NCBI GenBank assembly: GCA_948144175.1
Contig: CANXME010002532.1
Coordinates: forward strand, 1-64,000
Direction: 5' to 3'
Source: Closterium sp. NIES-65
Lineage: Eukaryota > Streptophyta > Zygnematophyceae > Desmidiales > Closteriaceae
DNA length: 64,000 nucleotides
Under the pieces are notes generated by a model, which saw nothing but the letters and a program-made list of their open reading frames with translations, was not told the DNA's origin and did not search any database. The position numbers were made by a program, and so were the translations under genes. Below, piece after piece: positions 1 to 64,000 of the stretch (position 1 is its first letter; every line of letters begins with the position of its first letter).

Positions 1-8
1 ACGGGCAT

Positions 9-992
9 GTGTGGTGGCAGCAGCGGAAGAGGAAGGGAAAGAAGAGAAGTGGGGGCACAGGCGTGTGTAGCAGCAGCAGCGGAAGAGGAAGGGAAAGAAG
101 AGAAGGTGGGGGCACAGGCGTGTGTAGCAGCAGCAGCAGAAGAGGAAGGGAAAGAAGAGAAGGTGGGGGCAAAAGGCGCGTAGTGGCAGCAGCGGTAGCA
201 GAAGGGAAAGCCAAGAAAAAGGGGGCATGGGCGTGCGCACCAGCAGCCGCAGAAGCAGGAGGAAAAGACGAGAAGGTGGGGGCACGGGCACGTGTACTAA
301 AGGCAGACAAGCAAGCGCAGGAAAGTGGGATGGTGGAGCAGCAAGTGAGGAAGCTGTGGGCAGGACATCCAGAGCTGAAGGGGGAAGAAATGGGAAAAGA
401 AGCCGTGAGAGGACCCGAGGCGGATGTGAGGAGCATACCAGCAGATGCGGCGTGTAACCAGGGGCAAGGTGACCTATGGGTCGCTCGATGGGAAGGTCCG
501 GTGAGGGACCCGGCCAAGAAGCAGGAAGAAGCAGCGAGGGAGAGCAAGGAAGAGGGGGCGTGGGAGTGCCTGACAATAGGAGAAGGACTGGAGCATACAG
601 TGGGAGATGCAATGAGTAAGAAAGAACAAAAGGCCGTGAAGACAGTAAAGGGGATTAAGGGAGAGACATGGGAAGATGAGTCGATGGAGCCAGCAACACA
701 GGTGCTGACAGAACCAGCGGGAATGAGAGTGGCTGAGAACTGGGTGGCATGGGACAGGGAGCATACCTGCAGAGAGGGATATGCTGGAAGTGGCACTGGA
801 TACACAGAGAAGAGAGACGCAGGACATGGGGGGTCCAAGAGTGCTGGTGCAGAGGAATCAGAGAAGAGAGCAGACGGGGAACCGCCTGACGAATGCTGCA
901 GTGGTGAGAAGCACCCGGCCTCAGCAAGAGTGTCCAGTGACACGTGCACGGGAGACCCGAGCACGAGCTCTGGAGGGGCAGGTAGTGGCTGA
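9..992 (+). CDS. Unrecognised low-complexity open frame (possible retroelement gag remnant)
   Basis: A 327-codon open frame rich in Lys, Arg, Gly, Glu and Ala. Its first 180 bases are a tandem repeat, so part of the openness comes from repeat composition. No domain, zinc knuckle, membrane segment or signal is recognisable. Its last bases run into a sequence that recurs at 61.92-62.05 kb, inside a SecA intron, which points to repetitive rather than host-gene DNA. It could be the end of a retroelement gag frame or chance. The window edge prevents judging the true 5' end. Confidence 0.2.
   Translation: MWWQQRKRKGKKRSGGTGVCSSSSGRGRERREGGGTGVCSSSSRRGRERREGGGKRRVVAAAVAEGKAKKKGAWACAPAAAEAGGKDEKVGARARVLKADKQAQESGMVEQQVRKLWAGHPELKGEEMGKEAVRGPEADVRSIPADAACNQGQGDLWVARWEGPVRDPAKKQEEAARESKEEGAWECLTIGEGLEHTVGDAMSKKEQKAVKTVKGIKGETWEDESMEPATQVLTEPAGMRVAENWVAWDREHTCREGYAGSGTGYTEKRDAGHGGSKSAGAEESEKRADGEPPDECCSGEKHPASARVSSDTCTGDPSTSSGGAGSG
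15..180. repeat. Tandem repeat, period about 56-57 bp, three copies
   Basis: Three near-identical units containing GGAAGAGGAAGGGAAAG begin near 25, 81 and 137. A fourth, diverged unit may follow. Confidence 0.7.
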
Positions 993-1095
993 GGCAGAGC
1001 GGTAGGTATCACAGGAACAGAGCTTGGAAGAAGAAGGGGGGGAGGGTGAGAGCAGGAAGGAGGAGGCAAGCCATGGGATGCCACAGATTATGAGT
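948..1095 (+). repeat. Dispersed repeat shared with 61917-62045
   Basis: About 120 bp starting at GTAGTGGCTGAGGCAGAGC align with the stretch after 61917. The shared blocks include GTATCACAGGAACAGAGCT and GGAGGCAAGCCA/GGAGAAGGCAAGCCA. One copy lies in a SecA intron, so this is a dispersed element. At 61917 the block follows an LTR-like stretch, so it may be the leader or gag start of an LTR element. Confidence 0.65.
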
Positions 1096-1125
1096 TTCCG
1101 ACACAGGCCCAGGCACAGGCAGAGG

Positions 1126-1201
1126 CAGAGCAGAGCAGAGGCAGAGGCAGAGGCAGAGGCAGAGGCAGAGGCAGAGGCAGAGGAGAGGCACAGGCCAGGC
1201 C

Positions 1202-1266
<65 letters not shown>

Positions 1267-1267
1267 C

Positions 1268-1306
<39 letters not shown>

Positions 1307-1350
1307 CACAGCCCAGGCACAGGCCCAGGCACAGGCACAGGCACAGGCAC

Positions 1351-1385
<35 letters not shown>

Positions 1386-1448
1386 CCAGGCACAGGCACA
1401 GGCACAGGCACAGGCCCAGGCACAGGCACAGGCCCAGGCACAGGCACA
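1126..1448. repeat. Hexanucleotide array (GAGGCA then CAGGCA/CAGGCC)
   Basis: GAGGCA is repeated to about 1190, followed by CAGGCA with scattered CAGGCC variants to 1448. The six-base period gives open dipeptide-repeat frames on both strands (Ala-Glu, Gly-Thr, Ala-Gln, Pro-Val), which are not gene evidence. Confidence 0.95.
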
Positions 1449-1600
1449 GCAAAGCCAACAGGAGATGCTGTGGGGGGAAGGGAGCCTTCCATTCCACCCA
1501 CTAGTGGATGCATTTTCTGAACCTACATCTCTTTCTACTCCTCTCTGTATCGCTCTTTATCCCTTTCAACCCTCTCCCACCTTCCGTGTGGGTGCAGTGC

Positions 1601-1799
1601 AGCCCATGGGCACGGGCACAGTGAGGCAGAGGGGAGGCAGCATGGGGGGGACAGTGAAGGCAGCAGCACTTAGCTGTGTCTTTTCCCCTTCCCTGCGTCC
1701 TTCCCCTTTTCCCTCCCCCATGGCCATTTCGGTCCCCCAGTCCATGGGCACAGGCACGGTGAGGCAGAGGGGAGACGCCATGGGGGGGACAGTGAAGGC
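1601..1799. repeat. Direct repeat pair of about 63 bp
   Basis: 1601-1663 and 1740-1799 are near copies, both running from CAG(C/T)CCATGGGCAC to GGGGGGACAGTGAAGGCA. The stretch between them is pyrimidine-rich and without a recognisable gene. 1453-1600 holds nothing I can identify. Confidence 0.8.
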
Positions 1800-1852
1800 A
1801 CGCTCTGCACCATCCGCCTATGCTGATGATGATGAACCTGGTGGGTGCCAAT

Positions 1853-2990
1853 TGTGGTAGGTGGTGTGGTGACTGGCATAGGTGGTGTGTGGTGACTGGC
1901 ATAGGTGGTGTGGTGACTGGCATAGGTGGTGTGGGACTGGCATAGGTGGTGTGGTGACTGGCATAGGTTGTGTGGTGACTGGCATAGGTGGTGTGGTGAC
2001 TGGCATAGGTGGTGTGGTGACTGGCATAGGTGGTGTGGTGACTGGCATAGGTGGTGTGGTGACTGCATAGGTGGTGTGGTGACTGGCGTAGGTGGTGTGT
2101 GACTGGCGTAGGTGGTGTGGTGACTGGCGTAGGTGGTGTGGTGACTGGCATAGGTGGTGGTGTGGCGTGGCGTAGGTGGTGGTGACTGGCATAGGTGGTG
2201 TGGTGACTGGCGTAGGTGGTGTGGTGACTGGCGTGGTGTGGTGACTGGCGTAGGTGGTGTGGTGACTGGCGTAGGGGGTGTGGTGACTGGCGTAGGTGGT
2301 GTGGTGACTGGCATAGGTGTGTGGTGACTGGCATAGGGGTGTGGGTGACTGGCATAGGTGGTGTGGTGACTGGCATAGGTGGTGTGGTGAGTGGCATAGG
2401 TGGTGTGGTGACTGGCATAGGTGGTGTGGTGACTGGCATAGGTGGTGTGGTGACTGGCATAGGTGGTGTGGTGACTGGCATAGGTGGTGTGGTGACTGGC
2501 ATAGGTGGTGTGGTGACTGGCATAGGTGGTGTGGTGACTGGCAAAGGTGGTGTGGTGACTGGCGTAGGTGGTGTGGTGACTGGCGTAGGTGGTGTGGTGA
2601 CTGGCATAGGTGGTGTGGTGACTGGCGTAGGTGGTGTGGTGACGGCGTAGGTGGCGTAGGGGTGTGGTGACTGGCGTAGGTGGTGTGGTGACTGGCGTAG
2701 ATGGTGTGGTGACTGGCATAGGTGGTGTGGTGACTGGCATAGGTGGTGTGGTGACTGGCATAGGTGGTGTGGTGACTGGCGTAGGTGGTGTGGTGACTGG
2801 CATAGGTGGTGTGTGACTGGCGTAGGTGGTGTGGTGACTGGCGTAGGTGGTGTGGTGACTGGCATAGTGTGGTGTGGTGACTGGCGTAGGTGGTGTGGTG
2901 ACTGGCTGTGGTGACTGGCGTAGGTGGTGTGGGACTGGCGTAGGTGGTGTGGTGACTGGCGTAGGTGGTGACTGGGGTAGGTGGGACAGT
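1853..2990. repeat. 21-bp minisatellite of about 53 units with flanking 50-bp direct repeats
   Basis: Unit of 21 bp beginning TGGCATAGGTGG or TGGCGTAGGTGG and ending GTGGTGAC. Because 21 is divisible by three, the array produces long heptapeptide-repeat frames, which are shadows. Just outside lie near-identical copies of a 50-bp sequence ending CCTATGCTGATGATGATGAA-CCTGG, at 1798-1850 and 2995-3047. The array therefore sits between duplicated flanks. Confidence 0.95.
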
Positions 2991-3349
2991 GAAGGCTCGC
3001 TCTACACCATCAACCTATGCTGATGATGATGAACCTGGTGGGTGCTATGCTATGTTGGGGAGTGTATCCAAAAGGTCCCTCCGTCAACTCCTTCCTCTCC
3101 AAGTGACCGAAAACGCTTTTGCCTTAAGCGTATAGCGTTTATCCGCTTGCGTATACATGCAAAACGCTATACTCTAGCAAATACGCTATACGCTCGGGAG
3201 TTTTTCTCTGGGCAGCCCAAGGTGAAAATTTTCTGGAATATATAGAAATCTGCCGTCTTTCACGGCGATCATTTCGCGGTGGTCGAAATGCTGCTCATCG
3301 GAGATCTAGGGTAGCAGGAATGTCACTTCAATGTTTCGATTCAGGTTGG

Positions 3350-6300
3350 GATGATATACCTCAGCCGACGAAAAAACGCCGCCCAATTTCGCGGTCCAGA
3401 AAGGGACAAGGGCCCCCCTCGGGATTGACGAGCTCGCGACGACCTCCGAGCTCCAAGCTGGGCCCAAATGGCGTCCCAGGGGCCTCGGGGAGCCCTCGGG
3501 AATGTCGACAATCCGACGACATACGTTTGCGCTGGGAGATTCCTGAGAAGTAAATCTCAGCGGACAAAATAGGAAAGCTCGCCACGTTGAGCCGCGACTG
3601 CCGCCACGCGGACCAATAGGGGGGAGCCGGACCGTCCCCACCGTGTACTAGGCTGCCACGACGTGGCCGTCGTGGCCACGCGTCGCCCCAGCGGTGATTT
3701 TCCCAAAGCGGGAAAACATTCACACCTTTGAAAAATGGGCCAGCTCGATCCACGCGGCAAAAATCGGACCGTCCAGGATGTAAATCTCAGGAAGTAAATC
3801 TCAGCGGACAAAATTGGAAGTATATCTCAGGGTCGTGTGGCAGTTGCACGACCCTGCGGGTTGTCGAAGTCCTCCAACCACGCCGTCGCCTGTTCCGCGA
3901 AGGTCTTCATCGTCTTCCACGCTTCGTCGAAGCTGCCGGTGATGTTGCCCGTGATTGTCTTCGACATGGCCGCCGTCGCGTTTCGCAGCTGTTCCGCCGC
4001 ATACTTCTCGGTGTCGTCGACCTGCTCGGCCAACTCCTTCACGTGGTCGACGAGTCCACGTATCCCAACAAAAACCTGTCCAGCCGAGCCTGCTCCGCAT
4101 CGAGCAACGTCGCCAGCCGAGCGTTCTCCGCCTCAACAGCCATTTCTCCCTTCGCACCTGCTCGACGTCGTCCAGCTCATTACCGGCCGATCAAGCGTCC
4201 CCCGTTCTCCTGCACGCCCGTGGTGTTCGCCGCTTCGCCGGCGTCGACCCACCTTCCCACCTTCGCATGCCGCCTCCTCCTGGCCCTTTTCCGTCATTGC
4301 CTCCCGACCCACCTCATCCTTCTCCTTCCCCCCATCTGCCGACTCGTTTTTTACCCGCACCCTCTCCTCCGCTTCCTCGTTTCTATCATTCATCCACGAC
4401 CCCACCGCCTCTACTGCAGCTTCCTCCTCTTCGAACACTCCCCTACGGCTACCATCACTGCACCCCCACTCCTCCACCTCCTCCTCCTTCCCGTCCCCCT
4501 TCCCATCCTTCCCTCCCTCCCCCCTCCTATCCTTCCTTCGCCCACCCCTCCCCCCGTCCCCCTTCCCTCATCCTTCCTTTCCCCTCCCCATCCTTCCCTT
4601 CCCTCATCCTTCCCTTGCTCCTCCTCATGGCCGTCATTCCCTCTCGTCCTTCTCCTCCTCCTCCTCCCTCCTCCTCCTCGTCCTCGTCCTTCCGCTTCTC
4701 CGCCTCCTCCTCAGACTCCGACTCCGACTCCGACTCCGAATCCTCCTCCGAATCCTCCTCTTCCTTCCTTCCTCCACCTGTCGCAGCGTTGCCTCCTCCA
4801 CCACCGTTTCCTCCTTCCGCGGACACCTTCGCGTCCCCCGATGCTGGGCGGAAACTGCTGCTTGGGGCGCCGTCTGTCTTTCCGCGCCATCGTCATCAAT
4901 CACACAGTCAGCGGGTTGTGATGTCGGCGCCGCAGAGCGTTTTTCGGCGATGCGCTTGCAGATGTACTCCACCATGCTGTCCTCGCAAAAAACTTTAGCC
5001 CCTTTGTCTTGATGTTCTCGAGTCTCACCGCACCACGACCCTTCTCGCCCGTCAGCAGGTCAACCTGCTTGGCCACCCACCCGAACGACGTCGCAGCAAG
5101 CATGCCGGTGCCGACCTTCTCGTCCGACACACTGTGTGTCTGGCACTTTCTGCATACAACACCGGCAAGCGCAGAACATTGTGAGCGGAGCATACAGAAA
5201 CGTGCACCCTCCTTAATGGATAAACGTGCAACGTGCAACTCACGTCGCGGATAGGGTGGTCGCAGTCGGCAAGCCTGTCCTCCACCACTGCTTGTGATGG
5301 CGGTGCCCCGTCCCACTGCCTACCGGGACGCCCCAGCTCGGCAAGACTGCCGTGCGGAATAGCTGGAGCATCGTGGTAAAGGAAGGCGGTCAGCATGTGA
5401 TACCCTGGGTCGGCGACTAACAAGCGGGAAATCGACGACTATTCACAACTTACTTCAGCACGCGGACGGCCTCGTCGCGGTGCTTCAGTTTCCCGGTATG
5501 CGGGTCGATGTGCCGGATCGAGGTCCTGCAGACCTGTCCCTCAGCCTTCAGCAGATCTCCTGGGTAGAGGATGGCTATGACGCTGCAGTGTGACCCTGGA
5601 AGCGGACCGCCGCTGCACATGCAATACACGACGGCGTCGACCACAACATTAGGCGATGATGCGACCGACTAAACAAAACGATAACTGGACAACGGGGAAA
5701 CAGCTCACGTCGTGCTTAACGGATGGCGGCGATGTCGGCGTCGAAAACCGTAGCAAAGCAAGAATGGTCTGCGGCCTTCAAGGCCGATCGAAGCAGGCCG
5801 ACTCCGATTACCCACAACTTCTGGTCGTTCAGTTCATTGCGAAACCAAGCGTACCTGGGCGCACGAGTGGGCATGAGGGATGATGGGATGGCGGGTAAGC
5901 AAACGCTACCAGATCGACGCTTGCTATGCCGACCGACGTCCATGGACGGGGTCGCGACAATCTGCGACAATCCGCCCCCGACGGCGCCGACATATACTTT
6001 ATGCGCCCATTTAGAGGAAGTCGGCGCCGATATCCGCCCTATTCTCCAACCGCGACTACTCGAGTCCCACCTGATGGCGAATCCCAAGCATCTGTCGGTG
6101 AACTCTTTCTTCTGGTCGCGAAGGGCGGCGAAGTCGTCCCACTCGAAGGTGAAGCTGAGACCGCGACCCATTCGGTGTCTAAGGGGAAAGTCAGCCCAGT
6201 CGGCGCCGACTTCTCGGCGTCGGGGATCGGCTCCATATCGACTAAGGTACGATAGCACGGATCTAGGGGGAGGCGCAGAGCTGTCTGGGAAAATGAGAAA

Positions 6301-7008
6301 AGGAGAAAATGAGGAGCGAAGCCACCTTCCGCAATGAAAAGGGGGTGGGGCCGTTCAGCATCGCCCAAGGGTGTGGGGCCTGGCTCGGTAGGGCTCGGAG
6401 GGCGCATGCGCTAGTGGCACAGGTGGTCCGTCTCCGCCCTGGCAGAGCGACGACCTCGCGTCCATTGGCCCAGGTCGGCGAGGGGACGCACAACTCGCCT
6501 GCGCGCGGAGCGTCTCTAGGGCCGACACGTGTCGATTTTCGTAGCGGATCGCGGTGGTAGATGCGAGATGTTTTAATTTCGCATCGTCCGAAATTTCGCA
6601 TGCGCGCGCTGCGAAGCCACGGGCGAACACGTGGCGCGACCGCAACGGGTCGCGAAATTGTCGAGTGTCCCGAGGGGGCCCCGATTTTTCGCCTGGCCCT
6701 CGCCTGCCCGTCCGGTCAGGCCGCGATGGGTTACTAGGACCTCACGGGCAGGTGGCACGTGTGGGCTGCCTTCGCGCGAGGGTAATTTTCCCACGCGCGA
6801 GTTGTCGCCAGTTCGCCGACCCCACCCGGTAACGTGGGCCGCTGTTCACTTTCGGAGCGGGGCTGCGGAGCGGCGGTCGTGCGCTCGGCCCAGTCCTGGG
6901 CCAGGCTGGCGGGCCCGCACGCGCGTCAGTCGCACGCCTCGTCATTCTCGGCTCCGACGAACCCCTTCGACGACACTGGCAAAACCGTTCCGACGACCGA
7001 ATTCCGAT
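3350..7008 (-). mobile_element. Internally deleted Crypton-like element (copy A), antisense to copy B
   Basis: Both ends match the 10.9-kb element at 45.34-56.26 kb. The end at 3350-3500 carries TATACCTCAGCCGACG followed by AAAA, then CGCCGCCCA and TTTCGCGGT, matching the complement of 56220-56261. The end near 6740-7008 (complement ...CGGAATTCGGTCGTCGG... then GACGCGCGTGCGGGCCCG) matches 45341-45470. Pieces of the first gene remain between. The entire recombinase gene is missing: the similarity jumps from the coiled-coil region near 3837 straight to the terminal region. A near-identical sequence containing GTAAATCTCAGCGGACAAAA occurs at about 3541-3572 and again at 3787-3817, inside the distal end. 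Confidence 0.75.
3837..6230 (-). pseudogene. Remnant of the Crypton-element plus-strand gene (copy A)
   Basis: Segments match the exons of the 46175-51531 gene in order. Exon 1 corresponds to 6207-6073 (shared ADFPL, GRG and RCLG). Exon 2 corresponds to 5817-5719 (shared CFATxFDADxA). Exon 3 corresponds to about 5610-5450 (shared PGxHCSV, PGDL and RTSIRHxDP). Exon 4 corresponds to about 5345-5250 (shared RLADCDxPxRD). The start of exon 5 lies near 5180-4950, the acidic Ser/Glu tract at 4830-4530, and the coiled coil at 4042-3837 (shared FAEQA/FAELA and DDPKG/DNPQG). Reading frames are interrupted and the C-terminal half is gone, so this is a dead copy. Confidence 0.7.
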
Positions 7009-7583
7009 GAGGCTTTCGGAGTTGCAATTTCGAATTTCAGGGTTCCACCTCTTTGAACCGAACCCAATCTACGAACTCCAACCTTTCCAGTACGTCCCCT
7101 CCAAACACATCGTTGCTCGTCAGATCTACTTCACGTTCCCTCCCCCGTCCGTCCCTCCCCCATCTGTCCATTCCACCTAGTCGCTCACTCCTAGTATCCT
7201 ACGCGATAATTTCTACTGCAGTTCCAAGCCGCCATCTGATCTCACACAGGATAACAATAGGCCACGTCCTCTTCGTGAGATTAGGGAGTACCTTCCCGAT
7301 GTTGAGCACGAAGTCTTTAAGCATTTCGCGTCATAGGGGAAAAAATGAACTGAGACACAACCTCCGTGAATCCCCCCCGTGAACTATACCTAGGGTGTTT
7401 TTTTCACCCTGCCCGGGTTATTTTTACCCTGCCCGAAAAAGCGTACTCCTGGATTCGGGACCTATGCGTATAGCGTATATACGACACGCGTATATACGCT
7501 AAACGCGTATATGGTCACTTAGCTTCCTCTCTTCCCTAAGTTGAAATCACTCTTGAGAATTCTCAAAACAGGTTAGGTGGGTT

Positions 7584-7917
7584 TAGGGATGCAGCAAAGG
7601 GCGAACACGAACATGTTCGTCTTCGCCCCTTGTCGAACACCCTCTTTTGCCGAACCGAACAGTGTTCGGTTCGGCGAACAGTTTAGGAAAAAAACAGGTG
7701 TTCGCTGTTCGCCTGTGGAGGCGTGTTCGGGCGAACCTCGAACACGTTCGTGTTCGTCGCGGGCAAATTTCAGCAGCGGCCCGAACACGAACGTGTTCGG
7801 GCGAACATCGAACACTGTTCGGCGAACGATTTGAGCTAAAAAACAAAACCTGTTCGGTTCGCCTCGAACACGTTCGAGGGCGAACCGAACAGGTGTTCGC
7901 CACCTTGCTCATCCCTA
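7584..7917. mobile_element. hAT-family MITE with Ac-like termini and 8-bp target duplication
   Basis: A 334-bp element beginning TAGGGATG and ending CATCCCTA. The inverted repeat continues as GCAAAGGGCGAAC on the left against GCAAGGTGGCGAAC on the right strand. The eight bases GGTGGGTT flank it exactly at 7576-7583 and 7918-7925. TAGGGATG is the terminus of the maize Ac element, and 8-bp duplications are the hAT hallmark. The interior is packed with CGAACA/TGTTCG inverted motifs, resembling the clustered subterminal transposase-binding motifs of Ac-type elements. It has no coding capacity, so it would depend on a transposase elsewhere. Confidence 0.9.
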
Positions 7918-8111
7918 GGTGGGTTGGTAGGTCAACTCCTTCCCTCTTGCCTCCCCCTTCCTAACCCCCCCAATACCACTCATTTCAATTTATATGAGTC
8001 AGACTTATGCGTCAGGTACTCAGAATCTTTTGAGCCGTCCTCAGAAAACAAGTTTTTGAACAATGACTCTTTATCCGCTCGCTACCCCTAGTATCCTGCC
8101 CCAACCCCACT

Positions 8112-8680
8112 CACCCAAACACAGATTTCGGCACGTTTGTGAACAAGGATAAAAAGATTTGCTGACCCTGTGGCTTCCTTCCCCGGCCCTCTCTCCCTCC
8201 CTTCCTCCTCATATCCGTGCATACCCACACAATACATCCCTGACTTTGGCACGTTTGTGAACAAGGAGGATGAGGCAATGGACATGGGCACGATGCGCCT
8301 CCGCCCCTTTTCCCCTTCTTGCTGCTCCCTTTTCACCCCAACACAGTCTTTGGCACGTTTGTGAACAAGGACTATGAGTCCGAGGATGAGGTGATGGGCC
8401 GTGGTACGAGGCACTTCCATTATGTGCTTTCACCTGTCCCCCCCCCCCCCCGCACCTGCATTCTGATACAGACTTTGGCACGTTTTGTGAACAAGGACTA
8501 TGAGTCCGAGGATGAGGCAGACGATGCGCGTCCACCTGCCCCCCACCTTCCCCCTCTTCCCCTTTTCCCCTTCTCCCCACTCCGCTTCCCCCTTCTTGCT
8601 CTTTACACAGATTTCGGCACGTTTGTGAACAAGGACTATGAATCCGAGGATGAGGTGATGGACACGGCAAGAGGCACTTC
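8112..8680 (+). pseudogene. Tandem partial copies of the SIK1 FGTFVNKD exon
   Basis: The exon start (cag, then ATTTCGGCACGTTTGTGAAC) recurs near 8124, 8232, 8347, 8472 and 8611, before the full exon at 8745. Each copy keeps a pyrimidine tract plus AG and a variable stretch of coding sequence (up to KDYESEDEVMD), then runs into cytosine-rich intron. One copy (8472) carries an extra T that shifts the frame. They look like successive exon-intron duplications of about 110-140 bp. Confidence 0.8.
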
Positions 8681-11600
8681 CATTCCATCATGTGCCCTCA
8701 CCCGTCCCCTCTTCCCCCCTCCCCCCCTCCCGCCCACTTCCCAGATTTCGGCACGTTTGTGAACAAGGATTATGAGTCCGAGGATGAGGCGATGGACACG
8801 GGCACGATGCGTGTCGCCAGGTCAGACGAGCCGTCCGCCAAGTCAGCAGCCGCCACGTCATCAGCGGAGGGCGTGGAGTCGTCTTCGGATAACATACGGC
8901 GCTGCGCTGGCGGCGTTGGGGGCGGGCAGCGCAAGGCCAAGCCGGCCCAGGCCAAGTGAGTGTGTGTGGGTGGCTCGGATTGTGGTAGTGGTGATTGGGC
9001 GTGTGCAGTATACAGGGCGTGTGCAGTATACAGGGCGTGGAGTCGTCTTCGGGTAACATTGGATTGGCGCAGCGCTGGCAGCGCTGGGGGGGCAGCGCAA
9101 GGCCAAGCCAGCCCAGGCCAAGTGAGTGCACGCTTCGAGAATTCCAAAAAGAATGGAGCTATGGGTGGGTGGGCAACGCAAAGCAAAGTCAGCACATCCC
9201 TCTGGTTCACCATCTCCCTCTGGTTTCACCATCTCCCTCTGGTTCACCATCTCCCTCTGGTTCACCATCTCCCTCTGCTTCACCATCTCCCCTCTCCTTC
9301 CAGGTCCGCCCCTTCTCCAAGGGCAGAGTGCCCACCAGTGCCCCCGGAGCAAGCAGCAGCAGCGGGCATGGAGCAAGAAGCCCTGACGAGGAAGGGCACG
9401 GATTTCTTTGCTTTGAGGGGGAGACTGTATCAGGCAACCTTTTCCCTCCCCTCCCCTCCCCTCCCTGCATTCCCCTTCCAGGTCTGCTCCGTCCCGCAGG
9501 GCAGAGAGACCTCCAGTGCCCCCGAAGCAAGCAGCAGCAGCGGGCATGGAACTGGAGGCGAAGAGGAGGAAGGGCACGGATTTCTTTGCGGGGGCGAGAC
9601 AGGCGATGGAGGATGGGACGAGGCAGGCCATTGCTGATAGCACCCGCCCCGCTCAAAGAGCCAGTCCTGGGCTGCAGGATAAGGTGAGAGAGGGTGAGCA
9701 AGGGTGAGAGAGGGTGAGAGAGGGTGAGAGAGGGTGAGAGAGGGTGAGAGAGGGTGAGAGAGGGTGAGAGTACGCCTGTTCAAGAAAGAGTGCAGCTGAG
9801 TGAGGCACGCGTGCGTGTGCTGACTCAGTGTGTGTACTAGAGGAGGAGCTGGAGATGAGAAGGAGGAGGGGGAGGAAGGAAGGGCACGGATTTCTTTGCA
9901 GGGGCACGGCAGGCGATGGAGGATGGGACGAGGCAGGCCATTGCTGATAGCACCCGGCCTGCTTAGAGAGCCAGCCCTGGGCTGCAAGATAAGGTGAGAG
10001 AGAGAGTCTAAGCCCAAGGTAACGGCATCTGGTTGGTGGTTTTTCTAGGCGTTTCAAAAGCGTGTGGCCTTGTATTTCTGACCCTCATCTTCCCCCTACC
10101 CCCCCCCCCCCCCCCACCCCCCCACTTCTTTTCCTCGTTTCCCCTTCCTATCACTCTCCCAGCTATCAGCGGTGTATGCAGCGGGCAACACGGTCCCCAT
10201 CCCCTTCCTCCGAGCATGCGACATCTACCCCTCCTCCCTCATCGCCTCATCCGGCCCCGACGGGGCTCCCTTTGATCAGTGTGGGCTGGAGGCGATTCAA
10301 GAGCTGTCAGGGAGTGGTGGGCTGGCAGGCAGCAAGGGCGCCAGACGAACACCTGCTGCTGAGGTGAGGCGGAACACTGTGAGGTAGCAGCCTTCCATAC
10401 TGAGGTGAGGAATGCAGGTCCGCTGGTTCCTTGTACTGAGTTCTGCTGTTGCTAGTACTTGCCATGGTGGGGTTCGAGCCCCGACGGTGCTCCCTTTGAC
10501 CAGTGTGGGCTGGAGGCGATTCAGGAGCTGGCAGGCAGCAAGGCCGCCAGACGAACACCTGCTGCTGAGGCGAGGCACAGTAGCAGCCTTCCATACTGTG
10601 CTGTGCTCCTTAGTAATTACTGATGCTACAAGGGGAGGGGTTACAAGGCCCCGAGGGCAACCTGGCCCTCTTTGACCAGTGTGGGCTGGAGGCGATTCAG
10701 GAGCTGTCAGGGAGTGGTGGGCTGGCAGGGAGCAAAGGCGCCAGACGAACGCCCGCGGCTGAGGTGAGGGAGGAGGCGAGGATAAGTAAAGGGCGGCCAG
10801 TCGGACCACCCAACAGCGTCCTTCTGTTCAGCCTCTTCTTTCGATCCCCTACCATTCCCACTACATGCCGTTAAAGCTCGCGGCCCAAATTGCGGGCCGC
10901 GCTGTGCAACCTTAGTAAGGTTGATCGAAAGTTGTTTTTGCAGGTGCTGGTTTTGCGAATTGAGGTTACGGGCTGTACGAAGGAAGCTGATTGGCTAGTC
11001 AATTTGACCACTGAGCTGATTGGCTAGCAAAATTGAAACAGTGTTTGCGGAGGGGGTTGGGTGGGAAACTGGCAAGGATAGTATTTGTGCAATATGGGAC
11101 TCATGCAACCAAACGCGAAGTGGCCCCTGGGGTCTGCTGAGTCAGCGAAATGTGTTTTGAGATTGGCAAGAGGTTGGCGAAACCAAAGCCCTCAACCCAC
11201 CCAACACCTCAACTTTCCAACCCTGCTCCCTCACCTCCCAACATGCAACTTTAGTAAAGTTGTACAATTTGGGCTGCGAGCTTTAATGCATGACATTTGA
11301 GTCTGACTCTAAAGTCATCTCCATCCCTGGATTGTTCTCCTGCCGGACAAGCCAACAGCCCTTTCTTTCTGAATCGTCTCTTTGATTCTCCTACCATTTA
11401 CTCTACACCCCATCCCCACCACAGGTGCCACTACCCCCCAGTGTGTACCGCAGACTAGCCAACAGCACCACCCTCCCCAATCTCGCCCGAGCGCTGGCGT
11501 ACCATAAACAGTACGTGATGCTCCTCATAACGAGTATAAATTCTTGTATCATTGATCATGTATCATCATACAGTATGTCGTGGCTTGTTTGTCTTCGAAT

Positions 11601-11892
11601 CTTTTGGTGCCTCCTTGAATTTTTTCTTGTTCTCTGCTCGCAACACATTCAGACACTTATCATTTAGACAACACAATGAGACTGCTGCTAGTTACCCACT
11701 CCGCTAGCTACCGTATCTGTGTTTGCCCGTTGTCAACTGTAACCTCCCATTCCGGCCCTCTCTTTGGCCCCTCTGTCTGTCCCCCATATAAGGTGTTTGG
11801 ACGAGATGCCTCTACAAGGATGGCAAGTAACACAAGAGAAGGCCATCATACACAACCTATCTGACACCATACGGACTATTCTCCGCCTATAA
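8112..11892 (+). CDS. SIK1: SIK1-like Ste20/Hippo-type protein kinase, C-terminal exons
   Basis: Five exons join in phase at GT/AG sites: 8745-8955, 9482-9683, 10163-10363, 11425-11510 and 11793-11892 (stop TAA 11890-11892). The first encodes FGTFVNKDYESEDEAMD, the regulatory linker after a germinal-centre-type kinase domain. The third contains YAAGNTVPIPFLRACDI. The last two contain PLPPSVYRRL, ALAYHKQ and EMPLQGW, ending in SDTIRTILRL. From memory of the plant SIK1 family (Arabidopsis At1g69220), this tail is its conserved C-terminus. SIK1 is the plant Hippo/MST-like kinase acting with MOB1 in cell proliferation and growth, and in immune signalling. The catalytic kinase domain is not seen here; it must lie upstream of the window or be lost. 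The acceptor at 11792 (ATATAAG) is weak. Extra exon copies surround most exons. Confidence 0.72.
8999..9440 (+). pseudogene. Partial copies of SIK1 exon ends and of the RKGTDFF exon
   Basis: 9030-9121 repeats the end of the 8745-8955 exon (GVESSS... through KAKPAQAK) and carries its own GTGAGT donor at 9122. 9304-9425 is an earlier copy of the 9482-9683 exon, open through RKGTDFFA, then diverging without a donor. Confidence 0.75.
9690..9995 (+). pseudogene. GAGAGGGTGA microsatellite and third copy of the RKGTDFF exon with a stop
   Basis: 9690-9770 is a GGGTGAGAGA repeat grown from the donor sequence of the preceding exon. 9870-9993 repeats that exon (KGTDFFAGARQAMEDG...) but carries TAG where the intact copy has CAA, before RASPGLQDK and another GTGAGA donor. 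Confidence 0.75.
10485..10765 (+). pseudogene. Two partial copies of the SIK1 GLEAIQELSG exon
   Basis: The stretch encoding FDQCGLEAIQEL through ARRTPAAE in the 10163-10363 exon recurs at about 10485-10570 (with an internal deletion) and 10668-10762 (followed by GTGAGG). Neither has the upstream half of the exon. Confidence 0.75.
10871..11286. mobile_element. MITE with TTAA ends inside a SIK1 intron
   Basis: Left end TTAAAGCTCGCGGCCCAAAT; right end, read on the other strand, TTAAAGCTCGCAGCCCAAAT. The similarity continues to a second inverted block (CAACCTTAGTAAGGTTG against CAACTTTACTAAAGTTG). Length 416 bp with no coding capacity. TTAA at both ends fits a piggyBac-type target, but the TIR itself is not one I recognise. 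Confidence 0.65.
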
Positions 11893-12360
11893 TGCATCTT
11901 CAGGGTCTACCGTAATGGAGGAATGTAACAACTTGTGCGTTCGAGGTGCCTCGAAATGTAATGCGTAACTCCCACAGTAATTGCTTTGCATCGCTTTCGT
12001 TTGTTTCTCCATGTCATTGTCAAATCAAACTTAAAATGCCCGATTGTTCAGCCATCATCATGTTCTGATAAAGAGTGGGTGGAACGGGACAAACGGCTAA
12101 ATTATGTTCAACAATATCACCTTGCACAACGTGTACCTGATTGGAAAAAATATTTATAGAAGTCAGATTGTTTATGAGTCTCATCATGCTATTTTAAACC
12201 CAAGTCTAGGGCGTCCTTACACACAAAAGTTCACCTGCTACTCTTCAGTTTGGACAAGACCAGCAGGGCATACAGAGATCACAAACCCTAAACGCCAGCA
12301 GCATTTTATGCAGACAGTCAAAATGCAAGTAAAGTATTACGAAGTGACGACAGCAGAGCA

Positions 12361-12562
12361 TGAAGCTCCTCATGCAACTTTCTTGAGGGCTCTCTCCAGG
12401 GCCAAATCATTCACAGTGCCAACGAGCGTCTCCTGCTCACGCCCAGCCCTGAAGGTTTTCACGGTAGGAACGCTTCGGACGCCATATTCGGACGATGTCC
12501 AGGAACTTTCGTCAGTGTCCACCTTGAAACAGGTGGCCCTTTGACCGTGCTGATTTGAGTGG
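12361..12562 (-). pseudogene. Partial tandem duplicate of the thioredoxin-like gene (C-terminal half)
   Basis: On the minus strand an open stretch encodes CFKVDTDES, YGVRSVPTVKTFRAG, REQETLVG and a divergent tail ending LKKVA with stop TGA. It parallels the last half of the 12732-13049 gene. A possible AG acceptor lies near 12565, but no first half with the active site is found before the neighbouring gene starts. The shared 3' flank (TTTGGACAA..CAGCA...AAACCCTAAACGCC at 12250-12300 and 12620-12670) shows that the 3' flank was duplicated with it. Confidence 0.7.
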
Positions 12563-12731
12563 GAAGTGAGGCCAAATGTACTGTGACCTTATACACAAAC
12601 TTCATCTGTTACATTTTCAGTTTGGACAATATCAGCACAGAACACGGAGATGACAAACCCTAAACGCCGGACAGCTTGATATGTAGGTAAGTATCGTCAT
12701 CTCGAGTGAAGGCAGCAGAGGACGAAGAAGC

Positions 12732-13049
12732 TCATATAAAATTATCGAGGGTTGTGGGCAGCTCCGAATGAGGCACACAGCCAACGAGCGTCTCTTGCTC
12801 ACGACCAGCCCTGAAGATTTTCACGGTGGGAACGGTTCGGACGCCATATTCGGCCGACGTGTTGGGACTTTCGTCAGTGTCCATCTTGTAACAGGAAGCC
12901 GTTCCTGAAAAATCCTCGGCAACCTCATCAATCAAGGGATCCATCATCTTGCAAGGACCGGACCAATTCGCGTAGAAATAAACGAGAGACGGGAGCTTGT
13001 TGTCCAGAACACGGCTCTGGAAGTCGTCATCCGTTATCTTTGACGCCAT
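12732..13049 (-). CDS. Thioredoxin-like protein with one active-site cysteine (WSGPCKM)
   Basis: Single-exon 105-aa protein with the full thioredoxin length and fold landmarks: LVYFYANWSGPCKMMDPLID around residue 30, KMDTDES near 57, and the cis-proline loop VRTVPTVKIFRAG near 72. In ordinary thioredoxins the motif is WCGPC; here the first, nucleophilic cysteine is serine and only the second remains. Disulfide reduction by the usual dithiol route should not work. Binding, monothiol or structural roles are possible. The sequence resembles bacterial/m-type thioredoxins but has no transit peptide. Two relatives lie at 12361-12562 and 44485-44805. Confidence 0.85.
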   Translation of the reverse strand: MASKITDDDFQSRVLDNKLPSLVYFYANWSGPCKMMDPLIDEVAEDFSGTASCYKMDTDESPNTSAEYGVRTVPTVKIFRAGREQETLVGCVPHSELPTTLDNFI

Positions 13050-14936
13050 TGCCGATGGCGAAATCAGCTACTATACTGGTACTTATAGGTGTGGGAGCCT
13101 AAGAGAAACAACAGTAGCAGTAATGGCTATGAATGCGAAGTTTAAGCAGCTGACGGAAACGAAATGACGAGTGGCCGTCGGAAAAGAAGCACTCGATAAA
13201 GTATTTGGCGATACCCCTGCACAGCACTTACTACGACTCTAGGGCGCAAGAATCAGTCCACGGAAGAGTCTGCTGAGTCACGTACACAAGATGCCCGTTT
13301 GACTAGCCCAAGGTTGCCTTGTGAAGAGGGCTCTTAAGTGATTCTTGCATTTCGCTAAGTTTTCGTCAATTCGCACTTAGTAAAAAGGGACTTTAAAAGA
13401 TTTTGTAACTCTCTGTTCACCGTTTGACGTTGGTCTCTTCTGTCAAACTTCGTTTTTTGTGGTTCGTATTGCTGGAGGTGCTTGTAAATGGGGTGCAACT
13501 GGCTGGCACCCTAATACACGGGTGCAGAGTTTCCATCGTGGGCAGGGCAAATTCGCGCGCAGGGGTTGGGCATCTTGTGTAATCGAGCGAAAGGGTAAGT
13601 GGGGAGAGTCGCGTCAATGATGGGAGGAAAGCTTCCCGCCACAGTAGGGGCGGAGGTGGGCGGCGCTGGTACAGTACAAATAGGCGATGCTGACGCTGGA
13701 GTGCGGATAATACCGTGTGACACAGGTGAAGCGCATTGGGTACCTGAAACGATACGCAATCACAAAAGCGTTGTCGCGCGCGATGGCTGCCCCACACTAA
13801 CGCAATAGGGCAGGCGGAACGGGAGGGTGGAGTCGAATATTCGAGACCGCACCGGTCCCGCTTGCAGTCACCTATCCGTGAGTGAGGGTGGAGGTGCGTG
13901 GGGGGAGTTATATTGTCTTAGGCGCAGGTCGAGCGGATTTGCCAGGGAAGACCTCGCCAGAATCCCTCCGCGAAACCCCGTTCGCCCCTGCGGGTTTTCC
14001 TCGAAGGGATTTCTGTTTTCCCGTAGTCGCGTAGCGGGGCACGCAAGGGGCGGGAGCAAGCCACCCGGCCCGCCCGAAACGAGCCCCGCCAGCTCGGAGT
14101 GGTCCCCGCACGAGCTGGCGATGACGCCAGCTGCTCCCCCACGCCCGTCGAGGAAATCCGCCTTCCTCGACGGATTCCGTCTAAACTCAACGGAAAGTGT
14201 TGCAGAGAAAGCGTGGCATGACGCGCCACAGAGCAGTTTAATACAGAGCACAGCTGCAACAGAAATAAAAGCGTATATGTGAACAAAATAAAAACATAAA
14301 CTGCAATGGGCAAACTTGATAAGGAATAGGAGGCCCTGAAAAACAAGGGAAATCTCTACAATTCTTATTAATAGCTCTATCATCAATTGTAATATTTTTA
14401 ATGCTTAAAAGAATTTGTTAATATCTCCATTGATGTTGAACCATCCCCTCGTCTACACATTTGTCAGCTTGGTACTTTTACTGAAAATCATTGAATACGC
14501 AGGCCTGGATTAGAACAAACAATAGATAACAATATGATACGGTAGTATACAAAGGAGGTGCAGGTCTACGGTCGCACCGCCAGGCACATTGCGCAGGTGC
14601 CAGGTAGAACATGTGTCGACGATCTCGCCACCCGTGTGCCATAGAGTATGTGACGATGTTACGCAGATCGGCTTTTCTAAGACCTCTTGAGCGACATTCG
14701 CTCTCAAGCCGGGTATTGCAGTCGAGCTACTTTCATCGACTAGCTCGACGCTACTTGGTCGAACAACGTTCGCCGAAACTAGCTCGTCGAGCAGAGCACG
14801 TCGAGCAGTGCACATCGAGGGGTCTCGTCGACCACTATTGTACACCAGCAATGCCCGTCAACGTCGTCGAACAGAGCCTGCGCTAGCATTCCCATCGTCG
14901 ACCGAGTCCCTTCATGCACTAGCAATCTCCAGCGCT
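13050..14936. other. Intergenic stretch without a recognised gene
   Basis: 13050-13420 is the upstream flank of the thioredoxin-like gene; its first 60 bases resemble those upstream of the gene at 44805. 13600-14290 is GC-rich with unconvincing open frames on both strands. 14290-14520 is AT-rich. 14690-14935 is dense in GTCGA/TCGAC motifs in both orientations, as is 22960-23060 beyond the copia insertion, suggesting an older repeat that the copia element split. Confidence 0.5.
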
Positions 14937-15069
14937 TGTCAGAACATTATAGCTTATACATTTGTGTAGGCCGTAGTGGGGTAGCCCATTAGGGGTAAAA
15001 CCCAATTAGGGTTAGTACTTGTACCCAACTCTTTCATAGTTCAATCATTCTCTTGTTCTAATCTTCACA
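14937..15069 (+). repeat. 5' LTR of copia-1
   Basis: Begins TGTCAGAACATT and ends TCTTCACA, matching the 3' LTR. Confidence 0.95.
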
Positions 15070-15080
15070 TGGTATAGAGC
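15070..15080 (+). promoter_or_regulatory. Primer binding site of copia-1
   Basis: TGGTATAGAGC directly after the LTR. It matches the initiator tRNA-Met-type copia primer site TGGTATCAGAGC with one base missing. Confidence 0.8.
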
Positions 15081-15184
15081 TGCTTCCCTCGTGGGAACTG
15101 TTCCTAGGGCCCACCAACTTTTTTTTCCTGCCCGGAGCACGCTTGGCCCCTGCCCGAGTCGCGCCCCGTGTCGTTCCTCCTCAA

Positions 15185-15715
15185 GCGGCCTCTAGCCGCC
15201 CCTTTTACGGCCCCTAACGGCCCCGTCGCGCCGCCCTTGCGGCCCCGTCGCGCCGCCCTTTAAGCGGTCCAGTCGCCGCCCCTTACTGCGGCCCCGTCGC
15301 CGCCCTTTCAGTGGCCCCGTCGCCGCCCTTTTCAGCGGCCCTGTCGCCGCCCTTCCACGGCCCCGTCGCCGCCCTTCCACGGCCTTGCCGCCCGCCCTTA
15401 CAGCGGCCCCGTCGCCGCCCTTCAGCGGCCCTGACACCGCCCTTCCGCGGCCCAGTCGCCGCCCTCCAGCGGCCCCATCGCCGCCCTTCAGCGGCCCCGT
15501 CGCCGCCCTTTCAGCGGCCCCATCGCCGCCCTTCCGCAGCCCCGTCGCCGCCCTGCAGCAGCCCCGTTGCCCCCCCCTTCCGTGGCCCAGTTGCCGCCCT
15601 TTCAGCGGCCCGTCGTCGCCCTTTCAGCGGCCCGTAGCCGCCCTTTCAGCGGCCCGTCGCCGCCCTACCAGCGGCCCCGTCGCCGCCCTTCCACGGCCCC
15701 GTCGTCGCTCAGCGG
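15185..15715. repeat. GC-rich tandem repeat in the copia-1 leader
   Basis: Imperfect units of about 20-22 bp containing GGCCCCGTCGCCGCCC, giving Pro/Ala-rich frames. The leader of copia-2 has a comparable GCGGCCCCTC repeat. Confidence 0.85.
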
Positions 15716-15959
15716 CCCAGCGCCCGAGCCGCCGAGCAGCCTAGCCAGCGAGCAGCCGAATCGCCGAGCAGCCGAGCCGCCCGACCGCCGAGCCGCCCTG
15801 CAGCCGAGCCGCCCGACCGCCGAGCCGCCTAGCAGCCGAGCTGCCGAGCCGCACCGCAACCGAGGCGCTGCCACCTGTCGCCCTGCCCGGGACCGCCCCA
15901 CTTGCCTGGTAAGAGCAGCGTCTCTGCCACTGCACTGCCCTGCCCCATTGTACTCTCTA

Positions 15960-18900
15960 CCTGTCTACTACTGTCACGGCCTCCCCTAGTGTTCTCACCT
16001 TTGACGCTAAGGGTCGGGCAGCTGACTTTAAGGTCTGGGTAGATGATCTGCAGCTTTTCCTACAGTGCGATAGGGCAGACGGCCTCTCCCTGTTTGACCT
16101 CACTTCTGGTGCCTCTCCTGCCCCTGCTGCTGATGCTGACGCCATTGTTCGCTCACAGTGGCCCACCCGCGATGCTGCTGCTCGCCTTGCTGTGCGCCAC
16201 CACTTACCGACCACTGAGCGTGCGCACTTTAGCCAGTACAAGAGTGCTCAGACCTTGTACAACGCTGTAGTTGCCCACTACTCTTCCATTGCCACTGCTG
16301 CACTGAGCCGCCTCATGCTACCGTACCTCTTCCCTGACCTTGCTGCCTTTCCCACAGTCGCTGACCTCATTACGCACCTCCGCACTAGTGACACTCGCTA
16401 CCGCGCTGCGCTTCCTGCTGAGTTCTGCGCCAAAACCCCCCCCCCCCCCATGTACATCACCCTCTACTACATAGTCACCCGGCTCCCTGACTCTCCCCGC
16501 GTAGTCAAGGACCACTTCCTCTCAGTTTGCCCCACCACCTTCAACGTTGACCTCCTCGAGAAGGCCCTCCTAGCGGCAGAGAAGAGCATAGTCGCTGTAG
16601 GAGCCTCTCGTGGTGACCCTCGCACCCCCGTCTTTGAGGGGTGTTCTCCCTCCCCCCTCTTGCCCTCTGTTGCCTCTGCTGCTGCGGCCGACCTCGTTGG
16701 TTTCGAGTCGGTCGGCGCTGCGTCTGCCCGAGCGGGAAATGCCGCACCGGCAAGGGCAAGGGGGGCAAGGGCGCTGGAGGGGCTGGAGGGGGTGGTGGAG
16801 GTGGTGGTGGATGCAAGAGGGAGTGGGGGTGGTGGTGGGAGTGGTGCCGGGGGTGGCGGCGGCGGCGGCAGCAGTAGAGGCGGCGGAGGCGGTGGTGGTG
16901 GCGGAGGGAGCGGAGGAGGCGGAGGTGGCGGAGGAGGCGGAGGTGGAGGAGGCGGCGGAGGCGGCGGCGGCGGCGGCGGCGGTGGTGGAGCGGGTCGCGA
17001 CTCTGCGCAGAGGAGTGGCTCCGGTGGTGGTCCGCGCCAGCAGCAGCGGAGTGGTGTGACCCTGTCACCTCAGTAGCTTCGAGAGTGGTACACTATGCGT
17101 CAGCGCGGTGGGGGTTTTGGTCCCTGCACTTACGTCCTCCGTACTAGCGACCAAGCTGGTGAGCAGTGCGGAGGCCGCACTCCACCCAGCGCTGCTTCGG
17201 TTGCCTGACGGACGCATGGCGTTGCCAATTCCCTGAGGCGTCAGAGATCCCTCGCTGGGGAGATCTGTCTAGGGCGAGGGTTGCCGTCTTTGATCTTGAC
17301 TATGATGCTATCCTTGCTGCCATGTATTCTGTGACTACTAGTGTTAAGGGTGACTGTTACCTGTGTGTACCGCCTGAACCGGGCATTGAGGCCACTGCTC
17401 TAGGTGCTGGTGAGGCTGCTGCTCTAGGTGCGAGTGCGTCTGCTGCCCCAGGTGCTAGTGCGTCTGCTGCCCTAAGTGCTGGTGAGTCTGCTCTCTCAAG
17501 TACTACGTCGGCTCAAGCCTTCCACACCTTCACCCTTGACTCGGGTGCGTCCCTCTCCTTCTTTCGAGACCGCACCACTCTTACGCCGCTCAGTCGGCCG
17601 GTCGCAGTCTCCCTTGCAGACCCCTCTAGGGGTCCTATCCTTGCTAGCTTCTCCACTGTCTTACCGTGCCCGGCAGCCCCCTCTGGCACCCTGTCACGTC
17701 TCTACCTCCCCTCGTTCTCTACGAACTTGGTGAGTGGAGCGGACCTACAGGATAGGGGGGTTGACCAGTTCACTCCTGCGAGTCAGCGGGTTACCCACTG
17801 CACGTGTGCTCGCACAGGCCGACACTTGGCCACGTTCACCCGCCGACCAGGGTCAAGCCTGTACACCCTTACTACTGCATCTCCTCCGGATGCTGAGTCT
17901 GCCCAGGTAGCTGCGTCGAGTCAGGTGTTTGCTGCAGCGTCTTGGTCTGGTCCTGAGTCTGCTCCCTGCTCGTGTCGTCTCCTGTCCCACCACACTCTCG
18001 ATTGGCACCACCGCCTTGGTCACCCCTCCTTGCCTCGTCTCTGAGGCATGGCCTCCCGTGTCCTTGTCTCTGGTCTCCACCGGTCTCTCCCTCCCCTACC
18101 TCCGGGGCCTGGCCCTACCTGCGTCCCTTGCGTGAAGGGGCGACAGCGCGCCGCCCCTCACTCCTCCGAGTTTCCTCCGACAGAGGCTCCGCTGCAGACT
18201 CTCCACATGGTCGTGTGGGGCCCTGCCCGCGTCAATGGACAGGGGCGCGAGCGGTACTTCCTGCTGGTGGTTGACGAATACTCGCGTTACACCATAGTCT
18301 TCCCCTTGCGCAACAAGGGTGACGTCACTGAGGTGTTGATCGACTAGATCCGCGCAGCTCGTCTCCAGCTCAGAGAGAGTTTCGGCTCGGACTTTCCTGT
18401 TCTGCGTCTGCACTCTGACAGAGGCGGGGAGTTTTCCTCTGCCCGTCTGGGAGCTTTCTGTCAAGCACAGGGCATCCGCCAGACCTTCACGCTTCCGGCC
18501 TCTCCACAGCAAAATGGGATTGCTGAGCACCGCATTGGCATGGTCATGGACGTCGCTCGTACGTCCATGATGGATGCAACTGCCCCCCATTTTCTGTGGC
18601 CGTTTGCGGTTCAGTACGCCGCGCATCAGCTCAACCTTCAGCCCTGGGTCTCCTTACCAGAGACCTCCCCCGCCTTGCGGTGGACCGGAAAGGTTGGCGA
18701 TGCGTCTGCGTTTCGGGTCTGGGGATCTCAGGCGTTTGTCCGCGACTTGTCTGCGAACAAGCCGTCCCCCCGTGTTGTTCCCTGCGTCTTCCTTGGCTTC
18801 CACCCTGACGCGCCTGGGTGGCAGTTCTACCACCCCACCTCGCGCCGTGTTCTGTCCTCCCAGGACGTCACCTTTGACGAGTCGGTGCCTTACTACCATC

Positions 18901-21900
18901 TCTTCCCCTACCACTCTACGCCCCTCCCCCGGCCGCCACTCTTCCTTGCGCCAGATCCTCCCCCGGTAGACCCCCTCCCCCCTCAGGGTCCTGCCTTTTC
19001 CGGTGTGTCCCAGGTAGACGCAGTCAAGACTGTCGAGGTAGTTGTTGACTCTGGTGCTACTAGAGGTGTTGAGCCTGCGGGTGCCGAGTCTGGGGGTGCT
19101 GAGTCTGGGGGTGCTAAGACTGGGGGTGCTGGGCCAAGGGGTGCTGAGTCTGGGGGTGCTGAGCGTGGGGGTGCTGAGCCTGGGGGTTTTGAGCCTGCGG
19201 GTGCTGAGTCTGGGGGTGCGGAGCCTTGGGGCGCTGGGTCTGCTCGTGTGGCCGCCGGTGGTGCTTCGTCGAGGCGGGAGCCGCTCTCTCCACAGGAGCT
19301 GCGCGAGTGGTTTGCCCACCGCTAGAGACGTGCTGCTGAGACGGGGGGTGCTGCTGGGGCTACTGGAGTTGGTCTTGCTGGAGCTGCTGGCGGTGCTGGT
19401 GCTCCTGGAGCTGGAGCTGCTGGGGGTGTTGGCGCTGGTGTTTCTACTGGCGCTGGTGCGTCTCGGGGTGCTGCTGAGATTGCTGGTGCTGACGGTCCTA
19501 CTGGAGTTGGTGCTGCTGGAGCTGGAGCTGCTGGGGGTGTTGGCGCTTGCGGTGCTGCTGGCAGTGGTGCTTCTGAGGGTACTGGAGTTGGCGTTGTTGG
19601 AGCTGGAGGTGCTGCTGGCGCTGGTGCTGCCGCTGGGGGTAGTGGTGCCGTCCTTGCTGGTTCTGGAGGCGCTGAGCGGCCGAGGCCGTACTTCGTTCCG
19701 CTCCTCGAGTAGGTTCTTCGTCTCCCTCCCTCTCCTGGTCCCGCTCCTCTCCTGTCCAGTCGTAGTCACAGTTACAGCCCGCCTCCCCTCTACCTGCTCC
19801 TTCTCCCTACACTAGTCCTTCTGCAGGTCTTGCTGAGCGTCGTGAGCCTGCGTCTCGTCCTGCGTCGCCTGTTCGTGCTGCTCGCACTAGTCGTCGTGCT
19901 GCGCGTCCGCGTCCTCCTGCGGTCCCCGGCACACACCAGATGGCACTGCGTCCATCCACTGCTCCTCTGCGTGTCCCGTTGCTGTCTCCTCCAGAGTCCT
20001 CTCTTCCTATTCTTGCTGACCCGGAGTCTGACTCTCTTCGTGCTGCTAGTCCTTCAGTCACGCGCCTTCTTGCTACTGTTGTTACTGACCCTTCCTTTGA
20101 GTCCACTGTTGCGTTTGCCCTAGTTGCTGAGCTTGTCGACTTCGCTGCTCGTTGTCGTCTAGACTACGGTGCCAGTCTCGTTGCTGAGTCAGAGTCTATC
20201 TGTCGTCCGTCCGTCGGGGGTGAGTGTGCCTTTAGCACGGACGTCCTTGAGGACAGGCAGGAGGAACTCCAGTGCTTTGCTACTGTTTTGCCCCATCTTG
20301 TGTCCACGCTGATTGCCCCTGAGGGAGACCTGGATGCACCAGACATCCGGACTCCTCGATCGTACGCTGAGGCGATCGAGGGTCCCTACTCCTCTCAGTG
20401 GCAGTCGGCCATGGACGCAGAGATGGCTTCCTGGAAGTCCACAGGCACCTCCATCGACGAGGTTCCCCCACCTGGGGCGAACATCGTCGGTGGCATGTGG
20501 ATTTTGAGGGTGAAGTGGCCGCCGGGTTCTCCGCCTGTCTTCAAGGCGCGTTACGTGGCTCGAGGCTTTAGTCAGCGTCATGAAGTTGACTACTTTCAGA
20601 CCTTCTCTCCCACCCCGAAGATGACCACTCTTCGGGTGCTGCTGCACATAACCGCTTAGCGTCACTACGAGCTTCACTCTCTTGATTTCAGCACAGCTTT
20701 CCTGCAGGGCAGCCTGCATGAGGAGATCTGGCTGCGCCGCCCACCTGGCTTCACTGGGTCGTTTCGTCCTGGTACCCAATGGAGCCTCCGGCGGCCAGTC
20801 TACGGTCTCCGCCAGGCGCCCCGTGAGTGGCACGACACACTGAGGACTACACTTGTGGCTCTTGGGTTTGCTCCTTCTACAGCCGACCCGTTGCTATTTC
20901 TGCGCACGGACACCTCTCTGCCGCCGTTCTACATCCTCGTGTACGTCGACGACTTGGTCTTTGCCACTGCTGACACTACTGGACTCGCCCACGTGAAGTC
21001 CGAGCTGCAGAAGAGACACACGTGCACAGACCTGGGTGAACTGCGCAGCTACCTTGGCTTGCAGATCACCCGGGACAGAGCACAGCGCACCATTACCCTG
21101 ACTCAGTCACACATGGTGCAGCAGGTCCTTCAGCGCTTCGGCTTCACGTACTCCTCGCCTCAGGCCACTCCTCTGTCTACTCGCCACTCGCTCTCAGCTC
21201 TGCCTTCGGATGAGTCCGTAGAGTCGAGTGGCCCGTACCCAGAGCTTGTCGGCTGCCTCATGTACCTGATGACCTGCACACGACCTGACCTTGCATACCC
21301 TCTTAGCATCTTGGCACGCTATGTTGCTCCTGGGAGACACCGACCAGAGCACATGGCTGCAGCGAAGAGGGTGTTGCGCTACGTGTGCAGTACGACGGGC
21401 ATGAGGCTAGTGCTTGGAGGGCGACGTCGAGTGGTCCTCACAGGTCACGCTGACGCTTCTTGGGCTGACGACCAGGCTCAGCAGCGGTCGTCACAGGGTT
21501 ACACCTTCAGCCTTGGCTCCGGCTCTATTTCGTGGCGGTCTACCTGCTCGTCTTCTGTTCTCAGCCCTAGCTGTGAGGCTGAGATCTACGCAGGGGCCAT
21601 GGCTGCACAGGAGCTACGGTGGCTCACCTACCTGCTGACTGACCTAGGAGAGCCGCCTCGTTCTCCTCCAGTTCTGTACGTAGACAACAAGGCCATGCTG
21701 GCCTTGTGTCGGGAGCACAGACTGGAGCACAGAACGAAGCACATTGCTCTCCACTCATTCCTGGCTCGTGAGCTGTAGCAGCGTGGTCAGCTCCACCTCA
21801 CCTACGTGGCCTCTGAGGCCAACACTGCTGATATCTTCACCAAGGCCCTTCCGCCTTGTGATCATCAGCACTTCTGTACTTTGCTAGGTCTTGTGCCTAC

Positions 21901-21925
21901 CTGGCCTCACTTGCTCACTTCTTGA
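15960..21925 (+). pseudogene. copia-1 gag-pol with multiple in-frame stops
   Basis: Gag begins near 15960 and ends in a Gly-rich tract at 16760-17000. The integrase zinc region (HHRLGHPSL...CVPC) is at 18000-18140 and the catalytic core at 18200-18560. The core's first Asp is Val (LHMVVWGP, against DVWGP in the sister copies). A Gly-Ala-Glu repeat linker lies at 19060-19250. RT carries YVDD at 20941-20952 and RNase H runs to 21900. In-frame stops are TAG at 17074, 18345, 19323, 20657 and 21776 and TGA at 18042. Comparison with sister copies shows CAG to TAG at 17074, CGA to TGA at 18042 and Trp to TAG at 18345. Frame is uncertain between 19326 and 19940. Confidence 0.9.
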
Positions 21926-22113
21926 TCTTGTTTGTACTGTCCTCTTTCTATATCTGCACTTGCTTGTTTACCTTTATATATATGATCTTGCATGTGAACT
22001 AGCCTTGTGGCCGTACTCTTGTGCTCGGACTGTGTGGTGAGTTTGTGATCCACCTTGAGCTTGCTTTGCTTTGCTTGACTGGTCTTGTGACCACTTGTTC
22101 TCCCCTACTTTGC

Positions 22114-22124
22114 CTATGGGGGTG
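22114..22124 (+). promoter_or_regulatory. Polypurine tract of copia-1
   Basis: CTATGGGGGTG immediately before the 3' LTR, the expected plus-strand priming position. Confidence 0.7.
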
Positions 22125-22257
22125 TGTCACAACATTATAGCTTATACATTTGTGTAAGGTGTAGTGGGGTAGCCCATAAGGGGTACAACCCAATTAGGGT
22201 TAGTATTTGTACCCAACTCTTTCATAGTTCAATCTTTCTCTCGTTCTAATCTTCACA
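22125..22257 (+). repeat. 3' LTR of copia-1
   Basis: Begins TGTCACAACATT and ends TCTTCACA, followed by the target duplication GCGCT. Confidence 0.95.
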
Positions 22258-23083
22258 GCGCTTTATAGAGCACCGATGCCGAAATAGGTGTTACGCTGAT
22301 ACAACACAAAACGAGGTGATGTCGAAGACAGTCTAATGATGAATGATTGCCATATGTGAAGTACCGACCTTTTCAGGTAGTGTAAAAATTATACAAATTT
22401 GGGAAAGCTGAAGCTTGTCGAATATATTGATTTTTTTTCAAAGCGTTTTTTACATAGAAAGAATCTGATCTTTTCGACGGGGTAAGAAAATGCAGTTGTC
22501 AAACTGTATTGCAACAATAACATTGCTTCTGTCGATTGTCCGCATTCACGACGTGTTTGAATCGTATAGTAAAACTCGAGCATTGTTGATTAGTTATGTG
22601 ATTGTGAGTCTCGATGCTACAAAGAGAAGTGAAACGGTGTGCTGGCGACGGTAGACACGATTAGTCGAGTGAAATTAACTTCTCGACCGTTGTGCTCTCC
22701 CTGTCGAAATCTTTCATTTTGTGAAACGGGGAAAATGCGCAGCCCGACAACTTTAGCGTCGAATGAAGATAGCGACGTACCGGATTCTAAAATCGGCCTT
22801 TGCTGTCGATAATCAATTTCATCGAACAACATCTCGGTAATTTTGTTTTCCCGAGTGTGAAATCGGATCCTTACTGAATGAGTTTCCATGTTTAACAGAA
22901 AGTAATGCAGTATTGTTTCGACAAAAATGTGAAAGTGTAAAGGCAAAGTTTTTCAATGTGGTGTGTCGAAACGTTTAGCAAGATCCCTAAGTATTGTCGA
23001 ACAGCCTGGAAGCACCTCTTGTCGAACAGCCCGGAAGCACCTCTTGTCGAACATCACATATGGGTTTTCATCGAAGAAAAATT
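22258..23083. other. Gap between two copia elements, no gene seen
   Basis: AT-rich DNA with only short open frames. 22990-23050 holds two and a half copies of a 25-bp unit beginning TTGTCGAACAGCC. This is the pre-insertion neighbourhood of copia-1. Confidence 0.6.
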
Positions 23084-23212
23084 TGTCAAACTTATATGCT
23101 ATAGTCTGTGTAGGCTGTAGTGGGGTAGATAATATGGGGTACAACACTTTTAGGTTTTCCTACTAGTATCCACCTGTTTCCTAGTGCACACATTTTTCCT
23201 CGTTCATTCACA
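23084..23212 (+). repeat. 5' LTR of copia-2
   Basis: Aligned with the copia-1 LTR through GTAGTGGGGTAG and the TTCACA end. It is considerably diverged, so this is an older or sub-family copy. Confidence 0.75.
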
Positions 23213-23329
23213 TGGTATAGAGCAGGTTCCCTCGTGGGAACGTTTCATAGGGCCCACCGAAAATCGATTTTTTTTTCCCTGCTGGGAGCGCGCTTCGCCC
23301 CTGCCTGGGTCGCGCTCCGTGTGCCTGCC

Positions 23330-23965
23330 CTCCCGTCGCGTCCTGTGCCCTTAGCAGTCCGTCGCGCCCTCTTATGGCGCCGTAGCGGCCCCTCTCATGG
23401 CCCCTCGCGGCCCCTCCGCGGCCCTTAGCGGCCCTTCGCGGCCCCTCGCGGCCCCCTCGCGTCCCCTCGCGGCCCCTCCGCGGCCCTTCGCGGCCCTTCG
23501 CGGCCCCTCACGGCCCCTCTCACGGCCCCTTGCGGCCCCTCCGCCGCCCTTACCGGCCCCTTCGCGGCCCCTTCACGGCCGCAACAGCCGCCGCCGCCGA
23601 CAGCAGCAGCAGCCGCCGCCGCCGACAACAGCAGCCGCCGCCGCCGCTGCCGTGTCAGCCACCGCTGCCCCTGCCCCGGCCGCAGCCGCAGCCGCCGCCG
23701 CCGCCGCCGTCCGCAGCAGCCGCCGCCACCGCTGCCGTGTCAGCCGCCGCCGCCGACATCAGCAACAGCCGCCGCCGCCGACAACAGCAGCCACCGTGGC
23801 CGCTGCCGTGTCAGCCGCCGCCGCCCCTGCCCCGACCGCAGCAGCCGCCGCCGCCGACAGCAGCAGCAACCGCCGCCGACAGCAGCAGCCGCTGCCGCCG
23901 CCGACAACAGCAGCCGCCGCCACCACTGCCGTGTCAGCCGCCGCCGCCCCTGCCCGCCGCGGCTC
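23330..23965. repeat. GC-rich leader repeats of copia-2
   Basis: GCGGCCCCTC-type repeats to 23580, then GCCGCCGCCGACAACAGCAG-type repeats to about 23965. Confidence 0.8.
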
Positions 23966-24173
23966 CCTGGCCCCTGGAGCAGCCGCCGCTACTGCAGCCG
24001 CCCCTAGCCCCTAGAGCAGCCGCCCCTGCAGCAGCCGCGGAGCCCTCGCCCTGCGGAAATAGCGGCCTCGCCATTGCCTTCTTGCCACTGGCGAGCACTT
24101 TTGTTACTGCTGTTACTGCTGCTCTTGCTTCTACTGCTCTTTCTACTGCTAGTGCTGCTCCTGGCGTGACCAG

Positions 24174-26860
24174 ATGCAGCTCCAACGCCGTCCGCGTGAG
24201 TCCCTCACGCCCCAGCAGCTTCGTGAGTGGTACGCTACTTGGGGTTGTCGGGGTGGTCGTAGTGGGAGTCGTCCTGGGGTGAGTCGTTCGGGAGCTGCTT
24301 GTAGTGGCCAAGTCCAGCTGCAGCGTCGTCCACGCGCGGTTCTTTTGCCCCAGCAGCTTCGTGAGTGGTACGCTCAGAGTGGAGGGTCACGGAGTACTGC
24401 TCGCTGTCCATACGTCACTCGCACTGGTGCTCGGACTGGTCAGCCTTGCGGGACCTTTGGTCACACAGAGTCCCGTTGCTTCGCCCGTCTAAGCGACGCC
24501 TGGAGTATGGAGTTTGGCGACGCAGCTGAGCTCCCCGACTGGGTGCAGCTGCTTAGGCAGAGGGTAGATATCTATAATCTTGACAATGATGCTATCTTGT
24601 GTGCATTGCCTACTAGTGATGAGGGTGACTGTTACCTGTGTGTTCCGCCTGACCCGGGCATTGAGACTGCTGCTCTAGGTGCTCGTGAGACAGCTGCTCT
24701 AGGAGCCAGTGCGTGTGCTACTCCAGGTGCTGGTGAGTCTGCTGCTCCAAGTATTGGTGAGTCTGCTGCCCAAGGTGCTAGTGAGTCTGCTCTCTCAGGC
24801 ACCACGTCGGCTTAGGTGTTGCACACCTTCACCCTTGACTCGGGTGCTTCCCGCTCTTTCTTTCGAGACCGCACCACACTCACGCCACTTCGTCGGCCGG
24901 TTGCAGTCTCCCTGGCGGACCCCTCTGGGGGTCCTGTCCTTGCCCACTTCTCCACTGTCTTACCGTGTCTGGCGGCCCCTTCGAGCACCCTGTCAGGTCT
25001 CTACCTCCCCTCGTTCTCTACGAACTTGGTGAGTGGTGCTGACCTACAGGATAGAGGGGTTGACCTGTTCACTCCTGCGAGTCAGCGAGTGATCCACTGT
25101 ACGTGTGCTCGGACGGGCCGACACTTGGCCACGTTTACCCGTCAGCCGGGGTCGAGCCTGTACACACTGACTACTGAGTCTGGTCAGGTAGCTGCGTCAG
25201 GTCAGGTGTTTGCTACAGCGTCCAAGTCTGGTCCTGAGTCTGCCCCCTGCTTGTGTCATCTCCTGTCTCACCAGATTCTCCTCTGGCACCACCGCCTTGG
25301 TCACCCCTCCCTGCCTCGTCTCCGAGGCATGGCCTCTTGTTTCCTTGTCTCTAGTCTCCCCCCGTCCCTCCCTCCTCTTCCTCCGAGGCCTGCCCCTACC
25401 TGCGTTCCCTGCGTCGAGGGGCGGCAGCGCGCCGCTCCTCACTCCTCCGAGTTTCCTCCAACAGAGGCTCCGCTGCAGACGCTTCACCAGGACGTGTGGG
25501 GCCCAGCCCGCGTCCGTGGACAGGGTCACAAGCGCTACTTCCTGCTGTTGGTTGACGACTACTCGCGTTACACCACGGTCTTCCCCTTGCGCAGCAAGGG
25601 TGACGTCACTGAGGTGTTGATCGACTAGATCCGGGCAGCTCGTCTCCGGCTCAGAGAGAGTTTCGGCTCGGACTTTCCTGTTCTGCGTCTGCACTTCGAC
25701 AGAGGCAGAGAGTTTTCCTCTGACCTTCTGGGAGCCTTCTGTCGTGCACAGGGCATCCGCCAGACGTTCACACTTCCGGCCTCTCCACAGCAAAATAGGA
25801 TTGCTGAGCGCCGCATTGGCATGGTCATGGACGTCGCTCGTACGTCCATGATCCATGTGGCTGCTCCCCATTTTTTGTGGCTGTTCGCGGTTCAGCCCGG
25901 GTCTCCATGCCGGAGACCTCCCCTACCCTGCGGTGGACGGGGAAGGTTGGCGGTGCGTCTGCGTTCTGTGTCTGGGGATCTCGGGCTTTTGTCCGCGACT
26001 TGTCTGCGGACAAGCTGTCCCCCCGTGCTGTTCCCTGCGTCTTCCTTGGCATCCCCCCTGACGCACCTGGTTGGCAGTTTTACCACCCCACCTCGCGCCA
26101 TGTTGTGTCCTCCCAGGACGTCACGTTTGACAACTCCGTCCCCTTCTACTGTCCCTTCCCCTACCGCAGTGTCCCGCTCCTCCCTCCGCTGCTCTTCCTC
26201 ACGCCAGGTGCTGCCTTGGTAGACCCCCTCCCTCCCCAGGGTCTTGCCCCCTCAAGTGTGTCCCAGATAGATGCAGTCGAGCCTGTCGAGGTAGCTGTTG
26301 ACTCTGGTCCTGCACGAGGTACTGCGCGTGCTGAGCCTGAGCGTGCTGAACCTGGTGGTGCTGGGTCTGGGGGTAATGCGATTGGGGGTGCTAAGCCAAG
26401 GGGTGCGGAGACTAGGGGTGCGGAGACTGGGGGTACTAAGCCTGGGGGTGAAGAGACTGCAGGTGCTGAGCCTGTGGGTGCTGTCCCTGGAGGTGCTGCG
26501 TCTGGAGGTCCTGAGCTTAGGGGTGCTGCGCCTGGGGGCGCTCTCTCTTCCCAGCAAGTGCGTGAGTGGTACTCTCGGTACTGTCGCAGCCTCCGTCGTG
26601 CTGCTGGAGTTGGAGCTGAGGGCGCTGAGCCCAGTGGAGTTGGTGATGCTGCAGACGCAGAGGTCGGTGCTGGAGGTGCTGGAGCCACTGGTCATCGAGG
26701 TGCTCGTACTGGCGGTACTGGAGCTACTGGAACTGGGGGTGCTGCTGGAGCTACTAGAGCTGGTCCTACTGGAGCTGCTGGTGCTGCTGGGGGTACTGGA
26801 GCTGCTGGGCATGGGGGTGCTCCTTGTGCTTGAGCTGCTGGCGGAGCTGGCGGTCAAAGA
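24174..26860 (+). pseudogene. copia-2 gag (C-terminal part), protease and integrase
   Basis: Contains the Cys/His motif C-GTFGHTESRC (24451-24483) and a protease-like DSGAS (24838-24852). The integrase zinc region is at 25280-25420, followed by a core that keeps the first catalytic Asp (LHQDVWGP). TAG stops lie at 24813 (Gln in copia-1) and 25626 (the same site as the TAG at 18345). A deletion near 25890 removes residues present in copia-1. The linker with repeated GGTGCTG units spans 26320-26850. Confidence 0.85.
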
Positions 26861-26861
26861 G

Positions 26862-29800
26862 CTTGCTTGGTCCAAAAGCTTGCCTGGTCCAGGAGCTTGA
26901 ATGTTCCAGGAGCTTGCCTGGTCCAGGAGCTTTCCTGGTCCAAGAGCTTGCCTGGTCCAGGAGCGTGCCTTCTCCAAGAGCTTGCCTGATCCAGGAGCTT
27001 GCCTATTCTAGGAGCTTGCCTGGTCCAGGAGCTTGCCTGGTCCAGGAGCTTGCCCGGTCCAGGAGCTTGCCTTGTCCAGGAGCTTGCCTGGTCCAAGAGC
27101 TTGCCTGGTCCAGGAGCTTGCTTGGTCCAGAAGCTTGCCTTGTCCAAGAGCTTGCCTGGTCTAGGAGCGTACCTGGTCAAAGGAATTGCCTGGTCCAGGA
27201 GCTTGCTTGGTCCAGAAGCTTGCCTGGTCCAAGAGCTTGCCTGGTCCAGGAGCGTGCCTGGTCCAAGAGCTTGCCTGGTCCAAGAGCTTGCCTGGTCCAG
27301 AAGCGTGCCTGGTACAAGAGCTTGCGTGGTCTAGGAGCTTGCCTGGTCCAGGAGCTTGCCTGGTCCAGGAGCATGCCTGGTCCAGGAGCTTGCCTGGTCC
27401 ATGAGATTGCCTGGTCCAGTAGCTTGCGTGGTCCAGGAGCTTGCCCGGTCTAGGAGCTTACCTGGTCCACGAGCATGCCTGGTCCACGAGCTTGCTTGGT
27501 CCAGGAGAATGCCTGGTCCAGGAGCTTGCGTGGTCCAGGAGCTTGCCTGGTCCAGGAGCGTGCCTGGTCCACGAGCTTGCGTGGTCCATGAGCGTGCCTG
27601 GTCCAGGAGCGTGTCTGGTCCACGAGCATGCGTGGTCTAGGAGCTTGCCTAGTCCAGGAGCTTGCCTGGTCCAGGAGCTTGCCTGGTCCATGAGCTTGCA
27701 TGGTCCACAAGCCTACCTGGTCAAAGAGCTTGCCTAGTCCAGGAGCGACCTGGTCCACAAGCGTGCCTGGTCTTGGAGCTTGTCTGGTCTAGGAGCTTGC
27801 CTGGACCAGGAGCTTGCCTGGTCCAGGAGCTTGCCTGGTCTAGGAGCTTGCCTGGACCAGGAGCTTGCTGGTCCAGGAGCTTGCTGGTCCAGAAGCTTGC
27901 CTGGACAAGGAGCTTGCTGCTCGAGGAGCTTGCCTGGTCCAGGAGCTTGCTTGGTCCAGAAGCGTTCCTGGTCCAAGAGCTTGCCTGGTCCAGGAGCGTG
28001 CCTGGTCAAGGAGCTTGCGTGGTCCAGGAGCTTGCCTTGTCCAGGAGCTTGCCTGGTCCAGGAGCTTGCCTGGTCTAGGAGCTTGCCTGGACCAGGAGCT
28101 TGCTGGTCCAGGAGCTTGCTGGTCCAGAAGCTTGCCTGGACAAGGAGCTTGCTGCTCCAGGAGCTTGCCTGGTCCAGGAGCTTGCTTGGTCCAGAAGCGT
28201 TCCTGGTCCAAGAGCTTGCCTGGTCCAGGAGCGTGCCTGGTCAAGGAGCTTGCGTGGTCCAGGAGCTTGCCTTGTCCAGGAGCTTGCCTGGTCCAGGAGC
28301 GTGCCTGGTCCACGAGCGTGCCTGGTCCACAAGCGTGCCTGGTCCAGGAGCTTGCCTTGTCAAAGAGCTTGCGTGGTCTAGGAGCTTGCCTGGTCCAAGA
28401 GCATGCCTGGTCCACGAGCCTGCCTGGTCCAAGAGCTTGCCTGGTCCAGGAACGTGCCTGGTCCACGAGCGTGCTTGGTCTAGGAGCTTGCCTGGTCTAG
28501 GAGCTTGCCTGGTCAAGGAGCTTGCCTGGTCCTGGAGCTTGAGTGGTCCAGGAGCTTGCCTGGTCAAGGAGCTTGCCTCGTCCAGGAGCTTGCTAGGTCC
28601 AGAAGCCTGCCTGGTCCAGGAGCGTGCCTGGTCCAAGAGCTTGCGTGGTCTAGAAGCTTGCCTGGTCCAGGAGCTTGCCTGGTCCAGGAGCTTGCCTAGT
28701 CCAGGAGCTTGCCTGGACCAGGAGCTTGCCTGGTCCAGGAGCTTGCCTTGTCCAGGAGCTTTCTTGGTCCAAAAGCTTGCATGGTCCAAGAGCTTGCCTG
28801 GTCCAGGAGCGTGCCTGGTCCAAGAGCTTGCGTGGTCCAGGAGCTTGCCTGGTCGAGGAGCTTGCCTAGTCCAGGAGCGTGCCTGGTCCACGAGCGTGCC
28901 TCGTCCAGGAGCGTGCCTGGTCCAGGAGCTTGCCTAGTCCTAGAGCGTGCCTGGTCCAGGAGCTTGCGTGTTCCAGGAGCTCGCCTAGTCCAAGAGCTTG
29001 CCTGGTCCAGGAGCTTGCCTGGTCCAGGAGCTTGCCTGGTCCAAGAGCTTGCCTGGTCCAAGAGCTTGCCTGGTCCAAGAGCTTGCGTGGTCCACGAGCT
29101 TGCCTGGTCCAGGAGCTTACCTGGTCCAGGAGCGTGCCTGGTCCACGAGCGTGCCTAGTCCAAGAGCTTGCCTGGTCTAGGAGCTTGCCTGGTCCTGGAG
29201 CGTGCCTGGTCCAGGAGCTTGCCTGTTCCAGGAGCTCTCCTGGTCCAAGATCTTGCCTGGTCAAGGAGCTTGCCTGGTCCAGGAGCTTGCCTCATCAAGG
29301 AGCTCGCCTGGTCCAAGAGCTTGCCTGGTCCAAGAGCTTGCGTGGTCCAGGAGCTTGCCTGGTCCAGGAGCGTGCCCGGTCCAGGAGCTTGTCTGGTCCA
29401 AGAGCTTGTCTGGTCCAGAAGCTTGCCTGGTCCACGAGCTTGCCTGGTCCAGAGGCTAGCTTAGTCCTAAAGCCTGCCTGGTCCAAGAGCTTGCCTGGTC
29501 CAGGAGCGTGCCTGGTCCGAGAGCTTGCGTGGTCCAGGAGCTTGCCTGGTCCAAGAGCTTGCCTGGTCAAGGAGCGTGCCTGGTCCACGAGCTTGCCTGG
29601 TCCAGGAGCTTGCCTAGTCCAGGAGCTTGCCTGGACCAGGAGCTTGCCTGGTCCAAGAGCTTGCCTGGTCCAGGAGCTTTCTTGGTCCAAAAGCTTGCCT
29701 GGTCCAAGAGCTTGCCTGGTCCAGGAGCGTGCCTGGTCCAAGAGCTTGCGTGGTCCAGGAGCTTGCCTGGTCGAGGAGCTTGCCTGGTCCAGGAGCGTGC

Positions 29801-32800
29801 CTGGTCCACGAGCGTGCCTCGTCCAGGAGCGTGCCTGGTCCAGGAGCTTGCCTAGTCCTGGAGCGTGCCTGGTCTAGGAGCTTGCCTATTCCAGGAGCTC
29901 GCCTGGTCCAAGAGCTTGCCTGGTCCAGGAGCTTGCCTGGTCTAGGAGCTTGCCTGGTCCAAGAGCTTGCCTGGTCCAAGAGCTTGCCTGTTCCAAGAGC
30001 TTGCGTGGTCCACGAGCTTGCCTGGTCCAGGAGCTTACCTGGTCCAGGAGCGTGCCTGGTCCACGAGCGTGCCTAGTCCAAGAGCTTGCCTTGTCTAGGA
30101 GCTTGCCTGGTCCTGAAGCGTGCCTGGTCCAGGAGCTTGCCTGTTCCAGGAGCTCTCCTGGTCCAAGATCTTGCCTGGTCAAGGAGCTTGTCTGGTCCAG
30201 GAGCTTGCCTCATCAAGGAGCTCGCCTGGTCCAAGAGCTTGCCTGGTCCAAGAGCTTGCGTGGTCCAGGAGCTTGCCTGGTCCTGGAGCGTGCCCGGTCC
30301 AGGAGCTTGCCTGGTCCAAGAGCTTGCCTGGTCCAGAAGCTTGCCTGGTCCACGAGCTTGCCTGGTCCAGAGGCTAGCTTGGTCCTAAAGCCTGCCTGGT
30401 CCAAGAGCTTGCCTCGTCCAGGAGCGTGCCTGGTCCAGGAGCTTGCCTAGTCCTGGAGCGTGCCTGGTCTAGGAGCTTGCCTATTCCAGGAGCTCGCCTG
30501 GTCCAAGAGCTTGCCTGGTCCAGGAGCTTGCCTGGTCCAGGAGCTTGCCTGGTCCAAGAGCTTGCCTGGTCCAAGAGCTTGCCTGTTCCAAGAGCTTGCG
30601 TGGTCCACGAGCTTGCCTGGTCCAGGAGCTTACCTGGTCCAGGAGCGTGCCTGGTCCACGAGCGTGCCTAGTCCAAGAGCTTGCCTGGTCTAGGAGCTTG
30701 CCTGGTCCTGAAGCGTGCCTGGTCCAGGAGCTTGCCTGTTCCAAGAGCTCTCCTGGTCCAAGATCTTGCCTGGTCAAGGAGCTTGTCTGGTCCAGGAGCT
30801 TGCCTCATCAAGGAGCTCGCCTGGTCCAAGAGCTTGCCTGGTCCAAGAGCTTGTGTGGTCCTGGAGCGTGCCCGGTCCAGGAGCTTGCCTGGTCCAAGAG
30901 CTTGCCTGGTCCAGAAGCTTGCCTGGTCCACGAGCTTGCCTGGTCCAGAGGCTAGCTTGGTCCTAAAGCCTGCCTGGTCCAAGAGCTTGCCTGGTCCAGG
31001 AGCTTGCCTGGTCCAAGAGCTTGTGCGGTCCAGGAGCTTGCCTGGTCCAAGAGCTTGCGTGGTCCAGGAGCGTGCCTGGTCCACGAGTTTGCCTGGTCCA
31101 GGAGCTTGCCTGGCCAAGGAGCTTGCCTTGTCTAGGAGCTTGCCTGGTCCAGGAGCGTGCCTGGTCCAGGAGCTTGCCTGGTCTAGGAGCTTGCCTGGTT
31201 TAGAAGCGTGCCTGGTCAAGGAGCTTCCCTGGTACGCTCTTGGACTAGGCAAGCTCTTGGACTAGGCAGGCTCGTGGACCAGGCACGCTCCTGGACCAGG
31301 CAAACTCCCGGACCAGGCACGCTCGTGGACCAGACACGCTCCTGGACCAGGCAAGCTCCTGGACCAGGCATGCTCGTGGACCAGGCACGCTACTGGAGCA
31401 GGCAAGCTCCTGGACCACGCAAGCTCTGGGACCAGGCACGCTCCTGGACCTGGCAAGCTCGTGGACCAGGCAAGCTTCTAGACCAAGCAAGCTCCTAAAC
31501 CAGGCAAGCTCCTAGACCAGGCAAGCTCCTAGATTAGGCAAGTTCTTGGACCAGGCAAGCTCCTGGACCACGCAAGCTCCTGGTCCAGGCACGCTCGTGG
31601 ACCAGGCACGCTCCTGGACCAGGCAAGCTCTTGGACCAGGCAGGCTCGTGGACCAGGCAAGCTCTTGGACTAGGCAAGCTCCTGGATCAGGCAAGCTCCT
31701 GGACCAGGCAAGCTCCTGGACCAGGCACGCTCCAAAACCAGGCAAGCTCGTGGACCAGGCACGCTCCTGGACCAGGCACCATCCTGAACCAGGCACGCTC
31801 CTAAACCAGGCAAGCTCGTGGACCAGGCACGCTCGTGGACCAGGCACGCTCCTGGACCAGGCAAGCTCCTAAACCAGGTAAGCTCGTGGACCAGGCACGC
31901 TCCTGGACCAGGCAAGCTCCTGGACCAGGGAAGCTCCTAGACCACGCAAGCTCTTGGACCAGGCACGCTCCTGGACCAGGCAAGCTCTTGGACCAGGCAC
32001 GCTTCTGGACCAAGCAAGCTCCTGGACCAGGCAAGCTCCTTGACCACGCAAGCTCTTGGACCAGGCATGCTCCTCGACCAAGCAAGCTCTTGGAGTTTGC
32101 CTGTTCCAAGAGCTCTCCTGGTCCAAGATCTTGCCTGGTCAAGGAGCTTGTCTGGTCCAGGAGCTTGCCTCATCAAGGAGCTCGCCTGGTCCAAGAGCTT
32201 GCCTGGTCCAAGAGCTTGTGTGGTCCTGGAGCGTGCCCGGTCCAGGAGCTTGCCTGGTCCAAGAGCTTGCCTGGTCCAGAAGCTTGCCTGGTCCACGAGC
32301 TTGCCTGGTCCAGAGGCTAGCTTGGTCCTAAAGCCTGCCTGGTCCAAGAGCTTGCCTGGTCCAGGAGCTTGCCTGGTCCAAGAGCTTGTGTGGTCCAGGA
32401 GCTTGCCTGGTCCAAGAGCTTGCGTGGTCCAGGAGCGTGCCTGGTCCACGAGTTTGCCTGGTCCAGGAGCTTGCCTGGCCAAGGAGCTTGCCTTGTCTAG
32501 GAGCTTGCCTGGTCCAGGAGCGTGCCTGGTCCAGGAGCTTGCCTGGTCTAGGAGCTTGCCTGGTTTAGAAGCGTGCCTGGTCAAGGAGCTTCCCTGGTAC
32601 GCTCTTGGACTAGGCAAGCTCTTGGACTAGGCAGGCTCGTGGACCAGGCACGCTCCTGGACCAGGCAAACTCCCGGACCAGGCACGCTCGTGGACCAGAC
32701 ACGCTCCTGGACCAGGCAAGCTCCTGGACCAGGCATGCTCGTGGACCAGGCACGCTCCTGGAGCAGGCAAGCTCCTGGACCACGCAAGCTCTGGGACCAG

Positions 32801-33705
32801 GCACGCTCCTGGACCTGGCAAGCTCGTGGACCAGGCAAGCTTCTAGACCAAGCAAGCTCCTAAACCAGGCAAGCTCCTAGACCAGGCAAGCTCCTAGATT
32901 AGGCAAGTTCTTGGACCAGGCAAGCTCCTGGACCACGCAAGCTCCTGGTCCAGGCACGCTCGTGGACCAGGCACGCTCCTGGACCAGGCAAGCTCTTGGA
33001 CCAGGCAGGCTCGTGGACCAGGCAAGCTCTTGGACTAGGCAAGCTCCTGGATCAGGCAAGCTCCTGGACCAGGCAAGCTCCTGGACCAGGCACGCTCCAA
33101 AACCAGGCAAGCTCGTGGACCAGGCACGCTCCTGGACCAGGCACGCTCCTGAACCAGGCACGCTCCTAAACCAGGCAAGCTCGTGGACCAGGCACGCTCG
33201 TGGACCAGGCACGCTCCTGGACCAGGCAAGCTCCTAAACCAGGTAAGCTCGTGGACCAGGCACGCTCCTGGACCAGGCAAGCTCCTGGACCAGGGAAGCT
33301 CCTAGACCACGCAAGCTCTTGGACCAGGCACGCTCCTGGACCAGGCAAGCTCTTGGACCAGGCACGCTTCTGGACCAAGCAAGCTCCTGGACCAGGCAAG
33401 CTCCTTGACCACGCAAGCTCTTGGACCAGGCATGCTCCTCGACCAAGCAAGCTCTTGGACCAGGCAGGCTTCTGGACCAAGCTGGCTCCTGGACAAGGCA
33501 AGCTCCTGGACCAGGCAAGCTCCTGGACCAGGCAAGCTCCTGGACCAGGCACGCTCGTGGACAAGGCACGCTCTTGGACCAAGCAAGCTCTTGGACCAGG
33601 CAAGCTCGTGGACAAGGCACGCTCCTGGACCAGGCAAGCTCCTGGACCAGGCAAGCTCTTGGACCAGGCAAACTTGTGGACCAGGCACGCTCGTGGACCA
33701 GGCAA
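26862..33705. repeat. 17-bp satellite array of about 400 units with strand switches
   Basis: Unit CTTGCCTGGTCCAGGAG with frequent single-base variants. Orientation is forward at 26862-31230, reversed at 31231-32094, forward at 32095-32600 and reversed at 32601-33705. Since 17 is not a multiple of three, every frame reads the same 17-residue repeat (LPGPGACLVQELAWSRS on the plus strand). The many long open frames are therefore artefacts of a stop-free unit. The array lies between two converging copia remnants. Confidence 0.97.
30735..33460. repeat. 1365-bp tandem higher-order duplication within the satellite
   Basis: 30735-32095 recurs as 32100-33460 with a constant offset of 1365. For example, the rare CTGTTCCAAGAGCTCTCCTG is at 30736 and 32101, and GAGCTTCCCTGGTACGCTC is at 31221 and 32586. 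Each copy contains one forward-to-reverse switch, which explains why the strand alternates twice. Confidence 0.9.
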
Positions 33706-35800
33706 GGAGCGGCACCCTAAGGGGGGAGGGGGTCTGCAACAGCAGCACCTGGCGCGAGGAAGAGAGGTGGGGGGGGGAGCGGGGCAGTGTGGTAGGGGAA
33801 GAGGCGGTAGTAGGGGACGGACTCGTCAAAAGTGACGTCCTGGGAGGGCAAGACTCGTTGCGAGGTGGCGTGGCAAAACTGCCAACCAAACGCGTCCGGG
33901 ACAAAGCCGAGGAAGACGCAGGGAACAGCACGGGAGGAGAGCTTGTCCGCAGACGTATCGCGGACAAAAGCTTGAGACCCTCAGACCCGGAAACGTGACG
34001 CATCGCCAACCTCCCCCGTCCACAGCAGCGTGGGCGAGGTCTCCGGCAAGGAGACATGGGGCCAGAGGTTGAGCTGATGCGCAGCGTACCAGACTGCAAA
34101 CGGCCACAGAAAGTGGGGGGCAGCCGCATGGATCAAGGAGGTACGGGCGACCTCCATGACCAGGCCAATGCGGCGCTCCGCAACCCCATTCTACTGTGGA
34201 GAAGCCGGAAGCGTGCACGACTGCTCAATGCCGTGCTCAGCACAGTAGGCTGCCAAGAGGTCGGAGGAGAACTCACCACCTCTGTCAGAGTGCAAGCGTA
34301 GGACAGGAAAGTCCGAGTGAAACCGCTCGCTGAGCTGGAGACGGGCTCTGCGGATCCAAGGGATCAACACATCAGGGACCTCACCCTTGGTGCGCAAGGG
34401 GAAGACCGAGGTGTAGCGCGAGTAGTCGTCAACAACTATCAGGAAGTACCTCTCCTGACCCTGACCACGGACGCGGGCTGGGCCCCACACGTCCATGTGG
34501 AGCGTCTGCAAGGGAGCAGTCGTCGGGGGGAACGAGGAGGAGTGAGGAGCGGCGCGCTGCCGTCCCTCGACACAGGGGAGACACGTAGGAGCAGGCGAGG
34601 GTGGGAGGGCAGGAAGGACTCTGGGCAGGCTAGAGACAAGGTACCGGGAGTGCATGGCACGAAGCCGCTGCACAGACGGGTGGCCAAGGCGGTGGTGCCA
34701 AAGGACAGTCTCGTATGCCAAAGAGCGACACGAGCAGGGGGGTGACAGCTGACCTGACACGGACGCGGACGCAGACGCAGCAACCTGAGGGGACTCAGTA
34801 GTCAGTGTGTACAGGTCCGACCCCGGCTGCCGAGTGAAGGTAGCCAAGTGACGGCCCGTACGAGCACACGTGCAGTGTGTCACGCGCTCGTAGGCAGGGG
34901 TGAACTGGTGAACACCCCCGTCCTGGAGCGCACATCCTGCCACCAAGTTCGTAGAGAACGAGGGGAGGTGGAGACCTGACAGTGTGCCCGACGGGACCGC
35001 AGGGCAGGGAAGGACAGTGGAAGAGGTTGCAATGACCGGACCCCTAGAGGGGTCAGCAAGGGAGACAGCAACTGGCCGAGCAAGCGGCTCAAGGGCAGTG
35101 CGGTCACGAAAGAAGCAGCGAGAAGCACTTGATTCCAGTGTGAAGGTGTGTAGTGCGGTAGTCGATGCAGTACCAAGGGGGGGAGACACACGAGCACCTA
35201 AAGCAGCAGCCTCACCAGCACCTGGGGTAGCCGACACGCGAGTACCTGAAGCGGCAGACGCACTGGCCCTAATGCCCGGGCCGGGCGGCACACACAAGTA
35301 CTCAGCACCCTCTCCACTAGTAGACATCACATACATGGTAGATAGAATAGCATCAAAGTCTAGAGCATAGATATCAATCCTATTCTTCAGGAGATCAAGC
35401 CAGCGGGGCAGCTCACTGGCCTGAGGGAACTGAACACGCCAAGCGTCGTCGAGACGAGAGAAGCAGCGCTGTGTGGCGTGCTGTCGTCCACACTGCTGAC
35501 CAGTGCGATCACCAGTGCGAATGACGTACGTGCAGCTAAGACCACCCCCACCCCCGTGTTGAGAGTACCACTCACGGACCTCCTGGGGCGAAGGAGTGTG
35601 CTGCTGGCCCTGGCCACCGCCAGCGCCTCCACGGCCACCACCACCGCTGCCACCTCCTCGACCACCTCAACCCCTGCCGCCGCCTCGTCCACCGCCACCC
35701 CAACCGCCGCCTCCACTCCTGCCACCGCCCCCGCCGCTGCCGCCACCACCCCCACCGCTACCACCCCAACCGTCGCGACGAATTTTCTGCGCCATGGCGC
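33706..35800 (-). mobile_element. copia-3, same family, minus strand, truncated at both ends
   Basis: The reading direction is toward the satellite. The gag C-terminus with a Gly-rich tract is at 35800-35590. A Cys/His motif follows (35530-35460), then protease and integrase (HHRLGHPSV...CLPC near 34700-34560; DVWGP near 34480; HSDRGGEFSS near 34280). The frame ends just after PLPPQG at about 33715, where the satellite begins. A TAG at 34191-34193 replaces a Gln of the QQNG motif. No LTR is seen; beyond 35800 the similarity stops. Confidence 0.85.
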
Positions 35801-37363
35801 GATGTCCTTCAGCTGCGCGCATCACTAGCGCTCGCCATGTCATGGCTGGTGCTCGGTGACAGCAGCGCACGTGACGACCTGCAGCGCCGGATGCGCGTTT
35901 CCTGAGGCTGCGGCCAGATCCGCGACTGCTGCTTCGGTCGCGCGGCTGTCGTGACCTCCTCGCTTGACAACCTGCGCGTTGGAGCTCCTTGCGCGCGACT
36001 GCTGTTCATGGCGCCCGTGGCGATCGGCAGCAGCGACTGGCGCACGACTGCAGCAGCATGCGCGCCGCTGCATTACTTCGCATGTGGCGGCTTCTGCTGG
36101 TGCGCGCCCTCCCCTTGCCATTTCGGGCGACCTTGTGCTCGTGTGGCAGCATCTGCACTGCGACACTTGGCTCTTGGCAGGTGCGGGGCCTTCTTACACC
36201 AGCAGCTTCCGACGCCGCACCGCTGCATCTGCGTGCCTACTCTGTCGTGACGAGGTGAGTTGCCCTTCTCCATGTAGCTACCACTGCTTGCACCTTGACC
36301 TCACTCATGTGTGTTTCTTGCAATTGATGTACTGCAGCACTGGCCGTGCTAAGTCGCTTGTTACTGCTCCCACATTCTCTTGTGATTTTCTTTGCCCCCG
36401 CCCATACCAGCTAGCGAGCGTGAGCGGCTGCAGCCGGCATCGGCACCTGGCACTCTGGCCCATACGTCTGCAGCTCCTGGTAGCGCATGGCTGCTGCTCC
36501 TGGCGGCCCACGGCTGCTACTTCTGGCGGCGCGCGGCTTTCTCCTACCGACCGAGGTGAGAATGCTTAGTTGAATCTGTCAGTTTCACCCATGTTACCCT
36601 GTTACTCTGTGCTGCTTCCCATGACTCTGTGCTACTCCTCGTGACCCTGTGCTTCTCCCCCTATACTAGGTGACCCCCGGAGGCAGCTGCAACTTGTACG
36701 CAAGCACCTGGCGGCTGCATCTGCTCCTGGCGGCTGCTTCTGCTCCTGGCGGCTGCTTCTGCTCCTGGCGGCTGCATCTGCTCCTGGCGGCTGCTTCTGC
36801 TCCTCGCGGCCGCTTCTGCACCTGGCGCCTGCGTCTGCAAACGTCTGCCAGCGGCACCCCGTGACTGGTGGCAGCAGCATCAGCAGCACCTGCGTCACCT
36901 TGGTGAGCAGCACCAGCAGTGCCTGTCTCCAGTTGTCTCCCCCTTCCTCTCCTCTCATTGGAGTCATGCTTTTGTATTTAGGAGTCGGCTTCCTCTTGTA
37001 ATTCCCTCCGTCTGCTAGCCTCATGTTGACTCATGCTGATGTTTTGTCTCCCCCTGAAACCAGCAGGCATATGAAGTCTTCAGGAACGGCCGCTGCAGAT
37101 GGCGAGTGGTTGTGACCAACCGGCAGCAGCGACTGTCTAGCAGAATATCTAATGGCTGCTGGTGTTACTGATTGCAGTAGGTCTTCTCATGATGATATGC
37201 GGACGCTTGTGATGAAAATGAAAAGATACTCCCAAGATGAAATCCTGATTTGTTGCACCCCAAGATGCTCCACACCCCACTCCCCCTCTCACTCGAGTGT
37301 TTGTAGGCATGCACATGCGTGAGCACGCACATATCACCAAACACATGAGTGAGATGTGTGGAG
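35801..37363. other. Unassigned GC-rich stretch with a 19-bp tandem repeat
   Basis: No recognisable gene. 36700-36830 holds five to six copies of GGCGGCTGCTTCTGCTCCT. 35960-36540 has repeated GCGACTGC/GGCTGCTGCT-type Ala/Cys-rich sequence and pyrimidine tracts ending in AG. The expected 3' LTR of the adjoining minus-strand copia (37364-43188) is not found here. Confidence 0.5.
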
Positions 37364-40300
37364 TTACGTGATGCCGTGTTGTTCAGCTCCCCTTGAGAAG
37401 CCCGGACTTGAGAGTGCAGCTCCAGCAGCTTCAATGTGAGTACTGGGTGCAGACGGTGCAACATGAGGAATAGGTTGGAGACCGCACAAGAGGCGGCAGG
37501 TGAGATGTTGCTTTGCTGTGAGGGGCTTGGTGAGATAATCTGCAGCCTGCTGAGCTGTCGGGCAGTACTCCGGCCGCACAACTCCATCACGAACCGCCTT
37601 CCGCGTCCAATGGTAACGGATGTCCATGTGCTTGATGCGTTGACTCATCTGCTCCCCAGTTGCAAGTGCAATTGCACTTTGATTATCCACAAAGATGACA
37701 GTAGGTTCTTGCTGTCGAAAACCGAGGTCTTCACACAAGCGGCGAAGGTACGTGGCTTCTCTTGCCCCTTCAAACAGTGCAATGTATTCTGCTTCAGCTG
37801 TTGATGTCGCAATGACCGTTTGTCGTTTAGTCCTCCAACTAGCAGCAGCTCCTCCCAAGGTAAACACGTATCCTCCAACTGAGTGACGCCCTTCTTCGTT
37901 CGCATAATCCGAGTCCGTGTATCCGCGGAGCACCAAGTCTCCTCCATAGACCAGTCCCATGTCTGCAGTACTCTGTAAGTAGTTGAACACCCTGTGGATT
38001 CCAAGCACTGTTGCTGCTGTTGGTTTGCTTGCTTGCGTGGCTAGCACATGCGTCGCATGGGTTATGTCTGGCCGCCCTGCTGTTGAGATGTACAGCAATG
38101 TCCCAACTTGTTTCAGCACCAATTGACCATCAATTTCGTCCGGTGGTTCTCCTTGTGGTTCAGGTTCCTTGGCGATTGGTGTTCGTACTCCAGAACGGCT
38201 GCCCTCCATCCCAAATGTCGCCAAAGCCTGTGAGATGTACTTTGTGAGTGCGAGTGCGATCGAGTCATTGTCCGTGGCGACATTGAGCCCCAAAAACTGC
38301 GTCATGGACTTGCTGACCGTTAGGGTAAAGTTCTGCTTCAAGTGTTGAATCACAGCTTCAATGCCTTCTGCGTCATGGGACTGGATGAGGATGTCGTCAA
38401 CGTAGGTGAGTAGCCACACCGTATCTTTGCCGTCTCTTGTCCAGATAAACAAAGATGGGTCTGATTCGGATTGCACCATGCCCAGCTCCAGCAACACACC
38501 CCGTAAGTGTTGATGCCACAAGCGTGGTGCTTGCTTCAGCCCATATACACTTCTTTTGAGTTTCCAGACTTTGTCTCCGTCCCGCCTTGGTTCTGGTGGT
38601 CTCACGTATATGTCCCGGTCGATCGGGGCGTATAGGAATGCATTGGAGATGTCCAGTTGCACCACCTTCCGCTTTGTAGCAGATGCACCAGCAACAAACA
38701 CGTGAGAGGTAGGTCCTTGGCTGACCGGTGCATACGTCCCATCGTATGTCCCCCAAGTTTGGCCGCATCCCTTGACCACCCAGCGCGCCTTGAACCGGTT
38801 TGGCTGTCCGCGTTCATCTCGTTTCACCCGCAAAACGACTCCTTCCGTCAGCACCAGTGTTCCTTTCGGTACGTCCGCTCTGTCTACCACTTCATATGCA
38901 TCCAGCTCATCGAACTTGGCCAATTCTGCATCCACAGCGGCTTGCCAAAGAGGTGCGTACGGGTCTTTGGTCATGTCTTGAAGTGTTTTTGGCTCTTTGT
39001 ATGTCAGCTCCACCATGGGGACGCCGGTGGTTGCACATCCCAGTACGTTCTGCTGCTGCACGTTGGGAAATCGTGTGAATGTTTGTCCTGCCTGCCGCCT
39101 CCCAAACAGTACGTCCAGTCCTGTCATGTTGTCCGTCCCTTGTCCTTCTCCTCCAAGTACTATCACTGTTGGGTTGAAGTGAACCCGCCTTGGTGGCACG
39201 TCAGGAGCAGCCAGCGGGATCCCATTGGGCGGGTAGGCATAGTTGTATAGATGACCTTCATTTTCTGGTTCGTTGTTGTCAGCATTTTCACAAACAGAGA
39301 TGCCTGCCGCTGGTAAGTCACTTTCCGCTGTCGCTTCTCCTGTATCGGCTTCAGTAGCTGCTGGTGGGTCTTCTTGAGCTGCGTCATTGGTCGTAGGTCC
39401 ATGTTGTTCTGCTGTAGCGACGTCAGAAGATGTGGAGGAAGTGAGAGATGCGGGAAAAGAGTCAAATGCTGACCCAACGTCCTCTCCCCCTGAAGTCCAC
39501 TCCGAGATGTGAGGTGAGACTTCATCTATGTACCGTTGGCGTTCGAGCAGAGACTCGGCGTCCGGGAGCATGAGGTCGTCAAAGAAGCGAGCTGAGCGTG
39601 TGTCCGTGTCAACGTCGCTTGCCAAGTCCCGTACGATCCATGCTTTTCGTGAGTTAGAGAGGCCGAGAAACATGCCTGCCCGTCCTCGTTGTTCAAATTT
39701 CCCAAAGCTGCCTTGGGGAGGGCGATAATAGCAGAGGCATCCGAAGGTTCTGGCCATGGAGACATCTGCTGCCTTTCCCATCATCATGAAGTACGGTGAG
39801 TGTGCGGATGGGTTGCTGCTGCAGCTGATGCGGTTGTGTAACCATGCCGCATATTCCAGTGCATAAGGCCAGAACTTGGAGGAAAGGCTGGCCCCGGTAG
39901 TCATTGCTCGCACTCGGTCCATGAGTGTGCGGTTAACTCGTTCGGCGACTCCATTCTGCTGCGGCGTGTGTGGTAAGGACGTTTGGTGATTGATATCGTG
40001 AGAACTCAGGTAATCTGTGAATGCGTTTGATGTATATTCCCCCCCGTTGTCCGTGCGCAAGGTAGCCAGCGGCATCTTGGGCAGCTTGGTCTTCATCTCA
40101 CGGTGCCAAGCCGAGAAAACTGCAGCCATGTCGGACCGGCGAGCCAACGGCGCCACCCACAGGTAGTTGGTGTAGTCGTCCTTGAGCGTCAGCACATAGC
40201 GAAGGTAAGGGTGAGCATCACCCAGGTCCATGATGTCGCTGTGCACGAGCTCCAAAGGTCGCGTTGTGGCATTGGTGCTTCCTGTGGGAAAGGGGGCTTT

Positions 40301-42823
40301 GCTCATCTTCCCTCGAAGACATGAGTCACATGGGGGTTTGAGAGGGTTAGTCTTGTCGGATATGGTGAGCCCTTCAACATCACCATTTCGAAATGTTGCA
40401 TCCATGGATGTGTATGATGGGTGACCCAAGCGCTTGTGGGCCATGCGGTATGTGATGGATGCATGCGCTGAAAGTGGATTCGGCTCTTTATGACCATGAT
40501 CATGCGATGCGTCTTCTTCAAGGGAATGGTCAGATCCATGGGCAGGTGCAAGTGCAGGCTCATACTGCACCATGAGCACACCATGCATGATCATTCCAAC
40601 CCCAATGACCACATGCTCATCTTCAACCGCCATAGTAATCTCCGTGCGTCCGTCATCACGAGTGCGAATGCGAGCCCCTTTCGTGTGCAGCTGGCAATAG
40701 GAGAGCAGGTTGGACCTCAAGCCAGGTACGTAGAGCACATCCGTGTAGCGCACTATTGTTCCATCGGGTGTCGTTGCTCGGATTGTTCCCGTCATTGAGC
40801 TCAACAAGTGGCTCCCGTCAGCAAGCTCCACGTAAACAGGTTCGTCCAGCTCCTCTAGACCCTCAAACCACTCTTTTTCTGAAGTCATGTGTTGGCTGCA
40901 TCCGCTGTCCAGCAACCACAGCGACCCTCCGGGTGTTGGTAACATTGCTTGTGAGGATCGAACCGTTGCAACGCATGTAACGGTGCGTTTGTTATCTCCC
41001 CCGGCTGCCCCTTGCTGTTTTGACGTTTGGTTGTCACGTTTGGGGCTTTCACTCCTTCGAGGCGAGGACGAACGGCTATTCCAGGTGCGTTGGTTTGTCC
41101 TCCCTTTGTTTTGTGGTTCCCACCCTGGTGGTGACCAACCCGGGGGTGCCTTAGAACATCTGTAGAACGGGTGGCCAGATTCCTTGCAGTACCAACACAC
41201 AAGGTTGGAGCGCCCTCCCCTTCCGTCGTTGGCCTTGGGTTTCTCCCCAACCGCACTCTGGTTGCCCTTTGTCTCGGTCCTCTCCTTTGCTGGTGAAGTA
41301 TCTCCACGTGCTTGGCCAGCCATGCGCGGAGGACGCTTGTCACGGTTGGTCTTGCTAATGAGGTCTTGGTAGCGTTGTTCCTGAATCATCATTCGCTGTA
41401 GTGTGTAGCTGTCCGAGATGTCGTGTAGCATTGCCGAATGTCTCAGCTCCTCCCAATGCGGCGGCAGCCCGGTAATCAGATTTAAAGTGAACGAATCTTC
41501 ATCCACCATCTTTCCCGCCATCGCCAGCTTGTCTCGAATTGCAGTTGCTCGGTTGATGTATTCCTCCACTCTTTCTTGGCTCCCCATCTTCAGGTTGTCC
41601 AATTGCCTCTGGAGAGACGCCTTTGCCACCGAATCCTTCGCCTGGTAAGTCTCCATCAGGTACTCCCATGCTTCGAATGCCGGACTGCATGACTCTGGAA
41701 ACACGTCCAGTTGCAGCTGAATCGTTGCGCTCACGCTATGTAGCAGTACCCAAAAAGCCAGCGTAGCTCGTTGTGAGTAATCTGCTTGCAGAACTTCCAG
41801 CCGTTCCATTGCATCTCGCATGTCTCCATTCGTCATTGTAACCGGGTATTGTAGTGTCACGAAAAACTCCCACAGATTTGTCACGCGCGCGTTCATGCGG
41901 AATCGAAGAGCCCATTCTCGAAAGTTAGTGCCGTCGAACGGGGTTGTTGTGAACGCCTTGTCCACCGCTGCTCCCACCATCTTGCGTGACAGCCTGTCTT
42001 TGTCTTCTTCGGTATACTCGCGAGGTGACGGGTCGAAGAGTGTAGGCACGGTAGATGGTCGAGGTAGTTGCACTGTGCGTTGTGTGCCTTCACGTTCCAC
42101 CACCTCCACTTGGTCACGTCGCATAACTCCACTTGATTGCATCCCGTGCCCCATGCGTTCGATGTTTCCTGCAGGTACTGCTTCTGGTTGAGACCATTGC
42201 GCACGAGGGGGTGCGATGTTGCCATAGAGGTGAGATCTGCCCGTTATGGGAACTCCAATGGGATGGGAGTTAGTGGCAAGTCGGCGTAGTGGGGGAGCAC
42301 CAATAGTGTAGGATTCGAATCCCACACCTTCCATGCCCACATGACTGCTTCTACCGCTCCCTTCACCAATCTGACCTCTCATGTTTCTTCCCACATCAAT
42401 CCCATCACCATGTTCTCTCTCATCCCTTCCACTCCCGTACTCATCATCCCTCCCCGTTGCTTCCCTTTGCATGGTTGGTTGAGGTTCGGGGTGGGAGCCC
42501 CCCTCTCCTTGGAAGGATGCATCCCTCCCTTGGGACGACTCTCCTCCTTGGGGTAGGCTTCCTTCCCCTTCACCTTCAATTCCTGCATCCACATTTGAAG
42601 TGCGGGTTTGGTTAGCACGCGGAGTGCTTGCATGTGACTGTCCACGGATGGATGGGTTGTTGGAATCTCGAACTTGGGTTGCCATGTTTAATCTTGCTCT
42701 CAATGATGCTTGGAGTGTCGGTGGTGCCCTTGCGATCATGTTTTCCAGGTGCTCATGTTGAGCCAAGATTGCTTCTTCGAACGCCTCGTATCCAGCATCA
42801 ACTTCCTCATCGAACCGTGCCAT
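37364..42823 (-). CDS. Intact Ty1/copia gag-pol polyprotein, 1819 aa
   Basis: One open frame. A gag core of the UBN2/Retrotran_gag_2 type covers residues about 280-480. The zinc knuckle CWYCKESGHPFYRC is near 550 and the aspartic protease LLDSGCS near 645. The integrase HHCC region (HKRLGHPS...CDSCLRGK) precedes the DDE core, with HSDIMDLG, TDNGGEY and QQNGVAERVNR. RT carries DISNAFL, YGLKQAPR and YVDD. RNase H carries GYTDSDYAN, STAEAEY and FVDNQSA. All catalytic residues I can check are present, in contrast to the copia-1 family here. A copia element normally encodes everything needed for its own reverse transcription and integration. Confidence 0.95.
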   Translation of the reverse strand: MARFDEEVDAGYEAFEEAILAQHEHLENMIARAPPTLQASLRARLNMATQVRDSNNPSIRGQSHASTPRANQTRTSNVDAGIEGEGEGSLPQGGESSQGRDASFQGEGGSHPEPQPTMQREATGRDDEYGSGRDEREHGDGIDVGRNMRGQIGEGSGRSSHVGMEGVGFESYTIGAPPLRRLATNSHPIGVPITGRSHLYGNIAPPRAQWSQPEAVPAGNIERMGHGMQSSGVMRRDQVEVVEREGTQRTVQLPRPSTVPTLFDPSPREYTEEDKDRLSRKMVGAAVDKAFTTTPFDGTNFREWALRFRMNARVTNLWEFFVTLQYPVTMTNGDMRDAMERLEVLQADYSQRATLAFWVLLHSVSATIQLQLDVFPESCSPAFEAWEYLMETYQAKDSVAKASLQRQLDNLKMGSQERVEEYINRATAIRDKLAMAGKMVDEDSFTLNLITGLPPHWEELRHSAMLHDISDSYTLQRMMIQEQRYQDLISKTNRDKRPPRMAGQARGDTSPAKERTETKGNQSAVGEKPKANDGRGGRSNLVCWYCKESGHPFYRCSKAPPGWSPPGWEPQNKGRTNQRTWNSRSSSPRRSESPKRDNQTSKQQGAAGGDNKRTVTCVATVRSSQAMLPTPGGSLWLLDSGCSQHMTSEKEWFEGLEELDEPVYVELADGSHLLSSMTGTIRATTPDGTIVRYTDVLYVPGLRSNLLSYCQLHTKGARIRTRDDGRTEITMAVEDEHVVIGVGMIMHGVLMVQYEPALAPAHGSDHSLEEDASHDHGHKEPNPLSAHASITYRMAHKRLGHPSYTSMDATFRNGDVEGLTISDKTNPLKPPCDSCLRGKMSKAPFPTGSTNATTRPLELVHSDIMDLGDAHPYLRYVLTLKDDYTNYLWVAPLARRSDMAAVFSAWHREMKTKLPKMPLATLRTDNGGEYTSNAFTDYLSSHDINHQTSLPHTPQQNGVAERVNRTLMDRVRAMTTGASLSSKFWPYALEYAAWLHNRISCSSNPSAHSPYFMMMGKAADVSMARTFGCLCYYRPPQGSFGKFEQRGRAGMFLGLSNSRKAWIVRDLASDVDTDTRSARFFDDLMLPDAESLLERQRYIDEVSPHISEWTSGGEDVGSAFDSFPASLTSSTSSDVATAEQHGPTTNDAAQEDPPAATEADTGEATAESDLPAAGISVCENADNNEPENEGHLYNYAYPPNGIPLAAPDVPPRRVHFNPTVIVLGGEGQGTDNMTGLDVLFGRRQAGQTFTRFPNVQQQNVLGCATTGVPMVELTYKEPKTLQDMTKDPYAPLWQAAVDAELAKFDELDAYEVVDRADVPKGTLVLTEGVVLRVKRDERGQPNRFKARWVVKGCGQTWGTYDGTYAPVSQGPTSHVFVAGASATKRKVVQLDISNAFLYAPIDRDIYVRPPEPRRDGDKVWKLKRSVYGLKQAPRLWHQHLRGVLLELGMVQSESDPSLFIWTRDGKDTVWLLTYVDDILIQSHDAEGIEAVIQHLKQNFTLTVSKSMTQFLGLNVATDNDSIALALTKYISQALATFGMEGSRSGVRTPIAKEPEPQGEPPDEIDGQLVLKQVGTLLYISTAGRPDITHATHVLATQASKPTAATVLGIHRVFNYLQSTADMGLVYGGDLVLRGYTDSDYANEEGRHSVGGYVFTLGGAAASWRTKRQTVIATSTAEAEYIALFEGAREATYLRRLCEDLGFRQQEPTVIFVDNQSAIALATGEQMSQRIKHMDIRYHWTRKAVRDGVVRPEYCPTAQQAADYLTKPLTAKQHLTCRLLCGLQPIPHVAPSAPSTHIEAAGAALSSPGFSRGAEQHGIT

Positions 42824-42930
42824 GACTTCACACCAAATGTTGCCACTTGCTGTGCAAGGTTGCTAATCTGCTTAACCAACGAAGATAATAAGCGTCCTGA
42901 CGAAATTTCGGCAGCATGCCCCCTAGAGTT

Positions 42931-42942
42931 GCTCTGATACCA
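42931..42942 (-). promoter_or_regulatory. Primer binding site of copia-4
   Basis: TGGTATCAGAGC on the minus strand, directly inside the LTR; the exact initiator tRNA-Met copia primer site. Confidence 0.9.
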
Positions 42943-43188
42943 TGCTAGAAAGGCATAGTGCCGTCGTAGCGGAAGCTTGATTGTAGAAAGTAGCAAGAGA
43001 AACTTTGCAACTGAAAGGACTCAGAACGATGGAATACTTATGAAATGACAGAGCAGGGTGTTTATCTGAGGAGCTAACCCCCTCAGGATGGTTCTATCCA
43101 CACCAACAATGCCACACCAATAATTCTACCCGCCAATAATTCTAGACTCCAATAATTCTGACCCTCCAATAATTGTACAATTCTGACA
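42943..43188 (-). repeat. 5' LTR of copia-4 (246 bp)
   Basis: Minus-strand sequence begins TGTCAGAATTG and ends TTTCTAGCA, abutting the primer site. Near its 5' end it holds four imperfect copies of an 18-bp unit with AATTATTGG. Confidence 0.8.
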
Positions 43189-44480
43189 CTACAGTAAAAC
43201 CTAAGAGCATAAGTATCATCTTATGTTTGTATATTTAACACCTTCCATTACCTTCCCTTCTTGCCCTTTCCATTCTTTTCTTGATTTCCCATTTCTTGCC
43301 TTCCCCTTTATTCCCATCCACTCGCATCCCTTCCCCTCCTTCCTCCTTTCTTCTTCCTCCTTCCCTACCTCCCATTTTGCCTCGACGCCTCTCTCTCACT
43401 CCTCCCTGCCTCTTCGTCCCCCCTTCCTGCCTGCCCGTCTCCCCTTCCTGTCGCCCCATCTCCCCTTCCCGCCTCCCCATCTCCCCTTCGTGTCACCCAT
43501 TCCCCTCTCCCGCCTCCCCATCTCTCCTTCCTGTCGCCCCATCTCCCCAGCCTGCCCCCACATCTCCCTTGCCTCCCCACTCTCCTCTTCTGGCTTCCCC
43601 AGTCTCGTCTTCCTGCCTCCCCATCTCCTTATCCTGTCTCCCCAGCTCTCCTCACTTCGTTTTTCCACCCCAAGCAGTCAATGTGGGGTTCAGGCAAGGT
43701 TGGCATCGTAGAGGAAGTAGCAACCGGCACCAGAGAGTCTTGTGGAGCAAATGCAGCAGCTATAGCAGGCAGCAACGCACATTGTCGCCGCGACAACATG
43801 GTACGCGCACTCGCAGCACACAACTAATGAGGATTTTCAAAAGTGATTCCTTCATGAGGCACCGGGTCTGCAAACAAACACATTCATTCGAGCATCACCC
43901 GCCGAACTCATAACGAGCCCTGTCCGACCTCACACAATCGCTTCGCACGCATCCCCACACTCACGCGCTTTTTCCTCGCCACAAGCCTTCCATCCCCTCT
44001 ACAGTATCAATCCTCAACGCTCTCCCTTTCTTGAAACAGATATATATTACTGCCCGTCCATAGATTACCTTCCCTTTCAGTCCCGTTCCCTCACCTTCCC
44101 ACCCTCCCAACTCCCATTCCGTCGCTTCTCTTTCCCCCACAAACCCTCATATGCTAGCATGGCAAGGCTAGGTAAGTCTCCTATCATCCTATGTCCACAT
44201 CTACGAGCTCCATAAGATAGGCGGTGCTATGCTATGGGTCGGATCAGGGCGAGCAGGTTAAGGGTGGGTCGAATTAGGCTTGGGAAGGTTGGATAATGTT
44301 GGGAGGGTGGGATGGTACATGGTAACCTCGTTCTCCAGTTTATATTGCACATATCGTGACCACAAACCCGTTACCCTAACCTTCAATCATGAAATGCAGA
44401 TGTTGTCCGCCTCACGAACTGACACCGACAGCCAAGTACGTAGGCCCTCACACTGGGAGCGTGATACAATCGATGTTCTT
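43189..44480. other. Intergenic, pyrimidine-rich tandem repeat and unassigned DNA
   Basis: 43230-43660 is C/T-rich with imperfect units such as CCTCCCCATCTCCCCTTCC. 43680-43830 has a short open stretch after an AG, without a recognisable product. 43830-44480 shows nothing identifiable beyond the 3' flank of the thioredoxin-like gene. Confidence 0.5.
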
Positions 44481-44484
44481 TTGT

Positions 44485-44805
44485 TCAGACGAAAGCCTTG
44501 AGGGCTTCTATCAATGTCGACTCTGTCATTACGCCCTCGATCGTCTGAACTGCACCCCCACCCTTGTAAATCTTCACAACAGGAACATCTCGAACCCTCT
44601 CGATTTCGGCCGTCTGTGGGTTCTCATCGATGTCCATCTTGAAAATATCAGCGCTTCCTGCAAATAAACCCGCGAGCTGGTCAATGGAGGGAGCGATTGC
44701 TAGGGAAGGGCCGGACGATGACGCGTAGAAGAAGACGAGGGCAGGAAACGTATCGTCCGCAAAAACAAGTCTCCAGAAAGTGGAATCCGTCACAGTCTCC
44801 GCCAT
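44485..44805 (-). CDS. Thioredoxin-fold protein without active-site cysteines (SSGPS)
   Basis: Single-exon 106-aa protein co-linear with the 12732-13049 gene: LVFFYASSSGPSLAIAPSID near residue 25-45, FKMDIDEN near 57, and the cis-proline loop VRDVPVVKIYKGG near 72. Both cysteines of the CGPC motif are serine, so no thiol chemistry is possible. The sequence immediately upstream of the start resembles that upstream of the other gene (GAGCTACTA... against CAGCTACTA..., then GTGTGG), so the pair arose by local duplication and was later separated by about 30 kb of transposons. The frame is intact, which suggests either a non-catalytic role or recent loss. Confidence 0.8.
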   Translation of the reverse strand: MAETVTDSTFWRLVFADDTFPALVFFYASSSGPSLAIAPSIDQLAGLFAGSADIFKMDIDENPQTAEIERVRDVPVVKIYKGGGAVQTIEGVMTESTLIEALKAFV

Positions 44806-46174
44806 TGAAATGAGCTACTAGCGCGTACTAGGTGTGGAGGGAGACTAAGACTCGGAGTAAACCCACTGTGAACGTGACGGGAAGTTTGGAGGCCGTCGTT
44901 TACCAAATGACTACTTGTATAAATGTGGCACTTCACCTATACCCCAAGCACTTGGGGCTCTGATCCACATTGCAAGTGAGTGCAAGGCCTTGACGTGCAA
45001 CCTGAAGCAGCGAGAAATGAGGTGAGGGCCGTTTGAGGAGGGGGGGAAAGGGAAATTATACGGGCGCTATGGCAGTGGAAGATGGAAAGAAACACGGTTG
45101 GAGGTGAAATGAGAAATGTCGAGAAAGGAGTTGACGAGGGGGAAGTGTTAGGTTGGACCAGGCGTGGTCCACAAGGCACGGTTTTTCGGACTTGGGGTAG
45201 GCTCGAGGAAGGAAGAATCTCGCACCCAACTCTTCGTTCAAGATTTGTAAAACTTGGCATGGGTTCACTTTCTCTTGGCGTGTACAAAAATCAGCACGCA
45301 GTCATATTTTCTGTACCAGGAGAACTTGCTGAAGATCCCAGCGGAATGAGGTCGACGGAATCGAGTTGCCAGGGTCGACGAGGGGGGTCGACGGACAGGG
45401 GTCTGACGAGGCGGGCGAGTGACGCGCGTGCGGGCCCGCCAGCCTGGCCCTGGGCTGGGCCGGGCGCACGACCGCCGCCCCGCAACCCCCCCCCCGAGAG
45501 TGAACAGCGACCCACGTTACCGGGTGGGGGCGGCGAGCTGGCGAGACCTCGGGCGAGGGGAAGTAACCCTGCCGCGAAGGCAGCCCACCCCTCCCTCGTG
45601 CCCGCGAGGCCCTAGTAACCCATCGCGGCCTGCCCGTACGGGCAGGCGAGGTCCACGCGAAAATCGGGGGCTCCCCTCGGGTCGCTCGACAATTTCGCGA
45701 CCCGTTGCGGTGACGCCACGTGCTCGCCCGTCATTTCGCATCGCGTGCATGAGACATTTCGTACCCCCCGAAACTCGAGCGAAAACCTGGGTCGTTCGCC
45801 ACGGGGCGCACGGCTTTCGCGACCCTCTGCGAAATCGACACGTGGTGCCGAAACGTCGCACCGCGCCCACGCGAAGTTGCGTCCCCTGGCCGACCGAGGC
45901 CGGGGCACGTGACGTCGACCTGTTGGCTCGGCGGCGAGGGTGCACTTGTGCCACGCAACTTGTGCACGAGCCCTGCCGAGCCAGGCATCACGGCCCCCTG
46001 GGCGACGCTCAACCGGGCCTGCGTGGCTCCGCCTGGCTTTTCTTCGTTGGAGGTGGACTGGCCCCTCATTTTCGCGTTCTCGTTTCTCTTTCATTTTTCC
46101 TCCCACCTCGGCGCCTTCCATACTCCCACCGCTTCTTCCCTTAGCCTGTAGCATAGCATCCTCGCTCTCCCGCC

Positions 46175-49100
46175 ATGGCAGCCGGCCAGAAAGCCGCCGA
46201 AGCGGCGCCGACCTCGCTAGATTTCCCCCTGCATCTAGACATCGGTAGAGGACACACGGCCAAGTTCGAAGAGCACGACTACGCCGTTCTGACAAACCCT
46301 ATGCTAGAGTTTAACGCCCGTTGCTTGGGACTCGGTCTCAAGTGAGTGTCTTATTGAGATGTCGTCGTCGACGGGCCTAGTCCATGCTGGTCGGCCATGG
46401 CGGGGTTTCAATGCGTCCAGTAGTATATGTCGACGGGCTTAGAGTTCAGGCACATCACATCGGTGATGCCGACGTAATGCGTTAGGTCGTCGACGACGCT
46501 GAGTTGTGCCGAAGTCGTTCGGCTCCCGTCATTCCACCGTCGTGCCGCGCACCTATACCTCTCTAATCTGTTGTAATCATGCATGCGTGCAGGCACGCAT
46601 GGATCCGCTCAACGGATGCAGGCGAGCGATTGTGGTCGATAGGAGTCGGCCGGCTTCGGGCGGCGATGGGTCAGGACGACCACACATGCTTTGCGACGAT
46701 TTTCGACGCCGACGTGGCGGTTATCCCACTGATATCGAGGTGAGCAGGTTCGAGGTCCTGCTGTGTGCTGCAACCTGTGTCGGTGATTTGTTCTGAGCGC
46801 CATCGACGTGCCTTGTCTGTGCAGCATCGCACCGCTTCCGGGAGCACATTGCAGCGTCGTTCTCATCCTGTGCCCCGGCGATTTGTTCAATGCCTCGGGG
46901 CAGGAGGTCAGGACCTCGATCCGGCACGCCGACCCGCAGACAGTGAAGGAGTGGCACCGCGACGAGGCGATCCGCGTGCTGAAGTGAGCTCGATAGTTTA
47001 GTCGACATCGCATACATTGTCGACACGACGCGTGCACCGTGCTAACCGACCGTCCTTGCCGTGCTTTTGCAGGTTTTTCCGGACCGCTGTTCTGGCCGAG
47101 CTGCGGCGCGAGGGTAGGAAATGGGAGTGGGCGAAGCCGTCCGAAGACGAGGTGCAGGAGAGGCTCGCCGACTGCGACGAACCCCTTCGAGATGTGAGTT
47201 ACGGACGATTCGCCGTCATATGGTGTCACATCTACGCCGCCCTCATCCTTGCTCTCTGCACTGTTGTATGCAGAAAATTCCCGATACCGTCCGGGACTCG
47301 GACGCGGGCTCCGGCCTGCTAGCAATGAGCGCGTTGATCTGGGTTGTGAGGCGGTTCCAGCGCCTGACCGGCGACCTCCGTCGCATTGCCACCAGCATGG
47401 ACAAGCCCACCGTCTCGGGGTTGAAGGCGCTGCGGAACGAGATGGTAGCCCTCATCAAGAAGCAAGTCCCGCTCATACGGTCGGGGAAAACCGTTGTTGC
47501 TGCCGACGCCTGTGACGACGACGGCGAGGAAGTCCATTCTGCATCCGTACCAGTAGGGGTCGCCCCGAACGTCGCTGATGCGCGTGGCAAGTCGGGAGTC
47601 GGCGTCGACGAGGCCGATGCGGCCGCAGGAAAGGGGGTGACCGGGACCGAGGTTGTTCACGGGGATGATGATGGGGTCCAGGATCGCGAGGAGGAACGTG
47701 AGGGTGAGGGGGGCTCGGAGGAGTCGTCGGGGTCGATGTCGGGGTCGAGGTCGGGGTCGGGATCGGGCTCGGAGTCGGAGTCGGAGGAGGAGCAGGAGCA
47801 GGAGACGCAGGAGCACGAGAGGCAGCACCAGGAGGAGCAGTTGGTAGAGGTGGAGGACGTGGAAATGGCGGAGGGGTACGTTGTCGGAGGAGCGGAGGGG
47901 TACGTTGTCGGAGGAGCGGAGGAAACGGGTGGGAGATCGGCGGATGTCGAGAACGACGAAGGGGAGGGGAAGGGGGCGACAGCGAATATCGGCGAGGTCG
48001 GCGTGGAGGCGGCTCACGGAGGTGGTGGCATGGTCGAGGTCGGTGAAGGGGATAACGCCGCGGTCCCGGAGCAGAGGGGCGTGGATGTGCATACCGATGC
48101 CACCGCGGAGAAGGCCGGCGGGGAGCGGTCTAGGAGGAAGAAGGCGGCGAGCGGTCATCCCGGTTCCACCGCGGCTGGGCGGCAGGCGCGGCTGGACGTC
48201 GTCGATCAGCTGAGGGCGGAGAACAGGCGATTGCGTGCAGACAATGCACTCCTTGAACGGCGGCTCGGTGAGCAGACGGGGCGGGTCGACAGCTTGGCGG
48301 CGGCATTAGCTGGGCTCCTCGAGAAGTTGAAGGGTTTGACCGCCCAGGTCGCCGACACCGACCGGAAATCGGAGGAGCGCCTCAAAGAGGCCACGTCGAC
48401 CATGGCGACCACAATCACCGAGGGCCTCACCGACAACATGGACAGCGCCATTCAATCGGCCAAGTCCTTCGCCGAGCTAGCGAGGCAGACGCTGCTGGAT
48501 CTTGACGACCCCAAGGGACGAGCGGCGGTCGCACGCGCGACCGCGGTGAAGACAGTGACCGAGCACGTGACGGCGGAGGTGGGCGAGGCGAGGAAGGGGT
48601 TGGAGGAGTCGTTCATCAAATACATCGGCGCCGCGCAGACCAACATTGCCGCCGCCGTCGCGCCCCGCCTAGTCCAGCCGCCGCCGCCTACCGGCCCAGC
48701 GCAGGCCTTGCCGGAAGATTTCCTGAAGTCTTTCAAGGAGGACGTGCTGAAGGCGGTGACGGAGACCACGCAGCAGTCCTTCCTCGCCTCCGGACTGAAG
48801 ATAATGGCCGAGGTCGTCGGCACGGTGGCGTATGCTCGGCGTGGGTCGTCGCCGTCGGCAAACGACGCCGGCCAAGCGCAACCTACGGAGGGCTTGAAGC
48901 TGGGTCACAAGAGGCGGGGAGGCGGCGGGGGGGGCGACGGGGACAATTTGGCGAACACGAAGCGGAGCAAGGGAGGCGGGGGGTCTGGCGGTGGGGGGGG
49001 GGACGGAGACGATTCGGCGGGCGCGAGGCGGACCAAGGGAGCGGCTGGTTCTCGCGTCGCCGGCGATGGGAGCATGGGAGCCGGCGACGGCAGTTCGTTG

Positions 49101-51531
49101 AAGCAGTCGGGGAAGAGCGTGGTCGACATCCTCAGGAAGCACTGGGCTCAGGTTGGAGCGGCCAGCACGGTCCATGGTGGTGGGGGTCCCGCCGACGAGC
49201 ATGCCACTGATGACGCACTGCCAATGGCTCCGCCTTCGGTCGGCGTTAAGCCACCACGACAGGGTAGCGGTGTGAAAGGCCTGCGCGACAAGGAGAAGGC
49301 CGCCGCCAAAACGGCCCCAGGCGGGTCCGCGAAAGCTGGCCAGGGCCCGAAGACAGGGGTTGCGGAGGCGTCAGCGGTTCCTCACCAGTCTCCCGCGGGT
49401 GCACGCCATCCGACCGGACCGTCTGCCGGGCGACCTACCGACGTCCCGCGCCATGCCGACGTACCGTCTGCCGACAAGGTTGGCCGCGCGGGAAAAGGGG
49501 CGGCAGTTGCGGACGCGCTCAAGGAGCAGCTCAGGCTCCTAGCCGGCCACAGGGCTGTTCAACAGGCCCCCCCTGCTGTCGACGTCCCATCGGCCAGTGG
49601 GCCACGTGTAGTGCCGGTCGTCGCCGCCCGTACTCCTGCAGACCCAAAGTCCGCGTTGTTGCGCGCCCAGCTGGGCGCACTAGCGTCGACTGAGAGGACT
49701 CAGCAGGCTTCTGGCTCTGGCTCTAAGCCGTCGTCGGCGAATGTCGCACCACCCACCCATGTGGCAGCTGATGTGGAGAAGGCGGCGGAGAAGGGCGTTC
49801 GTGCCGCGCTTGCCACCGGCGGCGGCGCCGTTGAGGAGGTCCCCGCAGACGCTGATATCGCTGCCATACAGGCCCATCTGGATGCAGCCAATCCCCGAAC
49901 CCTGGCCATCTCCGACACGGAACATGTGGAGCCTTCGGCGGGACTCGTCGGCATCGCGGCAGAGCCTAGTGCGACCGGTGATGCGGTCGGTGAGGGAAAG
50001 TCGAAACGGAAGGGGAAGGCGGGCTCACAGAGGAAGACGCGGGAGAAGTCGGAGGTGAAGGCGGCGGATAAACAGAAGGGGATGGCGGCGGAGACGGCGG
50101 CGGACAAAGATCGAGGCGGCATTGGGGAGGTTGAAGGGAAAGGGGAGAATCAGAAGTCGCCCGGCGAGGGTACGTCGACGGGGAGGAAGGGGAAGGACAA
50201 GTCGGTCGGAGAAGGTGCGTCGACCGGGAGAAAGGGGAAGGAGAAGGCGGTCGGCGAGGGTTCCTCGAAGGGGAGAAAGGGAAAGAGGAAGGCGGAGGAG
50301 GAGGATGAGGATGTCGAGGAGGTGGAGGAGGTCGAGCAGGAGGAAGAGGAGGAGGAGGAGGAGGAGGAGGAGGAGGAGGAGGAGGAGGGGAAGGGCAAGG
50401 AGAGGAGGGGTCATGGCATCCGACACGATACCTCGGGCGACAAGCAAGGGTGGGTCGGCGAGATTAAGGTGCACGGCATCAATCGATACATCGGCAAGTC
50501 GCGGGACAAGATGGAGCTCGCGTACGTTCACTCCATCGCGTACGTCGTCTACGACGGTTTCGTGAGCAAGGTGCTCATGACCGAGCTCACCGGCTTGGAC
50601 AGCGCCGAATTGGAGAGGTGGAAGGAGGTGTGGGAGGAGGTCAGGATCTTGCCGACAGGGATGTGGACGGTGATGTGGGCCCGGGGTACGCTCCTTCCAA
50701 AGACACGGTAAGTCGGCAATCCTCCGATTCAAAGTCGATGTCGTTGTCGTTGTCACTCATGTTCGCCCTGTTTGTGGTGGCGTGACAGGCTGACGGAGAT
50801 CCTCGACGCGTATCGCCATTACAAGTCCACAGGCGATTGTCTCCACGCCGCGCTCCTGCCAGCGATATGGTACCCAGTCGATGCTAGCACCGAGGAAGGC
50901 CGGGAGAAGTCGGCGTCCATGATGTCGGCGATGATAGGCCGCGTGTCAATGTGCGCTGCATATGGGAAGACCGCTGCGGCAGCGGCGAAGAAGGAGGGAG
51001 ACAAGGAGGAGAAGACGGATATGGCGGCATGGGCGTTAGCAGCATCCGCATGCGCTGTGTGGTGCTTCGTCGAGAACGGCGATGCCCAGCTGGCGGATGC
51101 TGTGGAAGAAGGGAAGTCGGCGGCGATCATCGGCGGAGCGAGCCAGGCGACCGCCGATGTATTCGGAAAAGTCATGGAGGCGGTGCTGAAAGCCGAGATG
51201 AACAGGGACCGCCCCTTGGGAGAGGTTGCCTACAACGTCGCGCCAGCACTCCAGAGGACCGCCCTTGATACGGTATATCCGGGGGGGGAATGCTGGAGTA
51301 GATGCCGACGTTATCGCTAGAGCGACGGTTGAGACGATGGCGTTTTGGGGAATGTGCCCCGTCGCCGGGCCGAAACTAAGAGCGAGGGACATCGCGGTGC
51401 CGATTGACGCGCAGATGAAGGCCGATCTTGACAACAGGGGGAGGAAGGGTCTGAGGGGCAAGAAGGGGACGAAGACCAAGGGCGGCACGGAGAAGGTCAA
51501 GAAGTCGAAGAAGGACAGCACGACGGCCTAG
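46175..51531 (+). CDS. Crypton-element accessory gene: acidic coiled-coil protein of unknown function
   Basis: Six exons join in phase: 46175-46341, 46593-46739, 46825-46983, 47073-47193, 47274-50707 and 50789-51531 (stop TAG). The model needs one base removed from the G8 run near 51281-51288; with that it is about 1589 aa. N-terminal exons encode a compact unrecognised domain (CFATIFDADVA, CPGDLF, RTSIRHADP). Exon 5 has Ser/Glu-rich acidic tracts (47700-47900) and a predicted coiled coil (48200-48500; QLRAENRRLRADNALLERRL). A Lys/Glu tail follows, including a poly-Glu run at 50330-50390. A segment after it (GWVGEIKVHGINRYIGK, then AYVHSIAYVVYDG) faintly resembles an AP2-type DNA-binding domain. 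No homologous host protein is recognised. Because copy A carries the same gene, it belongs to the element rather than being a captured neighbour. Confidence 0.78.
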
Positions 51532-51867
51532 TCGACGGCATGCTAAGATTGAGTGCTGCGTGGACTCGATGATGAAATGGTCGATACCGTTTTCCTTGTT
51601 TTGGCTGTCGGATCCCTTTGATGCTCTTTGTTTGTGTTTTTTTTTGTGCGTGCCTGTCTACTTTACGTAGGATGAGTAATGAACACATTAGCTAGTAATG
51701 ATTGTCTACTTCAGTTTGAACGACACGTGAATGCCCCGCTAGGCCGAGAACAACAGGATCATTGAGAGAAACAAAAAGTCGACATCAGTATCAGTATGAA
51801 ACATAGGCATGCTGCATCAACATCTACAACATGCAACAGGCCACAGTAGCAGGAGGCCTGGGAACAT
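51532..51867. other. Convergent 3' ends between the two Crypton-element genes
   Basis: 336 bp of AT-richer DNA between the two stop codons, presumably holding both polyadenylation sites. No conserved signal is certain. Confidence 0.5.
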
Positions 51868-54800
51868 TCAAGCGGTTTTCTTGCGCTTGGTCGACTTATT
51901 GGTCGGAGGCAGCTGCCCGGCGTTGTTTTCGCGGGCCAGGTCGGCCAACGTCTTCTTCATCTGCTCAACCCAGGTGTCCGGGAACAGGTCGGCGACCCAC
52001 GTTTCGGGCTTGAGCCCGCGCGCCACGAACGCACAGGCGACACGAAGCTTGGAAAATTCCGTCTTGCCGAGCCCTTTGACGCCCTTACCCTGCCCAGCAT
52101 AGGTCGCTACGGCGTCCGCGTTGAGCACCGTGAGGGCATCCGCGAAGGTCCCAATGCCAGGCGCCGCTATCTTGTTAAGCGCGTCGACGGTGGCTTCCGT
52201 GTCGGCTTTGCCGTCGCTCCTGCGAAGCTGGCGCACCGCATCGATGACCTTCATCATGCGGCGCACCCTCGTCCCGTGTGCTCCCTGCGAGGCTCCGTCG
52301 AGGAGGGTGTGGCGGTCGACGAATCCCGGCTCCCTGAACCTGTCGCACAGACGACGGGTGTCGGCGCTGGTGCACGAGGTCCAGAGGCGCCACGCGTCCT
52401 TGACGGTCGTTGCAGTCCGCCAAGGCTGCACTACGTTCAGCTCGTAGCTAGCCTCCTCGACCGTCTGTGGGGGTTTATTGGGTTTGTTGGCTCCTCCACC
52501 CCTGCTTGCCGACTCCGCGGAGCCACCGTCGCTCGGCGACTGGTCGTTAGCAGCTGGCGGCGCCTCCGGCATCCTTCGAGCTTCTGAAACGCGGAGAGCC
52601 TCGGTGAGGCGTGTTATCTCGGCCGCGAGCGACGCGATGGTTGCGTCGCGATTCTCGATCTTCTCCTCGAGGTCGAGCTTCTGGACCGTTGACCGCTCCC
52701 TCTCGAGCTTAAGCGTCTCCGTGAGGGAGACGACCGCGAACTGGGCGTCATGGCGGACCGATATCTCCTGCAATGGTATGCGAATAACGGTGCAGATGAG
52801 GGGTTGTAGCGGTCATAGATAACATCGCGACGTCGGCATAAAAGATGACCTACCTCTGGCTGGATGAGGGTTGGATCTTGCCGGTTTTTTATGGTGTCGG
52901 TGTCGGTCTTCTCGACCCTCTTCGACCAGTGCTGGAAGAGGGGAATCCGGCAGAGCTTGGAATACTGGATGTACGGGTGCCAAGGGGTGCGGACGAGTTT
53001 CACCGCGAGGTCCTCGGCGACAATGCGGCGGAACATCAGAAGGGTGCGCCAGAAATGCACGGCCGCAACGTCGGCGTCGGACCCCTTCTTCGCGAGTTCT
53101 TCTGCCTGCAGTTAGACATCAGACGGGGGTTATCTCCATGGTGGATAGGACAGTACCATGCAAGATTGGTCGGCACCGATAAACAAACCTTGTTGAGGAG
53201 GTCGTCGACGTCGGGGAAGATGTGCTCGGCGATGAGAGCGAGGAGTTCGTCTCCCGGTTCCACCCTACTGCGACCCAAGAAGTAGTCCTGCGTGAATCCC
53301 GAATAGCCGGCCTTCTTCATCACCACGCCGACGGGAATGGACGTGATGTAGGCTCGAGTCATCTTGTCGAGAGCCCAGTGACCCAGCTCGGCTATCTCGG
53401 CGCGAGGCGTACCTTGGATGGCCAACTCCTGCGCCCCGCCCGCCCGAGCGGCATGGACGTTCCGCTTGCAGAACACCCCGTTCGTCTTCCACATCTGCCT
53501 CGTCCATCGCTGGTGGCTGGGAGCTGAGAGTTCGCCCTGCTCGGGGTCGTTGCGGGCGAAGAACAGGTGCTTCTTGTACCAGAGCTCGCGTGTGCTGGTG
53601 TCGACCGACGGAATGAGGTCGACTCCGTGAAACTGGCCGATCTGGTCGAGGACGAAGTGTAACCACAGCCCGGTCTCGCCGACGGCGCACAACTCCGCTT
53701 CTAGGTGCCGCGCCGCGTAGCTCTGTTGAAGACGCGCATCCTTCGACGTCTTCGAGTTCCGCGCGGCGACCACCATGACGACCGGCTGGTTATCCGGGTT
53801 CACCGACGAGGTGCTCGCCAGTCGGTACAGGAAGATGTCGGGGAGCGTTATCTCGCGTATGCTTGCACCGCGCATGAGGCTGTGGTGGGAGAGCAGCGTG
53901 AGCACCTTGATGAGAAGAAACCTCCACAGCGTCTGCGAAGGTGTGGTGAAATGCGGGCTCCATGCCGACGCCGCCCAAGCCGGCAGCACCCTCGTCATTA
54001 TCTGGCGGAACTGTTCGGCGGTGTATGTGTCGCCGATGGTGCCGCGTCGACGGTCGGCGCATTTACTGTCGACATAACAATATATGGATATGAATATTAG
54101 GGCGAGGAAACAAATCGATGGCGACATAACACGGCGATGCATGCCAACTTACTCGAGGTCCCTCTGATTTTTCGTGCGGACCATGACCCGCACCTCCGAC
54201 CGGACCACCGAGATTTCCCGCATGATGCCCAACTCCTTCTCCTTGAAGAGCGTCGCCTCCACCCTCGCCGCCATCTGGCAGGCCTTGATGCGGCCGAGGA
54301 TCATGTGCACCGTGTAGGCTCGCACTGGCTCGTTCGTGTCGGCGTCGATCCTGTACTCCCGCCTCATGAACTTGATGTAGGCGCGCAGTCGCGTACTAGT
54401 GACCCGGGGGCCGTGCAGCCATATGTGCTTCCGCTTGACCACCTTCTCGTTGTCCCAATCCTTGCTCTTGTTGTTGTGTGTCCAGTGCCCTATCTCGTCG
54501 ACGTGCCTCATTTGTTCTGCTGTCGGCAGTTTGTCGCCAATTTTTTTAAGCATCTTCGCCGTCCACCTTTTGTAGTCGTATATCCATGAGGTGTAGGACT
54601 TGAGCGTGCTCTTGGCCTCTATGGTTTTCAGGTGGCGCATTCCCTCCATCACGAGCACGTCGACGCACGCGTACACCATATCTTCCTCTACGAAGTCGGC
54701 CGCCTTCCACATTTCTCGAGGGACCGACGTGTGCAGCAGATCCTCAAGCTCGTTCTCGTCCAACAATTCCTCTATGAACGCACGTTCCCCCCTGAGTTTT

Positions 54801-55207
54801 TCTTCCAACGTGCGCGGACCTGCACCACGTCGGGGCCGCGGGTCGTCTTCGTCGTCCTCGTCGCTCGCCGATGAATAATCGTCCTCATCCTGGTCGCCCG
54901 ATCCGTCCGGCACAGACGACGGCCCGGCCTCCCCTGCATCCGTCGGCGTCGACGTTTTGCGTGGTTTCGTGAACTCCCCTATCGGCGCGGGCGGAACGTC
55001 CTTGGTGAACTCTCCCTGCGGGATTTGGGCCAGGGCGTCGAGATCGTAAAGCAGCGGCAAAGTCGACGAGGGGTTACTGGTCGGTGTACGGTCTACCGGG
55101 CGGACGTCCTCATCCTGGCTAGCGGGGTTCATGACGTCCGTCATGTCGACATCGGCGGGGGGTGGGTTGGTTTGCGGCGGTGTCGAACGAGGCTGTCCTC
55201 TGGCCAT
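51868..55207 (-). CDS. Crypton-type tyrosine recombinase (Ndc10/GCR1_C-like), 1027 aa
   Basis: Four exons on the minus strand join with GT/AG sites and matching phase: 55207-54153, 54065-53189, 53105-52854 and 52767-51868, total 3084 nt with no internal stop. Exon 1 has an acidic N-terminus and a likely core-binding domain. Exon 2 carries the catalytic domain: LMRGASIREITLPDIF with the first Arg, HAARAGGAQELA (the HxxR box), LGHWALDKM (the third box) and the nucleophile Tyr in AYITSIP. These match the layout of the Ndc10 domain II/Crypton recombinases known from fungi. Exon 4 adds a coiled coil (LKLERERSTVQKLDLEEKIE) and a Lys-rich end suggestive of nuclear targeting. The expected role is cutting and rejoining DNA to excise and insert the element through a circle. 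The complete frame suggests recent activity. Confidence 0.87.
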
Positions 55208-56261
55208 GATACCGCGACCTAGGGCGATAGGAAGTCGGCGTGGTGAGGTCGATAAACTACTTAATGCGTATTCTATGTCGGCGGTATCTGGCAGGTCGGG
55301 ACAGCAGACAATCCTACGAGAGGTCGGCGACCACGTCTGCCTACTATCACGACGCCGACGTTACGCCTCTAGAGAAAATCAAAGTGCCGGCCGTCAAGTC
55401 AGTGGTAAAAAAAAAAAGCAATGGCACACACAATGGCAGGCGGAATGAGCGACCATTTCGGGGACCACGGATGGGGATGGTCGTGAGCGACTCCGCACCA
55501 CTTGGCGCTCCACGCAAACCCCAGTGCACGACGCCGCCATGCATGTACGCTCGTGCGGCGGCGCCGTGTCCGACGTGCCACCAGGCGTGCATGGCTGCTT
55601 GCTTGAAGCGTTTCGCTCATCATGCTCTTTTCGTGGCTGCTACACGCTGGCTCTTTCGTGCGGCAACGTGGCGTGGTCCCGAATTAGGTGCACCTCGGTA
55701 GGTCGAGGTCGGGAGACACTGCCGTGTGGCACCACGATGATGCTCTTCTGGTCGACGCCGACAGGACCCGCATCATCAGTGTCCACTGCACGTAGCCATA
55801 GATAGTGGACGGCCGGATTTCTCCTTGCGCATGTGAGCAACCGTTGGATGAATGCCGTGTGGTATGCACCGACATTGCCACGTTCATGCGCGAGATTCTC
55901 CCAAGCGAAGCACCCCGACCTTCCGTTGGCCCGTCGTGTCCAACCTGGCAGACCTAGGTGGCCCCGCCATCCAGGGGACTATCTCGGGCGTCCCTTTGTG
56001 GCCGCGTGGCGATCATCGCGGCCCAACGTGCCGAGCTGGTATTCTGACACGCGGCTGAGACGTCCTTCTCGGGATTGTCTCAGCGGAACTCTAGGTCGAC
56101 AGGTGGTCGACCATCCCGAGGGCTCACCAGCACCTGGCCCAGCCAGATAGCCTGGGCTTTCCACGCGGAGGTCGTCGTGGGGTCGTCGACCCCGAGGAGG
56201 GGGGTTGTCCGTTCTGAACCGCGAAAATGGGCGGCAGTTTTCGTCGGCTGAGCTATATTAT
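55208..56261. other. Non-coding right end of the Crypton-like element
   Basis: Presumed promoter region of the recombinase gene plus the terminal sequence. The last 300 bp align with the complement of 3350-3600 in copy A (shared CCTCGGG, CTCAGCGGA and the CGCCGCCCA/TTTCGCGGT end). An A11 run lies near 55410. Confidence 0.6.
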
Positions 56262-56911
56262 GCTAGACCCGCCATCGGTTCCAGACTCTGTCCTAACATC
56301 GCCCTCGACCGATTGCAATATTTCCTAAACACAACCCTCGGTTAGCTGCAATACACATGGTGTTATTTTCACACCCTCCAATTTCACTTCCCTGTGTATT
56401 CGTTCCTGATTTACCCGGAAATTAAGGGTTGTTTTCAAAAATTTTGGCTTTAAGGAATTAGCGATTCAAACAGTCTGGCCTGAAGGAATTAACGAGTCAG
56501 TGGGAAAATTAAAACATGGTTTCAGCGGAATATCCAGTGTTTACGTTGCGGTCTCAAAGTCACACTTTCACAACATCGACACTTTACAATGCCACGGATA
56601 GCCTCTAGTTCCTTGGGTGTCTGATCCCCAAAGCCAAAGAAGGAACGCTAGTTTGCCACAAAAAAGGTCCCAATCTCGGTTTAAATCTTGGAACTCTCGC
56701 ATACACGTCTTTCGATGGAACCAAGAAGAGTGGGAAAATTCACTTGGAAGTAGCTTCCCGAGTGCCTCCTTCGTTCTCGATCTTCGAGTGCCTTGAAGCA
56801 GGAGGAACGGAGTGCCTTGAAGCGTGAGGTGTGTCGAGTTCGCTGCATGTTTCGCGAATAGTAACGCGCGTGGAATCCACGTCGCTTATCTTTCGAAGTT
56901 AGTTCGTCCGT
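56262..56911. other. Upstream region of SecA, no gene seen
   Basis: AT-richer unique-looking DNA between the transposon and the SecA start. It should contain the SecA promoter and 5' UTR, but no clear TATA element can be assigned. Confidence 0.5.
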
Positions 56912-59900
56912 TTGTTTGCAGTGGCTCTAATGGAGCAGCTCCATTTTCCTCGTCTAGATTCGGGCTTGACGAGATCGAAAATCTTAGACCCCCATGGAAC
57001 GTCGGTCCTGAGGTGCATTCCGACAAAATCCTCGCGTTCTAGTTCCGCGATTCTCGCAAACCGCGATTGTCGTGTCTCTAGAGGCTCACCAGTCAGAGCT
57101 GGCGGAAATGGCTCGCTTGGTCTTGCAGCTGGTTCGTGTTTTACGTGCCTCAACCTCGGGGATGTTTCTCGACGACAACCCTTGTCGATTGGTCTCGCAG
57201 ATGGGTTAGGTGCGAGATTAAGTTACGTTGCTCGTCGCTTTCCGTCGCAGTCCGTCGCAGCAACTGTCGCACGAGCTAGTGTAGGCGACTCCTCGCGATC
57301 GTCCAGTCGGGCGAGGAGAACAGCAGCGCCGGCGGCGACTGTAGCGGCTGCACGGCCAGCTCTCGCCGCTGCAGTTGCGTCGCAACGGACAGCAGCACCA
57401 TCTGTAGCGGCGTCTGCAGCATCATCTGTAGCAGCATGTACAGCACTCCAAGCAGCTGCGGCTGTAGCAACGGCGGGGAAACCCCAGTCTCGAGCGCCAA
57501 AAGCGCCGACCGCGCGCAAAGCAGCGATCGGGGAGGTGCTTGGGGGGATATTCGGCGCAACGAGCCCCGCGGAGAAGACACGTCAGCAGTACGCAGAACA
57601 GCTAGCGCGGGTTAACCGTCTGGAGGCGATCGCGTCGCGACTATCGGACGGCCAGCTAAGAGGAACGACTAGGGACCTGCAGCAGAGGGTTGCTGCTGGG
57701 GAGACCCTTGAGAGTGTGCTCCCGGTATAGTCACTTTAAAGTATGCCTTTCTTTTCTAGAGTGTGCTCTCGGTTCGTCAACTTGAGTGGGACGACCAGAG
57801 ACCTGCAGCAGAGGGTTGCTGCTGGAGAGACCCTCGAGAGTGTGCTCCTGGTATAGTCACTTTGAGTAATAACCTTTCAAGTGTCTGCTCCCAGTATAGT
57901 TGCCATGTATGACGTTTCTCTAGAGCGTACTGCTACAGCTTACCCACCCACTTGCTGCTTTCCCTACCTGCTGCTTTCCGTATTCTTTCTAACTTCCCCA
58001 CTCTGTGCTGCGACTTTTCACATGTCCCTTCCCACTGGCAGGAGGCGTTTGCTGTTGTGCGCGAAGCTTCCAAGAGAGTTCTTGGCCTGAGGCCGTTTGA
58101 TGTCCAGCTCATAGGTACACCCAAATACTTGCCGCTCATCCCAACAACCATCTCTTCTTGGTAACGCTCTGCTGAAGAGGCCTCTTCTTATCACCCCTCT
58201 TCTTGTTTGACTTGACGGTTCTTCCTTCCACACCAGATCATTCCTTTCAAGTTGTTAAGAACCTCACATTCTCCTAACCCTGATGGGCCGCACTTACCTC
58301 CTCCTTGTTTCCGCGTGTTTGGTTTTATGATTTTGTGCCACGTGGCATGTGGATGCCTGTGAACATGCCAGGTGGCATGGTGCTGCATGACGGGCAGATC
58401 GCTGAGATGCGGACGGGGGAAGGCAAGACGCTGGTTGCTGTGCTCCCTGCCTACCTCAACGCGCTCACAGGTGTGTATGTAGGGGGCGTGTTTGTATGCA
58501 CGCATAGACAGAGGAGGCATGGTGCTGCGTAGACAGAGGGGGCATGGTGCTGCATGACGGGCAGATCGCTGAGATACGGACGGGGGAAGGCAAGACGCTG
58601 GTTGCTGTGCTCCCTGCTTACCTCAACGCGCTCACAGGTAAGTGAGTGTGTGAGTGTGTGTGTGTGTGGGTGTGTGTATATGTGTGTGTGTGGGTGTGTG
58701 TATGTGTGTGTGTGCGTGTGTGTTATGGTGCATGGTGCATGGTGCATGGTGCATGGTGCGTGGTGCGTGGTGCGTGGTGCATGCGCATATGATTTTTCAG
58801 TCAAAAGCCTGCCTCGCTCGTACAGGTTCGTCTATCTACATACCTTATGAGGCGACTCAAAAGTCACCTCGTACAGGTTCGTCTATCTACATACCTTATT
58901 CCTCTCTACGCTTGAACCCTATCGGCCTCCTTCCTATCAACCCCCATCTCCTTCCTTTTCTCAACGTCCTTCACTCTCCTTCCTTCCCAGGCAAGGGCGT
59001 GCGTATGGGCGAGTGAGACCCCTCCTGGGAAGTGCGTATAGTGCGTATGTGCACTATTCTTTTTGAGCAACCGCCTTCGCTCTTAAACCACTCCGCCCTC
59101 CCTCCTCTCTCCAGGCAAGGGCGTGCATGTGGTTACAGTCAACGATTACTTGGCTCGCAGGGATGCCGAGTGGGTGCGGTGCGGCAGGTCCCTAAATTGC
59201 ATGTCTCTGTACCTGTGTGGCTGCAACATAACATCATATCGATGTCTCTCCTCCTTCTTTAACCCCCCCGCCCTCGCTCCTCCCCAGGCAAGGGCGTGCA
59301 TGTGGTGACAGTCAACGATTACTTGGCTCGTAGGGATGCCGAGTGGGTGGGGCAGATTCACAAGTATCTCGGTCTGTCTGTCGGCCTCATTCAACGTAAG
59401 CGCCTCCTTGTAAGCTTCTATCTATTTAACCACTTGCTTGCTAGCCCCCCACCACTGCCCCGCTCTTCTTTTTGTTACATCAAAGCCCTTTTCACCCTAG
59501 TTATCAACCCTCGCAAACCGTGATTCATGAAGCTGTTTATTCTTAGCCTTGCAGAGGGCATGACGGCGCAGCAGAGGAGGGAGAGCTACGCGTGCGATGT
59601 CACATACGTCACCAACAGCGAGCTTGGATTCGACTACCTCCGAGACAACCTTGCCACTGTGAGTCTAGTTGACTCCAAATTCACCTAGTGGGGAGGGAGA
59701 GCTATGCGTGTGATGTCACATGCGTCACCAACAGCGAGCTTGGATTCGGCTACCTCCGAGACATTCTCGCCACTGTGAGTGTTTCTTCTCATGCGAGCAT
59801 GCATGCATGCTTGCTGCCATTGTGAGAGCCTGCCTTCCATTTTAATCGCACTAACTTTTATCGATTCCCTTCCTTCTCTTGCCATCCTTTACCCTCCCCC

Positions 59901-62900
59901 TCACAGTCCAAGGCTGACCTGGTGGTGCCCTCCTTCAACTTCTGAATCATTGATGAAGCGACTCCATTCTCATTGACGAGGCCCTTGCACTGACTCCTCT
60001 ACATCCCTTCCCTTCCCTTCCCTCCATGTCATTCCTTCCCCATACCATACGCATGTCCAAGGCTGACCTGGTGGTGCCCTCCTTCAACTTCTGAATCATC
60101 GATGAAGCGACTCCATTCTTATCGATGAGGCATTCACACTGACTCCTCTCCATTCCTTCCCTTCCTGCCATGTCCTGCTTTCCCCACTCACAGTCCAAGG
60201 TGGACCTAGTTGTACCCACCTTCAACTTCTGCATAATCGATGAAGTCGACTCCATTCTCATCGACAAGGCACTTGCACTGACTCCTCTACATCCCTTCCC
60301 TTCCCTTCCCGCCTTGCCCTGCTTTCCACACTCACAGTCCAAGATGGACCTAGTTGTACCCTCCTTCAACTTCTGCATAATCGATGAAGTTGACTCCATT
60401 CTGATTGACGAGGCCCGCACGCCGCTCATCATATCAGGGCCGGCAGAGAAGCCCAGCGAGCGATACCTCGTAGCTGCCAAGATCGCTGCTGCCTTTGAAC
60501 GAGACGTGCACTACACGGTGAGTTGCAACTGAGAGGTTTGGTGACAGAGAAGGCGTGCATGTTGCTCAGCTCATCATTTCGGGGCCGGCAGAGAAGCCCA
60601 GCGAGCGCTACCTCGTAGCTGCCAAGATCGCCGCTGCTTTTGAGAGGGACACACACTACACGGTGAGTGAGTCAGTGGGCTGGCTGAGTTTTGAGCCTTC
60701 CTCCGGAGTTTGAGTGATTGACGAGGCCCGCACGCCGCTCATCTCATCATAACGGGGCGGGGCCGGAGGAGAAGCCCAGCGAGCGCTACCTCGTTGCTGC
60801 CAAGATCGCTGCAGCCTTTGCGAGGGACACGCATTACACGGTGAGTGATTCGTTAGCTTGCCTGAGTTTGACTGTTCCCTGAAGTCCTTGTTGATCGACG
60901 AGGCCCGCACGCCGCTCATCATCTCAAGGCCCGCAGAGAAGCCCAGCGAGCGCTACCTCGTTGCTGCCAAGATCGCCGCTGCCTCTGCGAGGGACACACA
61001 CACGCTACACGGTGTGTTGCAATGCAATTGAGAGGTTTGGTGACTGAGAAGGCCCGCACCGCACGCATGTTACTCATCGCATCATCTTGAGGCAGGCAGA
61101 GGGGCCCTGCAAGAGATGCCTCGCTGCTGCCAAGATCGCAGCGGCATTTAATAGTGACGTACACATACATACGCACACACACTTATATCAGGTGAGTCCT
61201 GGGTTGACAGGTGCCCTCCCTCCCTGGTCCATCCGCGTAGCTCTCCCATATCTCAGGGCGGTTGTGTGCTTCTCACCCTCAACGTGAGGCTTGCACACAT
61301 GCCGCTCATTGTATCAGATCAGGCAAACCGAGAAGCTGTACAGCTGTCCGCCTTCCTTCCTCCCCCTCCTCCGTGCCTTCCCCACCTTCCGTCACTGTCT
61401 AACCATCCCGCTCAGGTGGACGAGAAGCAGAAAGTGGTGCTGCTGGCAGAGGCAGGCTACGATGGGTCAGATCAGAGCTGGTGCTTAGATTGACCCATCT
61501 TTACAATGCAAGCCAAGGATGTCACCGAATATATTGTTGTTTGCAATATATTCTGTTACTCGCTAGTGTAGGTATAGTAGGGTTAATCGAAGTACTGTAG
61601 AAGGTGAGTTTGGTGCGTGGGTAGTGACGCGAAGTGGTGACTCAGGGACTTGCGAGGCGCAGGGTGGGACAAATTCAAGGGCGAGCCCTGAGCAATCCGA
61701 AGGGCCAATCTGAAGCCTAGCGGGCGGAGCCCAATGTGACTTACGGGAAACTGCACGGCACGGGGTAGAGACTCAAATAGGCTAGGAACTCACTGCTTAG
61801 TTCGTTCTCTTGTTTGTTTGCTCGTAATAGTGGATATAGGTTGCCGTTTGATAGCTAACTCCAGCTTAGGCGACTAAGCCACTGTGGGCAGCCATACGTG
61901 GGGGATGCAGAATCTCTCATGGTAGTGGCTGAGGCAGAGCAGGTAAGGTATCACAGGAACAGAGCTCAGAAGAAGGGAGCGAGGGTGAGTCGGGGAAGGA
62001 GAAGGCAAGCCACGGGAAGCAACAGAGGATGATTCTCCGACAAGGAGCAGTTGTTGCAGTCAAACCCCTCCCTGCTTGCACTCTCAGTCTGCCAATGTCT
62101 GCCCGTCCCACTCAGGTGGACGAGAAGCAGAAGGTGGTTCTCTTAACAGAGATAGGGTACGAGGAAGCAGAGCTGGTGCTCAAAGTGACCGACCTGTATG
62201 ACTTCAAAGAGCAGTGGGCGTCCTTCCTCCTCAACGCAATTAAAGCCTCCTCTCTCTGCGTCCTCTCCTTCCCTACCTGCGTGCCGGCCTTGTGCTGTCT
62301 GCCTTCCTGCCTGCCTTCCCTGTCGGCCTCCCTTCTTTGCCCGACACAGGTTGACGAGAAGCAAAAGGTTGTTCTCTTAACAGAGATAGGGTACGAGGAA
62401 GCAGAGCTGGTGCTCAAAGTGACGGATCTGTACGATCCCAAAGAGCAGTGGGCCTCCTTCCTCCTCAACGCCATTAAAGCCAAGGAGCTCTTCACCAAGG
62501 ACGTACAGTACATTGTGCGCGACGGCGCGGTGCTTATAGTGGATGAGTTTACAGGGAGGATAATGGAGGGGCGGCGGTGGAGCGAAGGCGTGCATCAAGC
62601 AGTGGAGGCGAAAGAGGGGGTGGCAATACAGAACGAAACAGTCAGCCTCGCTTCGATCAGCTATCAAAACTTCTTTCTCCAGGTATGGCAGGTGTATGTC
62701 TGAGGCGCCTCAACATTCAACTCAGTGTGAGGAATAAGTTGTGCGTCTCATAACAAGTCGTTCTCGCATGGAAATTGGGCTCAAGTGGAATTCGGGCTTG
62801 TACGGTTGATGGGCTTGTGTGGAGTGGAGCGATGGAGGGAGGATAATGGAGGGGCGGCGGTGGAGTGAGGGCGTGCACCAGGCAGTGGAGGCGAAGGAGG

Positions 62901-64000
62901 GGGTGGTATGCCAGGCCTGCTGTGCTGTGTGTGAGACCTGTTGTGCCCATCAAGACGCGGTTGCATGGGGGGTGGGCTTGCATTTAGGTGGGTCTGTGTG
63001 GAGTGAGCGAGGGCGTGCACCAGGCAGTGGAGGCGAAGGAAGGTGTGGTGCCCAGAACTTCTTCTTGCAGGTATGCTAGGTGTGTGTGTATGTGGGATCC
63101 GCTGTGCCCATCTAGACGGGCTTGCACAGAGGATGGGTGAGTGAGGCCGTCAATCAGGCAGTGGAGGCGAAGGAGGGCGTGGCGATTCAAGAATGAAACA
63201 GTCAGCCTGGCATCTATCAGTTACCAAAACTTCTTCCTGCAGGTACGTTGGGGCAGCTGTATGCATGCATGTGTGATGTGCTTGAAGATGGGCTAAGATG
63301 ATGGAGGGGCGGCGGTGGGGTGAGGGCGTGCACCAGGCAGTGGAGGCGAAGGAGGGAGTGGCGATTCAGAACGAAACAGTCAGTTTGGCCTCTATCAGCT
63401 ATCAGAACTTCGTCCTGCAGGTATGGCAGGTGTAGGTCTGAGGGCCAAGTGTGCCCATCAACATGTGCTTGCATGGGGGATGGGCTTGCATGCATGGGGG
63501 ATGGGCTTGCATGCATGGGGGATGGGCTTGCATGCATGGGGGATGGGCTTGCATGCATGGGGGATGGGCTTGCATGCATGGGGGATGGGCTTGCATGCAT
63601 GGGGGATGGGCTTGCATGCATGGGGGATGGGTTTACTCTCCCCCCCCCTCTCCCACACCCCTTCCCCCCTCCCTTGTTACCCTATGTCGATCTGTTCTGC
63701 AGTCCCCAAGTTGTGTGGCAAGACTGGCACGGCAGCTACAGAGGCCACAAGCTGCATATGCATTCAGCTAACACAGATAGAAACCCCCCCCTCTCTCACC
63801 TTATACCCATCCGCTCTGCAGTACCCCAAGCTGCGTGGGATGACCAGCACAGGAGGCACAGAGGCATCAGCCAAGTGTGATTGCAAGCAGCATATGTATC
63901 CAACAAATCGATTGTTAAACCTCTTGTCGCTGTGTATCCATCCGCTTTGCAGTACCCCAAGCTGTGTGGTATGACCGGCACGGCAGCCACAGAGGCAGAC
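56912..64000 (+). CDS. SECA1: Plastid SecA1 preprotein translocase ATPase, 5' part, nuclear gene
   Basis: Eight exons join in phase: 56912-57724, 58042-58114, 58372-58470, 59288-59395, 59555-59658, 60338-60517, 62350-62682 and 63953 to the window end (586 codons so far, roughly the first half). Residues 1 to about 205 form a Ser/Arg/Ala-rich extension typical of a chloroplast transit peptide. The SecA core then starts ([20 protein letters not shown]). Exon 2 has FDVQLIG and exon 3 the Walker A MRTGEGKT. Exon 4 has [15 protein letters not shown], exon 5 [10 protein letters not shown], exon 6 the Walker B region [14 protein letters not shown], exon 7 VDEFTGR and [17 protein letters not shown], and exon 8 KLCGMTGTA. 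SecA drives ATP-dependent Sec translocation of proteins into or across the thylakoid membrane. The start at 56912 is the first in-frame Met; 56930 is an alternative. Confidence 0.93.
57787..57862 (+). pseudogene. Copy of the end of SecA exon 1
   Basis: Repeats 57661-57735 ([20 protein letters not shown]) with its donor GTATAG, about 126 bp downstream. Confidence 0.85.
58539..58637 (+). CDS. SECA1: Second, splice-competent copy of SecA exon 3
   Basis: Exactly 99 nt like exon 3, with an AG in front, the same phase and a stronger donor (GTAAGT against GTGTGT). The peptide is the same except Met to Ile just before the Walker A RTGEGKT. Use of either copy, or both, would keep the frame. Whether it is used cannot be told from sequence. 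Confidence 0.6.
58638..58790. repeat. GT-rich microsatellite and CATGGTG repeat in a SecA intron
   Basis: GTGTGTGT-type repeat from 58640 to about 58720, then GGTGCAT/GGTGCGT heptamer repeats to about 58780. Confidence 0.9.
58991..59184 (+). pseudogene. Two partial copies of SecA exon 4
   Basis: After CAG at 58990, GGCAAGGGCGTGCGTATGG is a short degenerate copy. 59115-59180 is a longer one ([20 protein letters not shown]) that diverges before the donor. The intact exon is the last copy, at 59288. Confidence 0.85.
59692..59776 (+). pseudogene. Partial copy of SecA exon 5
   Basis: Repeats RESYACDV... to the donor, with changes such as [10 protein letters not shown] for [10 protein letters not shown]; it follows the intact exon. 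Confidence 0.85.
59907..60275 (+). pseudogene. Three partial copies of the start of SecA exon 6
   Basis: Copies after CAG or a similar AG near 59907, 60057 and 60195. The first two carry TGA in place of the Cys codon of FNFCIIDE and lack the Val codon of DEVDS. The third is open through LIDKA. The intact exon is the fourth, at 60338. Confidence 0.88.
60568..61195 (+). pseudogene. Four partial copies of the end of SecA exon 6
   Basis: Copies of the stretch from [20 protein letters not shown] to HYT plus donor near 60568-60661, 60717-60841, 60895-61013 and 61084-61190, increasingly degraded (extra or missing bases around GGGCCGG). Confidence 0.85.
61416..61490 (+). pseudogene. Partial copy of the start of SecA exon 7
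   Basis: [17 protein letters not shown] after CAG, then loss of similarity. It directly precedes the LTR-like insertion. Confidence 0.8.
61520..61916 (+). repeat. LTR-like insertion in a SecA intron, with a 10-bp perfect hairpin
   Basis: Begins TGTCACCGAATATATTG. It contains the perfect inverted pair GAATATATTG/CAATATATTC (61527-61536 and 61544-61553), shows no coding capacity, and ends before the 61917 block that also occurs at 948-1095. TG start and leader-like following sequence suggest a retrotransposon LTR, but a second LTR and target duplication are not visible. Confidence 0.4.
61917..62045 (+). repeat. Dispersed repeat shared with 948-1095
   Basis: GTAGTGGCTGAGGCAGAGC and following blocks match the start of the window. 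Confidence 0.65.
62116..62245 (+). pseudogene. Open copy of the start of SecA exon 7
   Basis: After an AG, 43 codons match exon 7 almost exactly ([20 protein letters not shown] to LLNAIKA, with DF for DP). There is no donor. The frame stays open into the intact exon, so retention of the intervening 105 bp would still be readable. Confidence 0.85.
62834..63420 (+). pseudogene. Four partial copies of the end of SecA exon 7
   Basis: Copies of [22 protein letters not shown] and/or [14 protein letters not shown] plus donor near 62834-62910, 62996-63071, 63131-63242 and 63300-63420. Each has frame-breaking gaps or lost segments. Confidence 0.85.
63466..63630. repeat. 21-bp minisatellite in a SecA intron
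   Basis: About eight near-perfect copies of a unit starting CATGGGGGATGGGCTTG. 21 bp is again divisible by three, giving repeat-peptide frames that are not genes. Confidence 0.95.
63702..63875 (+). pseudogene. Two copies of SecA exon 8 start before the intact one
   Basis: After CAG near 63701 (one base short, [10 protein letters not shown]) and 63821 ([15 protein letters not shown]). The third, at 63953, reads [15 protein letters not shown] and matches the family best. Confidence 0.8.

Follow-up and report, generated by a model that had tools for sequence, protein, structure and literature searches.

Tyrosine recombinases of the NDC10 type are best known from fungi, and the GCR1_C domain is a defining domain of CryptonF. 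Closterium is a single-celled alga whose class, the Zygnematophyceae, is the algal class nearest land plants. Cryptons are on record in stramenopiles as well as in fungi and animals (PMC3212892, Table 1); their copy number is mostly very low, terminal direct repeats of 4 or 6 bp and a circle model have been described for them, and CryptonF-2_PS of Phytophthora sojae carries a C48 peptidase as an extra protein (PMC3212892). Starships, 15-700 kb long with variable cargo, possess DUF3435 tyrosine recombinases, or captains, said to drive cut-and-paste movement (accessible text of PMC12134995). Kangaroo, a PAT-like retrotransposon of the green-lineage alga Volvox, has an inverted tyrosine recombinase (YR) and an internal repeat (accessible text of PMC4157794).

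We analysed a 64,000-nucleotide stretch of the Closterium sp. NIES-65 genome (the window), for which a first-pass annotation had proposed a two-gene Crypton-like transposon at 45341-56261 in a green-lineage genome. The host is indeed Closterium and the element is bounded, although comparison of genome copies moved its limits outward to those in Table 1. In a survey of this 874-Mb genome, the element occupied at least 31 scored places, the window counted in, at 97-100% identity. Its left end was present in 24 of 24 loci compared and its right end in 19 of 23, and 17 other copies measure 10,845-10,983 bp between their ends and enclose both convergent genes, as expected if the two genes belong to one unit with common ends. 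Eight copies diverge by 0.0-0.6%, and frames are intact in several of the copies, which upholds the earlier suggestion of recent mobility, although the second frame of the window copy itself is broken.

Table 1. Features of the element and its diverged relative, in window coordinates
Feature	Position	Strand	Remarks
Whole element, GAAGATCCCAGCGGAATGAGG...GTCGGCTGAGCTATATTATGCT	45331..56264	.	10,934 bp; ends set by comparing genome copies
Target trinucleotide GCT (target core), left of element	45328..45330	+	aligned distinct sites
Right-end terminal GCT	56262..56264	+	GCT in 19/19 right ends found (23 loci compared)
Second gene, 6 exons	46175..51531	+	1554-1590 aa in intact copies; no recognised domain; exons 46175-46341, 46593-46739, 46825-46983, 47073-47193, 47274-50707, 50789-51531
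8-G run breaking second-gene frame in window copy	51281..51288	+	7 G in 7/7 other copies checked
Tyrosine recombinase gene, 4 exons	51868..55207	-	1027 aa; residues 406-679 form the NDC10_II domain; exons 55207-54153, 54065-53189, 53105-52854, 52767-51868
Recombinase exon 2	53189..54065	-	carries catalytic positions R417, K457, H556, R559, H581, Y591
Subterminal palindrome GCTGAG-N19-CTCAGC	56054..56084	.	resembles joined-ends junction GCTGAG-N18-CCCAGC
Diverged, internally deleted copy	3348..7017	-	alignment to window element; both ends and second-gene pieces

The minus-strand gene had been predicted to yield a complete protein after splicing, and it does: the introns are GT-AG and the frame is complete. 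The boxes from which the recombinase was recognised were all located (LMRGASIRE at residue 415, HAAR at 556, LGHW at 579 and AYITSIP at 590), and the R-K-H-R-H-Y catalytic set is kept; the complete pattern recurs in 90 of 120 homologues among the matches listed, partial gene models counted. Pfam NDC10_II matched the protein with E = 2.2e-14 and 53.7 bits, where the cut-off lies at 26.3 bits; a profile search at E up to 1 found no GCR1_C domain. The NDC10_II match removes one of the two conditions that had been named as refuting the proposal, and the common ends of the genome copies remove the other. Ten of 18 copies keep an intact recombinase frame; pN/pS was 0.67 (p 0.027) in a test that uses near-identical copies, possibly with assembly errors. 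The structure model (mean pLDDT 38.8) was too poor for testing the fold. One search of solved structures returned nothing and the other no recombinase; three matches, to MafG and DotF, arose from the coiled-coil part.

Judged from its sequence, the element is Crypton-like with an Ndc10-type recombinase and is not a CryptonF, because GCR1_C was not found. In common with CryptonF of fungi and oomycetes it has a Crypton/Ndc10-type tyrosine recombinase bearing the R-H-R-Y catalytic residues, no reverse transcriptase (RT) in the sequences scanned, and no target-site duplication, none being seen at 18 distinct sites. Terminal inverted repeats are also lacking, the only inverted sequences of this kind being short subterminal half-sites. 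Unlike CryptonF, it lives in a streptophyte alga, has a second gene of about 1590 aa in convergent orientation, forms head-to-tail arrays and shows, as a candidate terminal direct repeat, an imperfect match of at most 3 bp against the 4-6 bp described for Cryptons. A large two-gene Crypton in a plant or alga had been put forward as a new lineage. The green-lineage host is supported, but the two-gene content is not unprecedented, because CryptonF-2_PS likewise encodes a protein additional to its YR (PMC3212892); that protein is a C48 peptidase, whereas searches of Pfam and NCBIfam gave no family above cut-off for the second protein of the Closterium element.

Aligned at the 18 distinct sites, the target showed C at position -2 in every case, T at -1 in 15 and G at -3 in 12, and the insertion core reads (G)CT|R(A). 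To the left of the element, GCT stood in 12 of 24 loci and other triplets in the remaining 12; the left side retains the triplet of the target. We also read three head-to-tail junctions on two contigs, each with the sequence TATATTATGCT|GAAGATCCC. Such junctions have the form that the joined ends of a circle would take. Alternatively, the tandem arrays could have grown by unequal crossing-over. Units 1 and 2 of the array on one contig (C2133) are 5 substitutions apart in 6.3 kb, and the units of this array differ by 16-43 substitutions from eight other copies, one of which is an array unit on contig C1780.

We consider it highly probable that the element is a Crypton-like DNA transposon of a new lineage that inserts as a circle. 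Our observations cover the recombinase signature, the common ends, the insertion sites, the arrays, the junction sequence and recent copies; the circle, its catalysis and what the second gene does are inferred. The NDC10-type tyrosine recombinase would excise or copy the element into a closed circle with its ends joined as above. The circle would then recombine into short (G)CT|RA-like sites with no target duplication, and insertion beside a resident copy would give rise to head-to-tail arrays. The second, convergent gene rides inside full-length copies and would play an accessory part. With both ends, their joined site, the target core and several intact recombinase frames in hand, the circle-and-insertion cycle proposed for Cryptons can be tested directly, and the element is a candidate system of recombinase and landing site for use in a charophyte alga.

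The second protein consists of an N-terminal region, a long low-complexity middle and a conserved C-terminal region. Its frame, first given as about 1589 aa, is real in the family but closed in the window copy, where the 8-G run interrupts it some 80 codons ahead of the natural end; the other copies have 7 G (seven compared, of which three matched the surroundings of the run with at most 3 mismatches and three have one flank in common), and the database protein P0138 has the C-terminus open. The frame is intact in 8 of 18 copies, the window copy not among them. Selection on this gene was not significant in the same test on near-identical copies (pN/pS = 0.76, p 0.081). An AP2/ERF-like DNA-binding domain, suspected at GWVGEIKVHGINRYIGKSRDKMELAYVHSIAYVVYDG, was set aside: Pfam was blank there, and the structure model, whose mean pLDDT is 30.5, shows no strand at that place. 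The likeliest role of the second gene is that of an accessory factor for the element, which might act in DNA or circle binding or in regulation. Of 20 matches to the second gene, 8 were relatives from Closterium sp. Yama58-4, and no Yama58-4 recombinase appeared among the 120 matches listed of 168 or among the 105 core matches; therefore, the recombinase and the second gene may not always travel together.

The diverged copy near the start of the window had been claimed, at 3350-7008, to carry the second gene as well. It proved real, with slightly wider limits (Table 1) and both ends in common with the window element; its second-gene pieces retain 33-64% amino acid identity in the stretches found, and no recombinase stretch was detected in it, the sole match having E = 3.6. 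It also holds, at 3531-3561, a counterpart of the subterminal palindrome, which has modest support as a candidate recombinase-binding or internal-repeat site. With the corrected ends, shuffles equalled the score of the likeness between palindrome and junction 22 and 4 times per 1000 in the two window copies, and we therefore treat split direct repeats as a possibility. We gave them up as a firm claim: shuffle tests on the uncorrected ends gave weak results, and the junction is matched better by a stretch within the window recombinase coding sequence, at an offset of about 8240.

This joined-ends-like internal site bears on a different origin, which we regard as improbable: a tyrosine-recombinase retrotransposon of PAT/Kangaroo- or Ngaro-like kind could have given rise to a derivative that lacks an RT and is copied through RNA by an RT from elsewhere. 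The second gene would then be a Gag-like remnant, the palindrome would stem from split direct repeats, and the YR would be inverted as in Kangaroo, with which the element shares a green-lineage host, an opposite-strand YR and perhaps an internal repeat (PMC4157794, as far as its accessible text goes). The internal repeat is short, however, and surpassed by the match inside the recombinase gene. Moreover, all 8 genomic copies compared keep GT/AG at 5 of 5 second-gene introns, and this speaks against copying through RNA. Searches for RT families were negative for the recombinase and for the N-terminal 322 aa of the second protein (E up to 1), for the second-protein homologues P0138, P0121 and P0132 (E up to 10), and for four open frames in the element's non-coding ends, and neither RNase H nor methyltransferase families were found in the sequences scanned. 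RT and RNase H mark the DIRS/PAT/Ngaro elements.

We give still less credence to an integrated plasmid-like circle of the 2-micron type, whose recombinase would serve copy-number control and whose second gene would encode a partition or maintenance protein, the genomic copies arising as side products of a replicon outside the chromosomes. The exact junctions in the head-to-tail arrays and a large second protein without known domain would suit such a replicon, but the 18 distinct sites with their consistent short core resemble regular transposition, and no extrachromosomal form was seen. A Starship-like cargo element, with the recombinase as captain and the second gene as cargo, is very improbable: the tyrosine recombinase does read inward close to one end and adjoins an unrelated gene, but DUF3435 was unmatched in it at E up to 1, and the two-gene content and near-constant length in 17 other copies differ from the size range and variable cargo given for Starships in the accessible text of PMC12134995.

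The listed protein relatives of the element's recombinase were all from Closterium (105 of 105 core matches, and 120 of 120 among the matches listed of 168), in searches that scored about 8000 candidates, needed shared 5-mers and were length-bound, so that distant homologues can escape them. The NDC10_II cut-off is exceeded as well by four paralogues in Closterium that are distant from it (34-38% identity). Whereas Cryptons are mostly low in copy number, this Closterium genome has at least 31 scored places of this one element and at least 125 NDC10_II matches genome-wide. A bolder reading, which we offer tentatively and hold to be rather doubtful, is that Crypton-like elements of Ndc10 type form a lineage of their own in streptophyte algae and have expanded into several families in Closterium. 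Their second protein would be obligatory and serve a circular stage outside the chromosomes, and a copy of the attachment site within the element would link Cryptons to the split-direct-repeat architecture of PAT/Kangaroo. For the Closterium host complex, the accessible text of PMC10407611 ascribes genome-size variation to gene copy number and not to repeats, so that any role of the element in that variation would be hypothetical.

In the open-access literature searched, none of the titles listed dealt with Cryptons of green algae, whether Closterium, charophytes or others, and no paper listed combined Ndc10_II and alga. Plant annotations do contain the label: one table cell in the accessible part of 'An Atlas of Plant Transposable Elements' gives 535 entries labelled Crypton (PMC8729191). 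Mentions of Cryptons also occur in papers on a haptophyte, sour cherry, Metrosideros and others.

Comparison of left and right junctions across genome copies placed the ends of the element, a two-gene Crypton-like transposon, at GAAGATCCCAGCGG and TATATTATGCT. The left end was recovered at every one of the 24 loci given; of 23 loci given for the right end, 19 yielded it, the four misses probably reflecting wrong position guesses. End-to-end size was 10,845-10,983 bp in 17 other copies, three of them (on contigs C1873, C268 and C2100) with identical flanks, and both genes aligned within all 17. The first-pass annotation was thus right that the two genes share common ends and form one unit; its end positions, 45341 and 56261, move to 45331 and 56264. 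It had also described a deleted copy carrying the second gene, of which pieces are present but not the whole; the recombinase stretch was not found in this diverged copy.

Features of the window
Feature	Position	Strand	Description
Diverged copy	3348-7017		keeps both ends and second-gene pieces
Copia retrotransposon	37364-42862	minus	one frame open for 1832 codons; gag, integrase and RVT_2 domains
Element	45331-56264		10,934 bp
Second gene	46175-51531	plus	six exons
Tyrosine recombinase gene	51868-55207	minus	four exons, GT-AG introns, 1027 aa
Tandem array	59900-60414		144-bp unit, 3.6 copies
SecA preprotein cross-linking domain	61933-62703		

The window opens contig C2234 of the genome. When this 874-Mb genome (2400 contigs) was searched with a 5-kb element query, 42 matches were obtained at at least 31 places, window included, with 97-100% identity; this copy number is a lower bound, 31 of the 434 candidates seen having been scored. 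Some copies share flanks: C1873, C268 and C2100 on both sides, C43 with C787 and the window with C2399 on the left flank seen. Such sharing reflects either duplication of chromosomal segments or haplotypes that were assembled separately.

Splicing yielded the minus-strand recombinase at its claimed length, and residues 406-679 matched the anticipated NDC10_II profile of Pfam (PF16787; 53.7 bits, cut-off 26.3). GCR1_C, the other domain named for the profile search, was not found at E up to 1. The catalytic positions are R417, K457, H556, R559, H581 and Y591. Of the 120 homologues listed, 90 have this RKHRHY set complete; the remaining 30 show a gap or change at one or more positions, commonly owing to a partial gene model. 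The 62 residues directly before the first catalytic Arg, which we take as part of the recombinase domain, are often skipped in NCBI gene models, being nearly missing in 63 and present in 51 of the 120.

The second gene, predicted at about 1589 aa, does exist as a six-exon gene, but its frame in the window is disrupted by a run of 8 G (51281-51288) some 80 codons short of the end. The run is 7 G long in each of the seven further copies checked, so the extra G is either private to this copy or a mistake of the assembly. The protein has an acidic, repetitive middle and a conserved C-terminal region. No family exceeded cut-off in its first 322 aa or in a 101-aa piece. The homologues P0138, P0121 and P0132 likewise gave no Pfam family above cut-off (two weak matches, P0132 only), P0138 gave none in NCBIfam, and fold prediction yielded no usable model. 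We infer that the protein acts as an accessory factor which binds DNA or the circle. Outside Closterium sp. Yama58-4, 7 of 11 contigs with second-gene matches also hold listed recombinase matches, weak evidence alone because many contigs are megabases long. Proteins P0128-P0135 of Yama58-4 are second-gene relatives, and no recombinase match is listed from that strain. This pattern stands against strict linkage of the two genes, although annotation or length could account for it.

Eighteen distinct insertion sites, including the window, share target bases: C at -2 (18/18), T at -1 (15/18), G at -3 (12/18) and a purine at +1 (17/18). This count leaves out C268 and C2100, whose flanks are those of C1873, and C43, C687, C1973, C2399 and C787, whose right end was not found or fetched. 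No target duplication was seen at these 18 sites. GCT stands at all 19 right ends found (of 23 given). On the left side the triplet is that of the target itself: 12 of 24 loci have GCT, and the others have ACT, CCT, TCC, GCG, CCG, TCT or GCA.

Head-to-tail arrays occur on two contigs: C2133 holds three units at a period of 10,851, and C1780 holds two at a period of 10,829. Over 6.3 kb, 5 substitutions separate units 1 and 2 of C2133, compared with 16-43 between C2133 units and eight other copies (one a C1780 array unit); this speaks in favour of local amplification and against duplication during assembly. All three inter-unit junctions read TATATTATGCT|GAAGATCCC, as would be expected of a circle with joined ends. 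Such a circle, whose existence we infer, would recombine conservatively with a short target core. Conservative circle-target recombination has been proposed for Cryptons (PMC3212892, section 3), and the insertion and junction data fit it. Unequal crossing-over could also have enlarged an array after two copies became adjacent.

The joined-ends site, GCTGAG-N18-CCCAGC, is resembled by an internal site, GCTGAG-N19-CYCAGC, whose only exact occurrences in the window are at 56054-56084 and at the homologous position 3531-3561. With one mismatch there are 5 matches, a count reached by 11 of 100 shuffles; 22 and 4 of 1000 shuffles reached the resemblance itself, giving modest support. The internal site could serve the recombinase as an accessory site, or it could be what is left of split direct repeats. 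No reverse transcriptase family was detected in three left-end and one right-end open frames, where a single match to an unrelated family was at chance level (E 0.26). The right end's longest internal frame is 156 aa.

Eight copies, including the window and three with the same flanks, diverge by 0.0-0.6% over 6.5 kb, and all eight keep GT/AG at the five second-gene introns. Of 18 copies, 10 have an intact recombinase frame and 8 an intact second-gene frame. Among copies, the recombinase carries 47 silent and 103 replacement polymorphisms (pN/pS 0.67, p 0.027) and the second gene 59 silent and 136 replacement ones (pN/pS 0.76, p 0.081); assembly errors would shift both ratios towards 1. Selection on the second gene within the family is therefore not significant; the gene is still recognisable between Closterium strains.

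Like Cryptons, the element has a tyrosine recombinase, no reverse transcriptase found and no target duplication; unlike CryptonF it shows no GCR1_C match, and the 4-6 bp repeats of Cryptons are not matched exactly. On these grounds we class the element as Crypton-like, its recombinase being of Ndc10 type, with CryptonF membership not proven. Table 1 of PMC3212892 lists Cryptons in fungi, animals, oomycetes and a diatom, and one carries an extra C48 peptidase (PMC3212892). As far as the open-access literature searched shows, the element is new for green algae.

Among the matches listed, protein relatives of both genes come from Closterium only. PF16787 matched above cut-off at all 125 places scored among 325 candidates in this genome (hence at least 125), including the recombinase gene of the window and further members of that family, and in none of 14 control genomes. 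The cut-off is also exceeded by four Closterium paralogues of greater distance (34-38% identity). On C1769 (2622935-2650531), matches of another NDC10_II family lie 10,423 and 10,422 bp apart, a spacing that suggests head-to-tail arrays there too.

Elsewhere in the window, a 17-bp repeat, GAGCTTGCCTGGTCCAG, present some 400 times, occupies 26859-33706 in two blocks of opposite orientation that join near 31235, flanked by Copia-like pieces at 25808-26833 (plus) and 34191-35666 (minus). The unit of the tandem array at 59900-60414 may correspond to a SecA helicase motif, which it reads like.
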